From assembly GCA_022833215.1 (NCBI GenBank), contig JAIPUZ010000084.1, forward strand, positions 62,001 to 126,000: a stretch of 64,000 nucleotides of DNA. Direction: 5' to 3'. The translations under genes were made by a program, and so were the position numbers. Positions 1-64,000 of the stretch are shown one piece after another. The DNA is from Mesorhizobium sp. GTDB taxonomy: Bacteria > Pseudomonadota > Alphaproteobacteria > Rhizobiales > Rhizobiaceae. Position 1 is the stretch's first letter. Each line of letters begins with the position of its first letter. The notes below the pieces were generated by a model. It searched no databases, was not told the origin of the DNA, and was given only the letters and a program-made list of their open reading frames with translations.

Positions 1-669
1 GGTTTCCGGCTCCAGTTGCGGGCAGTCCTCGTAAAGGTCCCAATACTGGCGGCGCGCGACATAGGGGTCGTGCGGGTGGGTGAAGGAGACGGTCAGGCAC
101 CAGGGGCGGCGGCCGGCATCGTCGGATTGGCGCGACAGGTCGTAGAGCTTCTGGCCGGCCAGGAAGGCGACCTCGTCGTCATATTCCATCTGATTGGTGA
201 TCTCGGCGACGCCCGCTCCGGTGACGGAGCCGAGGTTGTGATACCACCAGTCGATGCGCTCGCCGGGCTTGCGGTAGTCCGGCGTCCAGCCGAAATCGGC
301 CGGGTAGATGTCGGTGGTCAGCCGCTCCTCGAAGCCGTGCAACTGGTCCGGCCCGACGAAATGCATCTTGCCCGACAGGCAGGTGTGGTAACCGGCGGCG
401 CGCAGGTGATGGGCGAAGGTCGGGATCGACGAGACGAATTCGGATGCGTTGTCGTAGACGCCGGTGCGCGACGGAAGCTGGCCGCTCATGAAGGAGGCGC
501 GCGCCGGCGCGCAAAGCGGCGAGGCGGTGTAGTTGTTGCGGAAACGAGCCGAGCGCGCTGCCAGTGCCTTGAGGTGCGGCGCATGCAGGAAGTCGGCCGG
601 ACCGTCCGGGAACAGAGTTCCGGCAAGCTGGTCGACCATGAGGATGAGGATGTTCGGACGAGCGGTCAT
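1..669 (-). CDS. betC: Choline-sulfatase, N-terminal part (runs off the left edge)
   Basis: Sulfatase that hydrolyses choline-O-sulfate to choline and sulfate, feeding glycine betaine synthesis. The visible 223 residues begin [20 protein letters not shown], the metal-binding opening of alkaline-phosphatase-type sulfatases. The signature [14 protein letters not shown] (about residues 51-64) contains the Cys-x-Pro-x-Arg (here C-A-P-A-R) that is matured to formylglycine. SGKMHFVG and [10 protein letters not shown] follow and are typical of BetC. The ATG overlaps the betI stop by 4 bases (ATGA), so the two are co-transcribed and probably translationally coupled. The order betI-betC matches the betICBA operon known from Sinorhizobium, so betB and betA are expected beyond the edge. 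The C-terminus is not visible. Confidence 0.93.
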
Positions 670-1259
670 GGTGTGTTGGCCTGCTGCCTGAGCTTCGCGT
701 CGACATAATCCTCGACAAGCGCGGTGGCGCTTGCCGGATTGGGAAGGCCATCGCGCAGGGCGCGGCGGATGTAGAGCCCGTCGATCATGGCGGCGATGGC
801 CTCAGCCATGCGCTCGGCCTCCGGGCGGGAGGCGAGGGGAGCGAGCCCGCTCATCAGGTTGGAATGCAGGCGCCTTGCATAGACGCGCAGCAGGCGGCGC
901 AGCGGCGGCGAGTTCTGCGCCTCGACGTAGAAGGCCAGCCAGGCATGCACGGTTTCCTCGCGGAACTGGCCGGCATTGAAGTTGACGGAGATGACCGCCG
1001 ATACCCGCTCGCGGGGTGTAGCGGACCTGCTGAGGGCGGAAACGGCATCGCGGCCGAGATCGGCCAGCAATTGTCGCATCGTGGCCTGCAAAAGCTCTTC
1101 CTTCGGGCCGAAATAGTGATGCGCCAATGCGGACGACACGCCCGCCCGCCCGGCTATCTCGGCCACGGTGACGTTGAGTGTGCCGCGCTCGCCTATGGTT
1201 GAGATGGTGGCGTCGATCAGTGCCTTTCGGCGCAGCGGTTCCATTCCGATTTTGGGCAT
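666..1259 (-). CDS. betI: TetR-family repressor of betaine synthesis, BetI
   Basis: 197-residue TetR-type repressor that responds to choline. Residues 1-60 form the DNA-binding domain ([19 protein letters not shown], then an HTH with [20 protein letters not shown]). The central and C-terminal part carries the BetI-type sequence [20 protein letters not shown] and a final [12 protein letters not shown]. Length and sequence fit BetI over the family's length. It is the first gene of the minus-strand bet operon and overlaps betC by 4 bases. A near-perfect 16-base palindrome lies 35 bases upstream of the ATG and is the likely autoregulatory operator. Confidence 0.95.
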
Positions 1260-1293
1260 GTCGTATTCTCCCTCGGACAGATGTTATTTTTAA

Positions 1294-1309
1294 TTGACTG
1301 ATCAATCAA
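1294..1309. promoter_or_regulatory. BetI-type operator palindrome
   Basis: TTGACTGATCAATCAA is an inverted repeat matching its own reverse complement at 14 of 16 positions. It sits in an AT-rich stretch just upstream of betI. TetR-family repressors usually bind such palindromes next to their own gene. Assignment to BetI is inferred from position and from the TTGA/TCAA character of known betI operators. Confidence 0.6.
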
Positions 1310-1414
1310 CAAAAATATCAAACTGGCCGCAGGAGTGCCGGCCGGCTTGAGTGGCACCGGCATTGACGGCTATGTCTCTTCCACTGGTTTGCCGATTGCT
1401 GAGGACGGAAAAAC

Positions 1415-2419
1415 ATGACGAATCCGGTTCTGGTCGAGGTGCTGCGCGGCTCCATCGTGGAGAGTGCGCATCGTGGCGCGATTGCCGTTTACGATGCGGC
1501 GGGCAGGGCGGTCTGGGAGATTGGCGATACCGCAAAGCCTGTCTTTCCTCGCTCGGCCGTGAAAGCGATACAGGCGCTGCCGCTGGTGGAAAGTGGCGCG
1601 GCCGATGCCTACGGCTTCGGCAATCGCGAACTGGCGCTGGCCTGCGCCTCGCATTCTGGCGAGCCGGAGCATGTCGAAACGGCGCGATCCATGCTCGCAA
1701 AGGCCGGGCTGGATGAGGTGGCGCTGGAATGCGGCAGCCACTGGCCGGGCAATCATGGCGCGACCGTAGCGCTGGCGCGCAGCGGCGGCACACCCAATGC
1801 GCTGCACAACAACTGTTCCGGCAAGCATTCGGGGTTTCTGTGCACATGCTGTCATTCCGGGATTGCTCATCGCGGCTATGTGGCCGCCGGGCATCGATTG
1901 CAGGACATGGTGCGCGATGCGATGGAGGCGGTGACGGGCGCGGCGCATGACGTGGACCATTGCGGCACCGACGGTTGCTCGATTCCCACCTATGCCGCGC
2001 CACTGCGCAGTTTCGCCACCGGCTTTGCCAGAATGGCGACGGGGGAGCGGCTGGGAGCGGAACGGGCGAAGGCAGCGCAACGCCTGCTGTCGGCCTGCAT
2101 GGCCGAGCCATTCATGATGTCCGGCACGGGCTGTGCCGACGAGCGGCTGATCAAAGCCGCACCCGGCCGTATCTTCGTCAAGATGGGGGCGGAAGGTGTT
2201 TACTGCGCAACTATTCCGGAACTCGGCCTCGGGATCGCGCTGAAGTGCGACGACGGCGGGGTACGCGCTGCCGAAATCATGATCGCGGGCGTGCTGGCAA
2301 AACTGCTGGCGAAAGACGGCGAACTGGCGGCCGAGTTGCGCCGACAGGCGGTGCAGCCGATACTGAGCCGCAACGGCGTCAGGGTCGGCGAATTGAGACC
2401 GACCGACGCGTTGGGTTGA
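1415..2419 (+). CDS. Rhizobial-type L-asparaginase (class 3, ReAV-like)
   Basis: 334-residue enzyme hydrolysing L-asparagine to aspartate and ammonia. It belongs to the thermolabile Rhizobium etli ReAV family, which is unrelated to E. coli AnsA/AnsB. The family's catalytic residues can be read at a one-residue offset from ReAV: S47-x-x-K50 (RSAVK), S79 (ASHSGE), the zinc ligands C134 and K137 (NNCSGKHSG), and D186/C188 (GTDGC). The C-terminal part (KMGAEGVYCATIPELGLGIA) is also typical. It lies 106 bases from the BetI palindrome and is divergent from betI, so a shared control region is possible. A Gre-type gene follows 6 bases downstream. Rhizobial naming of this gene varies, so no symbol is given. 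Confidence 0.9.
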   Translation: MTNPVLVEVLRGSIVESAHRGAIAVYDAAGRAVWEIGDTAKPVFPRSAVKAIQALPLVESGAADAYGFGNRELALACASHSGEPEHVETARSMLAKAGLDEVALECGSHWPGNHGATVALARSGGTPNALHNNCSGKHSGFLCTCCHSGIAHRGYVAAGHRLQDMVRDAMEAVTGAAHDVDHCGTDGCSIPTYAAPLRSFATGFARMATGERLGAERAKAAQRLLSACMAEPFMMSGTGCADERLIKAAPGRIFVKMGAEGVYCATIPELGLGIALKCDDGGVRAAEIMIAGVLAKLLAKDGELAAELRRQAVQPILSRNGVRVGELRPTDALG

Positions 2420-2425
2420 TCCGAT

Positions 2426-2902
2426 ATGAGCAGGGCGTTTACGAAAGAGGAAGACAACGAGAATGCGGCGGCTGTGCTAGGCGAACGGCCGCTTAGCCCG
2501 CACCGCAATCTCGTGACCGCAAATGGGCTGGCCATGATCGAGGCCGAACTCGTGAGGCTGCGTGGCGAAATGGCGGGCGCGGAGACGGAAGACGACCGTG
2601 ACCGCCTGGCGCTGATGGCGCGTGACTTGCGCTACTGGACCGCGAGGCGCGAGAGCGCCGAATTGTCCGTGCCCGAAGCGGATTCGGATGTCGTGCGCTT
2701 CGGCATGACGGTCACCCTGGAGGATGACGACGGCAAGACGGCGCGCTGGCGGATCGTGGGTGAGGACGAGGCCGATCCCGCGAAAGGCTCGATCTCGCAT
2801 GTGTCGCCGATGGCGCAGGCTCTGTTCGGCCGGAAAGCCGGTGATCTGGTAAACGTCAACGGTCGGGAATGGGAGATCGTTGGCCTGTCGGCGGATGCCT
2901 GA
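2426..2902 (+). CDS. GreA/GreB-family transcript cleavage factor-like protein
   Basis: 158-residue protein opening MSRAFTKEED, the usual start of GreB-type proteins. An N-terminal helical segment follows (about residues 25-75, RNLVTANGLAMIEAELVRLR), then a C-terminal FKBP-like Gre domain (about 85-155) with VRFGMTVTLEDDDG, DPAKGSISHVSPMAQAL and GRKAGDLVNV. Gre proteins enter the secondary channel of RNA polymerase and stimulate cleavage of backtracked RNA; the shorter Rnk-type relatives do not cleave. Both the coiled coil and the C-terminal domain seem present. It follows the asparaginase gene after 6 bases and is probably co-transcribed. Whether it replaces or accompanies a canonical GreA cannot be seen here. 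Confidence 0.85.
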   Translation: MSRAFTKEEDNENAAAVLGERPLSPHRNLVTANGLAMIEAELVRLRGEMAGAETEDDRDRLALMARDLRYWTARRESAELSVPEADSDVVRFGMTVTLEDDDGKTARWRIVGEDEADPAKGSISHVSPMAQALFGRKAGDLVNVNGREWEIVGLSADA

Positions 2903-3105
2903 GAGCCCCTGTCCATCTGCTCCCGTTCTTCACCCGGAACCGTGTTGTCGCGGAAGAAGGTTGCGCCGCCCGTTCGGCATGTAATGCCCCCGCCGTCCCC
3001 TCCATGCGGCGCAGGCGGCATCCGGCGCGCAGATGCTCCTGTGGCGTGAGAACGCCTCGGACTTACCGATCATGTGGATGGGTGGTGCCGACAGGTGCCT
3101 TCTTC

Positions 3106-3134
3106 GCTGCAACATCGCATAGCGGTGTTGCAGC
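3106..3134 (-). terminator. Hairpin downstream of the mutase small-subunit gene
   Basis: GCTGCAACA (3106-3114) and TGTTGCAGC (3126-3134) form a perfect 9-bp stem with an 11-base loop, 27 bases beyond the stop of the minus-strand mutase gene. No T-run follows on either strand, so intrinsic termination is uncertain. It could instead be a 3' stability hairpin. The rest of 2903-3161 shows no gene. Confidence 0.4.
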
Positions 3135-3161
3135 AAGAGCCAAGACAACAGGGTTTCAGTC

Positions 3162-4463
3162 CTATGCCGCCCTGTTGTCCGGGCGCAGCGGGTACAGGGC
3201 TTCGCAGAAGACGACACCGTCGGTCGGGGCGGGATGACGCTCCGCCGGCAGGGTCGGCACCGCAACCGCGGCACCCGGAGCGGTCGCGCGGTCTCCGGCG
3301 TCGACCTGAAGGCGCTTTTCGGCATAGGCTTTGACGCGGGCCTGAATATGGCCGGCCTTGAGACTTGGCAGAATGCCGCCTTCCTGCTCGATGCGCTGAA
3401 ACTCCGCCCAGCCTAGTTCGGCGAGGCTGTTGGTGAGCGCATTGATCTCCCCCGGCGCGGCGGTGTCTTCCTGCATCATCAGCAATTGCACATCCCGCGC
3501 CACCCGCCTTGCCGAGCCTTCCGGCAAGCCGTGCCCGATCGTATGCGGAAGAACCGATATCGAATCCGCGCCGCCGGAAATCGCTCCGGAGCATGCGGCC
3601 GCGGTGCGGGCGACATTTCCGATGAGATCGTCTTGCCCGACGATGCGCATCGACGTTTCGGCATGAATCGTAGCGGCCGCAGGCGGTATCATGAAGTTGT
3701 CCTGAAGGCGGGTCCACAGCACGCGCAATGCCTTGATCTTGGCGGCTGAACGCGCAACGTCGTCATCCGCGCCCACGGCAAAGCCGATATGCGGCGCGGC
3801 ATAGACCAATGCCTGCCGCGCTTCCTGAAAAAGCCGCAGATGCCCGGCTGCCGAAGCCAGCATGACGCCAAGTTCCTGCGCCTCGCTGGCGCCTGCGTTA
3901 TGCAATATGCGTCCATCGGCTTCCAGCAGGACGCCGGGAACGTCCATGGCAAAGAAATGGGCCAGCGATTGGGGCATGGATGCCTGCAATGCCTCGATGC
4001 TCATGCGCAGGCGCCCCGTACCGGCGAACGTCGCAGCCGGATCGATGCCGAAAGAAAGATTGAGACGCCTGGGGTCGATCTTGCCGCGGCTGAGCAGGGT
4101 CACCAGCCAGTCCGCCATGGCGCGGCTGGCGGGATGCACGTCTATCCTGAGATAGATACTGTCCAGTGGAACGCCTTCCAGTACCTGCTCGAGAGCCTCG
4201 GCGGTGCCGGGCAGGCCATAGCCAAAGGCGTTGGGGGCGCCGTCGAACACAAGCGCCAGACCCGTCGCGCCATGGGCAAGATCGTCGGCGATCTGGGCGC
4301 GCGCGCGTTCGACATCCGGATCGTCGATGCGCTGGCAGACGATCCATCGCGACGAACTGGCGGTCCCGTCGGGTTGAGTTCTGCTTCCGGCCCCAAGCAC
4401 TCTTTCGGCGAAGGCCCGCCACCGCTTATCCTGGCCGTGGCGATCTGCTGCTGTATCGGTCAA
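3162..4463 (-). CDS. Methylmalonyl-CoA mutase small (non-catalytic) subunit-like protein
   Basis: 433 residues if the TTG at 4463 is used. AGAGGA lies 8 bases before it; the open frame extends to 4685, but the upstream part is low-quality sequence overlapping the opposite gene. The mutase TIM-barrel domain covers most of the protein: WRAFAERVLGAG at the start, QRIDDPD, HGATGLALVFDGAPNAFGYG, RLNLSFGIDPAATFAGTG, FAMDVPGVLLEADG, QDNFMIPPAAATIHAETSMR and ISVLPHTIGHGLPEGSARRV. The segment that usually joins VLKG to the QRxDxPD stretch, with its DGIxIxPLY motif, is missing. There is no B12-binding domain and no large-subunit gene nearby. The small subunit normally supports isomerisation of methylmalonyl-CoA to succinyl-CoA as part of a heterodimer. 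A partner encoded elsewhere, or loss of activity, are both possible. Confidence 0.8.
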   Translation of the reverse strand: MTDTAADRHGQDKRWRAFAERVLGAGSRTQPDGTASSSRWIVCQRIDDPDVERARAQIADDLAHGATGLALVFDGAPNAFGYGLPGTAEALEQVLEGVPLDSIYLRIDVHPASRAMADWLVTLLSRGKIDPRRLNLSFGIDPAATFAGTGRLRMSIEALQASMPQSLAHFFAMDVPGVLLEADGRILHNAGASEAQELGVMLASAAGHLRLFQEARQALVYAAPHIGFAVGADDDVARSAAKIKALRVLWTRLQDNFMIPPAAATIHAETSMRIVGQDDLIGNVARTAAACSGAISGGADSISVLPHTIGHGLPEGSARRVARDVQLLMMQEDTAAPGEINALTNSLAELGWAEFQRIEQEGGILPSLKAGHIQARVKAYAEKRLQVDAGDRATAPGAAVAVPTLPAERHPAPTDGVVFCEALYPLRPDNRAA

Positions 4464-4648
4464 GAATCGATTCCTCTGCTGCACCCCAGGTCCGCCGCAT
4501 CGGCCGGGACGGCAGTGTACGGTTCCTGCTCCTCTACCGCAATGCAGCAGGTGGACGTGGGGAAGTTGCATCTTTGATTTCGGCCGCTGCCTTACTATAC
4601 CAGAAGATGGCCAGGAAGCCCTGAGCCGTTCGGGATTGCGGAGAACTG

Positions 4649-6199
4649 ATGATGGCCGGTGACGACAGCATTTTCCTCGGGGCAAGCCGCAAGCCCGACG
4701 ACAGCTATCAGGAGGCGGAAAGCCTTCTGCTGCGCTACGGAAACCGCCATGGGCTCGTCACCGGGGCGACTGGTACGGGCAAGACGGTGACCTTGCAGAT
4801 ATTGGCCGAGGGGTTTTCGAACGCCGGCGTTCCGGTGTTCTGCGCCGATATCAAGGGTGACCTGTCAGGCATCTCGATGATGGGCGAGGCCAGGGACTTC
4901 CTTCTGAAAAGGGCAGAGGAAATCCATCTCGACCCGTATGAGTTTCAGGAATTTCCGGTGATCTTCTGGGACCTGTTCGGAGAGCAGGGCCACCCGATTC
5001 GGGCAACGATTTCGGAGATGGGACCGCTGCTGCTGTCGCGGCTGATGAACCTGACCGATGCGCAGGAAGGCGTGATGAACATCGCCTTCCGCATCGCCGA
5101 TGAAGAGGGGCTTCTTCTCCTCGACATGAAGGATTTGCAGGCGCTGCTTGCCAATCTGGCCGAACGGTCTGCCGAGATCGGCGCGCGCTACGGCAATGTC
5201 ACCAGGCAATCCGTGGGCGCGATCCAGCGCTCGCTGCTGGTTCTGGAGCAGCAGGGCGGCAACAATTTCTTCGGCGAACCGGCGCTGCGCATCGCCGACC
5301 TTATGCGCACCACGCGCGACGGCCGCGGCGCCATCAACGTGCTGGCTGCGGACAAGCTGATGATGAATCCGCGCCTCTATGCCACCTTCCTGCTGTGGCT
5401 CATGTCGGAACTGTTCGAGGTGCTGCCCGAGGTTGGCGATCCCGACAAGCCGAAGCTGGTGTTCTTCTTCGATGAGGCCCATCTCCTGTTCGACGATGCG
5501 CCCAAGGCGCTGGTCGACCGTGTCGAGCAGGTCGTTCGGCTGATCCGCTCCAAGGGCGTCGGGGTCTACTTCGTGACGCAAAATCCGCTCGACGTGCCGG
5601 AAACCGTGCTCGCCCAGCTTGGCAATCGCATCCAGCATGCCCTGCGCGCCTATACGCCGCGCGAGCAGAAGGCGGTGAAGACGGCGGCCGACACCTTCCG
5701 GCCGAACCCCGATTTCGATTGCGCAACAGCGATCACGCAGCTCGGTACAGGCGAGGCGCTTGTCTCGACGCTGGAAAACAAGGGCGTTCCGTCGATTGTC
5801 CAGCGTACGCTCATCCGCCCTCCGTCGTCGCGGCTCGGGCCGGTGACGCCACAGGAGCGACAGAAGGTCGTGGCAATGAGCCCGGTAGCCGGTCAGTACG
5901 ACCAGCCGGTCGACCGTGAATCCGCCTTTGAAATTCTCCAGAAGCGTGCATCGGAGGCGCAGGTTGCGAAGCAGCAGCCGCAACCGCAGACGCCGGGCGG
6001 CACCGGAGGCGGCTGGACGTTGCCCGATTTCGGCAGTGCGCCGGCCCCGACCACACGCACCCGCCGGACCGCTGCGCCGCGAACGTCGAACCGACAGACT
6101 GTGACGGAAGCGGCGATCAAGTCGGTGGTGCGTTCGGTCGGATCCTCGGTCGGCCGCGCACTGGTGCGCGGTATTCTGGGCAGCCTGACCCGAAAGTAA
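4649..6199 (+). CDS. HerA-like helicase/ATPase (DUF853, YjgR type)
   Basis: 516-residue P-loop ATPase of the FtsK/HerA superfamily. Walker A is GATGTGKT (residues 39-46) and Walker B is LVFFFDEAHLLFD (about 270-282). Arginine-finger and sensor regions follow (NRIQHALRAYTPREQKAVK). ADIKGDLSG (about 72-80) is typical of the DUF853/YjgR group. The C-terminal 110 residues are Gln/Pro/Thr-rich and end in a basic helix, RSVGSSVGRALVRGILGSL. HerA relatives pump or resect double-stranded DNA, but the YjgR group has no settled function. It is transcribed away from the mutase gene and ends at a strong terminator. ATGs at 4649 and 4652 are both possible starts. Confidence 0.9.
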   Translation: MMAGDDSIFLGASRKPDDSYQEAESLLLRYGNRHGLVTGATGTGKTVTLQILAEGFSNAGVPVFCADIKGDLSGISMMGEARDFLLKRAEEIHLDPYEFQEFPVIFWDLFGEQGHPIRATISEMGPLLLSRLMNLTDAQEGVMNIAFRIADEEGLLLLDMKDLQALLANLAERSAEIGARYGNVTRQSVGAIQRSLLVLEQQGGNNFFGEPALRIADLMRTTRDGRGAINVLAADKLMMNPRLYATFLLWLMSELFEVLPEVGDPDKPKLVFFFDEAHLLFDDAPKALVDRVEQVVRLIRSKGVGVYFVTQNPLDVPETVLAQLGNRIQHALRAYTPREQKAVKTAADTFRPNPDFDCATAITQLGTGEALVSTLENKGVPSIVQRTLIRPPSSRLGPVTPQERQKVVAMSPVAGQYDQPVDRESAFEILQKRASEAQVAKQQPQPQTPGGTGGGWTLPDFGSAPAPTTRTRRTAAPRTSNRQTVTEAAIKSVVRSVGSSVGRALVRGILGSLTRK

Positions 6200-6218
6200 C
6201 GGCTTGCAGCATGATGCG

Positions 6219-6249
6219 AAAAAAGGCGGCGCTGGGCGCCGCCTTTTTC
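6219..6249. terminator. Bidirectional intrinsic terminator
   Basis: GGCGGCG (6225-6231) and CGCCGCC (6237-6243) form a perfect 7-bp stem with loop CTGGG. An A-run flanks it on the left and a T-run on the right, so it works on both strands. It separates the convergent HerA-like and L,D-transpeptidase genes. Confidence 0.92.
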
Positions 6250-6270
6250 GTTGAAGCCGTCAGCCTGACG

Positions 6271-7080
6271 TCAGAGCCAGGAGTTGGTGACGCGACCGAG
6301 AAGGGTGGAGCCCTCGGGCACACCCGCATCGACAGCGACGCCGCTCGGATCATGGCTGGCGATGCGCGCGCCGAGCCCGTTCGTGACGAGAATGGGCGAC
6401 TTGCCGGGAACGCGGCTGTGGAGGTCGATGATATCCTGGTTCATCAGGCGCACGCAGCCGGACGAGATCGACTTGCCGATCGAGTGCCACTCGGGCGAGC
6501 CGTGGATACGGTAAAGCGTATCCTCGTTGTTCTGGAATATGTAGAGCGCGCGCGCACCCAGCGGGTTCATCAACCCCGGAGGCATGCCGCCGTTGCGGGA
6601 GCTGTATTTCTCCAGCTCCGGCTGACGGGCGATCATCTCGTCCGGGGGGGTCCACTTCGGCCATTCGCGCTTGTACTGGACGACCGCGCGGCCCGCCCAC
6701 TCGAAACCGGCGCGGCCCAGACCGACACCATAGCGCATGGCCTGACCGTCTTCGCGGACGAGATAGAGGAAGTGCTGCGAGGTGTCGACGACAATGGTGC
6801 CGGGACGCTCGCCTGTCGGATCTGGCACGATCTGGCGCAGGAATTTCGGATCGATCTTGCGGTACGGGACCGCAGGAATCTCGTAGCCGCCGTCGAACAC
6901 CGGGCCATACATGATGTCGTAGCTGCCGAGTTCCGGCTGGGCTTGCGGCTCGGGAGGACCAAGGGGGACGGAGGGGGTTGTGGTGGTGCAGGCCGATACG
7001 GTGGCCGCTGCCGCGCCCATCGCCGCCATATTGAGGAAACGACGCCTTGTCAGCAGGACGGGAGGTGAATCTGTTGCCAT
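6271..7080 (-). CDS. L,D-transpeptidase (YkuD/ErfK family), exported
   Basis: 269-residue cell-envelope enzyme that forms 3-3 peptidoglycan crosslinks or attaches proteins to peptidoglycan. The N-terminus has TRRRFLNMAAMG followed by a hydrophobic stretch and VSAC (C31), so a Tat-like signal and possible lipid attachment are visible. The YkuD domain spans about residues 93-235: TIVVDTSQHFLYLV, then the catalytic motif with H193 (RIHGSPEWHSIGKSISSGC) and nucleophile C209, followed by VRLMNQDIIDL. All catalytic residues are present. It is a single gene, divergent from the aminotransferase gene and closed by the terminator shared with the HerA-like gene. Rhizobiales use L,D-crosslinks heavily for polar growth. 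Confidence 0.93.
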   Translation of the reverse strand: MATDSPPVLLTRRRFLNMAAMGAAAATVSACTTTTPSVPLGPPEPQAQPELGSYDIMYGPVFDGGYEIPAVPYRKIDPKFLRQIVPDPTGERPGTIVVDTSQHFLYLVREDGQAMRYGVGLGRAGFEWAGRAVVQYKREWPKWTPPDEMIARQPELEKYSSRNGGMPPGLMNPLGARALYIFQNNEDTLYRIHGSPEWHSIGKSISSGCVRLMNQDIIDLHSRVPGKSPILVTNGLGARIASHDPSGVAVDAGVPEGSTLLGRVTNSWL

Positions 7081-7204
7081 AAGCTGCGGTCTCGATCTTT
7101 CTTAATGTTCACATGGGCACGCCATGGGCGTCGCCTCTCCCGACCGGGCCGATAGGTAGTGCCGAATCTGGCCGCAGGGAGGATAAATAAAGGCGAACAT
7201 GTGA

Positions 7205-7250
7205 CTAAGGTTCCACTGTTGCCAATCGGCAACAGGTTGCCCAACCTTAG
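7205..7250. other. Nested inverted repeat in the ldt/aminotransferase intergenic region
   Basis: Within the 310-base gap 7081-7390, CTAAGGTT (7205-7212) pairs with AACCTTAG (7243-7250). Inside it, CTGTTGCC (7216-7223) pairs with GGCAACAG (7228-7235) around the 4-base loop AATC. A further GTTGCC at 7237-7242 could compete for the inner arm, allowing two alternative folds. No T-run follows. The site lies between two divergent genes, so it may be an operator, an RNA leader structure or a small RNA. I see no ORF in this gap. Confidence 0.6.
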
Positions 7251-7390
7251 ATGGTGCTGCTGAAAGGAAGGTAAACAGATTATGTGGACGGTTCTGGATC
7301 AATGATTATGACGTCTTCGTGATTGACGGGCAGGCGGCAAGAGACGACCAATGGCGACATTGGTTCAAAAACCTACGGACTGGAAACGAC

Positions 7391-8269
7391 ATGACCTTGG
7401 CGGAAAAAGCGCGCACGACGACCTGGAGCTATGTGGATGGCGACTGGCATGAGGGCAATGTCGCGCTGATCGGGCCGATGAGCCATGCCATGTGGCTGGG
7501 CTCGACCGTGTTCGACGGCGCACGCTGGTTCGAAGGCGTGGCGCCCGATCTCGATCTCCATGCGGCGCGCGTCAACGCCTCTGCAATTGCGCTGGGCCTG
7601 AAACCGACCATGAGCCCCGACCGGATCGTGGAACTGACATGGGAGGGCCTGAAGCGGTTCGATGGCAAGACCGCCGTCTACATCCGGCCGATGTACTGGG
7701 CCGAGCATGGCGGTTATATGGGTGTGCCGGCCGACCCTGCATCGACCCGTTTCTGCCTTTGCCTCTACGAATCGCCAATGCTGGCGCCGGAAGGGTTTTC
7801 GGTCACCGTCTCGCCGTTCCGCAGGCCGACCATCGAAACCATGCCCACCAATGCCAAGGCCGGGTGCCTGTACCCCAACAACGCGCGCGCCATCCTGGAG
7901 GCGCGGACGCGCGGCTTCGACAATGCGCTGGTGCTCGACATGCTGGGCAATGTGGCCGAGACCGGTTCGACCAATATTTTCATGGTCAAGGACGGCCATG
8001 TGTTCACCCCATCCGCGAACGGCACGTTCCTTGCCGGAATCACGCGCGCCCGCACGATCCGGCTGTTGGCGGACTATGGTTTCCAGACCACTGAAAAGAC
8101 GCTGACCGTGCGCGATTTCCGCGAGGCCGACGAGATATTTTCCACCGGGAATCACTCCAAGATCGTGCCCGTCGTCCGCTTCGAGGACAGGCAATTGCCG
8201 GCAGGGCCTGTAGCCAGGAAGGCGCGGGAGCTTTATTGGGAATGGGCGCATTCGACTTCCGCTGCGTGA
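7391..8269 (+). CDS. Class IV PLP aminotransferase, branched-chain amino acid type
   Basis: 292 residues from the ATG at 7391; an in-frame TTG at 7319 lacks a good ribosome site. It interconverts branched-chain amino acids and 2-oxo acids using PLP. The PLP lysine is K156 in ETMPTNAKAGCLYPNN. MWLGSTVFDGARWFEG (residues 34-49), YIRPMYW (97-103) and NVAETGSTNIFMVKDG are class IV landmarks. Related class IV enzymes (D-amino acid transaminase, aminodeoxychorismate lyase) are shorter or lack the VFDG-type start, but exact substrate choice cannot be read. It stands alone behind the nested inverted repeat. The leucine-catabolic genes at the right end of the window would use its leucine-derived product. 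Confidence 0.85.
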   Translation: MTLAEKARTTTWSYVDGDWHEGNVALIGPMSHAMWLGSTVFDGARWFEGVAPDLDLHAARVNASAIALGLKPTMSPDRIVELTWEGLKRFDGKTAVYIRPMYWAEHGGYMGVPADPASTRFCLCLYESPMLAPEGFSVTVSPFRRPTIETMPTNAKAGCLYPNNARAILEARTRGFDNALVLDMLGNVAETGSTNIFMVKDGHVFTPSANGTFLAGITRARTIRLLADYGFQTTEKTLTVRDFREADEIFSTGNHSKIVPVVRFEDRQLPAGPVARKARELYWEWAHSTSAA

Positions 8270-8304
8270 GCAAATAAAAGGTGTCCGGTGCTTCGCGGCG
8301 GGAG

Positions 8305-8332
8305 TTGTTCCCGTGGCATGGGCACCTATGTT
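8305..8332 (+). promoter_or_regulatory. Possible sigma-70-type promoter of sodB
   Basis: TTGTTC (8305-8310) and TATGTT (8327-8332) are spaced by 16 bases, 40 bases upstream of the sodB ATG. The match is read by eye only. The ribosome site TGAGGAGTAAG lies before the start. Confidence 0.35.
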
Positions 8333-8372
8333 AGTCCGGTAACCCCGCCGGATTTTTTGAGGAGTAAGACCA

Positions 8373-8975
8373 ATGGCTTTCGAACTTCCCGATCTCCCGT
8401 ACGACTACGAGGCTCTCCAGCCCTACATGTCGAAGGAGACGCTTGAGTATCACCACGACAAGCACCACAAGGCCTATGTCGATAACGGCAACAAGCTGGC
8501 GGCAGAAGCCGGCATGGGTGATCTCTCCGTCGAGGAAGTGGTCAGGCAGTCGTTCGGCAAGAACCAGGGCCTCTTCAACAACGCCGCCCAGCACTACAAC
8601 CACATCCATTTCTGGAAATGGATGAAGAAGGACGGCGGTGGCAACAAGCTTCCGGCCGCGCTTCAGAAGGCGATCGACAGCGATCTCGGCGGTTATGATA
8701 AATTCCGTGCCGATTTCATCAATGCCGGCACGACGCAGTTCGGCTCGGGCTGGGCCTGGGTTTCCGTCAAGGACGGCAAGCTGGAAATCACCAAGACCCC
8801 GAATGGCGAGAACCCGCTGGTTCATGGCGCTTCGCCGATCCTCGGTGTCGACGTTTGGGAGCACTCCTACTACATCGACTATCGCAACGCCCGCCCGAAA
8901 TACCTCGAAGCCTTCGTGGACAGCCTCATCAACTGGGACCATGTCCTCGAATTGTACGAGAAGGCCGGCGCCTGA
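8373..8975 (+). CDS. sodB: Superoxide dismutase, iron type
   Basis: 200-residue cytoplasmic enzyme converting superoxide to oxygen and hydrogen peroxide. The metal ligands are H27 (EYHHDKHH), H74 (NNAAQHYNHIHFW), D160 and H164 (GVDVWEHSYYIDY). Q73 in NNAAQH is the second-shell glutamine position of the Fe-type enzymes rather than the Mn-type. Length is normal for the Fe/Mn family. A GAGGAG ribosome site precedes the ATG. It is a single-gene unit with a candidate promoter and a perfect terminator. Use of manganese as well as iron cannot be excluded. Confidence 0.96.
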   Translation: MAFELPDLPYDYEALQPYMSKETLEYHHDKHHKAYVDNGNKLAAEAGMGDLSVEEVVRQSFGKNQGLFNNAAQHYNHIHFWKWMKKDGGGNKLPAALQKAIDSDLGGYDKFRADFINAGTTQFGSGWAWVSVKDGKLEITKTPNGENPLVHGASPILGVDVWEHSYYIDYRNARPKYLEAFVDSLINWDHVLELYEKAGA

Positions 8976-8985
8976 TCCATCCAGC

Positions 8986-9018
8986 GCAAAGCCCCGGCCA
9001 GTCCGGGGCTTTGCTTTT
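8986..9018 (+). terminator. Intrinsic terminator of sodB
   Basis: GCAAAGCCCCGG (8986-8997) and CCGGGGCTTTGC (9003-9014) form a perfect 12-bp stem with a 5-base loop, followed by TTTT. It begins 11 bases after the sodB stop. Confidence 0.95.
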
Positions 9019-9140
9019 CAGGCTTCACGATCGTCTCACGCAAGCGTGAGGCGAAATCTTCCACGTTTCGGGGCAGCCTAGAGCCCATCCTCCGATTCCC
9101 TCGGAATAGCCACGTTTCTTCAACAGATACGGAGCCACGC

Positions 9141-9578
9141 ATGAGAAAGCTTCTACTCGCCATATCCATCCTCGCCCTTGCCGGTACCGCGGCATCCGCC
9201 GACCCGCTTGCCGACCGCAAGGCGCTGATGAAGGAGCGGGGCAAGCTGACCGGCGATCTTTCCAAGATGGTGAAGGGGCAGGAGCCTTTCGACGCCGCGT
9301 CGGTGCTCAGGACGCTGGAAGCCATGAAGGACAATGCCGGAAAATTCGATATCGGGGCACTTTACCCCGAAGGTTCGAATACAGGCGACACCACCGCCGC
9401 CCCCGCGATCTGGGACAATCCGGACGGCTTCAGGGACGCGGAAAAGAAATTCGAGGATGCTGTCGGCGCGGCGCTGGCGGATGCCCCGGCGGACCTCGAT
9501 GCGCTCAAGGCGAAGTTTGGCGTGATCGGTGCGAGCTGCGGCGCCTGCCACGAAAACTTCCGCATCCGCAAGGGCTGA
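9141..9578 (+). CDS. Periplasmic class II cytochrome c (c'/c556 type)
   Basis: 145-residue cytochrome with a signal peptide (MRKLLLAISILALAGTAASA, cleavage after residue 20). A four-helix-bundle sequence follows, with a single C-terminal haem site CGACH (C133, C136, H137) near the end, the placement typical of cytochromes c' and c556. WDNPDGFRDAEKKFEDAV is a family landmark. These proteins carry electrons or bind NO in the periplasm; the role here is not known. A diheme cytochrome gene follows 9 bases downstream, so the pair probably forms one operon and one electron-transfer path. Haem attachment would need the cycHJKL products encoded later in the window. Confidence 0.9.
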   Translation: MRKLLLAISILALAGTAASADPLADRKALMKERGKLTGDLSKMVKGQEPFDAASVLRTLEAMKDNAGKFDIGALYPEGSNTGDTTAAPAIWDNPDGFRDAEKKFEDAVGAALADAPADLDALKAKFGVIGASCGACHENFRIRKG

Positions 9579-9587
9579 TTGCCGCCC

Positions 9588-10526
9588 ATGTCCAGAGTTG
9601 GCAAGGTCGGCGCCCTTTTCGGCGTGATGATTGCAGCCGGTGCGGCAGCGGGCTGGTTCCTCTCCGCGCCGCACCGGCCCGATCACCGGATCATGACTGC
9701 GGCGGAGCCGGGAAATGCGGAGCGCGGGCTGCGCATTTTCCATGCCGGCGGCTGCGCCTCCTGCCATGCTGCCAGGGGGGCTGAGGGCGAAGCCCGCTTT
9801 CAGCTTGCAGGTGGCGTGGAACTCAGGACACCGTTCGGAACCTTCGTTGCGCCCAACATTTCGCAGGACGCCAGCGATGGCATCGGCAACTGGACGCTCG
9901 ACGATTTCGCCGCAGCGATGCTGAAGGGCGTTTCACCGGACGGCCGGCATTACTATCCCGCTTTTCCCTACGCATCCTATGCGCGCATGAAGCCGCAGGA
10001 CATCGCCGATCTGTTTGCCTTCATGCAGACGCTGCCGCCTGTCGCGGGGCAGACAGCCGGGCATGACCTGGCGTTTCCGTTCAATATCCGCCGGGGCATC
10101 GGCCTCTGGAAATTGCTCTATATGAGCGACATGCCTGTGGTGGAAATCGCCGATGCATCCGACAAGGTGCTGGCAGGGCGGTATCTGGTGGAAGGGCCAG
10201 GCCATTGCGGCGAATGCCATACGCCGCGCGATTTTGCCGGCGGGCCGGATACCGGCAGGTGGCTGGCGGGCGCGGTCGCGGCAGAGGGCGACGGCGTGGT
10301 GCCCAATATCACTTCTGGAGAGGGCGGTATCGCCGACTGGTCCGAGGCGGACATCGCCGGCTATCTCGAAACCGGCTTCACGCCCGATTTCGATTCCGTC
10401 GGCGGTTCGATGGTCGAAGTGCAGAAGAACATGGCCGAACTGACCTCTGAAGACCGCGAAGCGATCGCAGCCTATCTCAAAGCCATACCGGCGCATCCGA
10501 ATGGCTATCCGGCGCGCCAGCCCTGA
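9588..10526 (+). CDS. Membrane-anchored diheme cytochrome c
   Basis: 312 residues from the ATG at 9588. One N-terminal membrane anchor (about residues 8-27) is followed by two cytochrome c class I domains with haem sites CASCH (C56, C59, H60) and CGECH (C207, C210, H211). FVAPNISQDASDGIGNWT and PNITSGEGGIADWSEADIA, each after a haem site, resemble the cytochrome subunits of membrane alcohol, aldehyde and gluconate dehydrogenases and related diheme proteins. No dehydrogenase gene is adjacent, so its electron donor is unknown. It is co-transcribed with the class II cytochrome gene upstream and followed by a repeat element. Confidence 0.88.
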   Translation: MSRVGKVGALFGVMIAAGAAAGWFLSAPHRPDHRIMTAAEPGNAERGLRIFHAGGCASCHAARGAEGEARFQLAGGVELRTPFGTFVAPNISQDASDGIGNWTLDDFAAAMLKGVSPDGRHYYPAFPYASYARMKPQDIADLFAFMQTLPPVAGQTAGHDLAFPFNIRRGIGLWKLLYMSDMPVVEIADASDKVLAGRYLVEGPGHCGECHTPRDFAGGPDTGRWLAGAVAAEGDGVVPNITSGEGGIADWSEADIAGYLETGFTPDFDSVGGSMVEVQKNMAELTSEDREAIAAYLKAIPAHPNGYPARQP

Positions 10527-10541
10527 CGATGGGACTTTCTA

Positions 10542-10642
10542 AAGCATGTCGCCCGAAACTGGGAACCGGCTTCGGGCGACACGCTTAAAAACAGGTCCTT
10601 AAAGCGTAAGGAGCGAATCTGAAGGATCGCGATACACTTTAA
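10542..10642. repeat. Rhizobiales-type intergenic mosaic repeat, copy 1
   Basis: Two stem-loop units lie side by side. The first pairs TGTCGCCCGAA (10547-10557) perfectly with TTCGGGCGACA (10571-10581). The second is bounded by TTAAAG (10599-10604) and CTTTAA (10637-10642), with an inner GCGA/TCGC stem. Unit 2 reappears at 56181-56220 with about 34 of 40 bases identical. The stop codon of the oligopeptidase gene lies inside the right arm. Such short mosaic repeats are common between genes in Rhizobiales. Confidence 0.75.
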
Positions 10643-12759
10643 GAAACCAGTGTGACCCCCGCCTTGCCAGTGACCTTCAGTGCGAAGGCATAGGTATAGG
10701 CAATCTCCTCCAGCCGGGAAAAGCGGCCGGAGGCTCCCGCGTGGCCCGAATCCATGTTGATCCTGAACAGGACCGGATTGTCGCCGCTCTTCCTTTCGCG
10801 CAGCCGTGCGACCCACTTGGCAGGCTCCCAGTAGGTGACGCGCGGATCGGTGAGGCCGGCGAGCGCAAGGATTGGAGGGTAGTTCAGGGCGCCCACATTG
10901 TCATAGGGCGAATAGGCGGCAATCGTCCTGTAGTCCTCTTCCGAGGCGATGGGGTTGCCCCATTCAGGCCATTCCGGCGGGGTGAGCGGCAAGGATGCGT
11001 CCAGCATCGTGTTGAGCACATCGACGAAGGGCACCTCAGCGATGATGGCGCCGAAGGCATCGGGAGCCATGTTGGCGATGGCGCCCATCAGCATGCCGCC
11101 CGCCGAGCCGCCTTGTGCAACGATGCGGTCGTGCGACGTGTAACCTTCGCTGACAAGGTGTTTCGCGACTGCGATGAAGTCCCTGAAAGTGTTTTGCTTG
11201 TGCGCCCGCTTGCCGTCCTCGTACCAGGAGTAGCCCTTGTCCTTGCCCCCGCGCACATGTGCGATGGCGTAGACGAAGCCGCGATCCACAAGCGACAGGC
11301 AGTTCGTGTTGAAGGAGGCGGGTATGGTGATTCCATAGGAACCGTATCCGTAGAGCAGGCAGGGGGCCGACCCGTCGAGTGGCGTGTCGTGGCGATAGAG
11401 CAGCGAGACGGGCACCGTCTCTCCATCCTGCGCAGTCGCCATGAGGCGTCGGGTGACATAGGCCTCCGGATCATGGCCGGAAGGGATTTCCTGCGTCTTG
11501 AGCAGGGTGCGCTCGCGCGTGCGCATATCATAATCGAACACCTGCGCCGGCGTGGTCATGGACGAATAGGAAAAGCGCAGCACATCCGTATCGTATTCAT
11601 AGGATCCGGCCATGCCGAGCGAATAGGCTTCCTCATCGAAAGCGATGGCATGTTCCTCGCCCGTTGCGCGTTCCCGAACTATGATGCGCGGCAACCCCTC
11701 GAAGCGTTCGAGGCGCACGAGATAATCCCTGAAGCCCATGACCGACAGGATGAGGCGTCCGGGCTGATGCGGGACCAGTTCCTTCCAGTTTTCGCGCCGG
11801 GGATCGGTTACCGGCGCGGTCATGACCTTGAAGTCTTTCGCGCCGCCTTCATTGGTCAGGATGAAGAAGATATCTCCGCCTTCCTCCAACTCGTATTGCA
11901 GGCCGGTTTCGCGTGGTGCAACCAGCCTTGGCCCCGCGAAGGGATCGTCAGCGGGAATGATAAGGCATTCCGACGTCTCGTGGTCGCTGATGCCGATCAT
12001 GATCCAGTCGTTGCGACGGGTGCCGCCGACGCTCATGAAAAAGCCGGGATCGGTTTCCTCGTAGATCAGGCGGTCATTCGCGGCATCGTCTCCGAGTTTG
12101 TGGAACATCACTTTCGATGGGCGATGGTTGTCATCCAGCAGTGTGTAGAAGAAACCGCAATTGTCGGACGCCCATGCACCGCTGCCGCCGGTGCTCTCGA
12201 TCTGGTCCGGCAGTTCGGTTCCGGTGGCGATGTCCCGGACACGCAGGGTGTAAAATTCGGAACCCTTGTCGTCATACGCCCACAAAAGGCGCTTGTGATC
12301 GGACGAATGATCGATGCCGCCGAGCTGGAAATAGGCCCTGCCTTCCGCTTCACGGTCGCCGTCGAGCAGGATTTCCTCCCCTGTGTTGCCTTCCAGAGCC
12401 TTGCGGAAATAGCGGGGATGCTGGCCGCCGAGCCTGAATGAGGAGCCGTAGGCATAGGGCCCGTCCCTCATCGGTACGGAGGAATCGTCTTCCCTGATTC
12501 GTCCTTTCATCTCGGAGAACAGGATTTTCCGCAACTCGACCGTGTCGGCCATGAGCCTTTCCTGATAGGAATTCTCTGCCTCCAGATGCGCCCTGATTGC
12601 CGGGTCGAGCGTGGACGGGTCGCGGAACACTTCCTGCCAGTTCCCGGCCCGCATCCATGCATATTCGTCGGTGCGTGTGATTCCGTGCCGCGTGTCGGAT
12701 CGTGGATGCTGTTCCGCGTGTGGAGGTTGCACCAGCTCAAAGGGCTTAGTCGTCGTCAT
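10639..12759 (-). CDS. ptrB: Oligopeptidase B (prolyl oligopeptidase family S9)
   Basis: 706 residues from the ATG at 12759; a longer frame to 12801 has no supporting start. This cytoplasmic serine peptidase cleaves short peptides after Arg or Lys. An N-terminal beta-propeller (about residues 1-420) is followed by the alpha/beta-hydrolase domain. The catalytic Ser is S552 in AQGGSAGGML, and DSGHAGASGRF near the C-terminus carries the catalytic His. LLYGYGSYGI and ADDPRV-like LTDPRVTYWEPAKW are family landmarks. Oligopeptidase B is preferred over plain prolyl oligopeptidase because of overall sequence, but basic-residue specificity is inferred. Its stop codon lies within the neighbouring intergenic repeat. 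Confidence 0.9.
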   Translation of the reverse strand: MTTTKPFELVQPPHAEQHPRSDTRHGITRTDEYAWMRAGNWQEVFRDPSTLDPAIRAHLEAENSYQERLMADTVELRKILFSEMKGRIREDDSSVPMRDGPYAYGSSFRLGGQHPRYFRKALEGNTGEEILLDGDREAEGRAYFQLGGIDHSSDHKRLLWAYDDKGSEFYTLRVRDIATGTELPDQIESTGGSGAWASDNCGFFYTLLDDNHRPSKVMFHKLGDDAANDRLIYEETDPGFFMSVGGTRRNDWIMIGISDHETSECLIIPADDPFAGPRLVAPRETGLQYELEEGGDIFFILTNEGGAKDFKVMTAPVTDPRRENWKELVPHQPGRLILSVMGFRDYLVRLERFEGLPRIIVRERATGEEHAIAFDEEAYSLGMAGSYEYDTDVLRFSYSSMTTPAQVFDYDMRTRERTLLKTQEIPSGHDPEAYVTRRLMATAQDGETVPVSLLYRHDTPLDGSAPCLLYGYGSYGITIPASFNTNCLSLVDRGFVYAIAHVRGGKDKGYSWYEDGKRAHKQNTFRDFIAVAKHLVSEGYTSHDRIVAQGGSAGGMLMGAIANMAPDAFGAIIAEVPFVDVLNTMLDASLPLTPPEWPEWGNPIASEEDYRTIAAYSPYDNVGALNYPPILALAGLTDPRVTYWEPAKWVARLRERKSGDNPVLFRINMDSGHAGASGRFSRLEEIAYTYAFALKVTGKAGVTLVS

Positions 12760-13111
12760 CTCGTGATTTCCGTTTCTTTCACAGGTGAATGACCACGGCA
12801 TGCATCCGGGTTCAAGTCCCGACCGGTCTGTGACCGCAAATAGTAATAGTTCTCTTGTTGGAAAGGCAGTTGAGGCGGTGCGCCGGTCAACGGGATTTTG
12901 AAGTTATGCATTAATAATTGAGTACTTCGGATGTAGAAAACATTGATGATTATCGGAATGACCGAAAGAGGCGATTGACTTGACAGTCATCTGGGATCAT
13001 GAAGTTCGCGCAGGCCGAATCGCAGTCGAGGTCTGCGACCTCAGAATCCGTAGATGCCCGTGAAACGACCATTGGCATCGCCATCACGTCTCTCGTTGGG
13101 ATTTCACTGTT
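12760..13111. other. Gene-free region upstream of mucR
   Basis: No ORF with a plausible start was found in this 352-base stretch between ptrB and mucR. It contains an AT-rich segment at about 12900-12960 with many T-A steps. Because MucR/Ros proteins bind AT-rich DNA and repress their own genes, this is a plausible autoregulatory site (inference). A TTGACT/TTGACA pair at 12975-12985 could be a -35 element. A tRNA T-arm-like sequence occurs at 12807-12821 but no tRNA body accompanies it. Confidence 0.4.
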
Positions 13112-13543
13112 ATGGACACTGCCGAAACACCTCCGAAAAATATCGACACGCTGATCGAACTGACAGCCGATGTCGTGGCAGCCTATGTGAGCAACAATCC
13201 GGTGCCGGCTTCCGAGTTGCCGAACCTGATTGCAGACATCCATGCCGCACTCGGCCGGGTTGGGAGCAGTGTTTCTCCTGAACCGCAGGCGGTCGACAAG
13301 CAGAAGCCCGCGGTTAGTCCAAAGAAATCCGTGCATGACGACTACATCATCTGTCTTGAGGACGGCAAAAAGTTCAAGTCGCTCAAGCGCCATCTCATGA
13401 CGCACTACGGGCTGACGCCCGAGCAGTATCGTGAGAAATGGGGCCTTGACGCCAGCTATCCGATGGTTGCGCCGAGCTATGCCGCCGCCCGTTCGCAACT
13501 GGCGAAGAAGATGGGGCTGGGCCGCAAGCGCAAGAGCCGCTGA
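13112..13543 (+). CDS. mucR: MucR/Ros-family zinc-finger transcriptional regulator
   Basis: 143-residue global regulator of exopolysaccharide, motility and cell-cycle genes in Rhizobiales. The N-terminal half ([20 protein letters not shown]) is the oligomerisation part. The DNA-binding domain is [20 protein letters not shown] with C81, D84, H94 and H98 in the ligand positions, followed by [12 protein letters not shown] and a basic tail GLGRKRKSR. The second ligand is Asp rather than Cys, as in other rhizobial MucR proteins. It is a single gene, with AT-rich DNA upstream and a strong terminator downstream. Confidence 0.93.
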
Positions 13544-13574
13544 ACAGCGCGTCAGATCGATCACAACAAGATGG

Positions 13575-13599
13575 AACGGCACCCCGGGGTGCCGTTTTT
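13575..13599 (+). terminator. Intrinsic terminator of mucR
   Basis: ACGGCACC and GGTGCCGT form a perfect stem around the loop CCGG, followed by TTTTT. It lies 31 bases after the mucR stop. Confidence 0.92.
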
Positions 13600-13665
13600 C
13601 ATTTGTGGAACTCCCGGAGTTCCGGGGCAAAGGGTATTCTGCGACTACCGTCTGGCAGAGATGCT

Positions 13666-13944
13666 CTACCCGTTCATTTCCCGCAGCCGGTCGCGCGCCT
13701 GCTTCAGCGCGATGTGACGGTTCAGATCGTAGCTCCAGTGTCTTCGCAGCCCCTTGAGGCGCTCACGCTCAAGCAGACGCACGACACGCTCGATGAGCCT
13801 GAGTTTTTCCTGCTTTCCGGCAGTCATGACATCTTCAAGATCGAGCCCGCACAGCAGTCTCAAAGCCACGCGCTGGCCCGCTTCCGTTGCTTTCTCCTGC
13901 CTGTATCTCGCAAATCTGTCGGCATCCCGCTGAAGCGATCGCAT
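13666..13944 (-). CDS. Small basic conserved-type hypothetical protein
   Basis: 92-residue, Arg/Leu-rich, predicted all-helical cytoplasmic protein starting MRSLQRDADRFARYRQEK. Heptad-like spacing in LRLIERVVRLLERERLKGL suggests a coiled coil. There is no signal peptide or recognisable catalytic motif. A GGGAGA ribosome site lies 7 bases before the ATG, which supports real translation. It is convergent with mucR and divergent from the DnaA-domain gene. I do not recognise the family. Helical, arginine-rich small proteins of this kind could bind nucleic acid, but this is a guess. Confidence 0.65.
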   Translation of the reverse strand: MRSLQRDADRFARYRQEKATEAGQRVALRLLCGLDLEDVMTAGKQEKLRLIERVVRLLERERLKGLRRHWSYDLNRHIALKQARDRLREMNG

Positions 13945-14150
13945 CTGTCGTCTCCCTGAAACAAGGCGTCCACTTTCGACCTGCTGGCGGGGGCGGGGAG
14001 TAAAATTGCTGTCCTTTCCATCTTCGAAAGATAAAAATCATTTAAAATCAATATCTTGGTGAAACTTGACAGGAAGAGATGTTCGTTGTTTGTTCACATT
14101 TCCTCCGGCTGCCTCTATAAGGAAGATATTCCTATTATGGAGGAAGTTTC

Positions 14151-14570
14151 GTGCAGGCAAATCTCTCTCTTATCCCCGACGATCCCGTACATATGGCCAT
14201 GGATGCGGGAGCCGACGACCGTTCCACCCATGTGCTTCCCAAACGCAAGGATGAGATCGCGCTGGAGGTGTGCGAATGCCTGATCGACATTGCCTCCGCT
14301 CTGTTTGCACTCTCCTCCAGGGAATTGCGAAAGGCGGGACGAACATCCCAGCCAGTATCGCGTGTGCGCCAGATCGCCATGTATGTCGCCCATGTGATCC
14401 TGCGCCTGACCATGAGCGACGTGGGCCGTGGCTTCGGGCGTGACCGCACAACGGTGATACACGCCTGCCAGACCATCGAGGATTTGCGGGACGATCCGGA
14501 ATTCGACCGGGTCGTGCATATGTTCGAGCAGATCGCCTCCGCCGCATTCCGCAACCGCCTGGGGTTTTGA
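14151..14570 (+). CDS. DnaA C-terminal-domain (HTH) protein, not full DnaA
   Basis: 139 residues from a GTG at 14151 with a strong GGAGGA site 6 bases upstream. Residues 65-130 match the C-terminal DNA-binding domain of DnaA: the run SRVRQIAMYVAHVILRLTMSDVGRGFGRDRTTVIHAC contains the signature G-R-D-R-T-T-V-x-H-A (residues 96-105) that reads DnaA boxes. The AAA+ ATPase and domain I of true DnaA are missing. In Rhizobiales such proteins are annotated as helix-turn-helix or DnaA-like; their target is unsettled. A DUF6456 gene starts 3 bases after its stop, so the two form an operon. A TTGACA lies at 14066-14071. Confidence 0.85.
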   Translation: MQANLSLIPDDPVHMAMDAGADDRSTHVLPKRKDEIALEVCECLIDIASALFALSSRELRKAGRTSQPVSRVRQIAMYVAHVILRLTMSDVGRGFGRDRTTVIHACQTIEDLRDDPEFDRVVHMFEQIASAAFRNRLGF

Positions 14571-14573
14571 TCG

Positions 14574-15389
14574 ATGCCGGGGCCTTTTCGCGAATTGCCT
14601 GTTCGCCTCCTGACCTTTCTGGCCAAAGGACCGGGACGCATGGGGCAGGCCGCCCACAGCGGGAAACTGCTGATCGAGGCAGGCGACAGAGGTGCCGTTT
14701 CGGTCGAAAACGAGATGCTTCAATGGCTCGTTTCCGAAGGAACCGTGACGGTTTGCGGTGATGAGATTTCCCTGTCGCGGACGGGGTTTGAGGTCGCGCG
14801 CGATCTTGCCGCTGCCCGATCCTCCAAAAATGGGGGGCGTGAGATCGGTGCAATCTCTCCCGGCACCGGCACTGGCGGGGAGGCCCGGCCAATTCTGGTG
14901 AACCTGTCGGAATCGCCTCTGGCGCAACTGGCAAGATTGCGCACCAGGGCTGGAAAATCATTCCTTGCCGCGCGTGAGTTCGAGGCAGGGGAACGGCTGC
15001 GCGCAGACTACACGCGCGGCCAGATCATGCCGCGTCTCGGCGCCAACTGGATAGCCAGCGTTGCTTCCGGAAAGCGCTCCGGTGCGGGCGGCACGGCAGA
15101 ATTGACGGAGGCGGCCCTTGCCGCGCGCTTGCGGGTCGAAAAGGCAATCGCGGCTGTAGGCCCCGAGCTTTCGGGCGTGCTGATCGATGTGTGCTGTTTT
15201 CTGAAAGGCATGGAAACGGTCGAGATGGAACGGGCATGGCCCGTGAGGTCAGGCAAGGTCGTGCTCAAGACCGCGCTTTCCGCGTTGGCCCGCCACTATT
15301 GGCCGAATGCAGCTTCGGACGAGAACAAGCCGGCACGCATGCTGCATTGGGGTGTGCAGGATTACCGGCCGAGCATGCACGGGTCGTAG
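14574..15389 (+). CDS. DUF6456 domain protein
   Basis: 271-residue protein conserved in Rhizobiales. The N-terminal part (residues 1-85) looks like a winged-helix domain ending SLSRTGFEVARDLAAA. A Gly/Ser linker follows. The C-terminal DUF6456 region (about 110-260) includes ESPLAQLARLRTRAGKSFL, ADYTRGQIMPRLGANW and LIDVCCFLKGMETVEMERAW, ending in an HTH-like GKVVLKTALSALARHY. The pattern resembles a DNA-binding regulator, but no function is established. It is tightly linked to the DnaA-C-domain gene upstream and convergent with sufE. Confidence 0.8.
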   Translation: MPGPFRELPVRLLTFLAKGPGRMGQAAHSGKLLIEAGDRGAVSVENEMLQWLVSEGTVTVCGDEISLSRTGFEVARDLAAARSSKNGGREIGAISPGTGTGGEARPILVNLSESPLAQLARLRTRAGKSFLAAREFEAGERLRADYTRGQIMPRLGANWIASVASGKRSGAGGTAELTEAALAARLRVEKAIAAVGPELSGVLIDVCCFLKGMETVEMERAWPVRSGKVVLKTALSALARHYWPNAASDENKPARMLHWGVQDYRPSMHGS

Positions 15390-15399
15390 ATAATGGAAC

Positions 15400-15825
15400 T
15401 CAAACGGCCTGACGCGCCCTGTCCGCATCGGTGCGGATGCGCCTGACCATCGAGCGCAAGCCGTTGGAACGTTGCGGGGTGAGGTGTTCGTCCAGCCCCA
15501 GCTTTCGCAACGTGCCTTCAGCGTCGACGTCGAGGATCTCGCTTGCCCTTCGGCCCGAGTACAGCGCCAGCAGGATGGCAACGAGTCCACGCACGATATG
15601 CGCATCGGAATCGCCGCAGAACGTGATGACGGGATCGGAGCCGTCGCCATAGCTTGTGGTCAGCCACACCTGGCTGACGCAGCCCGGCACCTTGTTTCCC
15701 GGTGTGCGTTCGCTTTCCGGAAACTCGGGAAGCGCTTCTCCAAGTTCGATGACATAACGATACCGCTCTTCCCAGTCGTCCAGCAGGGAGAAATCATCGA
15801 TTATGCTTTGAATCGTCGTCGCCAT
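15400..15825 (-). CDS. sufE: Cysteine desulfuration protein SufE
   Basis: 141 residues from the ATG at 15825. An upstream ATG at 15861 adds 12 residues unlike SufE. It accepts persulfide sulfur from the SufS cysteine desulfurase and passes it to the SufBCD scaffold for iron-sulfur cluster assembly. The acceptor cysteine is C49 in GNKVPGCVSQVW. Start MATTIQSIIDDFSLLDDWEE and RYRYVIELGEALPEFP are family landmarks, and length is normal. No other suf genes are nearby, which is common for rhizobial sufE. It is convergent with the DUF6456 gene and followed upstream by a small DUF5330 gene on the same strand. Confidence 0.95.
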   Translation of the reverse strand: MATTIQSIIDDFSLLDDWEERYRYVIELGEALPEFPESERTPGNKVPGCVSQVWLTTSYGDGSDPVITFCGDSDAHIVRGLVAILLALYSGRRASEILDVDAEGTLRKLGLDEHLTPQRSNGLRSMVRRIRTDADRARQAV

Positions 15826-15908
15826 GTGGCTGGATATAGTGCCGGGGAAGGGCTGCGTCACGGGAAAAACGCCGGAAGGGCTCGCGGCGTTCCATACCCG
15901 TCAGAATA

Positions 15909-16235
15909 TCACTCGTTCGGTTGAATGCTGCCGGTCGTGACCGGTTCTTCCGGGGGCGGCGCGGTTCTGGCCGGCGTATCCTCGATCATGGTCACGGCCA
16001 TGCGCGCCGCGATCTTCGCACGTTCCGTAACGGTGTGGAGGGCGGAAGCACCCGTTTCGCAGACATCAGGCTGACGCTCGCACATGCCCGCTATGTCGCC
16101 TACAGCGTCACGCGCCGCCAGAAGCGCCTGGATGGGATTGACGCTCTCACGGCCATTTCCGTCAGGCCCGACATCGAAGGGCAGCGCCAACAGCACCAAC
16201 GAGAACCAGAACGCAAACCTGATCAGGAAACCCAT
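15909..16235 (-). CDS. DUF5330 small membrane/exported protein
   Basis: 108-residue protein with an N-terminal hydrophobic segment (MGFLIRFAFWFSLVLLALPF) acting as signal or anchor. The body contains VNPIQALLAARDAVGDIAGMC and CERQPDVCETG; C53, C60 and nearby residues may form a disulfide in the periplasm. The Pro/Thr-rich tail ends TTGSIQPNE. The DUF5330 family is restricted to alphaproteobacteria and has no known function. It lies upstream of sufE on the same strand with an 83-base gap. Confidence 0.8.
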   Translation of the reverse strand: MGFLIRFAFWFSLVLLALPFDVGPDGNGRESVNPIQALLAARDAVGDIAGMCERQPDVCETGASALHTVTERAKIAARMAVTMIEDTPARTAPPPEEPVTTGSIQPNE

Positions 16236-16521
16236 ATCCGTCTTCTTTCCAGAGTCCCTTGCTCCATCGATGCCACCCTTACCCGGATCTTACCAAGGGC
16301 CGATTTCCACCAAGACAGGAATTTTATTAAAATTTGAAACACTTCCTGTCCGCTCTCCTTTGGCCTTCGAGAGCTGAACGGAGGCTGAAGTCCGGGGCGG
16401 TGGTCAGCCTATCCATTTGATTCGTCGTTAAAAGGTCTGCTTGCAGCCGGTTGCGGTCATCGCCTTCAGATTGTGCTTTCGACTAACCCGGCGTTTACCA
16501 TGGGCTGAGTTGACGCCCGCG

Positions 16522-18453
16522 ATGAGCCGTTTTGCGGAAAAAACGACATCGAAAGGGGGCGCGCGTGTCCTGCTTTATCCATTCCTTAAAGGCTGGATGC
16601 GACTTTCAGGCTCAATCAGAAACGATCTGCGAGGCAGGTCTGTACGAGGCGTTGAGTTGAGTTCGATTGCGGCAAGATACGTTGGATTGCCTGACGCGAT
16701 TGCGACTGGCTGCGACCGTCTCGTGCATGCCCGCGTGAGCGAAAAAGACGCGCGCGCCCGGCAAGCCCGCTTCATCGGTGTCATGCTGGCCGTGCCGTTC
16801 CTTGCAGCCGGAAGCGCCGTCATGCTCGTGACCGCCAGCCTTGGCGCATCGGCGACGCTGGCAACCATTCTTGCCATCTTCGGCGTCTGCTGGCTGGCTG
16901 CCCTTCTGGTTTCGGCCACCGGTCGCGATGTGGAGGCCGGCGCGGCAGCTCTTGCCATCTCGGGCCTGGCTATCGGTGCTCTTGTGGCGTTTTCAGGTGG
17001 GCTTGCATCGCCAGTCGCGTTGCTTCTGGTCGCACCTGCCGTGGAAGCGTTCTGGGTCAGCCGCTCGCGGCGCTGGGCGCTGGCAGGAGCCGTGGCGGCG
17101 ATTGCCGGCGCTGTCATGCAGTTCCTGCCCGCAGGGCTGGCGTTGCCCGCCTATGTGCAGCCGGCGCCCTGGCATTGGCTTCTGCCGCTGGCCTGGGGCG
17201 CTACGCTCGTTCCCCGCTGGCCCCGGTTCCGGTATGGCGACACCGCAAAAACGGAAAGGTCGGTCGATCTCGATGTCGAGGGACTGACGAACGCTGTCAT
17301 GCTGCGCCTGAACCGGCAGGGCGAGGTGCTTGACGCAGGCGAACGCACGCAGGCTGTGCTGGGCCTTCCGGCTCATCTGCTGCTCGGCAACGCTCTCTTC
17401 GACCGTATCCATATCGCCGACCGCATCAGCTATCTCAATGCGCTTGCCGACATGCGCGACGGCGCGGTCTGCGCTCATGTGGAAATGCGCGTTCGGCTGC
17501 CGAAGGCGGCAGGCGCAACCGCGAGCAGCCACAAGCAATGCATCCTCGAACTGGCCAGAGGCGACGAGGAGGGCAATGCGTTCTTCGCCCTGCTGCGCGA
17601 CAATTCGGAGATGGCCGGGCTGCGGCAGGCGCTTTGCGAGGCTCAGGAGAGCGCCGCAAGCGCAGAGGTGACGAAGACCCGGTTCCTCGCTGCCGTAAGC
17701 CATGAGTTGCGCACGCCGCTCAATGCCATCATCGGCTTTTCCGACATGCTGCTGCATGAGATGTTCGGGCCGTTCAACGATCCTCGCCAGAAGGAATATG
17801 TCGCCCTGGTGCGCGAATCCGGCCAGCACCTGCTGGAGGTCGTGACGTCGATCCTCGACGTGTCTCGCATCGAGGCGGGTGCCTACCGCACCAATCCCGA
17901 GCCGTTCCGTTTCGTGGAAGCTGCCGAGATGTGCCGTTCCATGATGCAGTTGCAGGCTGAAACCAAAAAGATCAGGCTGGAACTGCGGGTGGCTGCCGAT
18001 ACGGGTGAAGTGAATGCCGACCGCCGCGCCATCCAGCAGATTCTGATCAACCTTGCTTCCAATGCCATCAAGTTCACGCCCGAAGGCGGCGAGGTGGCGA
18101 TCGGCGCGCAACGGGTGGGTTCGCGGCTGCATTTCTGGGTGAGCGATACGGGGATCGGCATTGCCGAAGACGATCTTGCGCAGATCGGCCAGCCATTCGT
18201 GCAGGTGCAGAACGATTACACCCGCGGTTTCGAGGGGGCAGGGCTCGGCCTGTCGCTGGTCAAGGGGCTGGTGAGCCTGCACGAAGGTACCATGTCCATC
18301 GACAGCATGCCCGGTGAAGGCACGACGGTTTCGGTGAGCATTCCGGTCGATGGACCGAAGGCAGACAAGGACAGGCTGGTGGTGCTGGCGGATGCGACGC
18401 CGGCAGGCAGGAAGAATGGGGAAGTGCATGGCCCGCTCCGCAAAACGGCCTAA
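16522..18453 (+). CDS. Membrane PAS sensor histidine kinase, DivJ/PleC-like class
   Basis: 643 residues from the ATG at 16522; TTG 16441 and ATG 16597 are alternatives. About five or six hydrophobic segments lie between residues 65 and 220. A PAS-like domain (about 235-330) follows, then the HisKA box AVSHELRTPLNAIIGFSDML with H394. HATPase motifs N (NLASNAIKFTPEGGEV), G1 (DTGIGIAEDD) and G2 (GAGLGLSLVKGL) are present. MFGPFNDPRQKEYVALVRES after the H-box is typical of the kinases that control DivK in alphaproteobacteria. A multi-spanning N-terminus plus one PAS domain fits DivJ rather than PleC (inference). The stop overlaps a downstream peptidoglycan-binding gene by 26 bases, implying coupled expression. 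Confidence 0.85.
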   Translation: MSRFAEKTTSKGGARVLLYPFLKGWMRLSGSIRNDLRGRSVRGVELSSIAARYVGLPDAIATGCDRLVHARVSEKDARARQARFIGVMLAVPFLAAGSAVMLVTASLGASATLATILAIFGVCWLAALLVSATGRDVEAGAAALAISGLAIGALVAFSGGLASPVALLLVAPAVEAFWVSRSRRWALAGAVAAIAGAVMQFLPAGLALPAYVQPAPWHWLLPLAWGATLVPRWPRFRYGDTAKTERSVDLDVEGLTNAVMLRLNRQGEVLDAGERTQAVLGLPAHLLLGNALFDRIHIADRISYLNALADMRDGAVCAHVEMRVRLPKAAGATASSHKQCILELARGDEEGNAFFALLRDNSEMAGLRQALCEAQESAASAEVTKTRFLAAVSHELRTPLNAIIGFSDMLLHEMFGPFNDPRQKEYVALVRESGQHLLEVVTSILDVSRIEAGAYRTNPEPFRFVEAAEMCRSMMQLQAETKKIRLELRVAADTGEVNADRRAIQQILINLASNAIKFTPEGGEVAIGAQRVGSRLHFWVSDTGIGIAEDDLAQIGQPFVQVQNDYTRGFEGAGLGLSLVKGLVSLHEGTMSIDSMPGEGTTVSVSIPVDGPKADKDRLVVLADATPAGRKNGEVHGPLRKTA

Positions 18454-19189
18454 GGCCAGGAAGCAGACGAGCCGGCCGGGTGCGATGCAGCGTGGAGCGG
18501 CTGCGGTCGGCGACATGGTCTCCCGCAATCCGGTCCTCGTCGGCGGCTCGACGGCGTTCCTCGTGACGCTGTTTTATGTGTCGGCGAACGCGCTCTGGTA
18601 TCAGCCATATCCGCATTCCGGCGCTTTCTTCGCCACCAGAAGCATGCAGGATTTTCCTGTTTCCGAGCCGATCGAACCGGAGACCACGATCAACATCGTT
18701 CGCCCTGACCCGGCGGTGCGGCCGGAAACGCCAAAAGGCGACCCGGTGGTGCGGCAGGTGCAGTCGATCCTGCGCGATCTTGGTTTCTATACGGCCGAGC
18801 CCGACGGTCTGACAGGACCGAACACCCGCGACGCAATCACCGCCTATCAGCGCAAGGTCGGGTTGGCGCCGACCGGTTCGGTCGACGATGCGCTGCTCGA
18901 TCATCTGGGTGCGGCTCCCGCAACGGCGGTGCCCGTGCCGGCCTATCGCACCGACATGACCGGATCCGTGAAACCGGGCGCGGAGCCGGCTTCCGCGGCC
19001 AACCAGATCATGAAGATACAGGCGGGCCTCAGAGCCTTCGGAAACGCCGACATTCAGCTGGACGGCATAGCGGGGGCGCGAACCAAGGCTGCGATCCGGG
19101 AGTTCCAGTCGATCTTCGGTCTGGCGGTAACCGGAGAGCCGGATGCCGCCGTCTACATCAAGATGCGCGAAGTTGGCCTAACCGACTAG
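18428..19189 (+). CDS. Membrane-anchored protein with two peptidoglycan-binding domains
   Basis: 253 residues from the ATG at 18428 (GGGGAAG site), overlapping the kinase gene by 26 bases. A basic cytoplasmic N-terminus (about 25 residues) leads into one membrane segment (residues 36-56, NPVLVGGSTAFLVTLFYVSANALW). The periplasmic part has two PG_binding_1 repeats: VRQVQSILRDLGFYTAEPDG with TGPNTRDAITAYQRKVGL, and MKIQAGLRAFGNADIQLDG with RTKAAIREFQSIFGL. There is no catalytic domain. The tight overlap suggests it works with the DivJ-like kinase, perhaps to couple it to the wall; that is inference. Confidence 0.85.
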   Translation: MARSAKRPKARKQTSRPGAMQRGAAAVGDMVSRNPVLVGGSTAFLVTLFYVSANALWYQPYPHSGAFFATRSMQDFPVSEPIEPETTINIVRPDPAVRPETPKGDPVVRQVQSILRDLGFYTAEPDGLTGPNTRDAITAYQRKVGLAPTGSVDDALLDHLGAAPATAVPVPAYRTDMTGSVKPGAEPASAANQIMKIQAGLRAFGNADIQLDGIAGARTKAAIREFQSIFGLAVTGEPDAAVYIKMREVGLTD

Positions 19190-19336
19190 AGTCGTTATCC
19201 TTTTCTCCAGATCGCAAACGCTGTCACCTGCTATCGCGACGCAGTTCCGAACGCATAGACGCTTCGGCATCTCGCCAAGCCGGTGGCCGGCTGATATGCA
19301 GCGGCATGGCTGACCAACCCGTATTTGCGATCTGAT

Positions 19337-19681
19337 ATGCGCGTCACCACCGATTTGTGGGCTTCCGCGCTGGTGCGCCGTGTATTCGCTTCCGGCGGGT
19401 TTGCCGCGATTCTGAAACGCGGTTCCGGCGAGGCAGGGGCCGCTTTCGTTCTCGTGCGGGACAGGTTTGGCGATGTGGCGCTGTATGGCCCGGCACCTCA
19501 GACAAGCTATGAGACCGCCCGGCCGGATGAGCGCCTGTTCGTCCGGATCGGGGATGGGGAAACCGCCGAGAATCTGGAGGCCCGGATCGAACGGGAGAAG
19601 CGATTCGACCCCGATATATGGGTGGTGGAGATCGAGGCCTGCTCGCTGCCTGTCGAAGAACTGGTGGCGCTGAAAGGTTGA
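19337..19681 (+). CDS. DUF1491 family protein
   Basis: 114 residues from the ATG at 19337; an in-frame TTG at 19325 is weaker. The sequence MRVTTDLWASALVRRVFASG, GAAFVLVRDRFGDVALYGPA and DPDIWVVEIE is characteristic of DUF1491, a small cytoplasmic family conserved in alphaproteobacteria with no known role. There is no signal peptide or catalytic motif. It ends 3 bases from the stop of the convergent DUF2336 gene, and the gap of about 150 bases upstream holds no gene. Confidence 0.85.
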   Translation: MRVTTDLWASALVRRVFASGGFAAILKRGSGEAGAAFVLVRDRFGDVALYGPAPQTSYETARPDERLFVRIGDGETAENLEARIEREKRFDPDIWVVEIEACSLPVEELVALKG

Positions 19682-19684
19682 AAT

Positions 19685-20575
19685 TCAGCCTGCCTTGAGC
19701 GTCTCAGCGGCAGCAGGAGACGTGACGACGCCTTTTGCCCACGATGCGACTTTCGCGGTGGCGGTTTTCGGCTCGAGGCTGCGATAGCGCCCGAGGAACA
19801 GGCGTACGCTGCCGATGTCCGGGAACGAGCCCGGCACTGCGGCGCTGACAATCAGGAACGCTTCGGCTTCTTTCAGATCGAGCGCCCGCAACGCAGTGAG
19901 GAGCGGAACATGGTCGTTTGATGAAGCGATGCTGCGCGCAGCGTCGAACCCGATATTGAGGGCATCGGCAAGGGCGGTATGAAAAAAGGCGGCGTTGGTG
20001 TCGAGCGCAGCATTGAGCAGCCTGCCGAAGCCTTGTGGCGTCGCCGGTGCAATGGAGAAGGACAGGTGGGGACCATCGGCCATCATCGACCTGAGCTGGT
20101 CGCGTGTTCTTTCGGCGGCCTTGCCCCGCGTCGAAGCCGCTTCTTTCTCCGGTAAAGAATCGGGCCGGTCAAGCGCACGCACAAGGCTGGCGATCGTGGG
20201 ATGCAGGCTCTTGCGGCGGGCAATGGCGCGCGCATGCGGCAATCCATGACGCCCGATGAGCGCGATAAGCTCGACATCGGAGAGCGCGCGCGAGCGGATC
20301 AGCAGCGGAGCCGCGATTTCGACGGGCTCATCTGCGAGGCGTTTCAAAAGGCCAGGCGGTACGCTTTCGGATTCCGAAAGCGCTGCGGCTGCAAAACGCC
20401 GGGCTTCCGGTGAAACCTCATCGAACAAGGGCAGGGTGAGGTCGTCCAGTTGTGTGATTTCCCGGCGCGATGGGCGGGTCAGTGCGCAATAGGCGGATAT
20501 GGCGGCGCGGAACAGTCGCTCGGCCTTGCCGGCTCCAGCCTTGATCGCGATTTGCCGGAAATCCGAGGATGACAC
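19685..20575 (-). CDS. DUF2336 family protein
   Basis: 296 residues from the GTG at 20575, preceded by AAGG; a longer open frame to 20641 adds a Cys-rich, unlikely N-terminus. DUF2336 proteins are helical-repeat proteins of alphaproteobacteria. Landmarks are LFRAAISAYCALTRPSRREI, LPLFDEVSPEARRFAAAALSE, DEPVEIAAPLLIRSRALSD and LIALIGRHGLPHARAIARRK. The repeated short helices look HEAT-like, suggesting a protein-binding scaffold. No enzyme motif is present. It is convergent with the DUF1491 gene with almost no gap. Confidence 0.8.
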   Translation of the reverse strand: MSSSDFRQIAIKAGAGKAERLFRAAISAYCALTRPSRREITQLDDLTLPLFDEVSPEARRFAAAALSESESVPPGLLKRLADEPVEIAAPLLIRSRALSDVELIALIGRHGLPHARAIARRKSLHPTIASLVRALDRPDSLPEKEAASTRGKAAERTRDQLRSMMADGPHLSFSIAPATPQGFGRLLNAALDTNAAFFHTALADALNIGFDAARSIASSNDHVPLLTALRALDLKEAEAFLIVSAAVPGSFPDIGSVRLFLGRYRSLEPKTATAKVASWAKGVVTSPAAAETLKAG

Positions 20576-20749
20576 AAAGATACGCCTTGAACGACTCGCG
20601 ATGAAGCACGCAGGCCAACAGCGGCATGCGCAGCAGAACAAGACTCAAATTAGCCGCGATCCGTTAGCGCTCCGTTAACCCTCAAGACGCCTTATTCGTA
20701 AATGGAGGCGTTGCGTTGTGCTCCGGTTGAACCGAGAGGAATGCGCGAA

Positions 20750-20935
20750 ATGGGTATAGTCCTGTCTTTCACGCCGCAAAGCGCGGCCACGAAGAAACCT
20801 TCGAGCAACGGTGGAACCGCGGCGGTGGTGATCTTCCCCGGCGTTCGCTACGAACGGTCGGAAGCCGGCGGAGTTGCGCCGCAGGTAAAAGCCCCCCGGC
20901 TGCAGGTGGAACTTCCGCCATTGCCGAAGCACTGA
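20750..20935 (+). CDS. Small conserved-type hypothetical protein
   Basis: 61 residues from the ATG at 20750, with GAGAGGA 10 bases upstream; the nearer in-frame ATG at 20741 is too close to that site. The sequence starts MGIVLSFTPQSAATKKPSS and contains AAVVIFPGVRYERSEAGG. I recall similar short proteins with the VIFPGVRYER stretch in other Rhizobiales, but I know no function. It has a low-complexity N-terminal half and a basic, Pro-rich end. It lies between the DUF2336 gene (divergent) and the DUF1254 gene (convergent, 9 bases apart). Confidence 0.6.
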   Translation: MGIVLSFTPQSAATKKPSSNGGTAAVVIFPGVRYERSEAGGVAPQVKAPRLQVELPPLPKH

Positions 20936-20944
20936 CGCGCGCAG

Positions 20945-21493
20945 CTACAGTTCCTTCAACTCGCAGGTGCTTTGCCGGAGAAATTGCGAAACCTCGGGGC
21001 GCCAGCTTTCGTCGGGAACGAAGGCGCGCAGCACGACGATGCCTTCCCCGATCGGCGTTTCAACGAAAACTGAGCCGTCGAGATCGTCCGGCAGTTGCCG
21101 CCGCACCTCGAGCATCTGGGCAGGGGTAAGGGCCACGGCATCCAGCGTTGCGTTGGTGGCGCTGTGATCGTTGAAGCTGTAGATGTTGTGGCCATTGCGG
21201 TCGTAGATCGAGACCGACCAGAACGGAACTTTTCCAGGAGCCTTCACCTGGACCATGCCTTCGCCGATGTCGAAACGGCAGGCAACCGCCAAAAACAGCG
21301 GATCGACGGATTTCACCACAGGCTGGCCACCTGTTTCGGGTTCCAGCGGCGTCATGCGATACAGGTCCGAGGCCATCGAAAGCCGCGACCATGCATCGCG
21401 TTCCGACAGTTCCGGCACCATCATCAGCACCAGAATATGGACGATGCCCGCACCCACGAGCCCAACCAGAACAGCATAAAGGAGACTACGCAT
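20945..21493 (-). CDS. DUF1254 family membrane-anchored protein
   Basis: 182-residue protein with an N-terminal membrane segment (MRSLLYAVLVGLVGAGIVHI). The body carries DUF1254 landmarks: AWSRLSMASDLYRMTPLEP, VDPLFLAVACRFDIGEG, PFWSVSIYDRNGHNIYSFND and LRAFVPDESWRPE. It overlaps the upstream DUF1214 gene by 8 bases. In many bacteria DUF1254 and DUF1214 are fused in one long protein; here they are two short, coupled genes. The function is unknown; a periplasmic or membrane role is likely from the anchor. Confidence 0.85.
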   Translation of the reverse strand: MRSLLYAVLVGLVGAGIVHILVLMMVPELSERDAWSRLSMASDLYRMTPLEPETGGQPVVKSVDPLFLAVACRFDIGEGMVQVKAPGKVPFWSVSIYDRNGHNIYSFNDHSATNATLDAVALTPAQMLEVRRQLPDDLDGSVFVETPIGEGIVVLRAFVPDESWRPEVSQFLRQSTCELKEL

Positions 21494-22070
21494 CGCAGCC
21501 GCTCCTGACGATGCGCGGCAACTCTATGCCGGACAGGCCGGTGCTGCTGGCGATGGGCGTATCGTAGAAGGTAAGCACGAAATACATGGGCCCGCTGCCT
21601 GCCGTAAGCAACCAGTTTCCGGGAGCGGGGCGGCTGGATGCCATGATGCGCACGGAGTTGTCCGCCTCTCTCAACACCTGATGCGACTGCAGGGCAGCCG
21701 GGCGGGATTTGCCTGTCTCGATGGCGTCGAGCGACTGGTCCGCCGCGTAGAGCGTCCAGAACCGGGCGGTGGGAAGCTGGCCTTCGAGGCGGTAGACGCA
21801 TTCCCTTGCCAGCGGCTTCCCCTCCGAATCGTGTTCGGCGACGAAGGCAAGCCCTTCGGCGCGACCGAGCGCCAGTACGCCTTCGCGGGCGACGCGTGCG
21901 TTGGTATAGGGATCTGCTTCCGGAGTGCCGATATCGGGGAAGGCGGTCCATGTGCCGATGGTGATTGCACCGGCTCCCTTCTGGATGTGCAGCGCATACC
22001 ACACGCTTGCAGCACCGCCGCCAATGGCGATGGCGAGCGCAATCAGCGTCAGCACTGCTCTTTTCAGCAT
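21486..22070 (-). CDS. DUF1214 family membrane-anchored protein
   Basis: 194-residue protein with an N-terminal hydrophobic anchor (MLKRAVLTLIALAIAIGGGA). DUF1214 landmarks are TFPDIGTP-like AFPDIGTPEADPYTNARVAR, CVYRLEGQLPTARFWTLYAA, NSVRIMASSRPAPGNWLLTA and MYFVLTFYDTPIASS. It is the first gene of a two-gene unit with the DUF1254 gene, overlapping by 8 bases. The gene lies 70 bases from the penicillin-binding protein gene on the same strand. Function is not known. Confidence 0.85.
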   Translation of the reverse strand: MLKRAVLTLIALAIAIGGGAASVWYALHIQKGAGAITIGTWTAFPDIGTPEADPYTNARVAREGVLALGRAEGLAFVAEHDSEGKPLARECVYRLEGQLPTARFWTLYAADQSLDAIETGKSRPAALQSHQVLREADNSVRIMASSRPAPGNWLLTAGSGPMYFVLTFYDTPIASSTGLSGIELPRIVRSGCDA

Positions 22071-22140
22071 CGATGGCCCCGGCGAATCTTCGACAGCCAG
22101 TTACCGCGCCAGGCACAGGCATGACAAGCTGGCGGAAAGA

Positions 22141-24300
22141 TCACAGCGAAGACACCGTCTCCGGTTCTGCATCCGGCCGGAGCACAGGGGCCGACAGGAA
22201 CTGCCTGTTTATCTGGCGCAAAAGCTGAGTGCTGCGGCTGGACAGGACCGGTGGGCGCTCGGCTGCGGCGCGGTCGGCTTCCGCCTGTGCGGCCGCTTTT
22301 GCCGCTTCCTCGGCCTTGGCTGCAACGGTCGCATCGACAAAGGGGTTGGCAATGCCGGGGATCGGCTTCAGGTCAATGTTCTGGTGGGCGTAGGCCATCA
22401 GCCGCTGCCAGACCATGGCCGGCAGCGACCCGCCGGTCATGTTGCGGGTCGGGCTGTAGTCGTCATTTCCGATCCATACGGCCGCCGTGTAGTTGCCGGT
22501 GAAGCCGACATACCACGCATCCCGATAGGACTGGCTGGTGCCGGTCTTGCCGCCTGAGACGATGCCGGGCAGTGCGGCGCGGCGGGCGGTGCCGATAACC
22601 GGCACCTGAACCAGCATCGTGTTCATGTAGGAAACGGCCTGTTCCGAAAGGACACGGCGGGGCGGCGGGGCATCCTTGGCGAAATCGTAGATGACGTCCC
22701 CCGTGTGGGTGACGAGCTGGGTGACGCCATGGCGAGTGCCGACCATTCCGTCCTGTGGAAAGACGCTGTAGCCGGTGGCCTGATCCATGACGGTCATGCC
22801 GGAGGTGCCGAGCACCATGGTCTTGTGCGACTCCAGCGTTGATTCGACGCCCATGGCTTCGGCCAGTTCCTTGATCGGCTTGATGCCGAGATTGTCCTTG
22901 GCGAGGCGGACGGGAACGGTGTTGATCGATTTGACGAAGGCGGTGGTCAGCGTCATGCGGCCTGCCGAAGCGCCGTTGTAGTTGCCGGGATGCCAGTTGC
23001 CCCAGCTGACGGGTGCGCCCGAAACGATGGTGTCCGGCGTGAAGCCGTGCTCCACGGCAGCGGCATAGACATATGCCTTGAAGGAGGAGCCGGGCTGGCG
23101 CAGCGCCTTTGTGGCCCTGTTGAACTGGCTGGCGCCGTAGTCGCGTCCGCCCACGATGGCGCGCACCGCACCGTTGGTCTCGATGACCACGATTGCGCCC
23201 TGCGAGGCATTGTAGTCCTTGCCATGCTGGCGAAGGTGAAATTCCAGAGATTCCTCGGCTGCCTGCTGGATATTGGGGTCGAAGGCGGTGTGGGCGACAA
23301 GTGAATGCTGGCGCGATCTGGCGGCCAGCCTGCGCACCTCCTCGAAAGCCCAGTCGAGATAGTAGTCCGGACTCTTGCGGTCACCACGATCGACTACGTC
23401 GGCCGGATGCCGGCGCGCCTGCAACACCTGGCCCTCGGTCATGAACCCGCTGTCGACGAGGTTCGACAGCACGACATTGGCGCGCGCGCGCGCTGCCGGC
23501 AGGTTGACGTGCGGAGCGTATTTGCTCGGAGCCTTGAACAGGCCGGCCATCATGGCTGCCTCCGCAAGGGTGAGGTCGCGCACGCTCTTGCCGAAATAGA
23601 AATCGGCCGCGGCTTCGATGCCGAACGTCCCGCCGCCCATATAGGAGCGGTCGAGGTAAAGTTGCAGTATCTCCTTCTTGGACAGGTTCGCTTCCAGCCA
23701 CAGCGCGAGGAAGGCTTCCTTGACCTTGCGTTCCAGCGTGCGCTCGTTGGACAGGAACAGGTTCTTGGCGAGCTGCTGGGTAAGGCTGGAACCGCCCTGA
23801 ACCACGGAATTGGCGCGGACATTCTCGGTCATGGCGCGCATGAGGCCGAGAATATCGATGCCGTAGTGGTCGAAGAAGCGGCGATCCTCCGTTGCAAGAA
23901 CCGCCTTGATGACATGATCGGGCATCTGGTCCACCGGCACCGAATCGCGCTGGATGAGGCCGCGCTGACCGATCTCGTTGCCGTAGCGGTCGAGGAAGGT
24001 GACAGCGAAATCGTCCTGTGCGCGCCAGTCCCCGGCCGTTTCCTCGAAGGCCGGCATGGCCAGCGCCAGCATGACCACCGCACCGCCTGCACCCAGGGTG
24101 AAGCCTTCGCTCAACAGCTCAATGGCACCGCGCCGCCAGCCTTTGACACGAAAACGGCGGAAGAAGATGGTCGCCGCTTCCCAGAACTCACGGAATTTGA
24201 AGCCAGCCTCATAGAGAGTCGAATCGAGCCAGGCGTCGATTGCCAGCAGGAAAGCGGCGATACGACCACGTTTCTTCTTCGGCTCCAGGGAACTGACCAT
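22141..24300 (-). CDS. Class A penicillin-binding protein (PBP1A family)
   Basis: 719-residue bifunctional peptidoglycan synthase in the inner membrane. A membrane segment lies at about residues 65-85 (TLGAGGAVVMLALAMPAF). The GT51 glycosyltransferase domain (about 95-275) has catalytic E138 in LATEDRRFFDHYG, GGSSLTQQLAKN and KKEILQLYLD. The transpeptidase domain (about 330-630) has S405-S-F-K408 (SxxK), S458-I-N460 (SxN) and K585-T-G (KTG). An Ala/Glu-rich tail follows. All active-site motifs are intact. In polar-growing Rhizobiales, PBP1A is the major elongation synthase; which paralogue this is cannot be told here. It is divergent from the GTA remnant. Confidence 0.92.
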   Translation of the reverse strand: MVSSLEPKKKRGRIAAFLLAIDAWLDSTLYEAGFKFREFWEAATIFFRRFRVKGWRRGAIELLSEGFTLGAGGAVVMLALAMPAFEETAGDWRAQDDFAVTFLDRYGNEIGQRGLIQRDSVPVDQMPDHVIKAVLATEDRRFFDHYGIDILGLMRAMTENVRANSVVQGGSSLTQQLAKNLFLSNERTLERKVKEAFLALWLEANLSKKEILQLYLDRSYMGGGTFGIEAAADFYFGKSVRDLTLAEAAMMAGLFKAPSKYAPHVNLPAARARANVVLSNLVDSGFMTEGQVLQARRHPADVVDRGDRKSPDYYLDWAFEEVRRLAARSRQHSLVAHTAFDPNIQQAAEESLEFHLRQHGKDYNASQGAIVVIETNGAVRAIVGGRDYGASQFNRATKALRQPGSSFKAYVYAAAVEHGFTPDTIVSGAPVSWGNWHPGNYNGASAGRMTLTTAFVKSINTVPVRLAKDNLGIKPIKELAEAMGVESTLESHKTMVLGTSGMTVMDQATGYSVFPQDGMVGTRHGVTQLVTHTGDVIYDFAKDAPPPRRVLSEQAVSYMNTMLVQVPVIGTARRAALPGIVSGGKTGTSQSYRDAWYVGFTGNYTAAVWIGNDDYSPTRNMTGGSLPAMVWQRLMAYAHQNIDLKPIPGIANPFVDATVAAKAEEAAKAAAQAEADRAAAERPPVLSSRSTQLLRQINRQFLSAPVLRPDAEPETVSSL

Positions 24301-24440
24301 CTACAAGCTGCCCGGCTGCAATAAGGGCGATGGAGCGCCCCGCTCACGTCTTTTCCTCCATACCGTGAAGGCCGGCAAGGGGAAACGTTCAATCGCGGCG
24401 CGTAACGGTATCGTAAGTAAAAAAACCTAGGAATTAATTC

Positions 24441-24469
24441 TTGACACCGTGACGCTCTCCTGATAGTGT
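24441..24469 (+). promoter_or_regulatory. Promoter-like element facing the GTA remnant
   Basis: A consensus TTGACA (24441-24446) is followed after 17 bases by TAGTGT (24464-24469). It points toward the GTA genes that begin at 24592 and sits in the AT-rich divergent gap with the PBP gene (24301-24591). Read by eye only. Confidence 0.45.
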
Positions 24470-24591
24470 CCGGCTATCGTCAAGAAAGTGTGACTGGCGC
24501 AGGCGAGTTCACACGAAGCGGTCGGGCGAGACCGCGCGGCGATCGATTCAATCGCAATTCTTCTTTCTCACGATTCGATGAGGCGAGGACC

Positions 24592-25083
24592 ATGCCGGAA
24601 GCAGCGGCAGGGCAGGGTGCCCGTTTGCATGCGTTGCGCATACTGGCCGAGGGTGGGCACGCCACGATCGAGCGGCTGGCGATGGCCAGCGGCAGGTCGG
24701 TTGCGGCCTTGCAGCGGCTGGCGCGAAACGAAGGCTGGAAGCTGGTCGAGGCCGGCCCGCTGGATGTCTCGGCGCGCATCCGCAAGGCGGCCGGCATGGT
24801 CCTCGGCAAGGTGGAGGAACTGGGAGAGGCTGCCGAAAACGGCGGCAGCATCGACAAGGGCGCCATCGACGGACTGATCGCGATGATCCGCGGTCTGGAG
24901 AAGATCGGCGAGATCATGCGGCCGGAAGAAGCCGCCAGGGAAAACCAGATCAGGGATAACGAGGACCTTGCCGACACGCTGCAACGGATCGAGGAACGTA
25001 TCGTCGAGCTTGCGGGCGAGCTCGCAACTCGAATGGCTGAAGAACAACTTGCAGCCGCAGGATGCACAGAAGGCGGCGTGTGA
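24592..25083 (+). CDS. GTA first gene: small-terminase-like HTH protein
   Basis: 163 residues from the ATG at 24592 (GAGGACC site); the frame opens earlier but upstream sequence is not protein-like. An N-terminal HTH (LRILAEGGHATIERLAMASG, RSVAALQRLARNEGWKLVEA) is followed by long helices ending in RIEERIVELAGELATRMAEE, a probable coiled coil. In RcGTA clusters the first gene is a small terminase that recognises DNA and recruits the large subunit. The gene is uninterrupted, and its 3' end overlaps the terminase frame. Without an intact large subunit it cannot package DNA, unless retained for another job. Confidence 0.75.
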   Translation: MPEAAAGQGARLHALRILAEGGHATIERLAMASGRSVAALQRLARNEGWKLVEAGPLDVSARIRKAAGMVLGKVEELGEAAENGGSIDKGAIDGLIAMIRGLEKIGEIMRPEEAARENQIRDNEDLADTLQRIEERIVELAGELATRMAEEQLAAAGCTEGGV

Positions 25084-25663
25084 ATGGCTGATGCGGGGGC
25101 GCGCCAACCAGCTTCAGATCGGGTGCGACCCTGTCGGCTGGCTGGTGATGGGCGGACGTGGCTCGGGCAAGACCCGGCTCGGGGCCGAATGGGTGATCGC
25201 ACTGGCGCGGGGATTGCCGCCTTTCGCCCGCCCGGGCAACCGGCATGGACTGATCGCTCTGGTGGGCGAGACGCTGGGCGATGTGCGCGAGGTGATGATC
25301 GATGGCGCTTCGGGAATAGCCAGTATCGCGCGCGACGACCGGCCCCGCTACGAGGCGTCGCGGCGACGGCTGTTGTGGCCGAGCGGGGCGGTGGCGCAGG
25401 CATTTTCCTCCGAAGATCCCGAAAGTCTGCGCGGACCGCAGTTTGCTGCTGCATGGTGCGATGAGCTGGCCAAATGGAAGAATGCCGAGGCGACCTACGA
25501 CATGCTTCAGTTCGGCCTTCGGCTGGGAGAGCGACCGCGCCAGCTCATCACCACCACGCCGCGTCCGACGCCATTGATGAAGCGGCTGCTGGCCGATCCG
25601 TCCGTCATGCTGACGAAGCTCGGTACTCATGAGATACGGGCTGGTTCTCATTCGGAACGCTGA
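25010..25663 (+). pseudogene. GTA large terminase, truncated after the ATPase half
   Basis: The frame encodes the N-terminal ATPase domain of the GTA terminase: WLVMGGRGSGKTRLGAEWV with Walker A GGRGSGKT, GLIALVGETLGDVREVMIDG, RRLLWPSGAVAQAFSSEDPE, and a Walker B-like FAAAWCDELAKWKNAE. TTTPRPTPLMKRLLADPSVM follows. After LTK (about 25618) similarity stops; a short unrelated tail reaches a stop at 25663. The C-terminal nuclease domain is absent, leaving roughly half of a normal protein (about 430 residues). The start is uncertain: TTG 25010 or TTG 24968, both overlapping the first gene. The break coincides with the start of DUF2163 sequence in another frame. Confidence 0.85.
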
Positions 25664-25947
25664 CCTGGACAGACGGGTTGCGGCAGGGGCGAACGGAGAG
25701 GATCGTGGATCATCGCAGCGACGGTGCATTTTCTGTACTGACGCTGCAAGCCGGCTCCGGACCGCAGATCGTGCCGGGAGACGGTTTCACCATCGTGGCC
25801 GGATGCGACCATTCCTTCGCGACCTGCAAGGCGAAATTCGCAAATGCGCTGAATTTCCGTGGCTTTCCGCATCTGCCGGGCAATGACGTGGCCTATGCCT
25901 ACGTTACCGATGGCGGCGTCTTCGATGGCGGACCGGTGGTTCCATGA
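25633..25947 (+). pseudogene. C-terminal fragment of GTA DUF2163 protein (g13 homologue)
   Basis: The frame starting just after an in-frame TGA at 25630 reads DTGWFSFGTLTWTDGLRQGR, then RTERIVDHRSDG, GPQIVPGDGFTIVAGCDHSF, ATCKAKFANALNFRGFPHLP and GNDVAYAYVTDGG. This is the last third of DUF2163/BR0599-type GTA and phage tail proteins; the CDHSFATCKAKFANALNFRG block is the family signature. The N-terminal two thirds are gone, together with its start. The stop overlaps the ATG of the NlpC/P60 gene (ATGA), the arrangement expected in an intact cluster, so the right flank is undisturbed. Confidence 0.88.
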
Positions 25948-26375
25948 CCGATGTGAACGATGTCTCAGCGGAAGCGCTGTCGTGGATCGGCACGCCCTAC
26001 CTGCATCAGGCGAGCGCGAAAGGCATCGGCTGCGACTGCCTTGGGCTGGTGCGGGGCGTGTGGCGCGCGCTTTATCGGCGGGACCTGCCGGCACCCCCGG
26101 ATTACGCTGCCGACTGGAGTCGTGGCGATGCAGGGGAAGCGTTGCTTGCCGGAGCGTACCGTCATTTCGAGCCCTGCGGGGCGAATGCCTGTCTGACCGG
26201 ACGGTTGCTCATCTTCCGCTGGAAGCCGCATCTGCCGGCGCGCCACGCTGGCATCGCGGTCACGCAGGATCACTTCGTGCATGCCTATGATGGCGGCGGC
26301 GGAGTGGTGCGTTCCTTCCTTGTTCCGCAATGGCGCCGGCGTATCGCCGGCGTTTTCGCTTTTCCCGACAACTGA
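25944..26375 (+). CDS. GTA NlpC/P60-family peptidoglycan peptidase (g14 homologue)
   Basis: 143-residue cell-wall peptidase. The catalytic Cys is C32 in IGCDCLGLVRGVWR and the His is about H105 in RHAGIAV, followed by HFVHAYDGGGGVVR. Family members cut peptidoglycan stem peptides; in GTA particles the g14 protein sits at the tail and helps DNA cross the wall. Length and both catalytic residues are normal. The ATG overlaps the stop of the DUF2163 fragment, and the tail-tip gene begins 17 bases after its stop. The gene looks functional although the capsid genes are gone. Confidence 0.9.
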   Translation: MTDVNDVSAEALSWIGTPYLHQASAKGIGCDCLGLVRGVWRALYRRDLPAPPDYAADWSRGDAGEALLAGAYRHFEPCGANACLTGRLLIFRWKPHLPARHAGIAVTQDHFVHAYDGGGGVVRSFLVPQWRRRIAGVFAFPDN

Positions 26376-26392
26376 CCACGCCGGAGCGTTTC

Positions 26393-29300
26393 ATGGCGAC
26401 CATTCTGCTACAGGCAGCCGGAGCCTATCTTGGCGGCTTCCTCGGAACATTCGGCGGTGCGATCGGGACCGCCGTCGGCGCGATGGCGGGCTATGCGATC
26501 GACCGCGCGCTGATCAACGGCACGCAGCGCATCGAAGGGCCGAGACTGGCGAATGCCAGACCGTTCAGCGCAGAGGAAGGCGCGCCCATACCACGTCTGT
26601 ACGGCACGGCGCGACTGGGCGGCACGCTGATATGGGCGACGCGCTTCGAGGAGCGTCGCTCTACCCGGCGACAGGGCAAGACGGGGCCGAAGGTTACGGA
26701 ATACTCCTACTTCGCCAACGCGGCCTTCCTGCTGTGCGAGGGCGAGATTGCAGGCATCAGGCGCATCTGGGCGGATGGCCGTGAGATAGATCGCGAGACG
26801 CTCGAACTGCGTGTCTACCCTGGCAGCGAGGACCAGCAGCCGGACCCTCTGATCGAGGCAAGGCAAGGATCCGGCAATGCTCCCGCCTACAGGGGGGCGG
26901 CCTATGTGGTCATCGAGCGGATGGATCTGGGTCCTTTCGGCAACCGCATCCCGCAACTGCAATTCGAGGTGATCCGGCCGGTCGGCAGGGTGCATCGGGG
27001 TGTGAGAGCGGTGGCGCTGATCCCAGGCGCAACGGAATACGGGCTTTCCACCACACCCGTGACAAGCCGCAAACGGCCCGGCGACCAGACCTATGTGAAC
27101 CGCAGCGTGGTGTTCGGCGCTACAGATATTCAGGCTTCGCTGGATGAATTGCAGCAGACCTGCCCCAACCTGAAACATGTTGCTCTGGTGGTGGCCTGGT
27201 TCGGCGACGATCTGAGGGCCGGCCATTGCCGGATCAGGCCCATGACGGCCACCGGTCTGGATGGTGGCTTTTCGGCGGAGTGGCGGGTGTCGGGGCTTTC
27301 GCGGCAGACCGCCCCGGTCGTTTCGAAGCATGGCGGCGGGCCAGCCTATGGCGGAACGCCCTCCGACCGGAGCGTCATGGAGGCTATCGCCGAAATAAAG
27401 GCGCGGGGCCTCAAGGTTACGCTCAACCCCTTCATCATGATGGATGTTCCTGCCGGCAACGAGCTTCCGGATCCATATGGCGGAGCGAGCCAGGCCGCTT
27501 ATCCGTGGCGCGGCCGCATCACGTGCCATCCCGCCCCGTTGCAACCTGAAACCGCCGACTGCTCGATCCTGTCGAGAATGCAGGTGGCGGCGTTCTGCGG
27601 TTCCGCCCAGAAGAACCAGTTTTCCTATTCCGGCAATACGATTTCCTTCAGTGGCGGGGTTGACTGGGGCTACAGGCGCTTCATCCTCCACTATGCGCAT
27701 CTTGCGGCTAGGTCAGGCGGGGTCGATGCATTCCTGCTGGGCAGCGAATTGCGCGGCCTCACGACATTGCGTGATGAGCTTGACGCCTTCCCGTTCGTGG
27801 AACAGCTTGGCGCGCTCGCAGCCGATATACGCACGCTGGTCGGTTCGTCGACGCGGATCAGCTACGGGGCGGACTGGAGCGAATATTTCGGCCATCACCC
27901 GATGGACGGTTCGGGCGACGTCTTCTTCCATCTTGACGCGTTGTGGGCCCATCCGGCTGTCGATGCCGTGGGAATAGATAACTACATGCCGCTGGCGGAC
28001 TGGCGGGATGCCGATTATGCAGGTGGGAACCCCGACGGCTTCGACAGTCCATACGATTTGCGTGGCCTGCGCGCCGGAATCACAGGCGGCGAAGGCTTCG
28101 ACTGGTATTACCCGGATACCGGTGCAAGAGAGGCGCGCGCGAGAGAGCCGATCGCCGACGGCGCGCATGGCAAGCCATGGGTGTTTCGCTACAAGGACAT
28201 CCTGTCCTGGTGGTCCAGCCTGCATTACGACCGCGTCGGCGGTGTTGAAAAGCCGATGCCGACCGCCTGGGTGCCCGGAGCCAAGCCAATCTGGTTTACG
28301 GAACTGGGCTGCCCCGCTGTCGACAAGGGGCCAAACCAGCCCAATGCGTTCCCGGATCCGAAGTCTGCTGAAAGCTCCACGCCCTGGTTCTCGAGCAAGG
28401 GACGCTCCGATCTGGCGCAGAGCCGGTTTCTGGAGGCTCACATGTCTCACTGGGATCCGTCGTTCGGGGACTTTGACGAAACGGGAAATCCGACATCGCC
28501 CGTCTATGGCGGGCGAATGGTCGACCATGAAAGAAGCTATCTTTGGGCCTGGGATGCACGTCCGTTCCCCGCTTTTCCGCAAAGGACCGACCTTTGGTCG
28601 GATGGCGAGCACTGGAGCCGGGGTCATTGGCTGAACGGGCGATTGAGCAGTCCCGACGTCGCCGCCCTTGTAGCCGCGATCCTGCATGACCACGGCTATC
28701 GTGACGCGATTGTCGGCGAGGTCGACGGTTGCGTGAACGGCTATGTCATCGCCGACCCGACGACAGCGCGTGCAGCGCTTGAACCGCTGGCCGACCTGTT
28801 CGATCTGAGTGCACATGAAGCCGGCGGAAAGCTGACCATCGAGCGGGCCGGTGCCGGGAAAAGCCCGGCGCTTTCCATCGATGAGCTTGTCGTCGACGAT
28901 CGCACGGCTACGCTGGAGGCGGTCCGCAATCCCGACCATCAATTGCCTGCCGAAGCATTGCTCAGCTTTGTCGATCCTGCGAACGACTATCAGGCCGCTA
29001 CGGTCAGGCGCACGCGAGGCGGTGTGTCCGGAAACAGGCAGCAGACGATCTATTTTCCCGGTGTATTGGAAGCGGGACAGGCGGGAGCGCTGCTCGATGA
29101 CTGGCTCAGGCGCGTCTGGTACCAGCGTGAAACCGTGTCTTTTGCAGTGCCGCAGCCCAATGCCGATGTCGTACCGGGTGCCATCGTGCGACTGCCATCG
29201 TCCGGTTCCGCGTCGGACTATCTCGTAACCGGTATTGAGGATGGCATTACCCGCAGGGTGGAAGCGCGCCAGATTTTCGCCACCGTGCCTTCCCCCTGGC

Positions 29301-30286
29301 GGGAAGCCGTGTTGCCGGTTGCGCAGCAGGTATCCATTGTCGCGGGCCAGCCCCACGTGCTGTTTCTCGATCTGCCCGCAGGGGTTGGCGGAACCGGCGG
29401 GACGGAACAGTTTCGCGTTGCCGTCTGGCAAAAGCCATGGCGCAGCCAGACAGTATTCGCCTCGCCCGAAGGTGAAGGCTTCGCCTACCGGCAACTTGTC
29501 CCAAGGCCCGCTTCACTCGGGCGCCTGCTCGAACCCCTGCCACCGGGATTTGAAGGCCGGCTGGTGCACGGCAACTCTGTCATGGTCGAATTGTTCGACG
29601 CCGATGTGCAAAGCGCAAGTCTGCTTCAGCTGCTCAATGGAGCCAATCTGGCGGCTGTCAGGTCGGCTTCCGGTATCTGGGAGGTCCTGCAATTCAGGCG
29701 GGCCGAGCAGGTGGCATCGCAAACCTGGCGCCTGTCCTCGCTGCTGCGGGGCCAGTTGGGAACCGGCGACGCCATGGCAATCGGCGCGCCGGCCGATTCC
29801 GATTTCGTGATTCTCGATGAGGCAGTGGTTCCGGCAGGCCTTCAGGCGGGCGAAACCGGCCTTGAGCTCAACTGGCAGGTCGGCCCCACTGCGATGGATA
29901 TCTCCGATCTCCACTTCATCACGGAGCGGCATGTCGGTGGATTGCGATCCCAGCTTCCGCTTTCCCCTGTGCATCTGAAAGCGAGGCGCGCGGGAGGCGA
30001 TGTACGGCTGTCATGGATTCGCCGTGGCCGCCTGGATGCGGACAGTTGGGAGTCCCCCGATATTCCGTTGGGTGAGGAGCGTGAGGAATACCGGATCGAA
30101 ATTGCCGATCTGACCGGAAATCTGGTGCGTACCGAAACGGTAGCCGAACAAGGCTGGCTGTATCCGCAGGCTCTCATCGCCTCGGACTTCGGAACGCTGC
30201 CTGCAATCATCGAGCTGACGGTGCGCCAGCTGGGCGGGCCCACCGGTTGGGGGCTGCCCGGAACATCGCGGCTGACCCTCATCTGA
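26393..30286 (+). CDS. GTA tail-tip / host-specificity megaprotein (g15 homologue)
   Basis: 1297 residues from the ATG at 26393, uninterrupted. The N-terminus (ILLQAAGAYLGGFLGTFGGA, IGTAVGAMAGYAIDRALING) is the hydrophobic start of the g15 family. A GTA TIM-barrel-like domain occupies about residues 430-730 (FILHYAHLAARSGGVDAFLL, DNYMPLADWRDADYAGG, KPIWFTELGCPAVDKGPNQP). A phage tail-3 domain follows (about 780-1000; IERAGAGKSPALSIDEL, VRRTRGGVSGNRQQTIYFPG), and then a C-terminal receptor-facing region. In RcGTA it forms the tail tip. Full length with no frameshift implies recent or ongoing selection, or a young deletion. Confidence 0.9.
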   Translation: MATILLQAAGAYLGGFLGTFGGAIGTAVGAMAGYAIDRALINGTQRIEGPRLANARPFSAEEGAPIPRLYGTARLGGTLIWATRFEERRSTRRQGKTGPKVTEYSYFANAAFLLCEGEIAGIRRIWADGREIDRETLELRVYPGSEDQQPDPLIEARQGSGNAPAYRGAAYVVIERMDLGPFGNRIPQLQFEVIRPVGRVHRGVRAVALIPGATEYGLSTTPVTSRKRPGDQTYVNRSVVFGATDIQASLDELQQTCPNLKHVALVVAWFGDDLRAGHCRIRPMTATGLDGGFSAEWRVSGLSRQTAPVVSKHGGGPAYGGTPSDRSVMEAIAEIKARGLKVTLNPFIMMDVPAGNELPDPYGGASQAAYPWRGRITCHPAPLQPETADCSILSRMQVAAFCGSAQKNQFSYSGNTISFSGGVDWGYRRFILHYAHLAARSGGVDAFLLGSELRGLTTLRDELDAFPFVEQLGALAADIRTLVGSSTRISYGADWSEYFGHHPMDGSGDVFFHLDALWAHPAVDAVGIDNYMPLADWRDADYAGGNPDGFDSPYDLRGLRAGITGGEGFDWYYPDTGAREARAREPIADGAHGKPWVFRYKDILSWWSSLHYDRVGGVEKPMPTAWVPGAKPIWFTELGCPAVDKGPNQPNAFPDPKSAESSTPWFSSKGRSDLAQSRFLEAHMSHWDPSFGDFDETGNPTSPVYGGRMVDHERSYLWAWDARPFPAFPQRTDLWSDGEHWSRGHWLNGRLSSPDVAALVAAILHDHGYRDAIVGEVDGCVNGYVIADPTTARAALEPLADLFDLSAHEAGGKLTIERAGAGKSPALSIDELVVDDRTATLEAVRNPDHQLPAEALLSFVDPANDYQAATVRRTRGGVSGNRQQTIYFPGVLEAGQAGALLDDWLRRVWYQRETVSFAVPQPNADVVPGAIVRLPSSGSASDYLVTGIEDGITRRVEARQIFATVPSPWREAVLPVAQQVSIVAGQPHVLFLDLPAGVGGTGGTEQFRVAVWQKPWRSQTVFASPEGEGFAYRQLVPRPASLGRLLEPLPPGFEGRLVHGNSVMVELFDADVQSASLLQLLNGANLAAVRSASGIWEVLQFRRAEQVASQTWRLSSLLRGQLGTGDAMAIGAPADSDFVILDEAVVPAGLQAGETGLELNWQVGPTAMDISDLHFITERHVGGLRSQLPLSPVHLKARRAGGDVRLSWIRRGRLDADSWESPDIPLGEEREEYRIEIADLTGNLVRTETVAEQGWLYPQALIASDFGTLPAIIELTVRQLGGPTGWGLPGTSRLTLI

Positions 30287-30311
30287 ACCAGATACATGAA
30301 AGGAACACGCA

Positions 30312-30518
30312 ATGACGGCAACAAAACCCTGGTATTTTTCCAGAACCATCTGGGCTTCGATCATAACGGTCGCGACCGGGGCCGCTGGCATGACGGGCCT
30401 GCCCATCGAGGCGGCTGACGGTGCGCTGATCACCGATACGCTGTTGCAGGGTGTCAGTGCCATATCTGGCCTGATTGCCATTCTTGGCAGGTTGTCTGCG
30501 AAGGACAGGATAGGCTAG
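30312..30518 (+). CDS. Small holin-like membrane protein at the GTA end
   Basis: 68-residue protein MTATKPWYFSRTIWASIITV with two predicted membrane segments (about residues 12-30 and 43-60, LLQGVSAISGLIAILGRLSA) and a short basic tail, KDRIG. The KPWYFSRTIWA start is found in small membrane proteins beside phage lysis and tail genes, some annotated as holins. It follows the tail-tip gene by 25 bases with an AAAGGA site. A holin-type role is inferred from size, topology and position only. Confidence 0.6.
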   Translation: MTATKPWYFSRTIWASIITVATGAAGMTGLPIEAADGALITDTLLQGVSAISGLIAILGRLSAKDRIG

Positions 30519-30639
30519 GATTGCCGGGTGATGCCTCCGGCGAGGCTTGGTTCTTGTGTGCAAATGCCTGTTGGGGGGATATGCGCGATGCATTCAGCAT
30601 TCATTTCACGTTCAGCCATGGCAGGTTAGAACGGCGAAC

Positions 30640-30891
30640 ATGGAAAAGCTTCGAAACACGATCCGGTCGACAATGCTGGCGTTTTGCGCCTGTGCGCTGC
30701 TTGCGCCGCCCGCTGTCGCTGCCGATTGCTACTCGATCGGGCAACAGGTCGCCGCGCAGAACGGTGGCACGCTGGCCAAGGCCTCCGAAGCCAACAGGGG
30801 GGGGCAGGCGGTTTGCGTCATCGTCGTTCTGGTTCCCGGTAGGGATGGCGAGCGGCCGCGCCGAACCGAGATCGTGGTGCCGAAGAGCTGA
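30640..30891 (+). CDS. feuN: Small secreted FeuN-like inhibitor of the FeuQ kinase
   Basis: 83 residues from the ATG at 30640; longer frames from 30547 are unlikely. A signal peptide (about residues 1-28, TMLAFCACALLAPPAVAADC) leads to a mature domain of about 55 residues with C30 and C59, a probable disulfide. The tail is rich in Arg/Pro (GRDGERPRRTEIVVPKS). In Sinorhizobium, FeuN is a small periplasmic protein encoded upstream of feuPQ that restrains FeuQ and is essential because of it. Assignment rests on position, size, export signal and the downstream pair, not on sequence alignment. Confidence 0.7.
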   Translation: MEKLRNTIRSTMLAFCACALLAPPAVAADCYSIGQQVAAQNGGTLAKASEANRGGQAVCVIVVLVPGRDGERPRRTEIVVPKS

Positions 30892-30978
30892 TTCGCGTCT
30901 CGTTTCAATGGCATCGGAATCGCTCTATATCTGACAGTAACCGGGCCGACTGGCCGCTACACCGGCAGGATCGTTTTC

Positions 30979-31644
30979 ATGCGTGTGCTCGTCGTCGAGG
31001 ATGACAAGGATCTCAACAGGCAGATTTCCGATGCCCTGGTCGATGCCGGATATGTGGTCGACAAGGCCTATGACGGGGAGGAAGGTCATTTCCTCGGCGA
31101 TACCGAACCTTACGACGCCGTGGTTCTGGACATCGGTCTGCCGCAGATGGACGGCATCAGTGTGGTCGAACGCTGGCGGCGCGACGGACGCAAGATGCCC
31201 GTGCTTATGCTGACCGCCCGCGATCGCTGGAGCGACAAGGTGGCCGGCATAGATGCCGGCGCCGATGATTATGTCGCCAAGCCGTTCCACATTGAGGAGG
31301 TCTTGGCACGGCTGCGCGCGCTCATCCGTCGTGCGGCGGGGCACGCCTCGTCGGAACTCGTTTGCGGCCCGCTTCGCCTCGATACGAAATCTTCCAAGGC
31401 GGATGTCGAGGGGGTTCCGCTCAAGCTTACGTCGCTTGAGTTCCGGTTGCTTGCCTATCTCATGCATCACATGGGCGAGGTCGTCTCGCGCACCGAACTT
31501 GTGGAGCATCTCTACGATCAGGATTTCGACCGCGATTCCAACACGATCGAGGTGTTCGTGGGACGTCTGCGCAAGAAGCTCGGCGTCGATCTGATCGAAA
31601 CCGTGCGCGGCATGGGTTATCGCATTCGTGGGCCGGAGGCTTGA
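30979..31644 (+). CDS. feuP: FeuP-like OmpR-family response regulator
   Basis: 221 residues. The receiver domain (1-120) has acidic D8-D9, phosphoacceptor D51 (VVLDIGLPQMDG), and K101 (DDYVAKPFH). The winged-helix output domain (about 125-220) has VPLKLTSLEFRLLAYLMHH, VVSRTELVEHLYDQDFDRDS and a C-terminal VRGMGYRIRGPEA. Sequence and context (small secreted gene before, kinase overlapping after) fit FeuP, which in Sinorhizobium activates ndvA and cyclic glucan export for osmoadaptation. Other OmpR-type regulators are similar, so the symbol depends on synteny. Confidence 0.78.
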   Translation: MRVLVVEDDKDLNRQISDALVDAGYVVDKAYDGEEGHFLGDTEPYDAVVLDIGLPQMDGISVVERWRRDGRKMPVLMLTARDRWSDKVAGIDAGADDYVAKPFHIEEVLARLRALIRRAAGHASSELVCGPLRLDTKSSKADVEGVPLKLTSLEFRLLAYLMHHMGEVVSRTELVEHLYDQDFDRDSNTIEVFVGRLRKKLGVDLIETVRGMGYRIRGPEA

Positions 31645-33086
31645 ACTCGCAGAAGCTGTCCGCACTTCCTGCATCCCGACCCGCCAGAAGACCTGGCAGG
31701 ATCGGCAGGGTGCGGCTCTGGCCCCGTTCGCTGACCTTTCGCGTCATCGCCTTCTCGACCATGTGGGCCATATTGGCGCAGGTCGTCGTCTTCACCCTCA
31801 TCACCACCCTTTACAGGCAGGCGAGCGAACGCGGATTCGACAGTCTGCTTTCGGCGCATCTGTTCAACCTCATCGGCTCGGTCGGCGTTTCCGAGGACGG
31901 CAGGCTTACGGGTGCGCCCGATCTCGGCGATCTGCGCTTTTCCGAACCGCGATCCGGCTGGTACTGGTCGGTGGAGCCTGCTTCTGCGGGAGTGACGGGG
32001 GGATTGCGCTCTTCCTCCATGACAGGAGCGATTCCGTCACCGAGCATCACCGCGGTGCCCTTCAACACCGAATTCCAGCGCAGCTACGTTGCCGGCGGCC
32101 TTGCCGGGGAAGAGCTTGCAGTCTTTGAAAGCGAATTCGTGCTCGATACCGGAAACCAGATCGCCCGCTTCCGCGTGATGGGCAACGAGAGCGAGCTGGA
32201 AGAGGAAATCGCGGCATTCCAGCGTAGCCTGCTCATTTATCTCTCGCTGTTCGGCTTCGGCATGATCGCCATCAACGCCATCGCCATTCTGTACGGACTC
32301 CAGCCGTTGCGGCGTGTGCGCGACGCGCTCGCCATGGTGCGCGAAGGAACGGCCCAGCGGCTGGATGGCCGTTTTCCCGCCGAAATCGAGCCGCTTGCGA
32401 ACGAAACCAACGCGCTCATTGAAAACAACCGCCGCATTGTCGAGCGCTCGCGCACGCAGGTTGGAAATCTTGCACATTCGCTCAAGACGCCGCTTGCCAT
32501 CCTGCTCAACGAAGGACGCGCGCTGGGCGGAGCGAAGGGAAAACTGATCGCCGAGCAGGCGGCTTCCATGCAGCAGCAGGTCGAACATTATCTTCAACGC
32601 GCGCGCGTGGCAGCACAGCGCGACAGCGTGGTTTATCGCACGCCCGTCAAACCGCTGGTCGAGCGGCTGGCGAGGGTGATCGGCAAGCTCAATCCGAACA
32701 CAGACCTGTCGGTTGATCTGCCGGAGGACGACATCGTATTCGCGGGCGAGCGCGAGGATATTGAGGAAATGCTCGGCAACCTGCTCGAGAACGCGATGAA
32801 GTGGGCTCGCAGCAAAGTGTCCATATCTGTAGCGCCTCTGCCAGGAGCCGAGGGTGAGCCGGACAGCTTCGAGATATGGATAGAGGACGATGGCCCCGGT
32901 ATTCCCGAGGACAAGGCGCGCGATGCCTTGAAACGTGGGCGGCGGCTGGACGAAAGCAAGCCGGGGACGGGCCTTGGGCTGGCAATAGTCACCGATCTGG
33001 TCAATGAATATGGGGGAAAGCTGCGTCTGGAGCGAGGCGGGCTTGGCGGCCTGAAGGCGATTGTCCAGTTGCGGAGGATCGAATGA
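31641..33086 (+). CDS. feuQ: FeuQ-like membrane sensor histidine kinase
   Basis: 481 residues from a TTG at 31641 that overlaps the feuP stop (TTGA), so translation is coupled. Two membrane segments (about 31-55 and 196-219) flank a periplasmic domain of about 140 residues, with a HAMP-type linker after the second. The H-box is unusual: GNLAHSLKTPLAILLNEGRAL with H279 (HSLKTP in place of HELRTP), as in PhoQ-like kinases. The ATPase N, G1 and G2 boxes are NLLENAMKWARSKVSISV, DDGPGIPEDKARD and GTGLGLAIVTDLVNEYGGKL. The periplasmic part is where FeuN would act. Confidence 0.78.
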   Translation: MNSQKLSALPASRPARRPGRIGRVRLWPRSLTFRVIAFSTMWAILAQVVVFTLITTLYRQASERGFDSLLSAHLFNLIGSVGVSEDGRLTGAPDLGDLRFSEPRSGWYWSVEPASAGVTGGLRSSSMTGAIPSPSITAVPFNTEFQRSYVAGGLAGEELAVFESEFVLDTGNQIARFRVMGNESELEEEIAAFQRSLLIYLSLFGFGMIAINAIAILYGLQPLRRVRDALAMVREGTAQRLDGRFPAEIEPLANETNALIENNRRIVERSRTQVGNLAHSLKTPLAILLNEGRALGGAKGKLIAEQAASMQQQVEHYLQRARVAAQRDSVVYRTPVKPLVERLARVIGKLNPNTDLSVDLPEDDIVFAGEREDIEEMLGNLLENAMKWARSKVSISVAPLPGAEGEPDSFEIWIEDDGPGIPEDKARDALKRGRRLDESKPGTGLGLAIVTDLVNEYGGKLRLERGGLGGLKAIVQLRRIE

Positions 33087-33226
33087 CAGGCGCGGGGCAA
33101 ACGACCTGAATTTGGCCAAACTGAACATGTTAGCGGCGGCTATATGCGAGAATTTCGGCGAGACGGCTTTTTGTGTGGGCGCCGGATTTCATTGTGGGTT
33201 CGATGCTCTGGCGTGCAGGTGATGAA

Positions 33227-33649
33227 ATGAACGTTCGTCTGGTTCTGGTGGCTGGGTCTCTGATGCTGGCGGGCTGCAGCACGACCGGTATGGGCAGGGG
33301 CGCGACGGGCGGCGGTGCGCAATCGGGCCCGGTGTCTTCAACGGTTATATCCGCCATGGGCGGGGGCCTCGTCAGCGGCTCCGTCGGTTCCGGCCTCTCC
33401 GGCGGCGAACGACGCAGCGGGCTGGAAGCTGAATACAAGGCGCTGGAATACACGCCGAGCGGGCAGCCGGTGGTCTGGCGGGGCAGCCAATCCGGTCGAT
33501 ACGGCGAAGTTGTCGCAGCGCAGCCCTATCGCGTCGGCTCTCAGGACTGCCGTCAGTACACGCATACCGTCTATGCCGGAGGCGCCGGCGTGAGCGCCCG
33601 CGGAACGGCCTGCCGCAATGCGGATGGGAGCTGGACTCCGCTCACCTGA
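33227..33649 (+). CDS. Small outer-membrane lipoprotein (17-kDa surface-antigen type)
   Basis: 140 residues from the ATG at 33227. Signal peptide ends with the lipobox LMLAGC (C at about residue 16). A Gly/Ser-rich segment (SAMGGGLVSGSVGSGLSGGE) typical of glycine-zipper surface antigens follows. The C-terminal domain carries VVWRGSQSGRYGEVVAAQPY, GSQDCRQYTHTVYAGG and GTACRNADGSW, with two Cys likely paired. Such proteins are periplasm-facing lipoproteins of the outer membrane; function is unknown. It lies 140 bases after feuQ and upstream of cycH, without a clear terminator between. Confidence 0.85.
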   Translation: MNVRLVLVAGSLMLAGCSTTGMGRGATGGGAQSGPVSSTVISAMGGGLVSGSVGSGLSGGERRSGLEAEYKALEYTPSGQPVVWRGSQSGRYGEVVAAQPYRVGSQDCRQYTHTVYAGGAGVSARGTACRNADGSWTPLT

Positions 33650-33754
33650 CGCGCATTTTGCGTCCCTTTCCCCAACACTTCTTCACGAAGAATCGTCAAA
33701 GGGTCGCAGGTCCGCCATGTTGGCAGCGCATGGCCCCGAGGCTATTTAGACAGC

Positions 33755-34900
33755 ATGTTGTTCTGGGTGATTGCCGCTGTCTTGACATTGGGCGCGAGTC
33801 TGGCGGTTCTGCTGCCTCTCGCGGCGCGACCCAAATCCGAATCTTCGGATACGGCGCACGATCTTGAGGTCTATCGCGATCAGTTGTCCGAGCTCGATCG
33901 CGATCTCGACCGCGGACTGATTCAGCCTTCCGAAGCCGAACAGGCCCGCGCCGAGATCGGAAGGCGGATTCTGCGCCTTTCGGCAGCGCGCCAAGCACAG
34001 GCGGGCAGTGAACGATCCTTCGGCCGGCGTCTCATCCCGGTGATCGCGGTCCTCGCCGTGCCGCTCATCAGCTGGGCTGTATATGCCCGCCTCGGCTCTC
34101 CCGACATTCCATCGCAGCCGCTGAGCGAGCGGCTTGCCAGGAACCCGGCGGAAAGCACCGTCGACGAACTTGTCGCCCGCGCCGAATCGCATCTTGCCGT
34201 CAACCCGTCCGACGGCAGGGGCTGGGAAGTTCTGGCGCCTATCTATATGCGCATGCAGCGTTTTTCGGATTCGGCGCGAGCCTATGACAATGCCATAAGG
34301 CTGCTTGGTTCGAATGCGGACCGGCAGTCCGGCCTTGGCGAAGCGCTGGTCAATGCCGCCGGCGGCCGAATTGCCGGGGACGCACGCGCGGCTTTTCAGG
34401 CGGCGCTGGAACATGACCCCTCCAATGCAAAGTCGCAATTCTTCCTCGCCATGGCATCCGCCCAGGATGGGCGAATGGAAGATGCGGTTGCAAGCTGGAC
34501 GCGCATGCGCGACGCTCTCCCGGAAGGTTCGCCATGGCGCGGCGCAGCCGCGCAGGCGCTGGCGCAGGCCGGGCTGGAAACGGCTGGACGCGTCCCCGGA
34601 CCTGTACCCGGACCCGGACAGGAAGAGGTCGAGGCGGCCGCTGAGATGTCGGAGCAGGATCGCGCCGAAATGATCGCCGGCATGGTCGAGCGGCTGGACG
34701 AGCGCCTGCGCAAAAACCCGCAAGACGGTGAGGGCTGGAAGCAGCTTATCCGCTCGCATCTGGTTCTGGGCGATGCAAACAAAGCTCGCGATGCGCTTGC
34801 CCGGGCAGTCGAGGCTCTCGGCGCGGACACCGGGCAGGCGATGGCGATCATCGCTTTCGCTGCATCGAACGGCCTTAAAATGACGGAACAGGCTCAATGA
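33755..34900 (+). CDS. cycH: Cytochrome c maturation protein CcmI/CycH
   Basis: 381 residues: two membrane segments near the N-terminus (about residues 2-24 and 92-111) with a cytoplasmic loop (EVYRDQLSELDRDLDRGLIQ) as in CcmI, then a periplasmic TPR-like domain (about 140-370; RGWEVLAPIYMRMQRFSDSA, GEGWKQLIRSHLVLGDANKA). CcmI holds apocytochrome c for haem attachment by the CcmF/H lyase. It overlaps cycJ by 4 bases (ATGA) and leads the cycHJKL operon. Its name in Rhizobium/Bradyrhizobium is CycH. Confidence 0.93.
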   Translation: MLFWVIAAVLTLGASLAVLLPLAARPKSESSDTAHDLEVYRDQLSELDRDLDRGLIQPSEAEQARAEIGRRILRLSAARQAQAGSERSFGRRLIPVIAVLAVPLISWAVYARLGSPDIPSQPLSERLARNPAESTVDELVARAESHLAVNPSDGRGWEVLAPIYMRMQRFSDSARAYDNAIRLLGSNADRQSGLGEALVNAAGGRIAGDARAAFQAALEHDPSNAKSQFFLAMASAQDGRMEDAVASWTRMRDALPEGSPWRGAAAQALAQAGLETAGRVPGPVPGPGQEEVEAAAEMSEQDRAEMIAGMVERLDERLRKNPQDGEGWKQLIRSHLVLGDANKARDALARAVEALGADTGQAMAIIAFAASNGLKMTEQAQ

Positions 34901-35334
34901 CCCGCAAGCAGAAACGGATAGCTGTCATTTTCGGAGGATTGGCTTTTCTGGGAGCAGCGACAGCGCTGACCTTCGTCGCGCTGGGCCAGAAGGCGTCCTA
35001 CTTCTACATGCCCGGAGACCTCGTCTCGGCCGATGTGCAACCCGGCCAGCGCATCCGTCTTGGCGGTATCGTGGAAAAGGGCTCGATTGCTCGCGGACAG
35101 GACGCGACCGTGACCTTTGCGGTGACCGATACGGCCGAAACCGTTAATGTCAGCTACAAAGGCATCCTGCCGGATCTGTTTCGCGAGGAGCAGGGCGTCA
35201 TCACCGAAGGCTCCTTCGGCCCGGACGGAGGCTTTGTCGCAGACAGCGTACTGGCGAAGCACGACGAGAACTACATGCCCCGGGAGGTTGCGGACAGCCT
35301 GAAGGAAAAGGGTCTCTGGCAACACAATGAATAG
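34897..35334 (+). CDS. cycJ: Haem chaperone CcmE/CycJ
   Basis: 145-residue periplasmic haem carrier anchored by one membrane segment (about residues 9-30). The OB-fold contains YFYMPGDLVSADVQPGQRIR and GGIVEKGSI. The haem-binding His is H122 in VLAKHDENYMP, with the conserved nearby Tyr of HDENY. It receives haem from CcmC and hands it to CcmF. All signature residues are present and length is normal. It overlaps cycH by 4 bases and cycK starts 8 bases after. Confidence 0.95.
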   Translation: MTRKQKRIAVIFGGLAFLGAATALTFVALGQKASYFYMPGDLVSADVQPGQRIRLGGIVEKGSIARGQDATVTFAVTDTAETVNVSYKGILPDLFREEQGVITEGSFGPDGGFVADSVLAKHDENYMPREVADSLKEKGLWQHNE

Positions 35335-35342
35335 GCATCGCC

Positions 35343-37331
35343 ATGGTTGAGATCGGTCACTTCGCTCTCGTTCTGGCCCTGGCCCTGGGGCTGGTGCAGA
35401 TGACGGTTCCGCTGATCGGCGCGCGCCTTCGCGACGAGCGCATGATGGCTGTGGCGGGACCGGTCACACTGGCCGGTTTCGCCTTCACGGCATTGTCCTT
35501 TGCCATATTGACCATGGCCTATGCCCGCTCGGATTTTTCGCTTCAGAATGTGTGGGAGAATTCCCACTCCCTGAAGCCGATGCTCTACAAGATCACCGGC
35601 GTATGGGGAAACCACGAAGGCTCCATGCTTTTATGGGTTCTGATCCTGACGTTCTTCGGGGCGCTTGTGGCCATCTTCGGCAGAAATCTGCCGACAACGC
35701 TGAGGGCGACCGTTCTGGCCGTGCAAGGTTCGGTTGGTGTGGCCTTCTTCCTCTTCATCCTGATCACCTCGAACCCGTTCACGCGCCTTTCTCCCGCGCC
35801 GGTCGAGGGCAGGGACCTCAACCCGATCCTTCAGGATATCGGCCTCGCCATTCACCCGCCGCTGCTTTACCTCGGCTATGTCGGCTTTTCGGTTTCTTTC
35901 GCCTTTTCCGTCGCCGCGCTGATCGAGGGCCGAATCGATGCGGCATGGGCCCGCTGGGTGCGGCCATGGACGCTGGTGGCATGGGTGTTCCTGACTGGCG
36001 GCATCGCCATGGGATCGTACTGGGCCTATTATGAACTGGGCTGGGGCGGCTTCTGGTTCTGGGATCCGGTAGAGAACGCCTCCTTCATGCCCTGGCTGGC
36101 GGGAACCGCCCTGCTGCATTCGGCCATCGTCATGGAAAAGCGATCGGCGCTGAAAATCTGGACGCTGCTTTTGGCGATCCTCACCTTCTCGCTGTCACTG
36201 CTCGGCACCTTCCTCGTACGCTCAGGGGTTCTCACCTCCGTTCACGCCTTCGCCACCGACCCGTCGCGCGGCGTCTTCATCCTGTGCATACTCATGCTGT
36301 TCATCGGCGGCTCGCTGGCGCTGTTTGCGCTGCGTGCCTCCTCGCTGACGCAGGGCGGCCTGTTCCAGCCGATTTCGCGCGAAGGCGCGCTGGTGCTGAA
36401 CAACCTGTTCCTGACCACCGCGACCGCAACGGTCTTTATCGGCACGCTCTACCCCCTGCTCGTCGAAGCGCTTTCCGGCGACAAGATTTCGGTCGGGCCT
36501 CCCTTCTTCAATCTCACCTTCATTCCGCTGATGGTGCCGTTGCTCCTTCTCGTGCCTTTCGGCCCGCTGCTGGCATGGAAGCGCGGAGATGCGCTGGCCG
36601 CCGCCCAGCGGCTGATGTTCGCCTTCGCCGCCGCGCTTGTGGCCGCGATGGTAACGGCCTTCCTGATCGACGGATCGTCTGCAATTGCGGCTTTCGGTGT
36701 CGGGCTCGCCGTCTGGCTGATGATCGGTTCGCTGACGGACCTTGCAGTCAAGGCTGGCCTCGGCAATGTGAAGCCATCTGTTGCCTGGCGGCGCTTCGTC
36801 GGACTGCCGCGTTCGGTTTTCGGTACGGCGCTTGCACATCTCGGCCTCGGCCTGACCGTTCTGGGGCTGGTAGGCGCAATCTGTTTCGGCACCGAAAGCG
36901 TGCTGACGATGAAGCCGGAGCAGATCACCGAGCTTTCCGGCAAGCGGGTGCGTTTCGACAATGTGGTGCCCGTTCAGGGGCCGAACTACACTGACGAGCG
37001 CGCGCATTTCTCCCTGCTCGGTCCGGCCGGCGAGGTCAGGCGCGAAATCTGGTCGTCGCGCCGCTTCTACCCTGTGCGTCAGATGAACACGACCGAGGCG
37101 GGCATCGCCACGCTCGGCTTCAGCCAGCTCTACATCTCGATCGGCGAGACGACGGAGAGCGGGCTTGTCGTGCGCCTGTGGTGGAAACCGTTCGTGACGC
37201 TGATCTGGGGAGGCGGTCTGGTGATGATGGCCGGCGGCACCCTTTCATTGCTCGACCGGCGCCTGAGGGTCGGCGCGCCGGCACGCCGTTCGAGAAAGAG
37301 CGCGGCGAAACCTGCCGTGGAGGCCGCATGA
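35343..37331 (+). CDS. cycK: Cytochrome c haem lyase CcmF/CycK
   Basis: 662-residue multi-spanning inner-membrane protein of the haem lyase. The tryptophan-rich WWD motif, GWGGFWFWDPVENASFMPWL, is at about residues 233-252, with periplasmic His residues around it and in LQDIGLAIHPPLLYLGYVG. About 14 hydrophobic segments can be traced. It reduces haem delivered by CcmE and joins it to CxxCH sites with CcmH and CcmI. It overlaps cycL by 4 bases (ATGA). Confidence 0.96.
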   Translation: MVEIGHFALVLALALGLVQMTVPLIGARLRDERMMAVAGPVTLAGFAFTALSFAILTMAYARSDFSLQNVWENSHSLKPMLYKITGVWGNHEGSMLLWVLILTFFGALVAIFGRNLPTTLRATVLAVQGSVGVAFFLFILITSNPFTRLSPAPVEGRDLNPILQDIGLAIHPPLLYLGYVGFSVSFAFSVAALIEGRIDAAWARWVRPWTLVAWVFLTGGIAMGSYWAYYELGWGGFWFWDPVENASFMPWLAGTALLHSAIVMEKRSALKIWTLLLAILTFSLSLLGTFLVRSGVLTSVHAFATDPSRGVFILCILMLFIGGSLALFALRASSLTQGGLFQPISREGALVLNNLFLTTATATVFIGTLYPLLVEALSGDKISVGPPFFNLTFIPLMVPLLLLVPFGPLLAWKRGDALAAAQRLMFAFAAALVAAMVTAFLIDGSSAIAAFGVGLAVWLMIGSLTDLAVKAGLGNVKPSVAWRRFVGLPRSVFGTALAHLGLGLTVLGLVGAICFGTESVLTMKPEQITELSGKRVRFDNVVPVQGPNYTDERAHFSLLGPAGEVRREIWSSRRFYPVRQMNTTEAGIATLGFSQLYISIGETTESGLVVRLWWKPFVTLIWGGGLVMMAGGTLSLLDRRLRVGAPARRSRKSAAKPAVEAA

Positions 37332-37804
37332 TACGCCGCCTTGCCCTCGCGTTGCTATGCATCGGTTTGTTTGCCGCGCCGGCTGCGCGTGCAGTAACGC
37401 CCGACGAAATGCTGGCCGACCCGGCGCTGGAACAGCGCGCGCGCGGTATCTCTGCCGGCCTGCGCTGTCTCGTCTGTCAGAACCAGTCCATCGACGATTC
37501 CGATGCCGATCTGGCCCGTGACCTGCGCGTCCTTGTGCGCGAGCGTATCGAGGCCGGCGACACCGACCGGCAGGTCATCGACTTCGTCGTTTCCCGCTAC
37601 GGCGAGTTCGTATTGCTGAAGCCGCGTTTCAATGCGCAGACCGTGTTGCTGTGGAGCGCGCCTTTTGTGTTGCTTCTGGCCGGAGGGGCCTTTGTTTTCC
37701 TCGCGTCCAGACGCAAGCGTCCGGTCGAGGTCGCGAAGCTGACGGATGAAGAGCGCGCGGCTCTCGACCAGCTATTGAAACGCGACCAGACTTCTCAACA
37801 TTAA
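37328..37804 (+). CDS. cycL: Apocytochrome c thiol reductant CcmH/CycL
   Basis: 158 residues from the ATG at 37328 that overlaps cycK by 4 bases. Signal peptide (about 1-22), then the redox motif LRCLVCQNQSIDDSDADLAR with C47 and C50, and a C-terminal membrane segment (VLLWSAPFVLLLAGGAFVFL). It keeps the cytochrome CxxCH cysteines reduced and works with CcmF/CcmI in haem ligation. It ends the cycHJKL operon; degP follows 100 bases downstream. Confidence 0.95.
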   Translation: MIRRLALALLCIGLFAAPAARAVTPDEMLADPALEQRARGISAGLRCLVCQNQSIDDSDADLARDLRVLVRERIEAGDTDRQVIDFVVSRYGEFVLLKPRFNAQTVLLWSAPFVLLLAGGAFVFLASRRKRPVEVAKLTDEERAALDQLLKRDQTSQH

Positions 37805-37904
37805 CAAAGTTTCATCAACCGGAAATGGCGCAGTAAGGTCTGGCGTCCTATCTCTGCCTGCGATGATGTTCCTGAGACATCCCGTGCAAGAAGGACCGAG
37901 ATCG

Positions 37905-39437
37905 ATGACCAGCATCTCCAGAATCGTTTCCCGCCGGGGCAGGGGGCTTGCCGCTGCCGCTGCCTCGCTCGCCATTGCCGGCGCTGTCGGTTTCACGGGC
38001 GTAACCGCAGGCACCGCGCCGGTGCTCGCCGAGGCCGTTCGTGTCGAAGCCCCGCAGGTTCCCAGTTTCGCCGATGTGGTGTCCAATGTGACACCGGCAG
38101 TCGTCAGTGTCCGCGTCAAGGCCAGGGTCGACCAGACCGCCGATCGCGGCCCCGGCTTCGGCTTTCCCGACGAAGGCTTCGGCAATCTCCCCCCCGATCA
38201 TCCCATGCGTCGCTTCTTCCGCGAGTTCCGCGGTTTCGGCGACCGCGACGGCGGCCCTCGTTCCGAACGTCGCGGCCCGGCCAAGCCGCGTCCCGTGGCG
38301 CAGGGTTCCGGTTTCTTCATCTCCGAGGACGGCTATGTGGTGACCAACAACCACGTTGTCGATAATGGCACGCAGTTCACCATCGTCACCAATGACGGCA
38401 AGGAACTGGACGCGAAGCTTGTCGGCAAGGACGAGCGCACCGATCTTGCGGTGCTGAAGGTCGATGGCGACACCAAATTCACCTATGTGGATTTCGCCGA
38501 CGATGCGAAGATCCGCGTCGGCGACTGGGTCGTCGCCGTCGGCAATCCGTTCGGCCTTGGCGGCACGGTTACCGCCGGCATCGTTTCGGCACGCGGCCGC
38601 GACATCGGTGCCGGTCCCTATGACGACTTCATCCAGATCGATGCCGCCGTCAATCGCGGCAATTCCGGCGGGCCGGCATTCGACCTCAACGGTCAGGTCG
38701 TGGGCATCAACACCGCCATCTTCTCCCCGTCCGGCGGCAATGTCGGCATTGCCTTCGCCATTCCCGCTTCCACAGCCAAGCAGGTGGTCGACGGGCTTAT
38801 CAGGGATGGCTCGGTCGCTCGCGGCTGGCTCGGTGTTGAAATCCAGCCGGTGACGAAGGAAATCGCGGAATCGCTCGGCCTGAAGGCGGACAAGGGCGCC
38901 ATCGTCGCCAATGCACAGGACGAGAGCCCGGCCAAAAAGGCGGGCATCGTATCCGGCGACGTGATCACGCAGGTGGATGGCAAGGACATTTCGTCTTCCC
39001 GCGATCTGGCGCGTGTCATTGCCGGCTATGCTCCGGGCACTACGGTGGATATGACCGTGTGGCGCGGCGGCAAGTCCGAGAGCGTCAAGGTCGAACTCGG
39101 CAAGCTGCCCGGCAGCGGCACGCAGGCATCTGACGCATCTGGAGATTCCGCGCCTTCGTCCACCGATACGCTGGCCGATCTGGGATTGACCGTAACCACG
39201 GCCGATGATGGCAAGGGCCTCGTCGTCACGGGGGTCGATCCCGACAGCGATGCCGCCGATCGCGGCATCCAGACGGGCGATGTCATCACGGCCGTGAACT
39301 CCGAGGAGGTGGCCAGCGTGAAGGACGTTACCGACGCCATGGACAAGGCCGCCAAGGCCGGCCGCAAGTCGGTTCTGGTCCAGATCAGCCGTGACTCCGC
39401 GAACCGCTTCGTGGCCCTGCCTATAAATCAGGGTTGA
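37905..39437 (+). CDS. degP: Periplasmic serine protease DegP/HtrA
   Basis: 510 residues from the ATG at 37905 (AAGGACCGAG upstream); an earlier ATG at 37863 makes an atypical leader. Signal peptide (about 1-43), then the trypsin-like domain with H150 (VVTNNHVV), D180 (TDLAVLKV) and S254 (GNSGGPAF). Two PDZ domains follow (about 310-400 and 415-500). The LA loop is Arg/Gly/Phe-rich (FFREFRGFGDRDGGPRSERR). It degrades or refolds damaged envelope proteins. It ends at a strong terminator; a two-component system follows, as in the Sinorhizobium order. Confidence 0.95.
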   Translation: MTSISRIVSRRGRGLAAAAASLAIAGAVGFTGVTAGTAPVLAEAVRVEAPQVPSFADVVSNVTPAVVSVRVKARVDQTADRGPGFGFPDEGFGNLPPDHPMRRFFREFRGFGDRDGGPRSERRGPAKPRPVAQGSGFFISEDGYVVTNNHVVDNGTQFTIVTNDGKELDAKLVGKDERTDLAVLKVDGDTKFTYVDFADDAKIRVGDWVVAVGNPFGLGGTVTAGIVSARGRDIGAGPYDDFIQIDAAVNRGNSGGPAFDLNGQVVGINTAIFSPSGGNVGIAFAIPASTAKQVVDGLIRDGSVARGWLGVEIQPVTKEIAESLGLKADKGAIVANAQDESPAKKAGIVSGDVITQVDGKDISSSRDLARVIAGYAPGTTVDMTVWRGGKSESVKVELGKLPGSGTQASDASGDSAPSSTDTLADLGLTVTTADDGKGLVVTGVDPDSDAADRGIQTGDVITAVNSEEVASVKDVTDAMDKAAKAGRKSVLVQISRDSANRFVALPINQG

Positions 39438-39443
39438 CGGGAC

Positions 39444-39484
39444 AAGCCGGCTGCCGCTGCGAAGGCGGCCGGCTTCATTCTTTT
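39444..39484 (+). terminator. Intrinsic terminator of degP
   Basis: AAGCCGGC and GCCGGCTT, each continued by a GCC/GGC pair, form a long stem around an internal loop (39444-39475), followed by CATTCTTTT. It lies 6 bases after the degP stop. Confidence 0.88.
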
Positions 39485-39524
39485 ACATTCAGGCGCGGTT
39501 GCCGGAATCATCTATAGTGATGCG

Positions 39525-40199
39525 ATGAAGATCCTCGTCATTGAAGATGACCGCGAGGCTGCGGACTATCTGGAAAAAGCCTTTTCCGAGGCCGGTCACA
39601 CTGCCCATGTAGCCGGTGACGGCGAAACCGGCTTCGCGCTTGCCGATGCGGGCGACTACGATGTCATGGTGGTGGATCGCATGTTGCCGCGCCGTGACGG
39701 TCTTTCGGTCATTGCCAGCCTGCGTTCGCGCGGCAACACCACGCCTGTCCTTATCCTTTCGGCTTTAGGCGAGGTTGACGACCGTGTGACCGGCCTGCGC
39801 GCCGGTGGCGACGATTATCTCACCAAACCCTATGCCTTCTCGGAGCTTCTGGCCCGCATCGAGGTGTTGAACCGGCGTGCCGGCAGCCGCGAAAGCGAGA
39901 CCGTTTACCGTGTCGGCGATCTCGAGCTCGACCGCCTGTCCCATTCGGTGAAGCGCGCCGGCCAGGAAATCACGCTGCAGCCGCGCGAGTTTCGTTTGCT
40001 CGAATATCTCATGCGCCATGCCGGGCAGGTGGTCACCCGCACCATGCTGCTTGAAAATGTCTGGGATTATCACTTCGATCCGCAGACCAATGTCATCGAC
40101 GTGCATGTCTCGCGCCTGCGCGGCAAGATCGAGAAGGGTTTCGACAAGCCGATTCTGCACACGGTGCGCGGGGCCGGCTACATGCTCAGGCACGGCTGA
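39525..40199 (+). CDS. OmpR-family response regulator
   Basis: 224 residues. Receiver domain with D8-D9, phosphoacceptor D51 (VVDRMLPRRDG) and K101 (DDYLTKPYAF); winged-helix domain with ITLQPREFRLLEYLMRHAGQ, VVTRTMLLENVWDYHFDPQT and VRGAGYMLRHG. VIDVHVSRLRGKIEKGFDKP is typical of the QseB/CusR-like group. It shares a transcript with the kinase whose start is 6 bases downstream. The target genes are not known; its place next to degP suggests envelope stress, but that is inference. Confidence 0.9.
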   Translation: MKILVIEDDREAADYLEKAFSEAGHTAHVAGDGETGFALADAGDYDVMVVDRMLPRRDGLSVIASLRSRGNTTPVLILSALGEVDDRVTGLRAGGDDYLTKPYAFSELLARIEVLNRRAGSRESETVYRVGDLELDRLSHSVKRAGQEITLQPREFRLLEYLMRHAGQVVTRTMLLENVWDYHFDPQTNVIDVHVSRLRGKIEKGFDKPILHTVRGAGYMLRHG

Positions 40200-40205
40200 G
40201 TGCCG

Positions 40206-41657
40206 ATGGCGCTTTCCCTGCCACCGATCATGAAGACGACGGCGGCGCGGCTGTCTGCGCTTTTTCTGCTCCTGTTCGCATTATGCGCCACCCTTCTGGT
40301 CTTCTACATGACCTCGCTTTCCGTGCGCATGCTGGCGACGCAGACGCAGGAAACGATCAACGAAGAGGTTCTCAGCCTTGGACGTGCCTACCAGCGTGGC
40401 GGGCTGCCCACGCTGGTGCGCGTGGTCGAGCAGCGCTCGCGCCAGCCCGGAGCGAACCTTTACCTGCTTGCAGATATCAATGGCCAGATTCTTACAGGAA
40501 ATGTGGAGAGCCTCGAACCTGGCGTGCTGGAGACAGAGGGCTGGACGACGCGGCCCTTCTACTATCGCCGTTATGGCGAGAGCGAGGCCGAACGTCAGCG
40601 GAGCGAGGGCGCGCAGAACGAGACGCAGCGCACGCAACTGCGCAGGCATGACGCGCTGGCGCTGGTCCTGCGTCTTCCAAACCAGATGATCCTGCTGGTC
40701 GGGCGCGATCTGGGCGAGCCGCAGCGGTTCCGCGAGGTGGTCAACCGTTCGCTGATGCTGGCGCTGGGGATGATGGGGCTGGGAGGCATCGTCATCTGGT
40801 TCTTCGTCGGCCGGGCCGCGCTGAAGCGCATAGACGCCATTTCCGCCGCCAGCCGCCGCATCATGGGGGGCGACCTGTCCGGCCGCCTGCCAACGACCGT
40901 TGCTGGCGACGAGTTCGATCGTCTTTCGGAAAACCTCAACGCCATGCTGTCGCGCATCGACACCCTGAACGAGGGGCTCAAGCAGGTTTCCGACAACATT
41001 GCCCACGACCTCAAGACGCCGCTGACGCGCATCCGCAACCGCGCCGAGGCGACGCTGGCCGGCAAGCATAAAACCGCCGACTACCGCGCCGCGCTCGAAG
41101 CCACCATTGCCGAATCGGATCAGCTCATCAAAACGTTCAACGCGATTTTGATGATTTCCCGGCTGGAGGCGGGCTACTCAGCCGAGAGCATGGCCGGGGT
41201 CGATCTTGCGGAGGCCGTCCGCGACGTTGTCGAACTGTACGAACCCCTGGCCGAGGACAGCGGCGTGGTGCTGGAGGCGGAACCCTCGCAATCCGTCATC
41301 ATCGGCGGCAATCGCGAACTCATCGGACAGGCGCTGTCCAACATCGTCGACAACGCCATCAAATATTCGGCCGATGCGACCGGCGAGCCGCGCGTGCGTG
41401 TCCGGCTGGAGCGGGAGGGTTCGGAAATCCGCCTGTCCGTGACCGATAACGGCCACGGCATTCCCGACGAGCAGGATCGCGCCCGCGCCACCGAGCGTTT
41501 CGTGCGGCTGGAAAAGAGCCGTTCGCAACCGGGTTCGGGGCTTGGTCTCAGCCTCGCCGGCGCGGTGATGAAATTTCACGGCGGCAGGCTTGATCTTTTG
41601 CCCGCCGATCCCGGATTATCCGTGGTCATGGTGTTTCCCGACAAGGACAGGTCCTGA
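40206..41657 (+). CDS. Sensor histidine kinase of the degP-linked two-component system
   Basis: 483 residues from the ATG at 40206; a GTG at 40200 abutting the regulator stop is also possible. Two membrane segments (about 16-39 and 184-203) flank a periplasmic domain of about 145 residues. A HAMP domain follows (RIDAISAASRRIMGGDLSGR), then the H-box NIAHDLKTPLTRIRNRAEAT with H267. ATPase boxes: NIVDNAIKYSADATGEPRVR, DNGHGIPDEQ and GSGLGLSLAGAVMKFHGG. It phosphorylates the regulator encoded upstream. Signal unknown. Confidence 0.9.
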   Translation: MALSLPPIMKTTAARLSALFLLLFALCATLLVFYMTSLSVRMLATQTQETINEEVLSLGRAYQRGGLPTLVRVVEQRSRQPGANLYLLADINGQILTGNVESLEPGVLETEGWTTRPFYYRRYGESEAERQRSEGAQNETQRTQLRRHDALALVLRLPNQMILLVGRDLGEPQRFREVVNRSLMLALGMMGLGGIVIWFFVGRAALKRIDAISAASRRIMGGDLSGRLPTTVAGDEFDRLSENLNAMLSRIDTLNEGLKQVSDNIAHDLKTPLTRIRNRAEATLAGKHKTADYRAALEATIAESDQLIKTFNAILMISRLEAGYSAESMAGVDLAEAVRDVVELYEPLAEDSGVVLEAEPSQSVIIGGNRELIGQALSNIVDNAIKYSADATGEPRVRVRLEREGSEIRLSVTDNGHGIPDEQDRARATERFVRLEKSRSQPGSGLGLSLAGAVMKFHGGRLDLLPADPGLSVVMVFPDKDRS

Positions 41658-41662
41658 CCCCT

Positions 41663-44626
41663 ATGGCTCCAAGCATCGCGGCGGAACGCGCCGCAACCGG
41701 GTGGCTGCTGCGGCCCGCATTTGAACTCCGGCCGCTTGATGCGGGCCATGCGGATTCCGTGCTTGCCGACATTACCGCCAGTGCATCGGAGCGGGAGTTG
41801 CCGCGGGTGGCGAAACTGCTTGCCACGGACAGCCATGCCCGCCGCTTCCTTGCCGCCGTCTTCGATCTGTCGCCTTTCCTGCGGGATCTGGCGCGCCGCC
41901 GGCCGCAAATGCTTGATGCGCTCTTCGACGGGACCGTCGCGGAACGGCTCGATGCGATTGGTTCCGAAATCGAGGCCAGCTGGAAAGGTGACGGTGTTTC
42001 CGAAGCCGAGCTGATGAAGCGGCTGCGGCTCCTCAAGACGGAAGCGCATTTCCTCATCGCTCTCGCCGATCTGGCGGGCGAGGCGGATACGCAGGCGACC
42101 GTCCGGCGCCTGAGCCTGCTGGCCGAAGCCTGCGTTCGTGCCGCCACCGCTTTCCTGCTGGCCGACCTCGCGCGGCAGGGTAAGCTCAATCTGCCGCATC
42201 CCGCCGATCCAGCCCGCGACAGCGGGCTCATCGTCCTCGGCATGGGAAAGCTCGGTGCCTACGAGCTTAATTTCTCGTCTGACATTGATCTCATTCTCTT
42301 CTTCGATCCCAGGGCCGTGGCCGGCGACCCGATGGAGGCGACGGACGTCTTTTCGCGCCTTGCCCGCCGGCTGGTACGCATCATGCAGGACCGCACCGAG
42401 CATGGTTATGTATTCCGCACCGATTTGCGCCTGCGTCCGGACCCCGGCTCGACCCCGCTGGCTATCCCCGTAGGGGCGGCCCTGACCTATTATGAGGCGC
42501 GCGGCCAGAACTGGGAGCGCGCCGCCATGATCAAGGCCCGGCCGCTGGCGGGCGACATCGAGGCGGGGGAGACCTTCCTGAAGGAGCTGCGGCCCTATGT
42601 CTGGCGCAAATATATGGACTATGCGGCCATTGCCGACGTCCATTCCATCAAGCGCCAGATCCATGCCCACAAGGGGCATGGCGAGATCGCGGTGAAGGGC
42701 CACAACGTCAAGCTTGGCCGGGGCGGCATCCGCGAGATCGAGTTCTTCGTTCAGACCCAGCAGCTCATCGCCGGTGGCCGCTTCCCTGAGCTTCGCGGCC
42801 GCGAGACGGTGGAAATGCTTGGCCAGCTTGCCGGAAATGGCTGGATCACGGCCGAGGCACGCGACGCGCTCACCCGCCAGTATTGGTTCCTGCGCCGTGT
42901 CGAACATGCCGTGCAGATGGTCGCCGACGAGCAGACCCACATCCTGCCGGAAGACGACGAAGGGCTGGAACGCATCGCGCATCTGCTCGGCTTCGCCGCT
43001 GCGGATGCCTTTTCAAAAGCCATCCGCGAATCTCTGGTGGAGGTGGAAGGCCATTATGCGGCCCTGTTCGAGGCGGCGCCCGAGCTTTCGGCCGGCATGG
43101 GCAATCTGGTCTTCACCGGCGATGTGGACGATCCCGACACCTTGCAGACACTGCACAATCTCGGTTTCCAGCGCCCGAGCGACATCTGCCGGGTCATACG
43201 CGCCTGGCATTTCGGCCGCTATCGGGCGACGCGTTCGGCCGAAGCGCGCGAGCGGCTGACGGAACTGACCCCGGCGCTGCTCGAAGCCTTCGGCAAGACC
43301 CGGCGCGCCGACGAGGCGCTGATGCGCTTCGACGAATTTCTGTCGGGCCTGCCTGCAGGCGTCCAGCTTTTTTCCCTGTTGCAATCCAATCCCGCATTGC
43401 TGCGCCTGCTGGCGACCATCATGGGTGCGGCTCCCCGGCTGGCCGCCGTCATCACGCGCCGGCCGCATGTCTTCGACGGACTGCTCGACCCTGCCTTGCT
43501 CAGCGAATTGCCGGATCGGGCCTATCTGGAGGCCCGGCTTTCGGCCTTTCTCGAAGGCGACCGGCCCTATGAGGAGGTTCTGGACCGGCTGCGCATCTTC
43601 GCAGCCGAGCAGAAATTCCTCATCGGTGTGCGCCTGCTGGCCGGCTCCATCGATGCGCGCAAGGCGGGCAGGGCCTTCTCGCATCTCGCCGACCTGACGA
43701 TCGGCGTGGCGCTCGATGCGGTGACGGCCGGGTTCGCAATCCGCCATGGCCGCATTCCCGGCGCGCGCGTGGCGCTGCTCGGCATGGGCAAGCTGGGCAG
43801 CCAGGAACTGACCGCCGGCTCGGATGTCGACCTCATCCTGCTCTACGACCACGATCCGGACGCGGATGAATCGGACGGCGAGAAGCCGCTTGCGCCCGCC
43901 CACTACTACAGCCGCCTGACCCAGCGCCTGATCGCGGCGGTGTCGGCTCCCACGGCCGAGGGTGTGCTTTATGAACTGGACCTGCGCCTGCGCCCCTCCG
44001 GCAACAAGGGGCCGGTCGCGACCCACATGGATGCCTTTCGCAAATACCAGCGGCAGGATGCGTGGGTGTGGGAACAGATGGCGCTGACCCGCGCGCGCCC
44101 TGTCGCGGGCGACCGGGAACTTTGCGCCGAAATCGCCGGCGAGATCACCGCCATCCTCGCCCAGCCGCGCGATGCGGCGAAAGTGCGCCGCGAGGCTTCC
44201 GACATGCGCAAGCTGATCGAGGAGGAGAAGCCGCCGCGCGACCTGTGGGACATCAAGCTCGCTCCGGGCGGGCTGATCGACCTCGAGTTCATCGCTCAGG
44301 TCGCGGTCCTGACCGGCAGCTTCACCGGCATGCCCGGCACCACCGCGACAGCCGATGTTCTGGCGGGCCTTGCGCCGGGATATGCGGATGCAGGCATGCG
44401 CGAGGAACTGGTTCGGGCTTATTCGCTCTATGCTGCCATCACCCAGATCACGCGGCTTTGCCTGACGGGACCGTTCGACAGGGACGATGTGCCGCCCGGT
44501 CTGTCCGACCTTCTTCTGGCGGTGACCGATATGCCCGATTTTTCGGTGCTGGAGGCAGCGCTGAGGGATACGGAAGCCGGGGTGCGCCGCTGCTTCGGCC
44601 GCATCTTGCGGGGAAAGGCGAAATAG
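41663..44626 (+). CDS. glnE: Bifunctional glutamine synthetase adenylyltransferase/deadenylase
   Basis: 987-residue cytoplasmic enzyme that adds AMP to, or removes it from, glutamine synthetase according to PII and glutamine. Two nucleotidyltransferase domains are visible: LGMGKLGAYELNFSSDIDLI (about residue 193) for deadenylation, and LGMGKLGSQELTAGSDVDLI (about residue 707) for adenylation, each with the paired Asp of the catalytic motif. KLGRGGIREIEFFVQTQQLI and KLAPGGLIDLEFIAQVAVLT are further signatures. Length is normal. It follows the kinase gene by 5 bases and its stop codon directly abuts that of pleC on the other strand. Confidence 0.97.
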   Translation: MAPSIAAERAATGWLLRPAFELRPLDAGHADSVLADITASASERELPRVAKLLATDSHARRFLAAVFDLSPFLRDLARRRPQMLDALFDGTVAERLDAIGSEIEASWKGDGVSEAELMKRLRLLKTEAHFLIALADLAGEADTQATVRRLSLLAEACVRAATAFLLADLARQGKLNLPHPADPARDSGLIVLGMGKLGAYELNFSSDIDLILFFDPRAVAGDPMEATDVFSRLARRLVRIMQDRTEHGYVFRTDLRLRPDPGSTPLAIPVGAALTYYEARGQNWERAAMIKARPLAGDIEAGETFLKELRPYVWRKYMDYAAIADVHSIKRQIHAHKGHGEIAVKGHNVKLGRGGIREIEFFVQTQQLIAGGRFPELRGRETVEMLGQLAGNGWITAEARDALTRQYWFLRRVEHAVQMVADEQTHILPEDDEGLERIAHLLGFAAADAFSKAIRESLVEVEGHYAALFEAAPELSAGMGNLVFTGDVDDPDTLQTLHNLGFQRPSDICRVIRAWHFGRYRATRSAEARERLTELTPALLEAFGKTRRADEALMRFDEFLSGLPAGVQLFSLLQSNPALLRLLATIMGAAPRLAAVITRRPHVFDGLLDPALLSELPDRAYLEARLSAFLEGDRPYEEVLDRLRIFAAEQKFLIGVRLLAGSIDARKAGRAFSHLADLTIGVALDAVTAGFAIRHGRIPGARVALLGMGKLGSQELTAGSDVDLILLYDHDPDADESDGEKPLAPAHYYSRLTQRLIAAVSAPTAEGVLYELDLRLRPSGNKGPVATHMDAFRKYQRQDAWVWEQMALTRARPVAGDRELCAEIAGEITAILAQPRDAAKVRREASDMRKLIEEEKPPRDLWDIKLAPGGLIDLEFIAQVAVLTGSFTGMPGTTATADVLAGLAPGYADAGMREELVRAYSLYAAITQITRLCLTGPFDRDDVPPGLSDLLLAVTDMPDFSVLEAALRDTEAGVRRCFGRILRGKAK

Positions 44627-46936
<2,310 letters not shown>

Positions 46937-47069
46937 GAAATGGCACTCCCCACTATGTCCCGTTTGAAGATCCGGCTACGCCACACATCCGAATCGTCCC
47001 TAAAGAATCAAACGTGATTCGCCTTGTCCAGTGGCGCGGCGAAAAAAGATGTCCGGACGGCGATTTTTG

Positions 47070-49703
47070 TCAGGTCAGGGAGCGCTCCACGATGTCGCGC
47101 AGATCGACGGAAACGCTGCTTGCACCGGCAATCGAAACCAGGGCCTGCCGTGCTTTTTCCTGCCGCGCCGGCTCCAGCGAGCGCCATGAGCGAAAGGCCG
47201 TGGCGAGCCGGGCCGAAAGTTGCGGGTTGCCGCCATCTATCTCGAGGAGAACGTCGGCAAAGAAAGCATAGGCAGTTCCGTCCGCCCGGTGGAAGCCGGT
47301 CTGGTTGCCGGTGGAGAACGTGCCGAGCAACGCGCGGACCCGGTTGGGATTGTCGATGTGGAACGCCGGATGCCGCATCAGGGCGCGCACCGTCTCCAGT
47401 GCCTTCGTGCCGGGCGTGGTCGACTGGATCTGGAACCATTTGTCCATCGCAAGCGGCATCGTTGCGTGGCGGGCCGCGAAGTCGGCAAGCGCGGCATCGG
47501 TGCGTGGCGATCCGGCGTGTTCATGCGCCAGCGTTCCCAGACCGGCGATCAGGTCTGTCATATTGGTGGCGGTGCGATAGTGCCGTTCAGCGATATCGTC
47601 GCCGCCGTCGAGGCGGGCAAGATAGCCGAGCACCACGTTGCGCAAGGCACGACGCCCCGCGCTGGCGGCATCGGGGCGGAAAGGCCCCCGATCCTCGAGC
47701 TCCTCGTAAAGCTTCCCGAACGGCTCGCGATTGGCTGCGGCAATGAACGTGGACAGCGTGCTGCGGGCAGCGAGCACGGCGTCGGGGTCGATATCCCGGC
47801 CGATGTCGCGGGCGATGTCGGCTTCCGAAGGCAGCGTCAGCGCGAGCGCGCGATAGGCCGGCTCAAGGGTAGCGTCTGTTGCGATCCTGCCTGCGAGTTT
47901 CGCGATATCCTTCTGATAGTTTGCCTCTTTTCCACCCAGAAGAAGGCGATACGCGGCAATCAGGGCATCGGTCAGCAGCGTGTTGAAAGCCTGCCAGCGC
48001 GCGAACGGATCGCTGTCGTGACCGGCCAGGAAGGCAAGGTCCTCGGGTCGCTGCTCGATGGCAAGCGTGACCGGAGCGGAAAAGCCGCGGTTGAGCGACA
48101 GGACCGGACGTTCCGGCACACCGTGAAAGCGCAGCTTGTGGCTGCGCTTGCGGATATGGATGACGCCGTTTTCGACCGTTGCGCCTTCGGCTGCGGTGAA
48201 ACCGGTTTCCTTGCCGTCGCTGCCGATCAGACCGAAAGCCAGCGGAATGTGCATGGCGCGTTTGCGGCTTTCCGACGGTGTCGGCGGCACGGACTGTTCG
48301 ATGTCGAGGGTAAGAGTGCCGGCCTCATGGCTCGCTTTGATGGTCAGGTTCGGCGTTCCCGACTGGTTGTACCAGAGGCCGAACTGCGAGAGATCGCGTC
48401 CCGACGCATCCTCGAACGCTTTCAGGAAGTCCTCGATGGTGCAGGCTTGCCCGTCGTGACGCTCGAAGTAGAGTTCCATGCCGGATCGGAATGTCTCGGC
48501 GCCCAGGATGGTGCGCAGCATGCGCACCACTTCCGAACCTTTTTCGTAGACGGTCGCCGTGTAGAAATTATTGATCTCGCGATAGCGGCGCGGGCGCACG
48601 GGATGGGCGAGGGGCCCCTGATCCTCCGGGAACTGAAGCGCGCGCAGCGTGCGCACCTCCGCGATGCGCTTCACTCCGCGCGAACGCTGGTCCGCCGAAA
48701 ACTCATGGTCGCGGAAAACGGTCAGCCCTTCCTTGAGGCAGAGCTGGAACCAGTCCCGGCAAGTGATTCTGTTGCCTGTCCAATTGTGGAAATACTCATG
48801 CGCGATGATCGCCTCGATATTGGCGAAATCGGTATCCGTGGCGGTCGCTTCGTCGGCCAGCACATATTTGTCGTTGAAGATGTTGAGGCCCTTGTTCTCC
48901 ATCGCGCCCATGTTGAAATCGGAAACGGCAACGATGTTGAACACGTCGAGGTCGTATTCGCGTCCGAACGCGTCCTCGTCCCATTTCATCGAGCGCTTCA
49001 GCGCATCCATGGCGTAGGCCGCGAGCTTCTCCTTGCCATGCTCGACATGGATGGCGAGTTCCACGGTTCGTCCGCTCATGGTGGTGAAGCTGTCGCGCAG
49101 GCAGCCGAGATCGCCGGCCACCAGCGCGAACAGATAGGAAGGCTTGGGGTGGGGATCGTGCCATTCGGCGAAGTGCCAGCCGTCGCCAAGCTCCCCGCCC
49201 GCCACCGGATTGCCGTTGGATAAGAGGAGAGGAGCCTCCGCCTTCGCAGCTTCGATGCGCACATGGTAGACCGAGAGGATGTCCGGCCTGTCGAGGAAAT
49301 AGGTGATGCGGCGAAAGCCTTCCGGCTCGCACTGGGTGCAGTAGACGCCGTTTGAGCGGTAAAGCCCCATCAGTGCCTTGTTACGATCCGGATCCAGTTC
49401 GGTCTCGATGAGCAGCCGAAAGCTGCGTGCTTCCGGCAGGTCCGTCAGGACGAGTTTCCCGGGCGTCGCCTCGTGGGCGGGATTGCCGTCGCCGTCGAGT
49501 TCGATGCGTTTCAGCTTCAGCACTTCTCCGTCCAGCACCAGCGGCGCGCACGCATCTGTTCCGGCCCGGCGTTCGACGGTCAGGTCTGCAATGACGGTCG
49601 TCGTGTCGCGCGCCAGCCGGAACGTGAGATGAATTTGCGGGATGAGATAGTCGCTTGGCCGGTAGTCTTCGAGCCTGAACACCTGGCCGGTATCTGTACG
49701 CAT
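47070..49703 (-). CDS. pepN: Aminopeptidase N (M1 family)
   Basis: 877-residue zinc aminopeptidase of the E. coli PepN type. The substrate motif GAMEN is at residues 266-270 and the zinc motif HEYFHNWTGNR at 302-312 (H302, H306; the third ligand E in LKEGLTVFRDHEF). The start MRTDTGQVFRLEDYRPSDYL and PFQIP-like LIPQIHLTFRL are typical. It trims N-terminal residues from peptides in the cytoplasm. All active-site residues are present and length is normal. It is transcribed toward pleC with a gap of about 130 bases and divergently from the DMT transporter gene. Confidence 0.96.
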   Translation of the reverse strand: MRTDTGQVFRLEDYRPSDYLIPQIHLTFRLARDTTTVIADLTVERRAGTDACAPLVLDGEVLKLKRIELDGDGNPAHEATPGKLVLTDLPEARSFRLLIETELDPDRNKALMGLYRSNGVYCTQCEPEGFRRITYFLDRPDILSVYHVRIEAAKAEAPLLLSNGNPVAGGELGDGWHFAEWHDPHPKPSYLFALVAGDLGCLRDSFTTMSGRTVELAIHVEHGKEKLAAYAMDALKRSMKWDEDAFGREYDLDVFNIVAVSDFNMGAMENKGLNIFNDKYVLADEATATDTDFANIEAIIAHEYFHNWTGNRITCRDWFQLCLKEGLTVFRDHEFSADQRSRGVKRIAEVRTLRALQFPEDQGPLAHPVRPRRYREINNFYTATVYEKGSEVVRMLRTILGAETFRSGMELYFERHDGQACTIEDFLKAFEDASGRDLSQFGLWYNQSGTPNLTIKASHEAGTLTLDIEQSVPPTPSESRKRAMHIPLAFGLIGSDGKETGFTAAEGATVENGVIHIRKRSHKLRFHGVPERPVLSLNRGFSAPVTLAIEQRPEDLAFLAGHDSDPFARWQAFNTLLTDALIAAYRLLLGGKEANYQKDIAKLAGRIATDATLEPAYRALALTLPSEADIARDIGRDIDPDAVLAARSTLSTFIAAANREPFGKLYEELEDRGPFRPDAASAGRRALRNVVLGYLARLDGGDDIAERHYRTATNMTDLIAGLGTLAHEHAGSPRTDAALADFAARHATMPLAMDKWFQIQSTTPGTKALETVRALMRHPAFHIDNPNRVRALLGTFSTGNQTGFHRADGTAYAFFADVLLEIDGGNPQLSARLATAFRSWRSLEPARQEKARQALVSIAGASSVSVDLRDIVERSLT

Positions 49704-49790
49704 ATGCTTTCCATTCCTTCCGCCACCGGATTTTCATGGGCAGACGGAGCCGTCACTTTGGCGCAAGACAATCCGGTAAGGGTTCTTTAC

Positions 49791-50813
49791 ATGATAGGCG
49801 CCTGCGTCGGGAAGCCCACGACAGGGGATCAGACTCTCGCACCGCCTGAGGACGCAGGGCAATTGAATACGCCAACGCATGAGCATTCCGGCAGACCCCT
49901 TACGGCAATCAGCCTGAAGATTACTTCCGTGGTGATCTTCGTGGCCATGTCGTCCCTGATCAAATCGGCCGGAGCGCTTCCGGCGGGGCAGGTGGTCTTC
50001 TTCCGCTCATTCTTTGCGATGCTGCCCATCCTGCTTTTCCTGGGCTGGAAGGGAGAGTTGCGCACGGCTTTCACAACCCGCAGGCCGTTGGGTCATCTGG
50101 CGCGGGGTTTCGTCGGCGTCTGTTCGATGGGGCTCACCTTTTTCGCTCTGGCGCGGCTGCCGCTGGCCGATGCGATCACGCTGAACTACGCGCAGCCGCT
50201 TATGGTGGTGGTGTTCAGCTCCCTGTTTCTGGGGGAGCCGATCCGCATGTACAGATGGGGTGCCGTCGCCGTAGGGCTGATCGGGGTCGTCATCATTTCT
50301 TGGCCGGAGCTTACCCTGCTGCGTTCAGGGACAGCCATGGACGACCAGCAGGTTCTTGGGGTGATGGCGGCGCTGACTGGCGCTGCGACCTCCGCCGTCG
50401 CTGCCATTCTGGTCCGCAATCTTGTCGGCAGCGAGCGCACCGCGACCATCGTGCTGTGGTTCTCGCTCATGGCAAGCATCATCTCCCTCGGCACCCTGCC
50501 GTTCGGCTGGGAGGCGCTCGACCTTCATCAGACGATATTGTTGATCGCCAGCGGAATTTTCGGGGGAATTGCCCAGATTCTCATGACCTCCGCCTATCGC
50601 CACGCCGAGATTTCGGTGGTCGCCCCCTTCGAATACACCTCGATCATCCTCGCCATTGTCATCGGCTATCTGGTTTTCAGCGACCTGCCGGGAATCCACA
50701 TGCTTGCCGGCGGTGTGATCGTCGTGGCGGCCGGGCTGTTCATCATATTCCGCGAGCGCCAGCTCGGGCTCGAGCGGGCAAGGGCGCGCAAGGTCACGCC
50801 CCCTCAGGGTTGA
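49791..50813 (+). CDS. DMT-superfamily (EamA) transporter
   Basis: 340 residues from the ATG at 49791 (TAAGGG 8 bases upstream); longer in-frame starts at 49704 and earlier overlap the pepN coding start. After a hydrophilic N-terminus (about 40 residues), ten hydrophobic segments form two EamA repeats, for example VVIFVAMSSLIKSAGALPAG and FFRSFFAMLPILLFLGWKGE in the first. AQPLMVVVFSSLFLGEPIR and APFEYTSIILAIVIGYLVFS mark the repeat ends. Such proteins export amino acids, purines or other small molecules; the substrate cannot be read. It converges with the glycosylase gene after 16 bases. Confidence 0.9.
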   Translation: MIGACVGKPTTGDQTLAPPEDAGQLNTPTHEHSGRPLTAISLKITSVVIFVAMSSLIKSAGALPAGQVVFFRSFFAMLPILLFLGWKGELRTAFTTRRPLGHLARGFVGVCSMGLTFFALARLPLADAITLNYAQPLMVVVFSSLFLGEPIRMYRWGAVAVGLIGVVIISWPELTLLRSGTAMDDQQVLGVMAALTGAATSAVAAILVRNLVGSERTATIVLWFSLMASIISLGTLPFGWEALDLHQTILLIASGIFGGIAQILMTSAYRHAEISVVAPFEYTSIILAIVIGYLVFSDLPGIHMLAGGVIVVAAGLFIIFRERQLGLERARARKVTPPQG

Positions 50814-50829
50814 GCCGGGCCTGCCTGCA

Positions 50830-51684
50830 TCAGGAAAGCGCGCGCAGCTTCATTTTCACTTCGAGGAAGTCTCGCCAGGCAAGCCGTTTGTGCGCGGGCG
50901 TGCGCAGCAGATAGGCCGGATGCAGCGTTGGCATGGCCGGAATTTCTACACCCGACGGGCCGGTATAGACACGCCAGTTGCCGCGCAGCCGCAGGATGCC
51001 TTCCGTGGTGTTGAGCAGCGTCTTGGCGGAAGCTCCGCCCAGATGAACGAGCACCTTCGGGCCAACCAGCTCGATCTGACGCTCGATGAAGGGACGGCAG
51101 ATTTCGGTTTCCTGCGGGGTTGGCGCGCGGTTGCCCGGCGGTCGCCATGGAATCACATTGGCTATATAGACCTTGCTGCGGTCCAGATCGATGGCAGCCA
51201 GAATACGGTCGAGCAACTGGCCGGAGCGGCCGACGAAGGGCTTGCCTTCGAGATCCTCGTCGCGTCCCGGCGCTTCACCAACGAACATGACGGCGGCTTG
51301 CGGGTTGCCGTCGGAAAACACCAGATTCTTGGCGGTGGCCTTGAGATTGCAGCCGTCGAAGCCGGCCATGCATTCGCGCAGCTCGTCCAGCGTGGTGGCG
51401 CGCGCGGCAAGCTCGCGGGCAAAGGCTACCTGCTGCCCGTCCGGGACCGCCGCCGGCTGTGCGGCCGGGCGGGCCACGGGCGGCGATGCGGCCGGTTGCG
51501 ATGGAGCGTTTCGCTGTGCCTGAGTTTGCGCCTCCTGCTGATGGGAAGACTGGGCCGGCTGCGGGGCGCGCTCCTCGAAGCGGTTGATGGGCGCATCATC
51601 CAGCGCTTCATCCACCCCGGCCTCGGCATAGAAGGCCAGAAGGGCGTGGATGTCGGGGGCGGTATCGGGGGCGGCTGCGCTCAT
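50830..51684 (-). CDS. Uracil-DNA glycosylase family 4-like protein with incomplete Fe-S ligands
   Basis: 284 residues. An N-terminal Gln/Pro/Ala-rich linker (about 35-90) precedes the glycosylase domain (about 95-284). Motif A is GEAPGRDEDLEGKPFVGRSG (136-155), NVIPWRPPGNRAPTPQE follows (176-192), and motif B has H255 in TLHPAYLLR. Family 4 enzymes remove uracil from DNA and usually bind a 4Fe-4S cluster through four Cys. Here C112 and C196 align with two ligands; W180 replaces the Cys expected before RPPGNR, and the first Cys pair position is unclear (C105 is 7 residues from C112). Older databases call this group a phage SPO1 polymerase-related protein. It is convergent with the DMT gene. 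Confidence 0.85.
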   Translation of the reverse strand: MSAAAPDTAPDIHALLAFYAEAGVDEALDDAPINRFEERAPQPAQSSHQQEAQTQAQRNAPSQPAASPPVARPAAQPAAVPDGQQVAFARELAARATTLDELRECMAGFDGCNLKATAKNLVFSDGNPQAAVMFVGEAPGRDEDLEGKPFVGRSGQLLDRILAAIDLDRSKVYIANVIPWRPPGNRAPTPQETEICRPFIERQIELVGPKVLVHLGGASAKTLLNTTEGILRLRGNWRVYTGPSGVEIPAMPTLHPAYLLRTPAHKRLAWRDFLEVKMKLRALS

Positions 51685-51720
51685 GCCGGCACAATCGGCA
51701 TATCGTTGGCCTTTTTCAAG

Positions 51721-52368
51721 TCAGGATGAGGGAATGCGCGGGTCTTGCACCAGATAGAAGGTCCAGCGCGGCGTGAAGTCGGTGATCACGAACTGGAAGG
51801 ACACCGTGTGCAGGGGATCGACCTGCCCGCCGGAGAAAAGCAGCCTGTCATACGGCTCGAATGCGCGATGGAAGCGGGTGAATGCACTGGAGGAGATGGT
51901 CTCGGGCGAACGGTTGCGCTGGTCGAAGGAAAGGCCGTCGCCAAAGACGCTTGGCCGCCCCGATATCTCCTGAAGCTCGAATTCGAACTCGATCCACGGA
52001 TGGCCGCTGTTGTTGAGAATATCGAGGCGCATATGCAGCACCATGAGCTGGCCATCGCCAGGAAGGCGTGGCATGCGACGCATCGCGGTGCGGATGGTCA
52101 GTGTCGCGGGCGTGGCCGACAGGAACTCCTCGATCAGAACGATCGGATCGTCACGGGTTCCCGTGCCGCCGGCGGCGGTGATCGTGAAGTGGCCGGGCTC
52201 GTCCGAAAACATGTAGGGCCCGGCAGGCCACATATCGCCTTCATCGGCAAAGCCCGGAGCGGCGGCGAGCAACGCTGCAACGAATGCCGAAACCACGAAC
52301 TTCCAGCCCCTGCCGGGCGGCTTCGGCAGGCGAACGGACGGCGGGCAGGACAATTCCCGGGTGCGCAT
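51721..52368 (-). CDS. Exported hypothetical protein
   Basis: 215 residues. A basic N-terminus (MRTRELSCPPSVRLPKPPGR) leads to a signal peptide or anchor (FVVSAFVAALLAAAPGFADE). The mature part is beta-rich, with PAGPYMFSDEPGHFTITAAG, DPIVLIEEFLSATPATLTIR and HTVSFQFVITDFTPRWTFYL. It contains no Cys apart from the leader and no enzyme motif I recognise. It lies upstream of the glycosylase gene on the same strand (36 bases) and divergent from etf-QO. I recall no named family. Confidence 0.65.
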   Translation of the reverse strand: MRTRELSCPPSVRLPKPPGRGWKFVVSAFVAALLAAAPGFADEGDMWPAGPYMFSDEPGHFTITAAGGTGTRDDPIVLIEEFLSATPATLTIRTAMRRMPRLPGDGQLMVLHMRLDILNNSGHPWIEFEFELQEISGRPSVFGDGLSFDQRNRSPETISSSAFTRFHRAFEPYDRLLFSGGQVDPLHTVSFQFVITDFTPRWTFYLVQDPRIPSS

Positions 52369-52480
52369 GCGTCAAGTATCGCCGATCCGCGCCCCGGCGC
52401 ATGCTCAATTGTGCGCCAGCAAAGATTGGCGCGGGCGGGACCGGACCGCGGGGAATACCCGATCAGCGACAATTTTGACG

Positions 52481-52496
52481 TTTACGTTTACGTAAA
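52481..52496. promoter_or_regulatory. LiuR-type operator upstream of etf-QO
   Basis: TTTACGTTTACGTAAA has TTTACGT and ACGTAAA arms around a 2-base centre. It matches the palindromic consensus reported for LiuR, the MerR-family regulator of branched-chain amino acid catabolism. It lies 127 bases before the etf-QO ATG at 52623. The regulator itself is not in the window; assignment is by motif and by the role of the downstream gene. Confidence 0.6.
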
Positions 52497-52622
52497 TTTC
52501 TGCGACCTTACGCGGCAAGGGAAAATGCCGGAGGTGGTGTTCTGCCGGTTTCCCGTCGCAGACTGATGCGCTATGGAGCGCGGGAGCCAGCACAGTATCG
52601 GCAAGCCAATGCGGAGGGATTG

Positions 52623-54302
52623 ATGAGCGATATGGAACGCGAGAGCATGGAGTTCGACGTGGTGATCGTCGGAGCCGGACCGGCAGGTCTGGCCGCTGCG
52701 ATCCGCCTCAAACAGGTCAACCCCGAGCTTTCCGTCGTCGTTCTGGAGAAGGGCGGCGAGGTTGGCGCGCATATTCTGTCGGGCGCGGTTGTCGACCCGA
52801 TCGGCATCGACCGGCTGCTGCCGGGCTGGCGCGACGAGCCGGATCATCCCTTCAAAACGCCGGTGACAGACGATCATTTCCTTGTTCTGGGACCGGCCGG
52901 CTCGATCCGCCTGCCGAATATCCTCATGCCGCCCCTGATGAGCAATCACGGCAACTACATCGTTTCTCTTGGCAATGTCTGCCGCTGGCTTGCTGGCAAG
53001 GCGGAGGAGCTTGGCGTCGAGATCTATCCGGGCTTCGCGGCCGCGGGCCTCATCTATAACGACGAAGGCGCGGTAACCGGCGTCTATACGGGCGACATGG
53101 GCGTGGAGCGCGATGGCAGCCACGGCCCGAACTTTGCCCCCGGCATGGCGCTGATGGGCAAATATGTGCTGATCGGCGAGGGTGCGCGCGGCTCGCTCGC
53201 CAAGCAGCTCATCGAGAAGTACGAACTCGCCGCCGACCGCGAGCCCGGCAAGTTTGGCATCGGCCTCAAGGAGCTCTGGCAGGTCAAGCCCGAAAACCAC
53301 AAGCAGGGCCTGGTGCAGCACTCCTTCGGCTGGCCGCTCGACATGAAGACCGGCGGCGGCTCCTTCCTCTACCATCTGGAGGACAATCTGGTCGCGGTCG
53401 GCTTCGTCGTCCACCTGAACTACAAGAACCCCTATCTTGCGCCCTTCGAGGAATTCCAGCGCTTCAAGACGCATCCGGCCATTCGCGGCACCTTCGAGGG
53501 CGCCAAGCGCATCGGTTACGGTGCGCGCGCCATCACCGAGGGTGGCTGGCAGTCGGTGCCGAAGATGTCGTTCCCCGGCGGCGTGCTGATGGGTTGCTCG
53601 GCCGGCCTCGTCAACGTGCCGCGCATCAAGGGATCCCACAACGCGGTGCTGTCGGGCATCATGGCGGCCGAGCATGTGGTGGAGGCCATCGCTGCCGGCC
53701 GTGCCAATGACGATCTGGTCAGCTATGAGCAGGCATGGCGCGGTTCCGACATCGGCAAGGACCTGAAGCGGGTGCGCAACGTCAAGCCGCTGTGGTCGAA
53801 GTTCGGCACGCTGGTCGGTGTCGGCCTCGGCGGGCTCGACATGTGGCTGAACACGCTGTTCGGCGTCTCGCCCTTCGGCACGCTGAAGCACGGCAAGACC
53901 GATGCCGCCTCGCTGGAGCCGGCGTCCAAGCACAGGAAGATCGAGTATGCCAAGCCGGATGGCGTGCTGACCTTCGACCGCCTGTCTTCCGTTTTCCTGT
54001 CCAACACCAATCACGAGGAGGACCAGCCGGTTCACCTCCAGGTCAGGGACATGGGCTTGCAGGAACGGTCCGAGCACGATGTCTTTGCCGGTCCGTCGAC
54101 CCGCTACTGTCCGGCTGGCGTCTATGAATGGGTGGATGCCGATGGCAACGCCGCGTCCGATCCGAACGCAAAGGATGTGCGCTACGTCATCAACGCGCAG
54201 AACTGCGTCCACTGCAAGACGTGCGACATCAAGGACCCGAACCAGAACATCAACTGGGTGCCGCCACAAGGTGGCGAGGGCCCGGTCTACGCCAACATGT
54301 AA
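52623..54302 (+). CDS. etfD: Electron transfer flavoprotein:ubiquinone oxidoreductase
   Basis: 559 residues from the ATG at 52623 (GGAGGGATTG site). It passes electrons from ETF, charged by acyl-CoA dehydrogenases, to ubiquinone in the membrane. The FAD motif is DVVIVGAGPAGLAAAIRLKQ (12-31). A ubiquinone/membrane region includes LKELWQVKPENHKQG and YKNPYLAPFEEFQRFKTHPA. The 4Fe-4S cluster ligands are C496 (RYCPAGVYEW), C528, C531 and C534 (CVHCKTC). Length is normal and all ligands are present. A LiuR-type palindrome upstream ties it to leucine catabolism. A terminator follows the stop. Confidence 0.96.
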   Translation: MSDMERESMEFDVVIVGAGPAGLAAAIRLKQVNPELSVVVLEKGGEVGAHILSGAVVDPIGIDRLLPGWRDEPDHPFKTPVTDDHFLVLGPAGSIRLPNILMPPLMSNHGNYIVSLGNVCRWLAGKAEELGVEIYPGFAAAGLIYNDEGAVTGVYTGDMGVERDGSHGPNFAPGMALMGKYVLIGEGARGSLAKQLIEKYELAADREPGKFGIGLKELWQVKPENHKQGLVQHSFGWPLDMKTGGGSFLYHLEDNLVAVGFVVHLNYKNPYLAPFEEFQRFKTHPAIRGTFEGAKRIGYGARAITEGGWQSVPKMSFPGGVLMGCSAGLVNVPRIKGSHNAVLSGIMAAEHVVEAIAAGRANDDLVSYEQAWRGSDIGKDLKRVRNVKPLWSKFGTLVGVGLGGLDMWLNTLFGVSPFGTLKHGKTDAASLEPASKHRKIEYAKPDGVLTFDRLSSVFLSNTNHEEDQPVHLQVRDMGLQERSEHDVFAGPSTRYCPAGVYEWVDADGNAASDPNAKDVRYVINAQNCVHCKTCDIKDPNQNINWVPPQGGEGPVYANM

Positions 54303-54308
54303 GGAATT

Positions 54309-54330
54309 GCGGGGTTTCGGCCCCGCTTTT
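54309..54330 (+). terminator. Intrinsic terminator of etf-QO
   Basis: GCGGGG (54309-54314) and CCCCGC (54321-54326) pair around TTTCGG, followed by TTTTC. It lies 6 bases after the stop and separates the convergent endonuclease-like gene. Confidence 0.85.
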
Positions 54331-54335
54331 CATTT

Positions 54336-55352
54336 TCAGCCGCGCCACCGTTCGAGCGAAACGGTAGCGCTTTCATGTTCGTCGTCAGGCTCTTCGGGCT
54401 CGGGCCGTATCGAGAACTCGACGAGTATCGGAACATGGTCCGAACCGACGGCCTCCAGCCGTTCGATGGAATGGACCTCCACATTACCCTTGACGAACAC
54501 ATTGTCGATGGGCAGGCCGGCGAAGAGAAAGGCCATTGGCAATCGCCGGTCGATCCACGTCGGTCCGGGCGAGGCAACGAGGTTCAGTTCCCCTGCCGCA
54601 GCCAGCCGGGATGCCGCCGCACTCCATGGCGCGGCGTTCAGGTCGCCGGCGAGGATCGCATTGTCTGCAAGCATGGAAAGTGGCCCGCTCATCTGCGAAA
54701 TCTGCAGGAACTGGGGGAGTGGCCACGGCCAGCCAAGATGCAGCGCGGCTATATCGACCGTCGATCCACTGAAATCCACGGACGCCATGGTGAGCGAAAC
54801 GAGCGGATGGCAAGCCGGTTTGCCGCCCTCGACAAAGGGGCGACGCGACAGGACCGCAACCCCGTAGCGCGTGTCCGCATAGGTGCAGAAGCTGCTGTAA
54901 GGGTAGGCGCCGTCGAGAAGTTTCAGTTTTTCTTTCCACGCCGGGCTGACCTCGGAAAGGCTCAGCACATCCGGTTGCACGCGGCCTATCAGCGACAGCA
55001 CCTTCTCAGGCGTCGCATTGTCGTGCCGCAGGTTGAGTTCGAGCAGGCGGTAGACGGCGCGGTCCCCGGGGCTGGCCGGAAATGCCTTTGCGTTGATTGC
55101 GAAGGGAAGGTGCATGACGCCTGTTATGGACGACAGCGCGCTCAACGCGAACACCAGCGCCGACAGGGACAGCAGCCGGTTGGGCGTAAAGAGCAGCGCA
55201 ATGGCCAGAACTATGGTGAGAAAGGCCAGATGCACACGAAAATGGGCGAAGGAATCGAAGGCAGGATGGAAGTCGCCAAAAAATCCCAGCAGCAATGCCA
55301 GTGACGCGCCGATCATGCCGGGCAGAAGAAGGGAGCGGAGTTTGCTTGTCAT
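54336..55352 (-). CDS. Membrane-anchored endonuclease/exonuclease/phosphatase family protein
   Basis: 338 residues from the ATG at 55352; an ATG at 55373 adds seven residues. Three hydrophobic segments lie in the first 95 residues. The EEP domain follows: LSLSEVSPAW (metal-binding Glu), NAILAGDLNAAPWSAAASRL (catalytic Asp/Asn) and GSDHVPILVEFSI (Asp-His near the end). The family includes DNases, phosphodiesterases and sphingomyelinases; the membrane N-terminus and the domain facing the periplasm suggest an envelope or extracellular substrate. The specific substrate is not predictable. It converges with etf-QO. Confidence 0.85.
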   Translation of the reverse strand: MTSKLRSLLLPGMIGASLALLLGFFGDFHPAFDSFAHFRVHLAFLTIVLAIALLFTPNRLLSLSALVFALSALSSITGVMHLPFAINAKAFPASPGDRAVYRLLELNLRHDNATPEKVLSLIGRVQPDVLSLSEVSPAWKEKLKLLDGAYPYSSFCTYADTRYGVAVLSRRPFVEGGKPACHPLVSLTMASVDFSGSTVDIAALHLGWPWPLPQFLQISQMSGPLSMLADNAILAGDLNAAPWSAAASRLAAAGELNLVASPGPTWIDRRLPMAFLFAGLPIDNVFVKGNVEVHSIERLEAVGSDHVPILVEFSIRPEPEEPDDEHESATVSLERWRG

Positions 55353-55423
55353 GGGCGATGCTTGTGGACGCAATTACGGCTCATTGATGGTGTCGTGAAG
55401 CTCGCATAGGATGCGCGCTCGAA

Positions 55424-56053
55424 TTGCATGTCAGATACCGGGAAAAGCGTTTGAAGGCGACCGTTTCAGCAATCTTGGTCCTCGCGGTCGTTTTCGCAAT
55501 CATCCCCGGCACGAAGGCTGTGGCTGGCGGCGAGATCGTCGAGCGGGTGGAAACATACCCCGTATCGGGACGCACGGGTATAGAACTCTATCGATCGATC
55601 GGGGAGCGGGGACCGAAAAGCGGCGTCGGACGCGCCATCGCACACACCACCTTCAAGCTGACATGGCGCAGGGATTATCGGCCGCAGGGCACCTCATGCA
55701 CGCTCGTTTCCGCCATCCCGCGTCTCATCATCACCTACACGCTTCCGAAACCTTCCAACCCTCTCCCGCCGGAAACGAAGAAGCGCTGGGACACCTTCAT
55801 CGAGGGCATCAGGCAACATGAGCAGGTCCACGGCGTTCACATGAAGGAGATGGTGGCCGAGATCGAGGCGAACACCATCGGCGCCACGGCTGAGAACGAT
55901 CCTGGCTGCAAGAAGATCAGGCAGGACATCCAGGCCCCGCTGGGTGCGGCGTCATTGCGCCAGCGGCAGCGCAGCAGCGATTTCGACCGGGTCGAGATGG
56001 CCGAGGGCGCAAACATGCACCGCCTCATACTCGGGCTGGTCAACGGGGATTAG
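55424..56053 (+). CDS. DUF922 exported zinc-protease-like protein
   Basis: 209 residues from a TTG at 55424, or 200 from a TTG at 55451 that begins a clean signal peptide (LKATVSAILVLAVVFAIIPG). DUF922 landmarks are TTFKLTWRRDYRPQG, CTLVSAIPRLIITYTLPKP, and the metalloprotease motif HEQVHGVHMKEM (H-E-Q-V-H). Family members are predicted zinc proteases of the periplasm with no known substrate. C-terminal Cys may pair with an earlier Cys. It stands alone and is followed by two repeat elements. Confidence 0.8.
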   Translation: MHVRYREKRLKATVSAILVLAVVFAIIPGTKAVAGGEIVERVETYPVSGRTGIELYRSIGERGPKSGVGRAIAHTTFKLTWRRDYRPQGTSCTLVSAIPRLIITYTLPKPSNPLPPETKKRWDTFIEGIRQHEQVHGVHMKEMVAEIEANTIGATAENDPGCKKIRQDIQAPLGAASLRQRQRSSDFDRVEMAEGANMHRLILGLVNGD

Positions 56054-56054
56054 A

Positions 56055-56098
56055 GCAATTCCAGCAAAAGTGCGAAGCGGTTTTGCGTTCGGAATTGC
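56055..56098. repeat. Intergenic palindromic repeat, unit A
   Basis: GCAATTCC (56055-56062) pairs with GGAATTGC (56091-56098), and inside it GCAAAA (56064-56069) pairs with TTTTGC (56081-56086). The same 44-base element occurs in the opposite orientation at 60318-60361. Confidence 0.8.
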
Positions 56099-56112
56099 GT
56101 GAAAACAAAGCG

Positions 56113-56220
56113 TTAGAGCAATATCGCCCGAAAGCGGGAACCGTTTTCGGGATGCCGGCATGCGTGAAAACAGGAAGTTGAAGCGTAAGCCGCCAATCTG
56201 AAGGATGGCGACACGCTTTA
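56113..56220. repeat. Rhizobiales-type intergenic mosaic repeat, copy 2
   Basis: Two parts correspond to the copy at 10542-10642: a CGCCCGAAA/TTTTCGGG stem-loop (about 56125-56151) and unit 2 (56181-56220). In unit 2 the inner stem is GCCA/TGGC where copy 1 has GCGA/TCGC, so pairing is preserved although bases changed. Confidence 0.75.
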
Positions 56221-56228
56221 CCGGGGCC

Positions 56229-57728
56229 TTACTGGAACGCCGTTTCCGTGAAGCTGCGCAGCTTGCGTGAGTGCAGGCGCTCCATCGGCATTTCGGCGAG
56301 CTTTTCCATGGCCCTGATGCCTATGGTGAGATGCTGGGCCACCTGTCGCTTGTAGAACTCGCTGGCCATGCCCGGCAGCTTCAGCTCGCCATGCAGGGGC
56401 TTGTCGGAAACGCACAGCAGCGTTCCGTAGGGCACGCGGAAGCGGAAGCCGTTGGCTGCGATGGTCGCCGATTCCATGTCGAGCGCGATGGCGCGCGATT
56501 GCGAGAGCCGCTGCACCGGGCCGCGCTGGTCGCGCAGTTCCCAGTTGCGGTTGTCGATGGTGGCGACCGTGCCGGTGCGCATGATGCGCTTGAGATCGTA
56601 GCCGGAAAGGCCGGTCACCTCCGCGACCGCTTCCTGCAAGGCCACCTGAATTTCGGCCAGCGCCGGCAGGGGTATCCATACAGGCAGGTCGTCGTCCAGA
56701 ACGTGATCCTCGCGCACATAGGCATGCGCCAGCACATAATCGCCAAGCGCCTGCGTGTTGCGCAGCCCGGCGCAATGGCCAAGCATCACCCAGGCATGAG
56801 GCCGCAGAACGGCGATATGGTCGGTGATGGTTTTGGCGTTGGAGGGACCGACGCCGATATTGACCATCGTTATGCCGCCATGCCCGGGCTTCTTCAGATG
56901 ATAGGCCGGCATCTGCGGCAGCCGCGCCAGTCCGGCTTCCGGGTTGCGGTCTTCCCCGGCCGCCGTGATGAAATTGCCCGGTTCCACGAACTCCGAATAG
57001 CCGCCGCCACCCTCCGCCATCAGCTGGCGGGCGCGGGCGACGAACTCGTCGATGTAGAACTGGTAATTGGTGAACAGCACATAGTTCTGGAAATGCTCCG
57101 GGCTGGTCGCCGTATAGTGCGGAAGCCGGTGCAGCGAGTAGTCGACGCGCTGGGCGGTGAAGGGCGCGAGCGGCCGCGCTTCGCCCAACCCCACCTCGAA
57201 GGTGCCGTTGGCGATATGGTCGTCGGTGCCGTCGAGGTCCGGCACGTCGAACAGGTCGCGGATCGGCCGGCGCAGGCGCTCAGCCACCGAACTCTCGACA
57301 TAGGTGCCTTCGAGGAAGGCGAAATGCAGTGGGATCGGCGTGGTCGATTCCTGCACGACCACCGGCACGCCGTGGTTGCGAATGATGAGCCGAAGCTGTT
57401 CGGTCAGATAGGTTTCGAACAGATGGGGCCGCGTAACGGTCGTGGAGAAATGTCCGGGCAGGGGCATGTGGCCGTAAGCCTGGCGCGAGTCCACCTGGGT
57501 GAAGGATGCCGTGGTCACGCCGACTTCCGGATAGAAGGCCCGGTAGCGCTTGTCCGTATCGCCGCCCGAAGCCAGAGTGGCAAAGGAATCCCGCAGGAAC
57601 TGCGTGTTGCGATCGTAGATGCGGCGCAGCGCGGCGACTGCCTCGGCCGGATCGTCGAAGCTTTGCGGTTGCACCGGCTCCGGTGTGATGATCGATTCGA
57701 TGGGCTGCGGGTAGATTCGGTTTTCCAT
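56229..57728 (-). CDS. amn: AMP nucleosidase
   Basis: 499 residues from the ATG at 57728; the frame opens at 57746. It hydrolyses AMP to adenine and ribose 5-phosphate, regulating the adenylate pool. An N-terminal Amn regulatory domain (about 1-180; SFTQVDSRQAYGHMPLPGHF, PFTAQRVDYSLHRLPHYT) precedes the nucleoside phosphorylase-like domain (about 265-460) with GGITMVNIGVGPSNAKTITD and PHAWVMLGHCAGLRNTQALG. RAIALDMESATIAANGFRFR carries the active-site Glu/Asp. Length is normal. It ends next to the repeat element. Confidence 0.93.
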   Translation of the reverse strand: MENRIYPQPIESIITPEPVQPQSFDDPAEAVAALRRIYDRNTQFLRDSFATLASGGDTDKRYRAFYPEVGVTTASFTQVDSRQAYGHMPLPGHFSTTVTRPHLFETYLTEQLRLIIRNHGVPVVVQESTTPIPLHFAFLEGTYVESSVAERLRRPIRDLFDVPDLDGTDDHIANGTFEVGLGEARPLAPFTAQRVDYSLHRLPHYTATSPEHFQNYVLFTNYQFYIDEFVARARQLMAEGGGGYSEFVEPGNFITAAGEDRNPEAGLARLPQMPAYHLKKPGHGGITMVNIGVGPSNAKTITDHIAVLRPHAWVMLGHCAGLRNTQALGDYVLAHAYVREDHVLDDDLPVWIPLPALAEIQVALQEAVAEVTGLSGYDLKRIMRTGTVATIDNRNWELRDQRGPVQRLSQSRAIALDMESATIAANGFRFRVPYGTLLCVSDKPLHGELKLPGMASEFYKRQVAQHLTIGIRAMEKLAEMPMERLHSRKLRSFTETAFQ

Positions 57729-57802
57729 GACCCAATATAGGACCATGGCCCGAGAGTGGGGAAGGGGCCTGCTGAAGCTCGCTGTTGATGTTCCTGCGCT
57801 GG

Positions 57803-57997
57803 TCAGGCCCGCTTCAGGCTGACCAGCAGAACGAAGCCGACGCCCTTCTTCTTCAGGGAGGGGGCCTCGATGGTCTGGCCCATGTCGCCCCGCACCATGG
57901 GAACGGCCAGAACCGGAGCGGCCAGCAGCGTCAGGATCAGCGCCGCGCGGGGGAGGATGCGCAGGAAGGTCAGGCTGTTTTCGAAGATGGTGTTCAT
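57803..57997 (-). CDS. Small membrane/secreted peptide (64 residues)
   Basis: The frame encodes MNTIFENSLTFLRILPRAAL followed by ILTLLAAPVLAVPMVRGD, a probable signal peptide or membrane segment, and a basic tail (APSLKKKGVGFVLLVSLKRA). AGGACA precedes the ATG. It lies 22 bases downstream of a 52-residue micro-ORF on the same strand, and together they form a candidate two-gene unit before amn. I recognise no family. Alternative: unstable leader or chance ORF. Confidence 0.5.
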   Translation of the reverse strand: MNTIFENSLTFLRILPRAALILTLLAAPVLAVPMVRGDMGQTIEAPSLKKKGVGFVLLVSLKRA

Positions 57998-58019
57998 TGT
58001 CCTGTTCCCTGTCCTTGCT

Positions 58020-58178
58020 TCAGCGGCCCGTTATGCCGGTGCAGCCCAGCAGGCATTTGCCTGAGCGTACCTCATCCCAGTGGCGGGGCTGGCGCCCGGC
58101 TTCCGCGACGATCATGGCGAAACCGATGCCGAAGAGCGTGGCCAGCAGGCAGACGATGGTGAAGCGGCGAGCGAGCAT
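58020..58178 (-). CDS. Small secreted/membrane micro-protein (52 residues)
   Basis: ATG at 58178 with AGGGA 8 bases upstream; stop TGA ends at 58020. The 52 residues begin MLARRFTIVCLLATLFGIGF and continue AMIVAEAGRQPRHWDEVRSG KCLLGC. The first half is one hydrophobic segment (signal or anchor); the C-terminal half has K-C-L-L-G-C, two Cys three residues apart that could bind metal, haem-free thiols or form a disulfide. This is below the usual size cut for automatic annotation. It is divergent from the glutathione S-transferase gene. Confidence 0.5.
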   Translation of the reverse strand: MLARRFTIVCLLATLFGIGFAMIVAEAGRQPRHWDEVRSGKCLLGCTGITGR

Positions 58179-58264
58179 GTGCGGTTTCCCTGGTGTTGAA
58201 ACCAGGATCGCACCGGCAGCCTGAACTCTCTCTGAGGGTGCCGTTCATCTGAGGTTCAAAATTA

Positions 58265-58294
58265 TTGACGCTGCTTAACCACGTCCGGTTATTG
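58265..58294 (+). promoter_or_regulatory. Possible promoter of the glutathione S-transferase gene
   Basis: TTGACG (58265-58270) and TTATTG (58289-58294) are 18 bases apart, 61 bases before the ATG. A modest match, read by eye in the divergent gap between the 52-residue ORF and the transferase gene. Confidence 0.35.
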
Positions 58295-58355
58295 TGCTGT
58301 TGCCGGAAGTGCCTATGTGCCTTCGACAGATCATCACACTGCCGGAGAAGGACGA

Positions 58356-59060
58356 ATGACGAGCCAGACCGCCCCCATCGAACTGCACTACTGGCCAACC
58401 CCCAATGGCCACAAGATCACGATCTTCCTGGAGGAAGCGGGCATTCCCTACGAAGTCCATTATGTGAACATTGGACGCGGCGAGCAGTTCGAGCCTTCAT
58501 TCCTGCAAATCGCTCCCAACAATCGCATGCCGGCGATCGTCGATCCGGAGGGGCCGGGTGGAGAGCCGATTTCCGTCTTCGAGTCCGGCGCCATCCTGCA
58601 ATATCTGGGGCGCAAGTTCGGCCGGTTCTATCCCGCGGACGAGCGCCAGCGTACGGACGTGGACCAGTGGCTGTTCTGGCAGATGGGCGGTCTTGGGCCC
58701 ATGGCAGGACAGGCTCATCATTTCCGCCAGTATGCGCCGGAGGAAATCCAGTATGGCATCGACCGCTACACCAATGAGGTGAACCGGCTCTATGGCGTGA
58801 TGAACAAGCGCCTCGCCGACCGCGACTATCTGGCCGGGGACTATTCGATTGCCGATATGGCTGCGTTCCCGTGGGTTCGCCCGTACCGCAATCAGGGACA
58901 GGATCTGGAGGATTTTCCGAACCTCAGGCGCTGGTTCGAGGCCATTGCCGCGCGCCCGGCCGTCCAGAAGGCGGTTGAAGTCGGGCAGGACCACCGCAAC
59001 AATCTTGCCGAGGACAAGGAAGCGCAGAAAATCCTGTTCGGCCAGAAGGCGCGCGCCTGA
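58356..59060 (+). CDS. Glutathione S-transferase (YfcG/Ure2p-like)
   Basis: 234 residues from the ATG at 58356 (GAAGGACGA site). The thioredoxin-like N-terminal domain (about 8-90) has LHYWPTPNGHKITIFLEEAG, FEPSFLQIAPNNRMPAIVDP and the glutathione-binding PISVFESGAILQYLGRK. The helical C-terminal domain contains WLFWQMGGLGPMAGQAHHFR, typical of the YfcG/YghU nu-class with disulfide-reductase activity, and DYSIADMAAFPWVRPY. Cytoplasmic. It ends at a GC-rich terminator. Confidence 0.92.
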   Translation: MTSQTAPIELHYWPTPNGHKITIFLEEAGIPYEVHYVNIGRGEQFEPSFLQIAPNNRMPAIVDPEGPGGEPISVFESGAILQYLGRKFGRFYPADERQRTDVDQWLFWQMGGLGPMAGQAHHFRQYAPEEIQYGIDRYTNEVNRLYGVMNKRLADRDYLAGDYSIADMAAFPWVRPYRNQGQDLEDFPNLRRWFEAIAARPAVQKAVEVGQDHRNNLAEDKEAQKILFGQKARA

Positions 59061-59083
59061 CTGCCGCCCGTTCAGGAATTGGG

Positions 59084-59105
59084 GGCCGCCGGATGACCGG
59101 CGGCC
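59084..59105. terminator. Bidirectional GC-rich terminator
   Basis: GGCCGCCGG (59084-59092) and CCGGCGGCC (59097-59105) form a perfect 9-bp stem around ATGA. It lies between the convergent glutathione S-transferase and DUF2147 genes. The T-run is weak (TTGCCTTT on the plus strand). Confidence 0.7.
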
Positions 59106-59115
59106 ATTGCCTTTC

Positions 59116-59457
59116 CTACTGGCGGGTAAGCTTTTCGCTCTTGCAGATCAGCCCGCCCAGCACGCAGCCGGAGAGGGAAAGGGTGCTGCCCGATATGCTG
59201 GCCTTGCCGTTGTAGGTCTTGCCCTCATCCAGCTTGTTGACCGAGCCCTTGTAGGCGCCGTTGCTGCCTTCCATGCAGCCGATCGATTTGCCCTTGTATT
59301 CGCCGGTCATCACCGTGCCGCAATATTTCGAGCCGCTGCCGGCATAGGAGATCAGCGTGCCGTTGGGCCGCTTCCACGTGCCTTCGATCGGATCGGCAAG
59401 AGCCGTGCCGGCCGTCATGAGAATGGCGAATGCCGCCACGCCGGTAATGCGAAACAT
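59116..59457 (-). CDS. DUF2147 periplasmic protein
   Basis: 113 residues with signal peptide MFRITGVAAFAILMTAGTALA (cleaved before DP). The mature domain has IEGTWKRPNGTLISYAGSGS, KYCGTVMTGEYKGKSIGCME, then GKASISGSTLSLSGCVLGGL, with four Cys likely in two disulfides. DUF2147 proteins form small beta-barrel-like folds in the periplasm with unknown ligands. Complete and of usual length. An upstream palindrome resembling a LiuR site may control it. Confidence 0.85.
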   Translation of the reverse strand: MFRITGVAAFAILMTAGTALADPIEGTWKRPNGTLISYAGSGSKYCGTVMTGEYKGKSIGCMEGSNGAYKGSVNKLDEGKTYNGKASISGSTLSLSGCVLGGLICKSEKLTRQ

Positions 59458-59858
59458 GTCTCCTCCCTGAGCGCTGCGTTCCTCTTACGCAAACGTAAGC
59501 TAATCCAGTCCCGCGCCGGGCGAAAGCCGTTCCGCTGGGGAAGATCGACGATATTTTTTTCGAGCGCAGCAGGGCTGCATCAAAACGAAATCGCGAAACC
59601 GATGCGTTGCCTTGGTTAGCGAAGGGTTGAATTCAGCTTATGAAATTTCGGTAAAATTCGAGCCGAAAGCCAGCCGTTTCCGGCTTTTCCATCGTTAACG
59701 AAGTGTGACGTTTACCTATTGTTTTAGCTTTGTTTTCTTCAAATTAAGCACGTCTTTTTACGGCGAATTCAAGCCCCTGGGGCATTCTCGGAAGTATCGA
59801 AGGGCAGCCTCCCACACACCAAGAAAGAGGCGCTCTCGCAACGGGACAGGGGTTTGAA
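59458..59858. other. Gene-free AT-rich region between DUF2147 and the SEL1-like gene
   Basis: No ORF was found in these 401 bases. The right half (about 59630-59760) is unusually AT-rich for the window and probably contains the promoter of the plus-strand gene at 59859, with a leader of about 100 bases. The left end carries the 16-base palindrome reported separately. Confidence 0.5.
59484..59499. promoter_or_regulatory. LiuR-like palindrome upstream of the DUF2147 gene
   Basis: CTTACGCAAACGTAAG is an inverted repeat (CTTACG/CGTAAG) that agrees with the LiuR-type TTTACGTAAACGTAAA at 13 of 16 positions. It lies 27 bases upstream of the DUF2147 start. Similarity could be coincidental. Confidence 0.4.
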
Positions 59859-60125
59859 ATGGCACGTTTTGAAATGCATGAAGCCGGTTTCGGCACCATG
59901 GGCACGATGGCTCAGGCTGACATGTTCGTCGAACTGGGCATGATGTACGCCACGGGGCGCGACTGTGAGGTCGATCAGATCGCCGCACACAAATGGTTCA
60001 ACATCGCCGCCATCAAGGGTTCGGCCCGCGCCGCGGAACTGCGCTCGGAAATCTCGGCCAGCATGTCGAAGACGGATCTGGCGAGGGCCCTGCGCGAAGC
60101 GCGTGAATGGATGACGATGCACTGA
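59859..60125 (+). CDS. Small SEL1/TPR-like repeat protein
   Basis: 88 residues. ADMFVELGMMYATGRDCEVD and QIAAHKWFNIAAIKGSARAA form one to one-and-a-half SEL1-type repeats (A-A-x-x-L-G-x-M-Y and A-x-K-W-x-x-x-A-A). A helical end follows (MSKTDLARALREAREWMTMH). There is no signal peptide, so it is cytoplasmic. Such short repeat proteins usually mediate contacts between proteins. A GGACAGGGG site precedes the start. It stands alone; no partner is apparent. Confidence 0.8.
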   Translation: MARFEMHEAGFGTMGTMAQADMFVELGMMYATGRDCEVDQIAAHKWFNIAAIKGSARAAELRSEISASMSKTDLARALREAREWMTMH

Positions 60126-60317
60126 TTTGTACGAAAAGCCGCGCGCAGAACGCGGCGACGACCAGGCGGTGGTTGCTCCAACAACCGGCCGTGACGACAG
60201 GGAAGGCGTGGAAACAACAACGGCGCGGGGGCGCTTATACCAACATCACGCACAGCCGGGCCGCGACCGATCGGAACAAGATCGGCGCGGCTTCGGCTTT
60301 TCGAGCATTGTTTCAAC

Positions 60318-60361
60318 GCAATTCCGGACGCAAAACCGCTTCGCACTTTTGCAGGAATTGC
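60318..60361. repeat. Intergenic palindromic repeat, unit A, inverted copy
   Basis: GCAATTCC (60318-60325) pairs with GGAATTGC (60354-60361). As the reverse complement it aligns with 56055-56098 over the full 44 bases with only a few differences. It lies just past the end of liuD, and the rest of 60126-60375 shows no gene. Confidence 0.8.
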
Positions 60362-60375
60362 TTTTCGGCTGCGTG

Positions 60376-62334
60376 TTACTCGCCGCCCTGCTCGGCGAAG
60401 CGCACCAGCACGGCGCCGTCGGTGACCTGACTGCCTTCGCTCGCGATTTCCGCAATCACTCCGTCATGCGGCGCGGCGATTGCATGCTCCATCTTCATCG
60501 CCTCCAGAACCAGAAGCGGTTGCCCCTTGCCGACACTGTCGCCAACGGCGACGCGCACGAGTTTGACGAGACCCGGCATCGGCGCGCGCAGGCTGTCCGC
60601 CCCGCCGCCGGCCTCTTCCGCCCGATCCAGCGGGTCGGGGACAGTGAACGAATAGCTCACCGGCCCGTCGAACACGCTGATATGTCCGGGCCAGCGCGCC
60701 AGATTCACCATCGCGGGCTGAAGGCGATGCGCCTTGCCGTCGTCTCCCCCGAGTTCGACGAATGCCTTGCCGGTCTCGATCCCTGCGCGGGCCTGTATCT
60801 CGCGTTCGCCATATCTGAGCGCGATCCGCTTCGGCGTCGTGTGGAAATGCGCATAGCCGGCGAGCGCCGACCATGGATCGTCCGGCGTTCCGGTATCGGA
60901 CAGGCCCGAAACCGCCAGAGCCGCCGCCGCGAGCAGTTCCTTCGAAGGTTCCGGAACCGCGGTCAGAGCATCCTGTTTGCGGCCGATCAGCCCGGTGTCG
61001 ACATCGCCGGAAGCAAAATCCGGGTCGGCGGCAAGGGCGGCCAGAAAGGCGGTGTTGACCGTGGAGCCGGCGATTTCCGTCTCCGCCAGCATGTCGCCCA
61101 GCGCGTCGAGCGCCGTTTCGCGGTCGGGGCCGTGAACCACCAGCTTGGCGATCATCGGATCGTAGAAAGGGGAGATCGCATCGCCTTCGCGCACGCCCGT
61201 TTCCACCCGCAGCGACGTGCCCGCCACAGGCTCATCCGGAAACCACAGATGATGCAGCGTGCCGGTGGCCGGCAAAAACCCTTTGGCGGCGTCCTCTGCG
61301 TAAAGGCGCGCCTCGAAGGCGTGACCGTCCAGCTCGATCTCGTCCTGACGCATGGGCAGCGCCTCGCCACAGGCCACCCGCAACTGCCATTCGACCAGAT
61401 CGACACCGGTGATCATCTCGGTCACGGGGTGCTCGACCTGGAGGCGCGTATTCATCTCCATGAACCAGAAGCGGTCGGGACGCAGGCCCTGAGAGGCATC
61501 GACGATGAATTCGATGGTGCCTGCCCCCGAATAGGAAATGGCTTTTGCCGCCGTGACGGCGGCTTCCGTCATTGCCGCCCGCATCTCTTCGGTCATGCCG
61601 GGGGCAGGGGCTTCCTCGATCACCTTCTGGTGGCGGCGCTGCGCCGAGCAGTCGCGCTCGAACAGATGGACGACGTTGCCGTAATTGTCGCCGAATACCT
61701 GAACCTCGATGTGACGCGGCTTCTCGACATATTTTTCGACCAGCACGCGATCATCGCCGAAGGCAGCCTTCGCCTCCCGGCGGGCCGAGGACAGCGCTTC
61801 CGCGAAGTCGTCGGGATGCTCGACGCGCCGCATGCCGCGCCCGCCGCCGCCGGCACGGGCCTTGATCAGCACCGGAAAGCCGATCCCGGTGGCCTTGGAG
61901 GCAAGCAGAACGATGTCCTGCGCCTCGCCGTGATAGCCGGGCACCACCGGCACGCCGGCCTTCTCCATCAGCCGCTTGGCGGCATCCTTGAGGCCCATGG
62001 CGCGGATCGAGGTGGCGGATGGGCCGATGAAGATCAGCCCGGCATTCACCACCCGGTCGACGAAATCCGGGTTTTCGGACAGGAAGCCATAGCCGGGATG
62101 GATCGCTTCGGCGCCGGTCATCAGCGCAGCCGCGACGATGCGCTCGCCGTCGAGATAGCTCTCGGCCACCGGCGGCGGCCCGATGCGCACGGCCTCGTCG
62201 GCCATGGCGACATGCATGGCGCCGGCGTCTGCGTCGGAATAGACGGCGACGGTCGCCACGCCCATGCGCCTTGCGGTGCGGATGATGCGGCAGGCGATCT
62301 CGCCGCGATTGGCGATGAGGATTTTCTTGAACAT
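60376..62334 (-). CDS. liuD: 3-Methylcrotonyl-CoA carboxylase alpha (biotin) subunit
   Basis: 652 residues from the ATG at 62334 (MFKKILIANRGEIACRIIRT). The biotin carboxylase domain (about 1-450) has the ATP-grasp ARAGGGGRGMRRVE and the MNTRLQVEHPVTE motif. The BCCP domain at the end has the biotin lysine K614 in VLEAMKMEHAIAAP. It carboxylates biotin and, with the beta subunit, converts methylcrotonyl-CoA to methylglutaconyl-CoA in leucine breakdown. The partner gene liuB ends 8 bases upstream of this start. A propionyl- or acetyl-CoA carboxylase alpha subunit is similar, but operon context favours MCC. Confidence 0.9.
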   Translation of the reverse strand: MFKKILIANRGEIACRIIRTARRMGVATVAVYSDADAGAMHVAMADEAVRIGPPPVAESYLDGERIVAAALMTGAEAIHPGYGFLSENPDFVDRVVNAGLIFIGPSATSIRAMGLKDAAKRLMEKAGVPVVPGYHGEAQDIVLLASKATGIGFPVLIKARAGGGGRGMRRVEHPDDFAEALSSARREAKAAFGDDRVLVEKYVEKPRHIEVQVFGDNYGNVVHLFERDCSAQRRHQKVIEEAPAPGMTEEMRAAMTEAAVTAAKAISYSGAGTIEFIVDASQGLRPDRFWFMEMNTRLQVEHPVTEMITGVDLVEWQLRVACGEALPMRQDEIELDGHAFEARLYAEDAAKGFLPATGTLHHLWFPDEPVAGTSLRVETGVREGDAISPFYDPMIAKLVVHGPDRETALDALGDMLAETEIAGSTVNTAFLAALAADPDFASGDVDTGLIGRKQDALTAVPEPSKELLAAAALAVSGLSDTGTPDDPWSALAGYAHFHTTPKRIALRYGEREIQARAGIETGKAFVELGGDDGKAHRLQPAMVNLARWPGHISVFDGPVSYSFTVPDPLDRAEEAGGGADSLRAPMPGLVKLVRVAVGDSVGKGQPLLVLEAMKMEHAIAAPHDGVIAEIASEGSQVTDGAVLVRFAEQGGE

Positions 62335-62342
62335 GGCCGCCC

Positions 62343-63950
62343 TCACATCCTGAACAGGCCGAATTTCGTGTCCGGCACCGGCGCGTTGAGCGCCGCCGAC
62401 AGCGACAGGGCCAACACTTCGCGGCTCCGGGCCGGGTCGATGATGCCGTCGTCCCACAGGCGTGCCGAGGAATAGAGCGGGTGGCCCTCGCGCTCGTACT
62501 TCTCCAGCGTCGGGCGCTTGAACTCGGCTTCCTCCCCGGCGCTCCAGGTGCCGCCCTTTCGCTCGATGCCCTCGCGCTTGACCAGTGCCAGCACCATGGC
62601 GGCCTGCTCGCCGCCCATCACCGAGATGCGGGCGTTCGGCCACATCCACAGGAAGCGGGGCGAGTAGGCGCGGCCGCACATGCCGTAATTGCCGGCGCCG
62701 AACGAGCCGCCGATGATCATCGTCACCTTCGGCACGCTGGCCGTGGCCACCGCCGTCACCAGCTTGGCGCCATCCTTGGCGATGCCGCCCGCCTCGTATT
62801 TCTTGCCGACCATGAAGCCGGTGATGTTCTGAAGGAACACCAGCGGGATGCCGCGCTGGCAGCACAGTTCGATGAAATGCGCGCCCTTCTGCGCACTTTC
62901 GGAGAACAGCACGCCATTGTTGGCGATGATGCCGACCGGCATGCCGTAAATATGGGCGAAGCCGGTCACCAGCGTCGTGCCGTAGTTCTGCTTGAACTCG
63001 TCGAAGTCGGAGCCGTCGACGATGCGGGCGATCACTTCGCGCACGTCATAGGGCTGGCGCAGGTCGGTCGGCACGATGCCATAGAGTTCGCGCGGATCGT
63101 GAAGGGGCGGAATCGGTTCACGAAGATCGAGCCCGATCTCCTTCTTTCGATTCAGGTTTCTGACGATGCGTCGCGTGATTGCGAGCGCATGCTCGTCGTC
63201 CATGGCGAGATGATCGGCGACGCCGGATTCACGCGTGTGCAGGTCGGCGCCACCCAGTTCCTCGGCGCTCACATCCTCGCCGGTGGCGGCCTTCACCAAT
63301 GGTGGACCGCCAAGAAAGATGGTCGCCTGCTTCCGCACCATGATGGATTCGTCGGCCATCGCCGGCACATAGGCCCCGCCCGCCGTGCACGAGCCTATCA
63401 CGCAGGCGATCTGCGGAATGCCGGCAGCCGACATGGTTGCCTGGTTGTAGAAGATGCGGCCGAAATGCTCGCGATCCGGGAACACCTCGTCCTGATTGGG
63501 CAGGTTCGCCCCGCCGGAATCGACCAGATAGACGCAAGGCAGGTTGTTCTCCCGCGCAATCTCCTGCGCCCGCAGATGCTTCTTCACGGTGACTGGATAA
63601 TAGGTGCCGCCCTTCACCGTGGCGTCATTCACGACCACCATCACCTCGCGTCCCTCGACGCGGCCGATGCCGGCGATCATCCCGGCCGAGGCGATGTCGC
63701 CGCCATACATGCCGTAGGCGGCGAACTGGCCGATTTCGAGAAAGGGCGAGCCGGCATCGAGCAATTGCGCCAGCCGCTCTCGCGGCAGCAGTTTTCCACG
63801 CGAGACATGGCGCTGGCGGGCCTCGTCCGAGCCGCCCTGCTGCACCGTTGCGGCCTTTGCGGCAATGTCCTCCACCAGCGCGCGCATGCACTCGTCATTG
63901 GCGCGGAAGGTGTCGGAGGAGGGGGAGACCTGCGAACGAAGCACCGCCAC
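62343..63950 (-). CDS. liuB: 3-Methylcrotonyl-CoA carboxylase beta (carboxyltransferase) subunit
   Basis: 535 residues from a GTG at 63950. Typical MCC-beta sequences are [60 protein letters not shown] and [15 protein letters not shown]. Two crotonase-like carboxyltransferase halves follow, with [20 protein letters not shown] in the C-terminal one. It transfers the carboxyl group from biotin to methylcrotonyl-CoA. It starts one base after the stop of the upstream acyl-CoA dehydrogenase gene and precedes liuD by 8 bases, forming the liu operon. Confidence 0.95.
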
Positions 63951-63951
63951 T

Positions 63952-64000
63952 TCAGATCTCCTCGCTCATGATCTCGCGGCCGATCAGCCAGCGGCGGATT
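63952..64000 (-). CDS. liuA: Isovaleryl-CoA dehydrogenase, C-terminal end only (runs off the right edge)
   Basis: Only the last 15 codons are visible, reading [15 protein letters not shown] then TGA. This is the usual end of isovaleryl-CoA dehydrogenases and related acyl-CoA dehydrogenases. Position directly before liuB is the classic liu/ivd order. The assignment is by tail sequence and operon position. Confidence 0.75.

Follow-up and report, generated by a model that had tools for sequence, protein, structure and literature searches.

The window, i.e. the whole stretch of 64,000 nucleotides analysed here, contains genes of the type found in RcGTA, the gene transfer agent (GTA) of Rhodobacter capsulatus. 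The left flank of the GTA site is formed by PBP1A on the minus strand (22141..24300), whose product displays Transgly and Transpeptidase domains; all the following genes lie on the plus strand. An open g1, in the small terminase position (24592..25083), is 97% identical to the available 119-aa part of g1 from Aquamicrobium defluvii. The next feature (24962..25663) consists of the N-terminal portion of the terminase large subunit, about 224 codons in length, continued by about 8 foreign codons, after which the frame stops. This portion is recognized by Terminase_6N (E 1.7e-27) and shows 98% identity to residues 2-228 of the 450-residue A. defluvii TerL. Only the last 104 codons of gp13, the baseplate hub, are present (25636..25947), lacking a start region of their own; they score 106.5 bits against TIGR02218, the phage/GTA baseplate hub family (cut-off 80.5), cover positions 171-265 of the 266 in this model and are 93% identical to residues 193-296 of the A. 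defluvii gp13. Two whole genes are found downstream: gp14 (25944..26375), encoding an NlpC/P60 cell-wall peptidase (TIGR02219, 164 bits for a cut-off of 81.9; 94% identity to A. defluvii), and gp15 (26330..30286), encoding the megatron baseplate protein of 1318 aa (97% identity to A. defluvii), which reaches 1674.6 bits with NF048004 (NCBIfam GTA_megatron), well above the family cut-off of 800.

Directly behind gp15 lies an ORF of 68 aa (30312..30518), also present at this position in the GTA-bearing loci that include this stretch, and absent from 39 of 40 complete GTA-less sites, the last one (G084) giving a weak partial match. The original prediction had named feuN as a flanking gene; the 68-aa ORF, with which its stated range ends, is not feuN, the feuN-like gene being the next ORF, for a small secreted protein (30547..30891). 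A homologue of it was observed between g8 and feuP in all five GTA-less sites that were read. The right flank is completed by the response regulator feuP and the histidine kinase feuQ (30979..33086). The order in the window is thus PBP1A, g1, terminase N-part, gp13 C-part, gp14, gp15, 68-aa ORF, feuN-like gene, feuP and feuQ, and PBP1A is divergent from feuQ in 132/132 genomes of the genus having both on one contig.

The megatron, peptidase, hub, g1 and terminase N-part occur in the order expected from RcGTA, whereas all head genes, the connectors, the tube, the tape measure and the distal tail protein of that system are deleted. The first and last genes of the cluster had been predicted in correct order and orientation, and this was confirmed, with the qualification that the terminase and gp13 are represented by fragments only. 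The predicted absence of capsid, portal, connector, tube and tape-measure genes was borne out by tblastn with 16 A. defluvii GTA queries (15 whole proteins and part of g1), where nothing in the window was matched besides the five features named above. The locus is classified as the remnant of an RcGTA-like cluster rather than a cluster because only g1, gp14 and gp15 are whole, and these together with two fragments fall short of the six or more closely spaced GTA genes required in the accessible part of PMC6821227.

The closest relative is A. defluvii DSM 11603, whose DNA is about 96% identical to that of the window strain. An intact sister cluster, which the original prediction had named as support for a deletion, was found there, complete and open at the same site between the same flanks (L046; also G070). 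The queries were taken from the same genome as G070, where the 100% matches obtained are no separate evidence; completeness is therefore deduced from the open full-length frames running from the terminase to gp15 in L046 and from relatives, all 16 queries being matched in the next one (G085). Alignment of the window with A. defluvii displays one clean gap of 8,394 bp, with flanking identities of 95.8-96.4% on each side, and base-by-base comparison places the missing segment at 912-9305 of L046. The junction (25632..25641) consists of three exact shared bases (25632-25634) within an imperfect 10-base repeat (8/10). A close copy of the deleted segment is lacking in the rest of the window strain's assembly. 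The complete sister site, the exact gap and the lack of another close copy therefore indicate a single deletion that postdates the separation from A. defluvii, in line with the excision, as opposed to gradual decay, that had been proposed. The ends are collinear, as predicted, but not in frame: the terminase frame meets a stop at 25661-25663 and the gp13 remnant is read in another frame, which rules out an in-frame terminase-gp13 fusion. The junction was found in one genome only, and a search of viral contigs with a 30-base junction pattern returned 0 matches.

Such a deletion would have occurred by ordinary illegitimate recombination, the ends being joined at the short shared sequence once the two lineages had diverged. 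Lost with the 8,394 bp are the C-terminal half of the large terminase, the portal, the protease and the major capsid, the head-tail connectors and the tail terminator, the tube, the tape measure, the distal tail protein and, from the baseplate hub gene, the initial 192 codons. Judging from this gene content, the window strain should be unable to form DNA-carrying particles. It is very probable that its RcGTA-type locus was disabled, and particle production ended, by this single and recent 8,394-bp deletion.

The recent date is suggested by the surviving genes, as they show no decay yet. They are devoid of internal stops and no excess of amino-acid changes is detectable on the window branch. 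For gp15, 48 silent (S) and 22 amino-acid (N) changes were counted on this branch versus 48 S and 15 N on that of A. defluvii (Fisher p 0.34); pooling the gp13 fragment, gp14 and gp15 gives 51 S/31 N versus 54 S/22 N (p 0.31). Amino-acid changes exceed silent ones on the window branch in gp14 (3 S/6 N) and in the gp13 fragment (0 S/3 N), where the counts are too small to be tested alone. The whole state of gp14 and gp15, and a pairwise omega of 0.116 for the latter, could also be read as selection keeping the remnant for another job, for instance in a tail-like device or as an enzyme acting on the cell wall. A simply recent deletion predicts the same signal, however, no difference in branch counts is detectable relative to A. 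defluvii with its full cluster, and no second genome was found with such a remnant showing long-term retention. This exaptation was rejected as very improbable, since it explains nothing beyond what recent loss does.

Besides the structural remnant, the window carries an intact candidate control locus 9 kb from the GTA genes. A gafY-like DnaA-type HTH protein of 139 aa (14151..14570, plus strand; Pfam Bac_DnaA_C, E 1.7e-15) would be the first half of a split GTA activator, and a gafZ/GafA-C-like DUF6456 protein of 271 aa (14574..15389, plus strand; Pfam DUF6456, E 2.8e-46) the second half; their omega values are 0.15 and 0.09. The gafY-like gene precedes the DUF6456 gene and sufE, which is the GafA/GafYZ arrangement and the one described for gafA of Hyphomicrobiales in the accessible part of PMC9638019. 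The gafYZ genes of Caulobacter, as far as presented in PMC11150451, likewise comprise a DnaA-like gene and then a DUF6456 gene, beside sufE. The window pair differs from these systems in residing in a genome whose cluster can presumably make no particles. At E <= 1e-8 the DUF6456 gene is detected in 12 of the 146 genomes of the genus, exactly the 12 having a gp15 match of at least 57% identity. The pair is predicted to be the GTA activator and may act on the GTA promoter.

The remaining 134 of the 146 genomes have no close gp15. The single-event loss originally predicted is right for the window strain; most of the genus is in another state. The survey of these genomes revealed the new part of the findings: 132 of the 134 retain an uninterrupted g8, the tail terminator gene, which is absent from the window. 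In 128/128 testable cases this orphan g8 sits at the GTA site, 1.17-1.87 kb upstream of feuQ and on the same strand. It cannot be regarded as capping a tail tube encoded with it, because none of the other 15 GTA queries gave a match at any of the 40 complete GTA-less sites examined. The identity of the gene is supported by PF11367, matched by the three orphan proteins tested, and by the A. defluvii g8, whose best solved match is the RcGTA tail terminator Rcc01690 (E 2.9e-7). One orphan g8 resembles the RcGTA tail terminator weakly by sequence alone (E 0.23), and the predicted structure of one orphan (pLDDT 82.8) finds it as best match (6tba_4A, E 9.2e-7, TM 0.73). Within the family, at least 280 of 394 genomes match g8 at E <= 1e-12. 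The 70 g8 loci examined were not a random sample, comprising the best 30 (26 outside the genus and 4 from Mesorhizobium) and 40 picked among the strong matches listed so as to cover many genera; in this set, g8 has one or more GTA genes as neighbours in 65 of the 66 loci from outside the genus, the exception (G233) being an orphan.

In the g8 tree, the orphan copies from G095 and G110 form a group with the GTA-borne g8 of G069 and G149 (support 100), and such trees suggest that g8 was spared at least twice. Acquisition of the orphans from phages is raised by the clustering of phage g8 homologues with Rhizobiales GTA g8 in the accessible part of PMC11409702 and by the bootstrap of only 52 for the core-clade orphan group. 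The constant position at the GTA site and the well-supported grouping with GTA-borne genes make this origin very improbable. In most of the cluster-less relatives, orphan g8 is a leftover of the lost GTA kept under purifying selection. We slightly favour the broader view that g8 was repeatedly spared at GTA death in Mesorhizobium and its kin and became a stand-alone cellular gene beside feuNPQ, which may act as a decoy or cap against related phage or GTA tails or fill some other new role. The orphan g8 suggests that, in soil bacteria that are well studied, a virus-derived tail protein has taken on a separate function. A literature search on DUF3168 plus gene transfer agent gave nothing relevant.

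Two further readings concern the deletion in the window itself. The strain could own an intact cluster of which the assembler skipped 8.4 kb, the assembly being a draft of 131 contigs with a contamination estimate of 4.43. This artefact is highly improbable: the junction lies within a contig of 135.8 kb, the two ends have only the 10-base imperfect repeat in common, and the rest of the assembly, scored as 100% complete, lacks a close copy of the missing DNA. A split cluster, the counter-reading named in the original prediction, would supply the missing functions from other loci such as two prophage-like ones (C3 and C81, with homologues of the distal tail, hub, peptidase and megatron proteins that are 41-53% identical, 43-44% for gp15) or from a capsid homologue (C100, 48%), Phage_portal matches (C45 and C113) and a g8-family match (C45, 34%), but its probability is very low because these scattered phage genes are only 24-53% identical, the A. 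defluvii portal finds no match in the genome at E <= 1e-30, and C3 (examined entirely) and C81 (about half), whose listed shared ORFs match at 74-95%, have only the tail-tip module in common with the GTA.

GTAs persist over very long periods although their producers die, and the appearance of non-producers ("cheaters") is predicted. Clear recent losses with a mapped mutation are useful cases in this respect, and the near-identical A. defluvii (complete) and window strain (deleted) offer a natural knockout for the cost and benefit of GTA production. Pseudogenisation and complete GTA loss are known in several Alphaproteobacteria lineages, and broken clusters have been suggested to mark recently emerged cheater lineages (J Bacteriol 2024, PMC10883770); the window strain appears to be a non-producer of this kind. 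The accessible part of that article contains no junction mapped against an intact and nearly identical sister, and no mention of activator retention or an orphan g8. Each of the four major nodulating lineages of Rhizobiales may have lost its GTA genes independently of the others (mSystems 2020, PMC7363004), and the present survey agrees with this for large-genome Mesorhizobium; a surviving single gene is not mentioned in the part of that work available. Three broken clusters, that of the window included, suggest an order of loss in the genus in which an internal deletion occurs with the activator still present and the cluster and activator then disappear; the control gene can thus outlast the first damage to the GTA cluster. 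The two others belong to the 12 gp15-bearing genomes (G069 and G165), arose from separate internal deletions and both retain the activator. In G069 the protease is joined at residue ~50 to capsid residue ~348, out of frame, with a loss of 1,654 bp versus G149, and in G165 the terminase (residue ~171) is joined in frame to gp15 (residue ~649), producing an open frame of 863 residues.

The window covers positions 62001-126000 of contig C84 in genome G000, which comprises 4.55 Mb distributed over 131 contigs. As established from open reading frames and family scans, the gene order at the locus is PBP1A (reverse strand), g1, the N-terminal part of the terminase, the C-terminal part of gp13 (baseplate hub), gp14 (peptidase), gp15 (megatron), a 68-aa ORF, a feuN-like secreted protein, feuP and feuQ. 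The window gp15 is a full GTA megatron, scoring 1674.6 bits for a family cut-off of 800. The original prediction that the first and last genes of an RcGTA-type cluster remain in order with the middle missing is thus borne out. The 68-aa ORF (30312-30518) is conserved behind gp15 in GTA-bearing loci, has no match in 39 of the 40 complete sites that lack the GTA, and is possibly an unnamed GTA-linked gene.

The closest relative among the best 80 of 510 loci was Aquamicrobium defluvii DSM 11603 (L046; its encoded proteins are 100% identical to those of genome G070), whose cluster displays open frames from the terminase to gp15 and the same flanks as the window. The sister with an intact cluster expected under a deletion therefore exists, and its alignment with the window shows one 8,394-bp gap. 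Window positions 24724-25641 align with L046 1-918 at 96.4% DNA identity and positions 25632-33097 with L046 9303-16768 at 95.8%. Base by base, agreement with the left side extends up to and including 25634 and agreement with the right side starts at 25632, leaving 3 common bases (AGA) located in a 10-base stretch alike at 8 positions; the piece absent from the window is L046 912-9305. Illegitimate recombination at this microhomology would account for the deletion. The ends are collinear as predicted but not in frame: past the junction the terminase frame reaches a stop at 25661-25663, and gp13 is read in a different frame. A strain bearing this deletion would no longer make particles, and the window strain is presumably a GTA non-producer.

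The rival reading of a split cluster is disfavored, since a DNA search detected no close copy of the missing DNA elsewhere in the window's genome and the A. defluvii portal had no match there at E <= 1e-30; a single deletion, as proposed, is retained. The best match elsewhere to the missing DNA was a capsid region on contig C100 (69% over about 0.7 kb), the remaining seven being short (66-96%) and located on C3, C81 and C45. Two further gp15 homologues were found in prophage-like loci on C3 and C81. These loci (L033-L034 and L035-L036, respectively) are related to each other, with mutual matches of 74-95% in the listed shared ORFs, and carry GTA-like tail-tip genes; they have in common with the GTA only the distal tail, hub, peptidase and megatron, in addition to a weak tape-measure match in C81.

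Omega values against A. defluvii were 0.116 for gp15, 0.209 for gp14 and 0.096 for the terminase fragment; the gp13 fragment gave 0.81, a value based on few changes (3 silent, 7 amino-acid), and the flanking PBP1A and feuQ gave 0.033 and 0.066. Changes were assigned to branches using G085, the next relative, which matches all 16 A. defluvii query proteins (g1 being partial) at the GTA site. For gp15, the window branch received 48 silent and 22 amino-acid changes, against 48 and 15 for A. defluvii (Fisher p 0.34); for the gp13 fragment, gp14 and gp15 together, the counts were 51/31 and 54/22 (p 0.31). No internal stops were found in the surviving genes. A recent deletion is the simplest reading, and retained function would fit the branch counts equally well. 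For the histidine kinase at 16441-18453, the window branch has 15 silent and 19 amino-acid changes and the A. defluvii branch 28 and 10, which suggests that the protein has changed faster on the former.

A split gafA-type activator (14151-15389) lies 9 kb from the broken cluster. It consists of a DnaA-like gene (14151-14570; open, omega 0.146) and a DUF6456 gene (14574-15389; open, omega 0.091, 18-base length difference) upstream of sufE, which is also in the window; this is the same arrangement as the split gafA described for Hyphomicrobiales (PMC9638019). The DUF6456 protein has matches (E <= 1e-8) in 12 of 146 genus genomes (G000, the window's own, G006, G023, G069, G070, G085, G086, G111, G112, G114, G149 and G165), which are exactly the 12 with a gp15 match of at least 57% identity. 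In four GTA-less genomes read at sufE (G036, G003, G120, G154), sufE and its neighbors are present and gafYZ has no match.

With strict cut-offs, PBP1A was found in 144 and feuQ in 145 of the 146 genomes; they are divergent neighbors, 1.9-27 kb apart, in all 132 genomes having both on one contig. At this site, all 16 queries find a match in six of the 12 GTA-bearing genomes (G006, G070, G085, G111, G112, G149). The G086 cluster is divided over two contigs, and the fragmentation of G023 precludes a judgement. Internal deletions occur in three: the window, G069 and G165. In G069 (L163 7750-8020), the protease at aa ~50 is joined out of frame to the capsid at aa ~348, with 1,654 bp absent relative to G149 and 5 shared bases. 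In G165 (L171, between feuQ and PBP1A), the terminase at aa ~171 is joined in frame to gp15 at aa ~649, producing an 863-residue open frame composed of the terminase N-terminal ATPase part and the gp15 C-terminal half. Outside the genus, neighboring genes are missing internally in G315, G450 and G455, and perhaps also in G199, G401 and G463, all six gaps being without a mapped junction. In G114 (L168), the portal is matched in two pieces with a part missing between, because of a frameshift or of an assembly error. Weaker GTA-like matches probably belong to prophages. They comprise a terminase at 49-51% away from the GTA site (G005, G020, G132, G143, G145), a portal at 31% (G154), partial gp15 hits not exceeding 43% in other genomes, and an additional gp15 (46%) with tail-tip genes in G165.

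The window deletion is of a known kind and adds a well-resolved new example. A J Bacteriol 2024 article (PMC10883770) describes both pseudogenisation and loss of GTAs and raises the possibility of recent cheaters, and an mSystems 2020 article (PMC7363004) mentions possible GTA loss in nodulating lineages. The more surprising result is the orphan tail terminator, g8 without other GTA genes. Among 40 GTA-less genomes with the complete site retrieved, 38 keep it, in the same orientation and with 43-59% identity to the A. defluvii gene (a 41st stretch, from G010, was too short to judge and is not counted), and the other 15 queries had no match at E <= 1e-3 at any of the 40 sites. Genus-wide, 142 of the 146 genomes gave a strong g8 match (E <= 3.2e-29, no stop), namely 10 of the 12 GTA-bearing ones and 132 of the 134 others; the window, G165, G005 and G084 lack one, with only weak matches elsewhere in the window's genome and G005. 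In all 128 testable genomes of these 132, g8 lies where the GTA once was, 1.17-1.87 kb upstream of feuQ on the feuQ strand, as in L189 (G036) 2963-3367 and L198 (G120) 5956-6363. All 38 orphans extracted are open, at 135-138 aa, and their median pairwise omega is 0.23 (467 non-independent pairs, 0.1 < dS < 1); the corresponding value for GTA-borne g8 was 0.39 (49 pairs, likewise non-independent). PF11367 was matched by all three orphans tested. The best solved match to one orphan's model (pLDDT 82.8) was the RcGTA tail terminator, which another orphan matched only weakly by sequence alone (E 0.23).

In a PBP1A+FeuP+FeuQ tree, the 40 sampled GTA-less genomes are split between two positions: 36 form a core clade (support 0.996 in a second tree), and G005, G084, G095 and G110 group with G165, which bears the GTA (support 100). 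The g8 tree joins the G095 and G110 orphans to GTA-borne g8 of G069 and G149 (support 100), apart from the 36 core orphans, which stand together with a support of only 52. In G233 (L301), from another genus, the order is PBP1A-g8-feuN-feuPQ with no GTA query match at the site other than g8; the second tree places it with GTA-bearing L055 (0.969), outside the window's genus. These two positions, the g8 groupings and the G233 orphan suggest that g8 was spared at least twice and probably three times. Its absence from four genus genomes and its retention in only 2 of 4 members of the smaller clade argue against it being necessary. No paper on orphan g8 or the window deletion was found in the literature searched, which leaves out most subscription journals. 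In Genome Biol Evol 2019 (PMC6821227), clusters were counted only with at least six GTA genes; a lone g8 would therefore go uncounted. Appl Environ Microbiol 2024 (PMC11409702) places phage g8 close to GTA g8. Interference with phage tails is the leading guess for the role of orphan g8.
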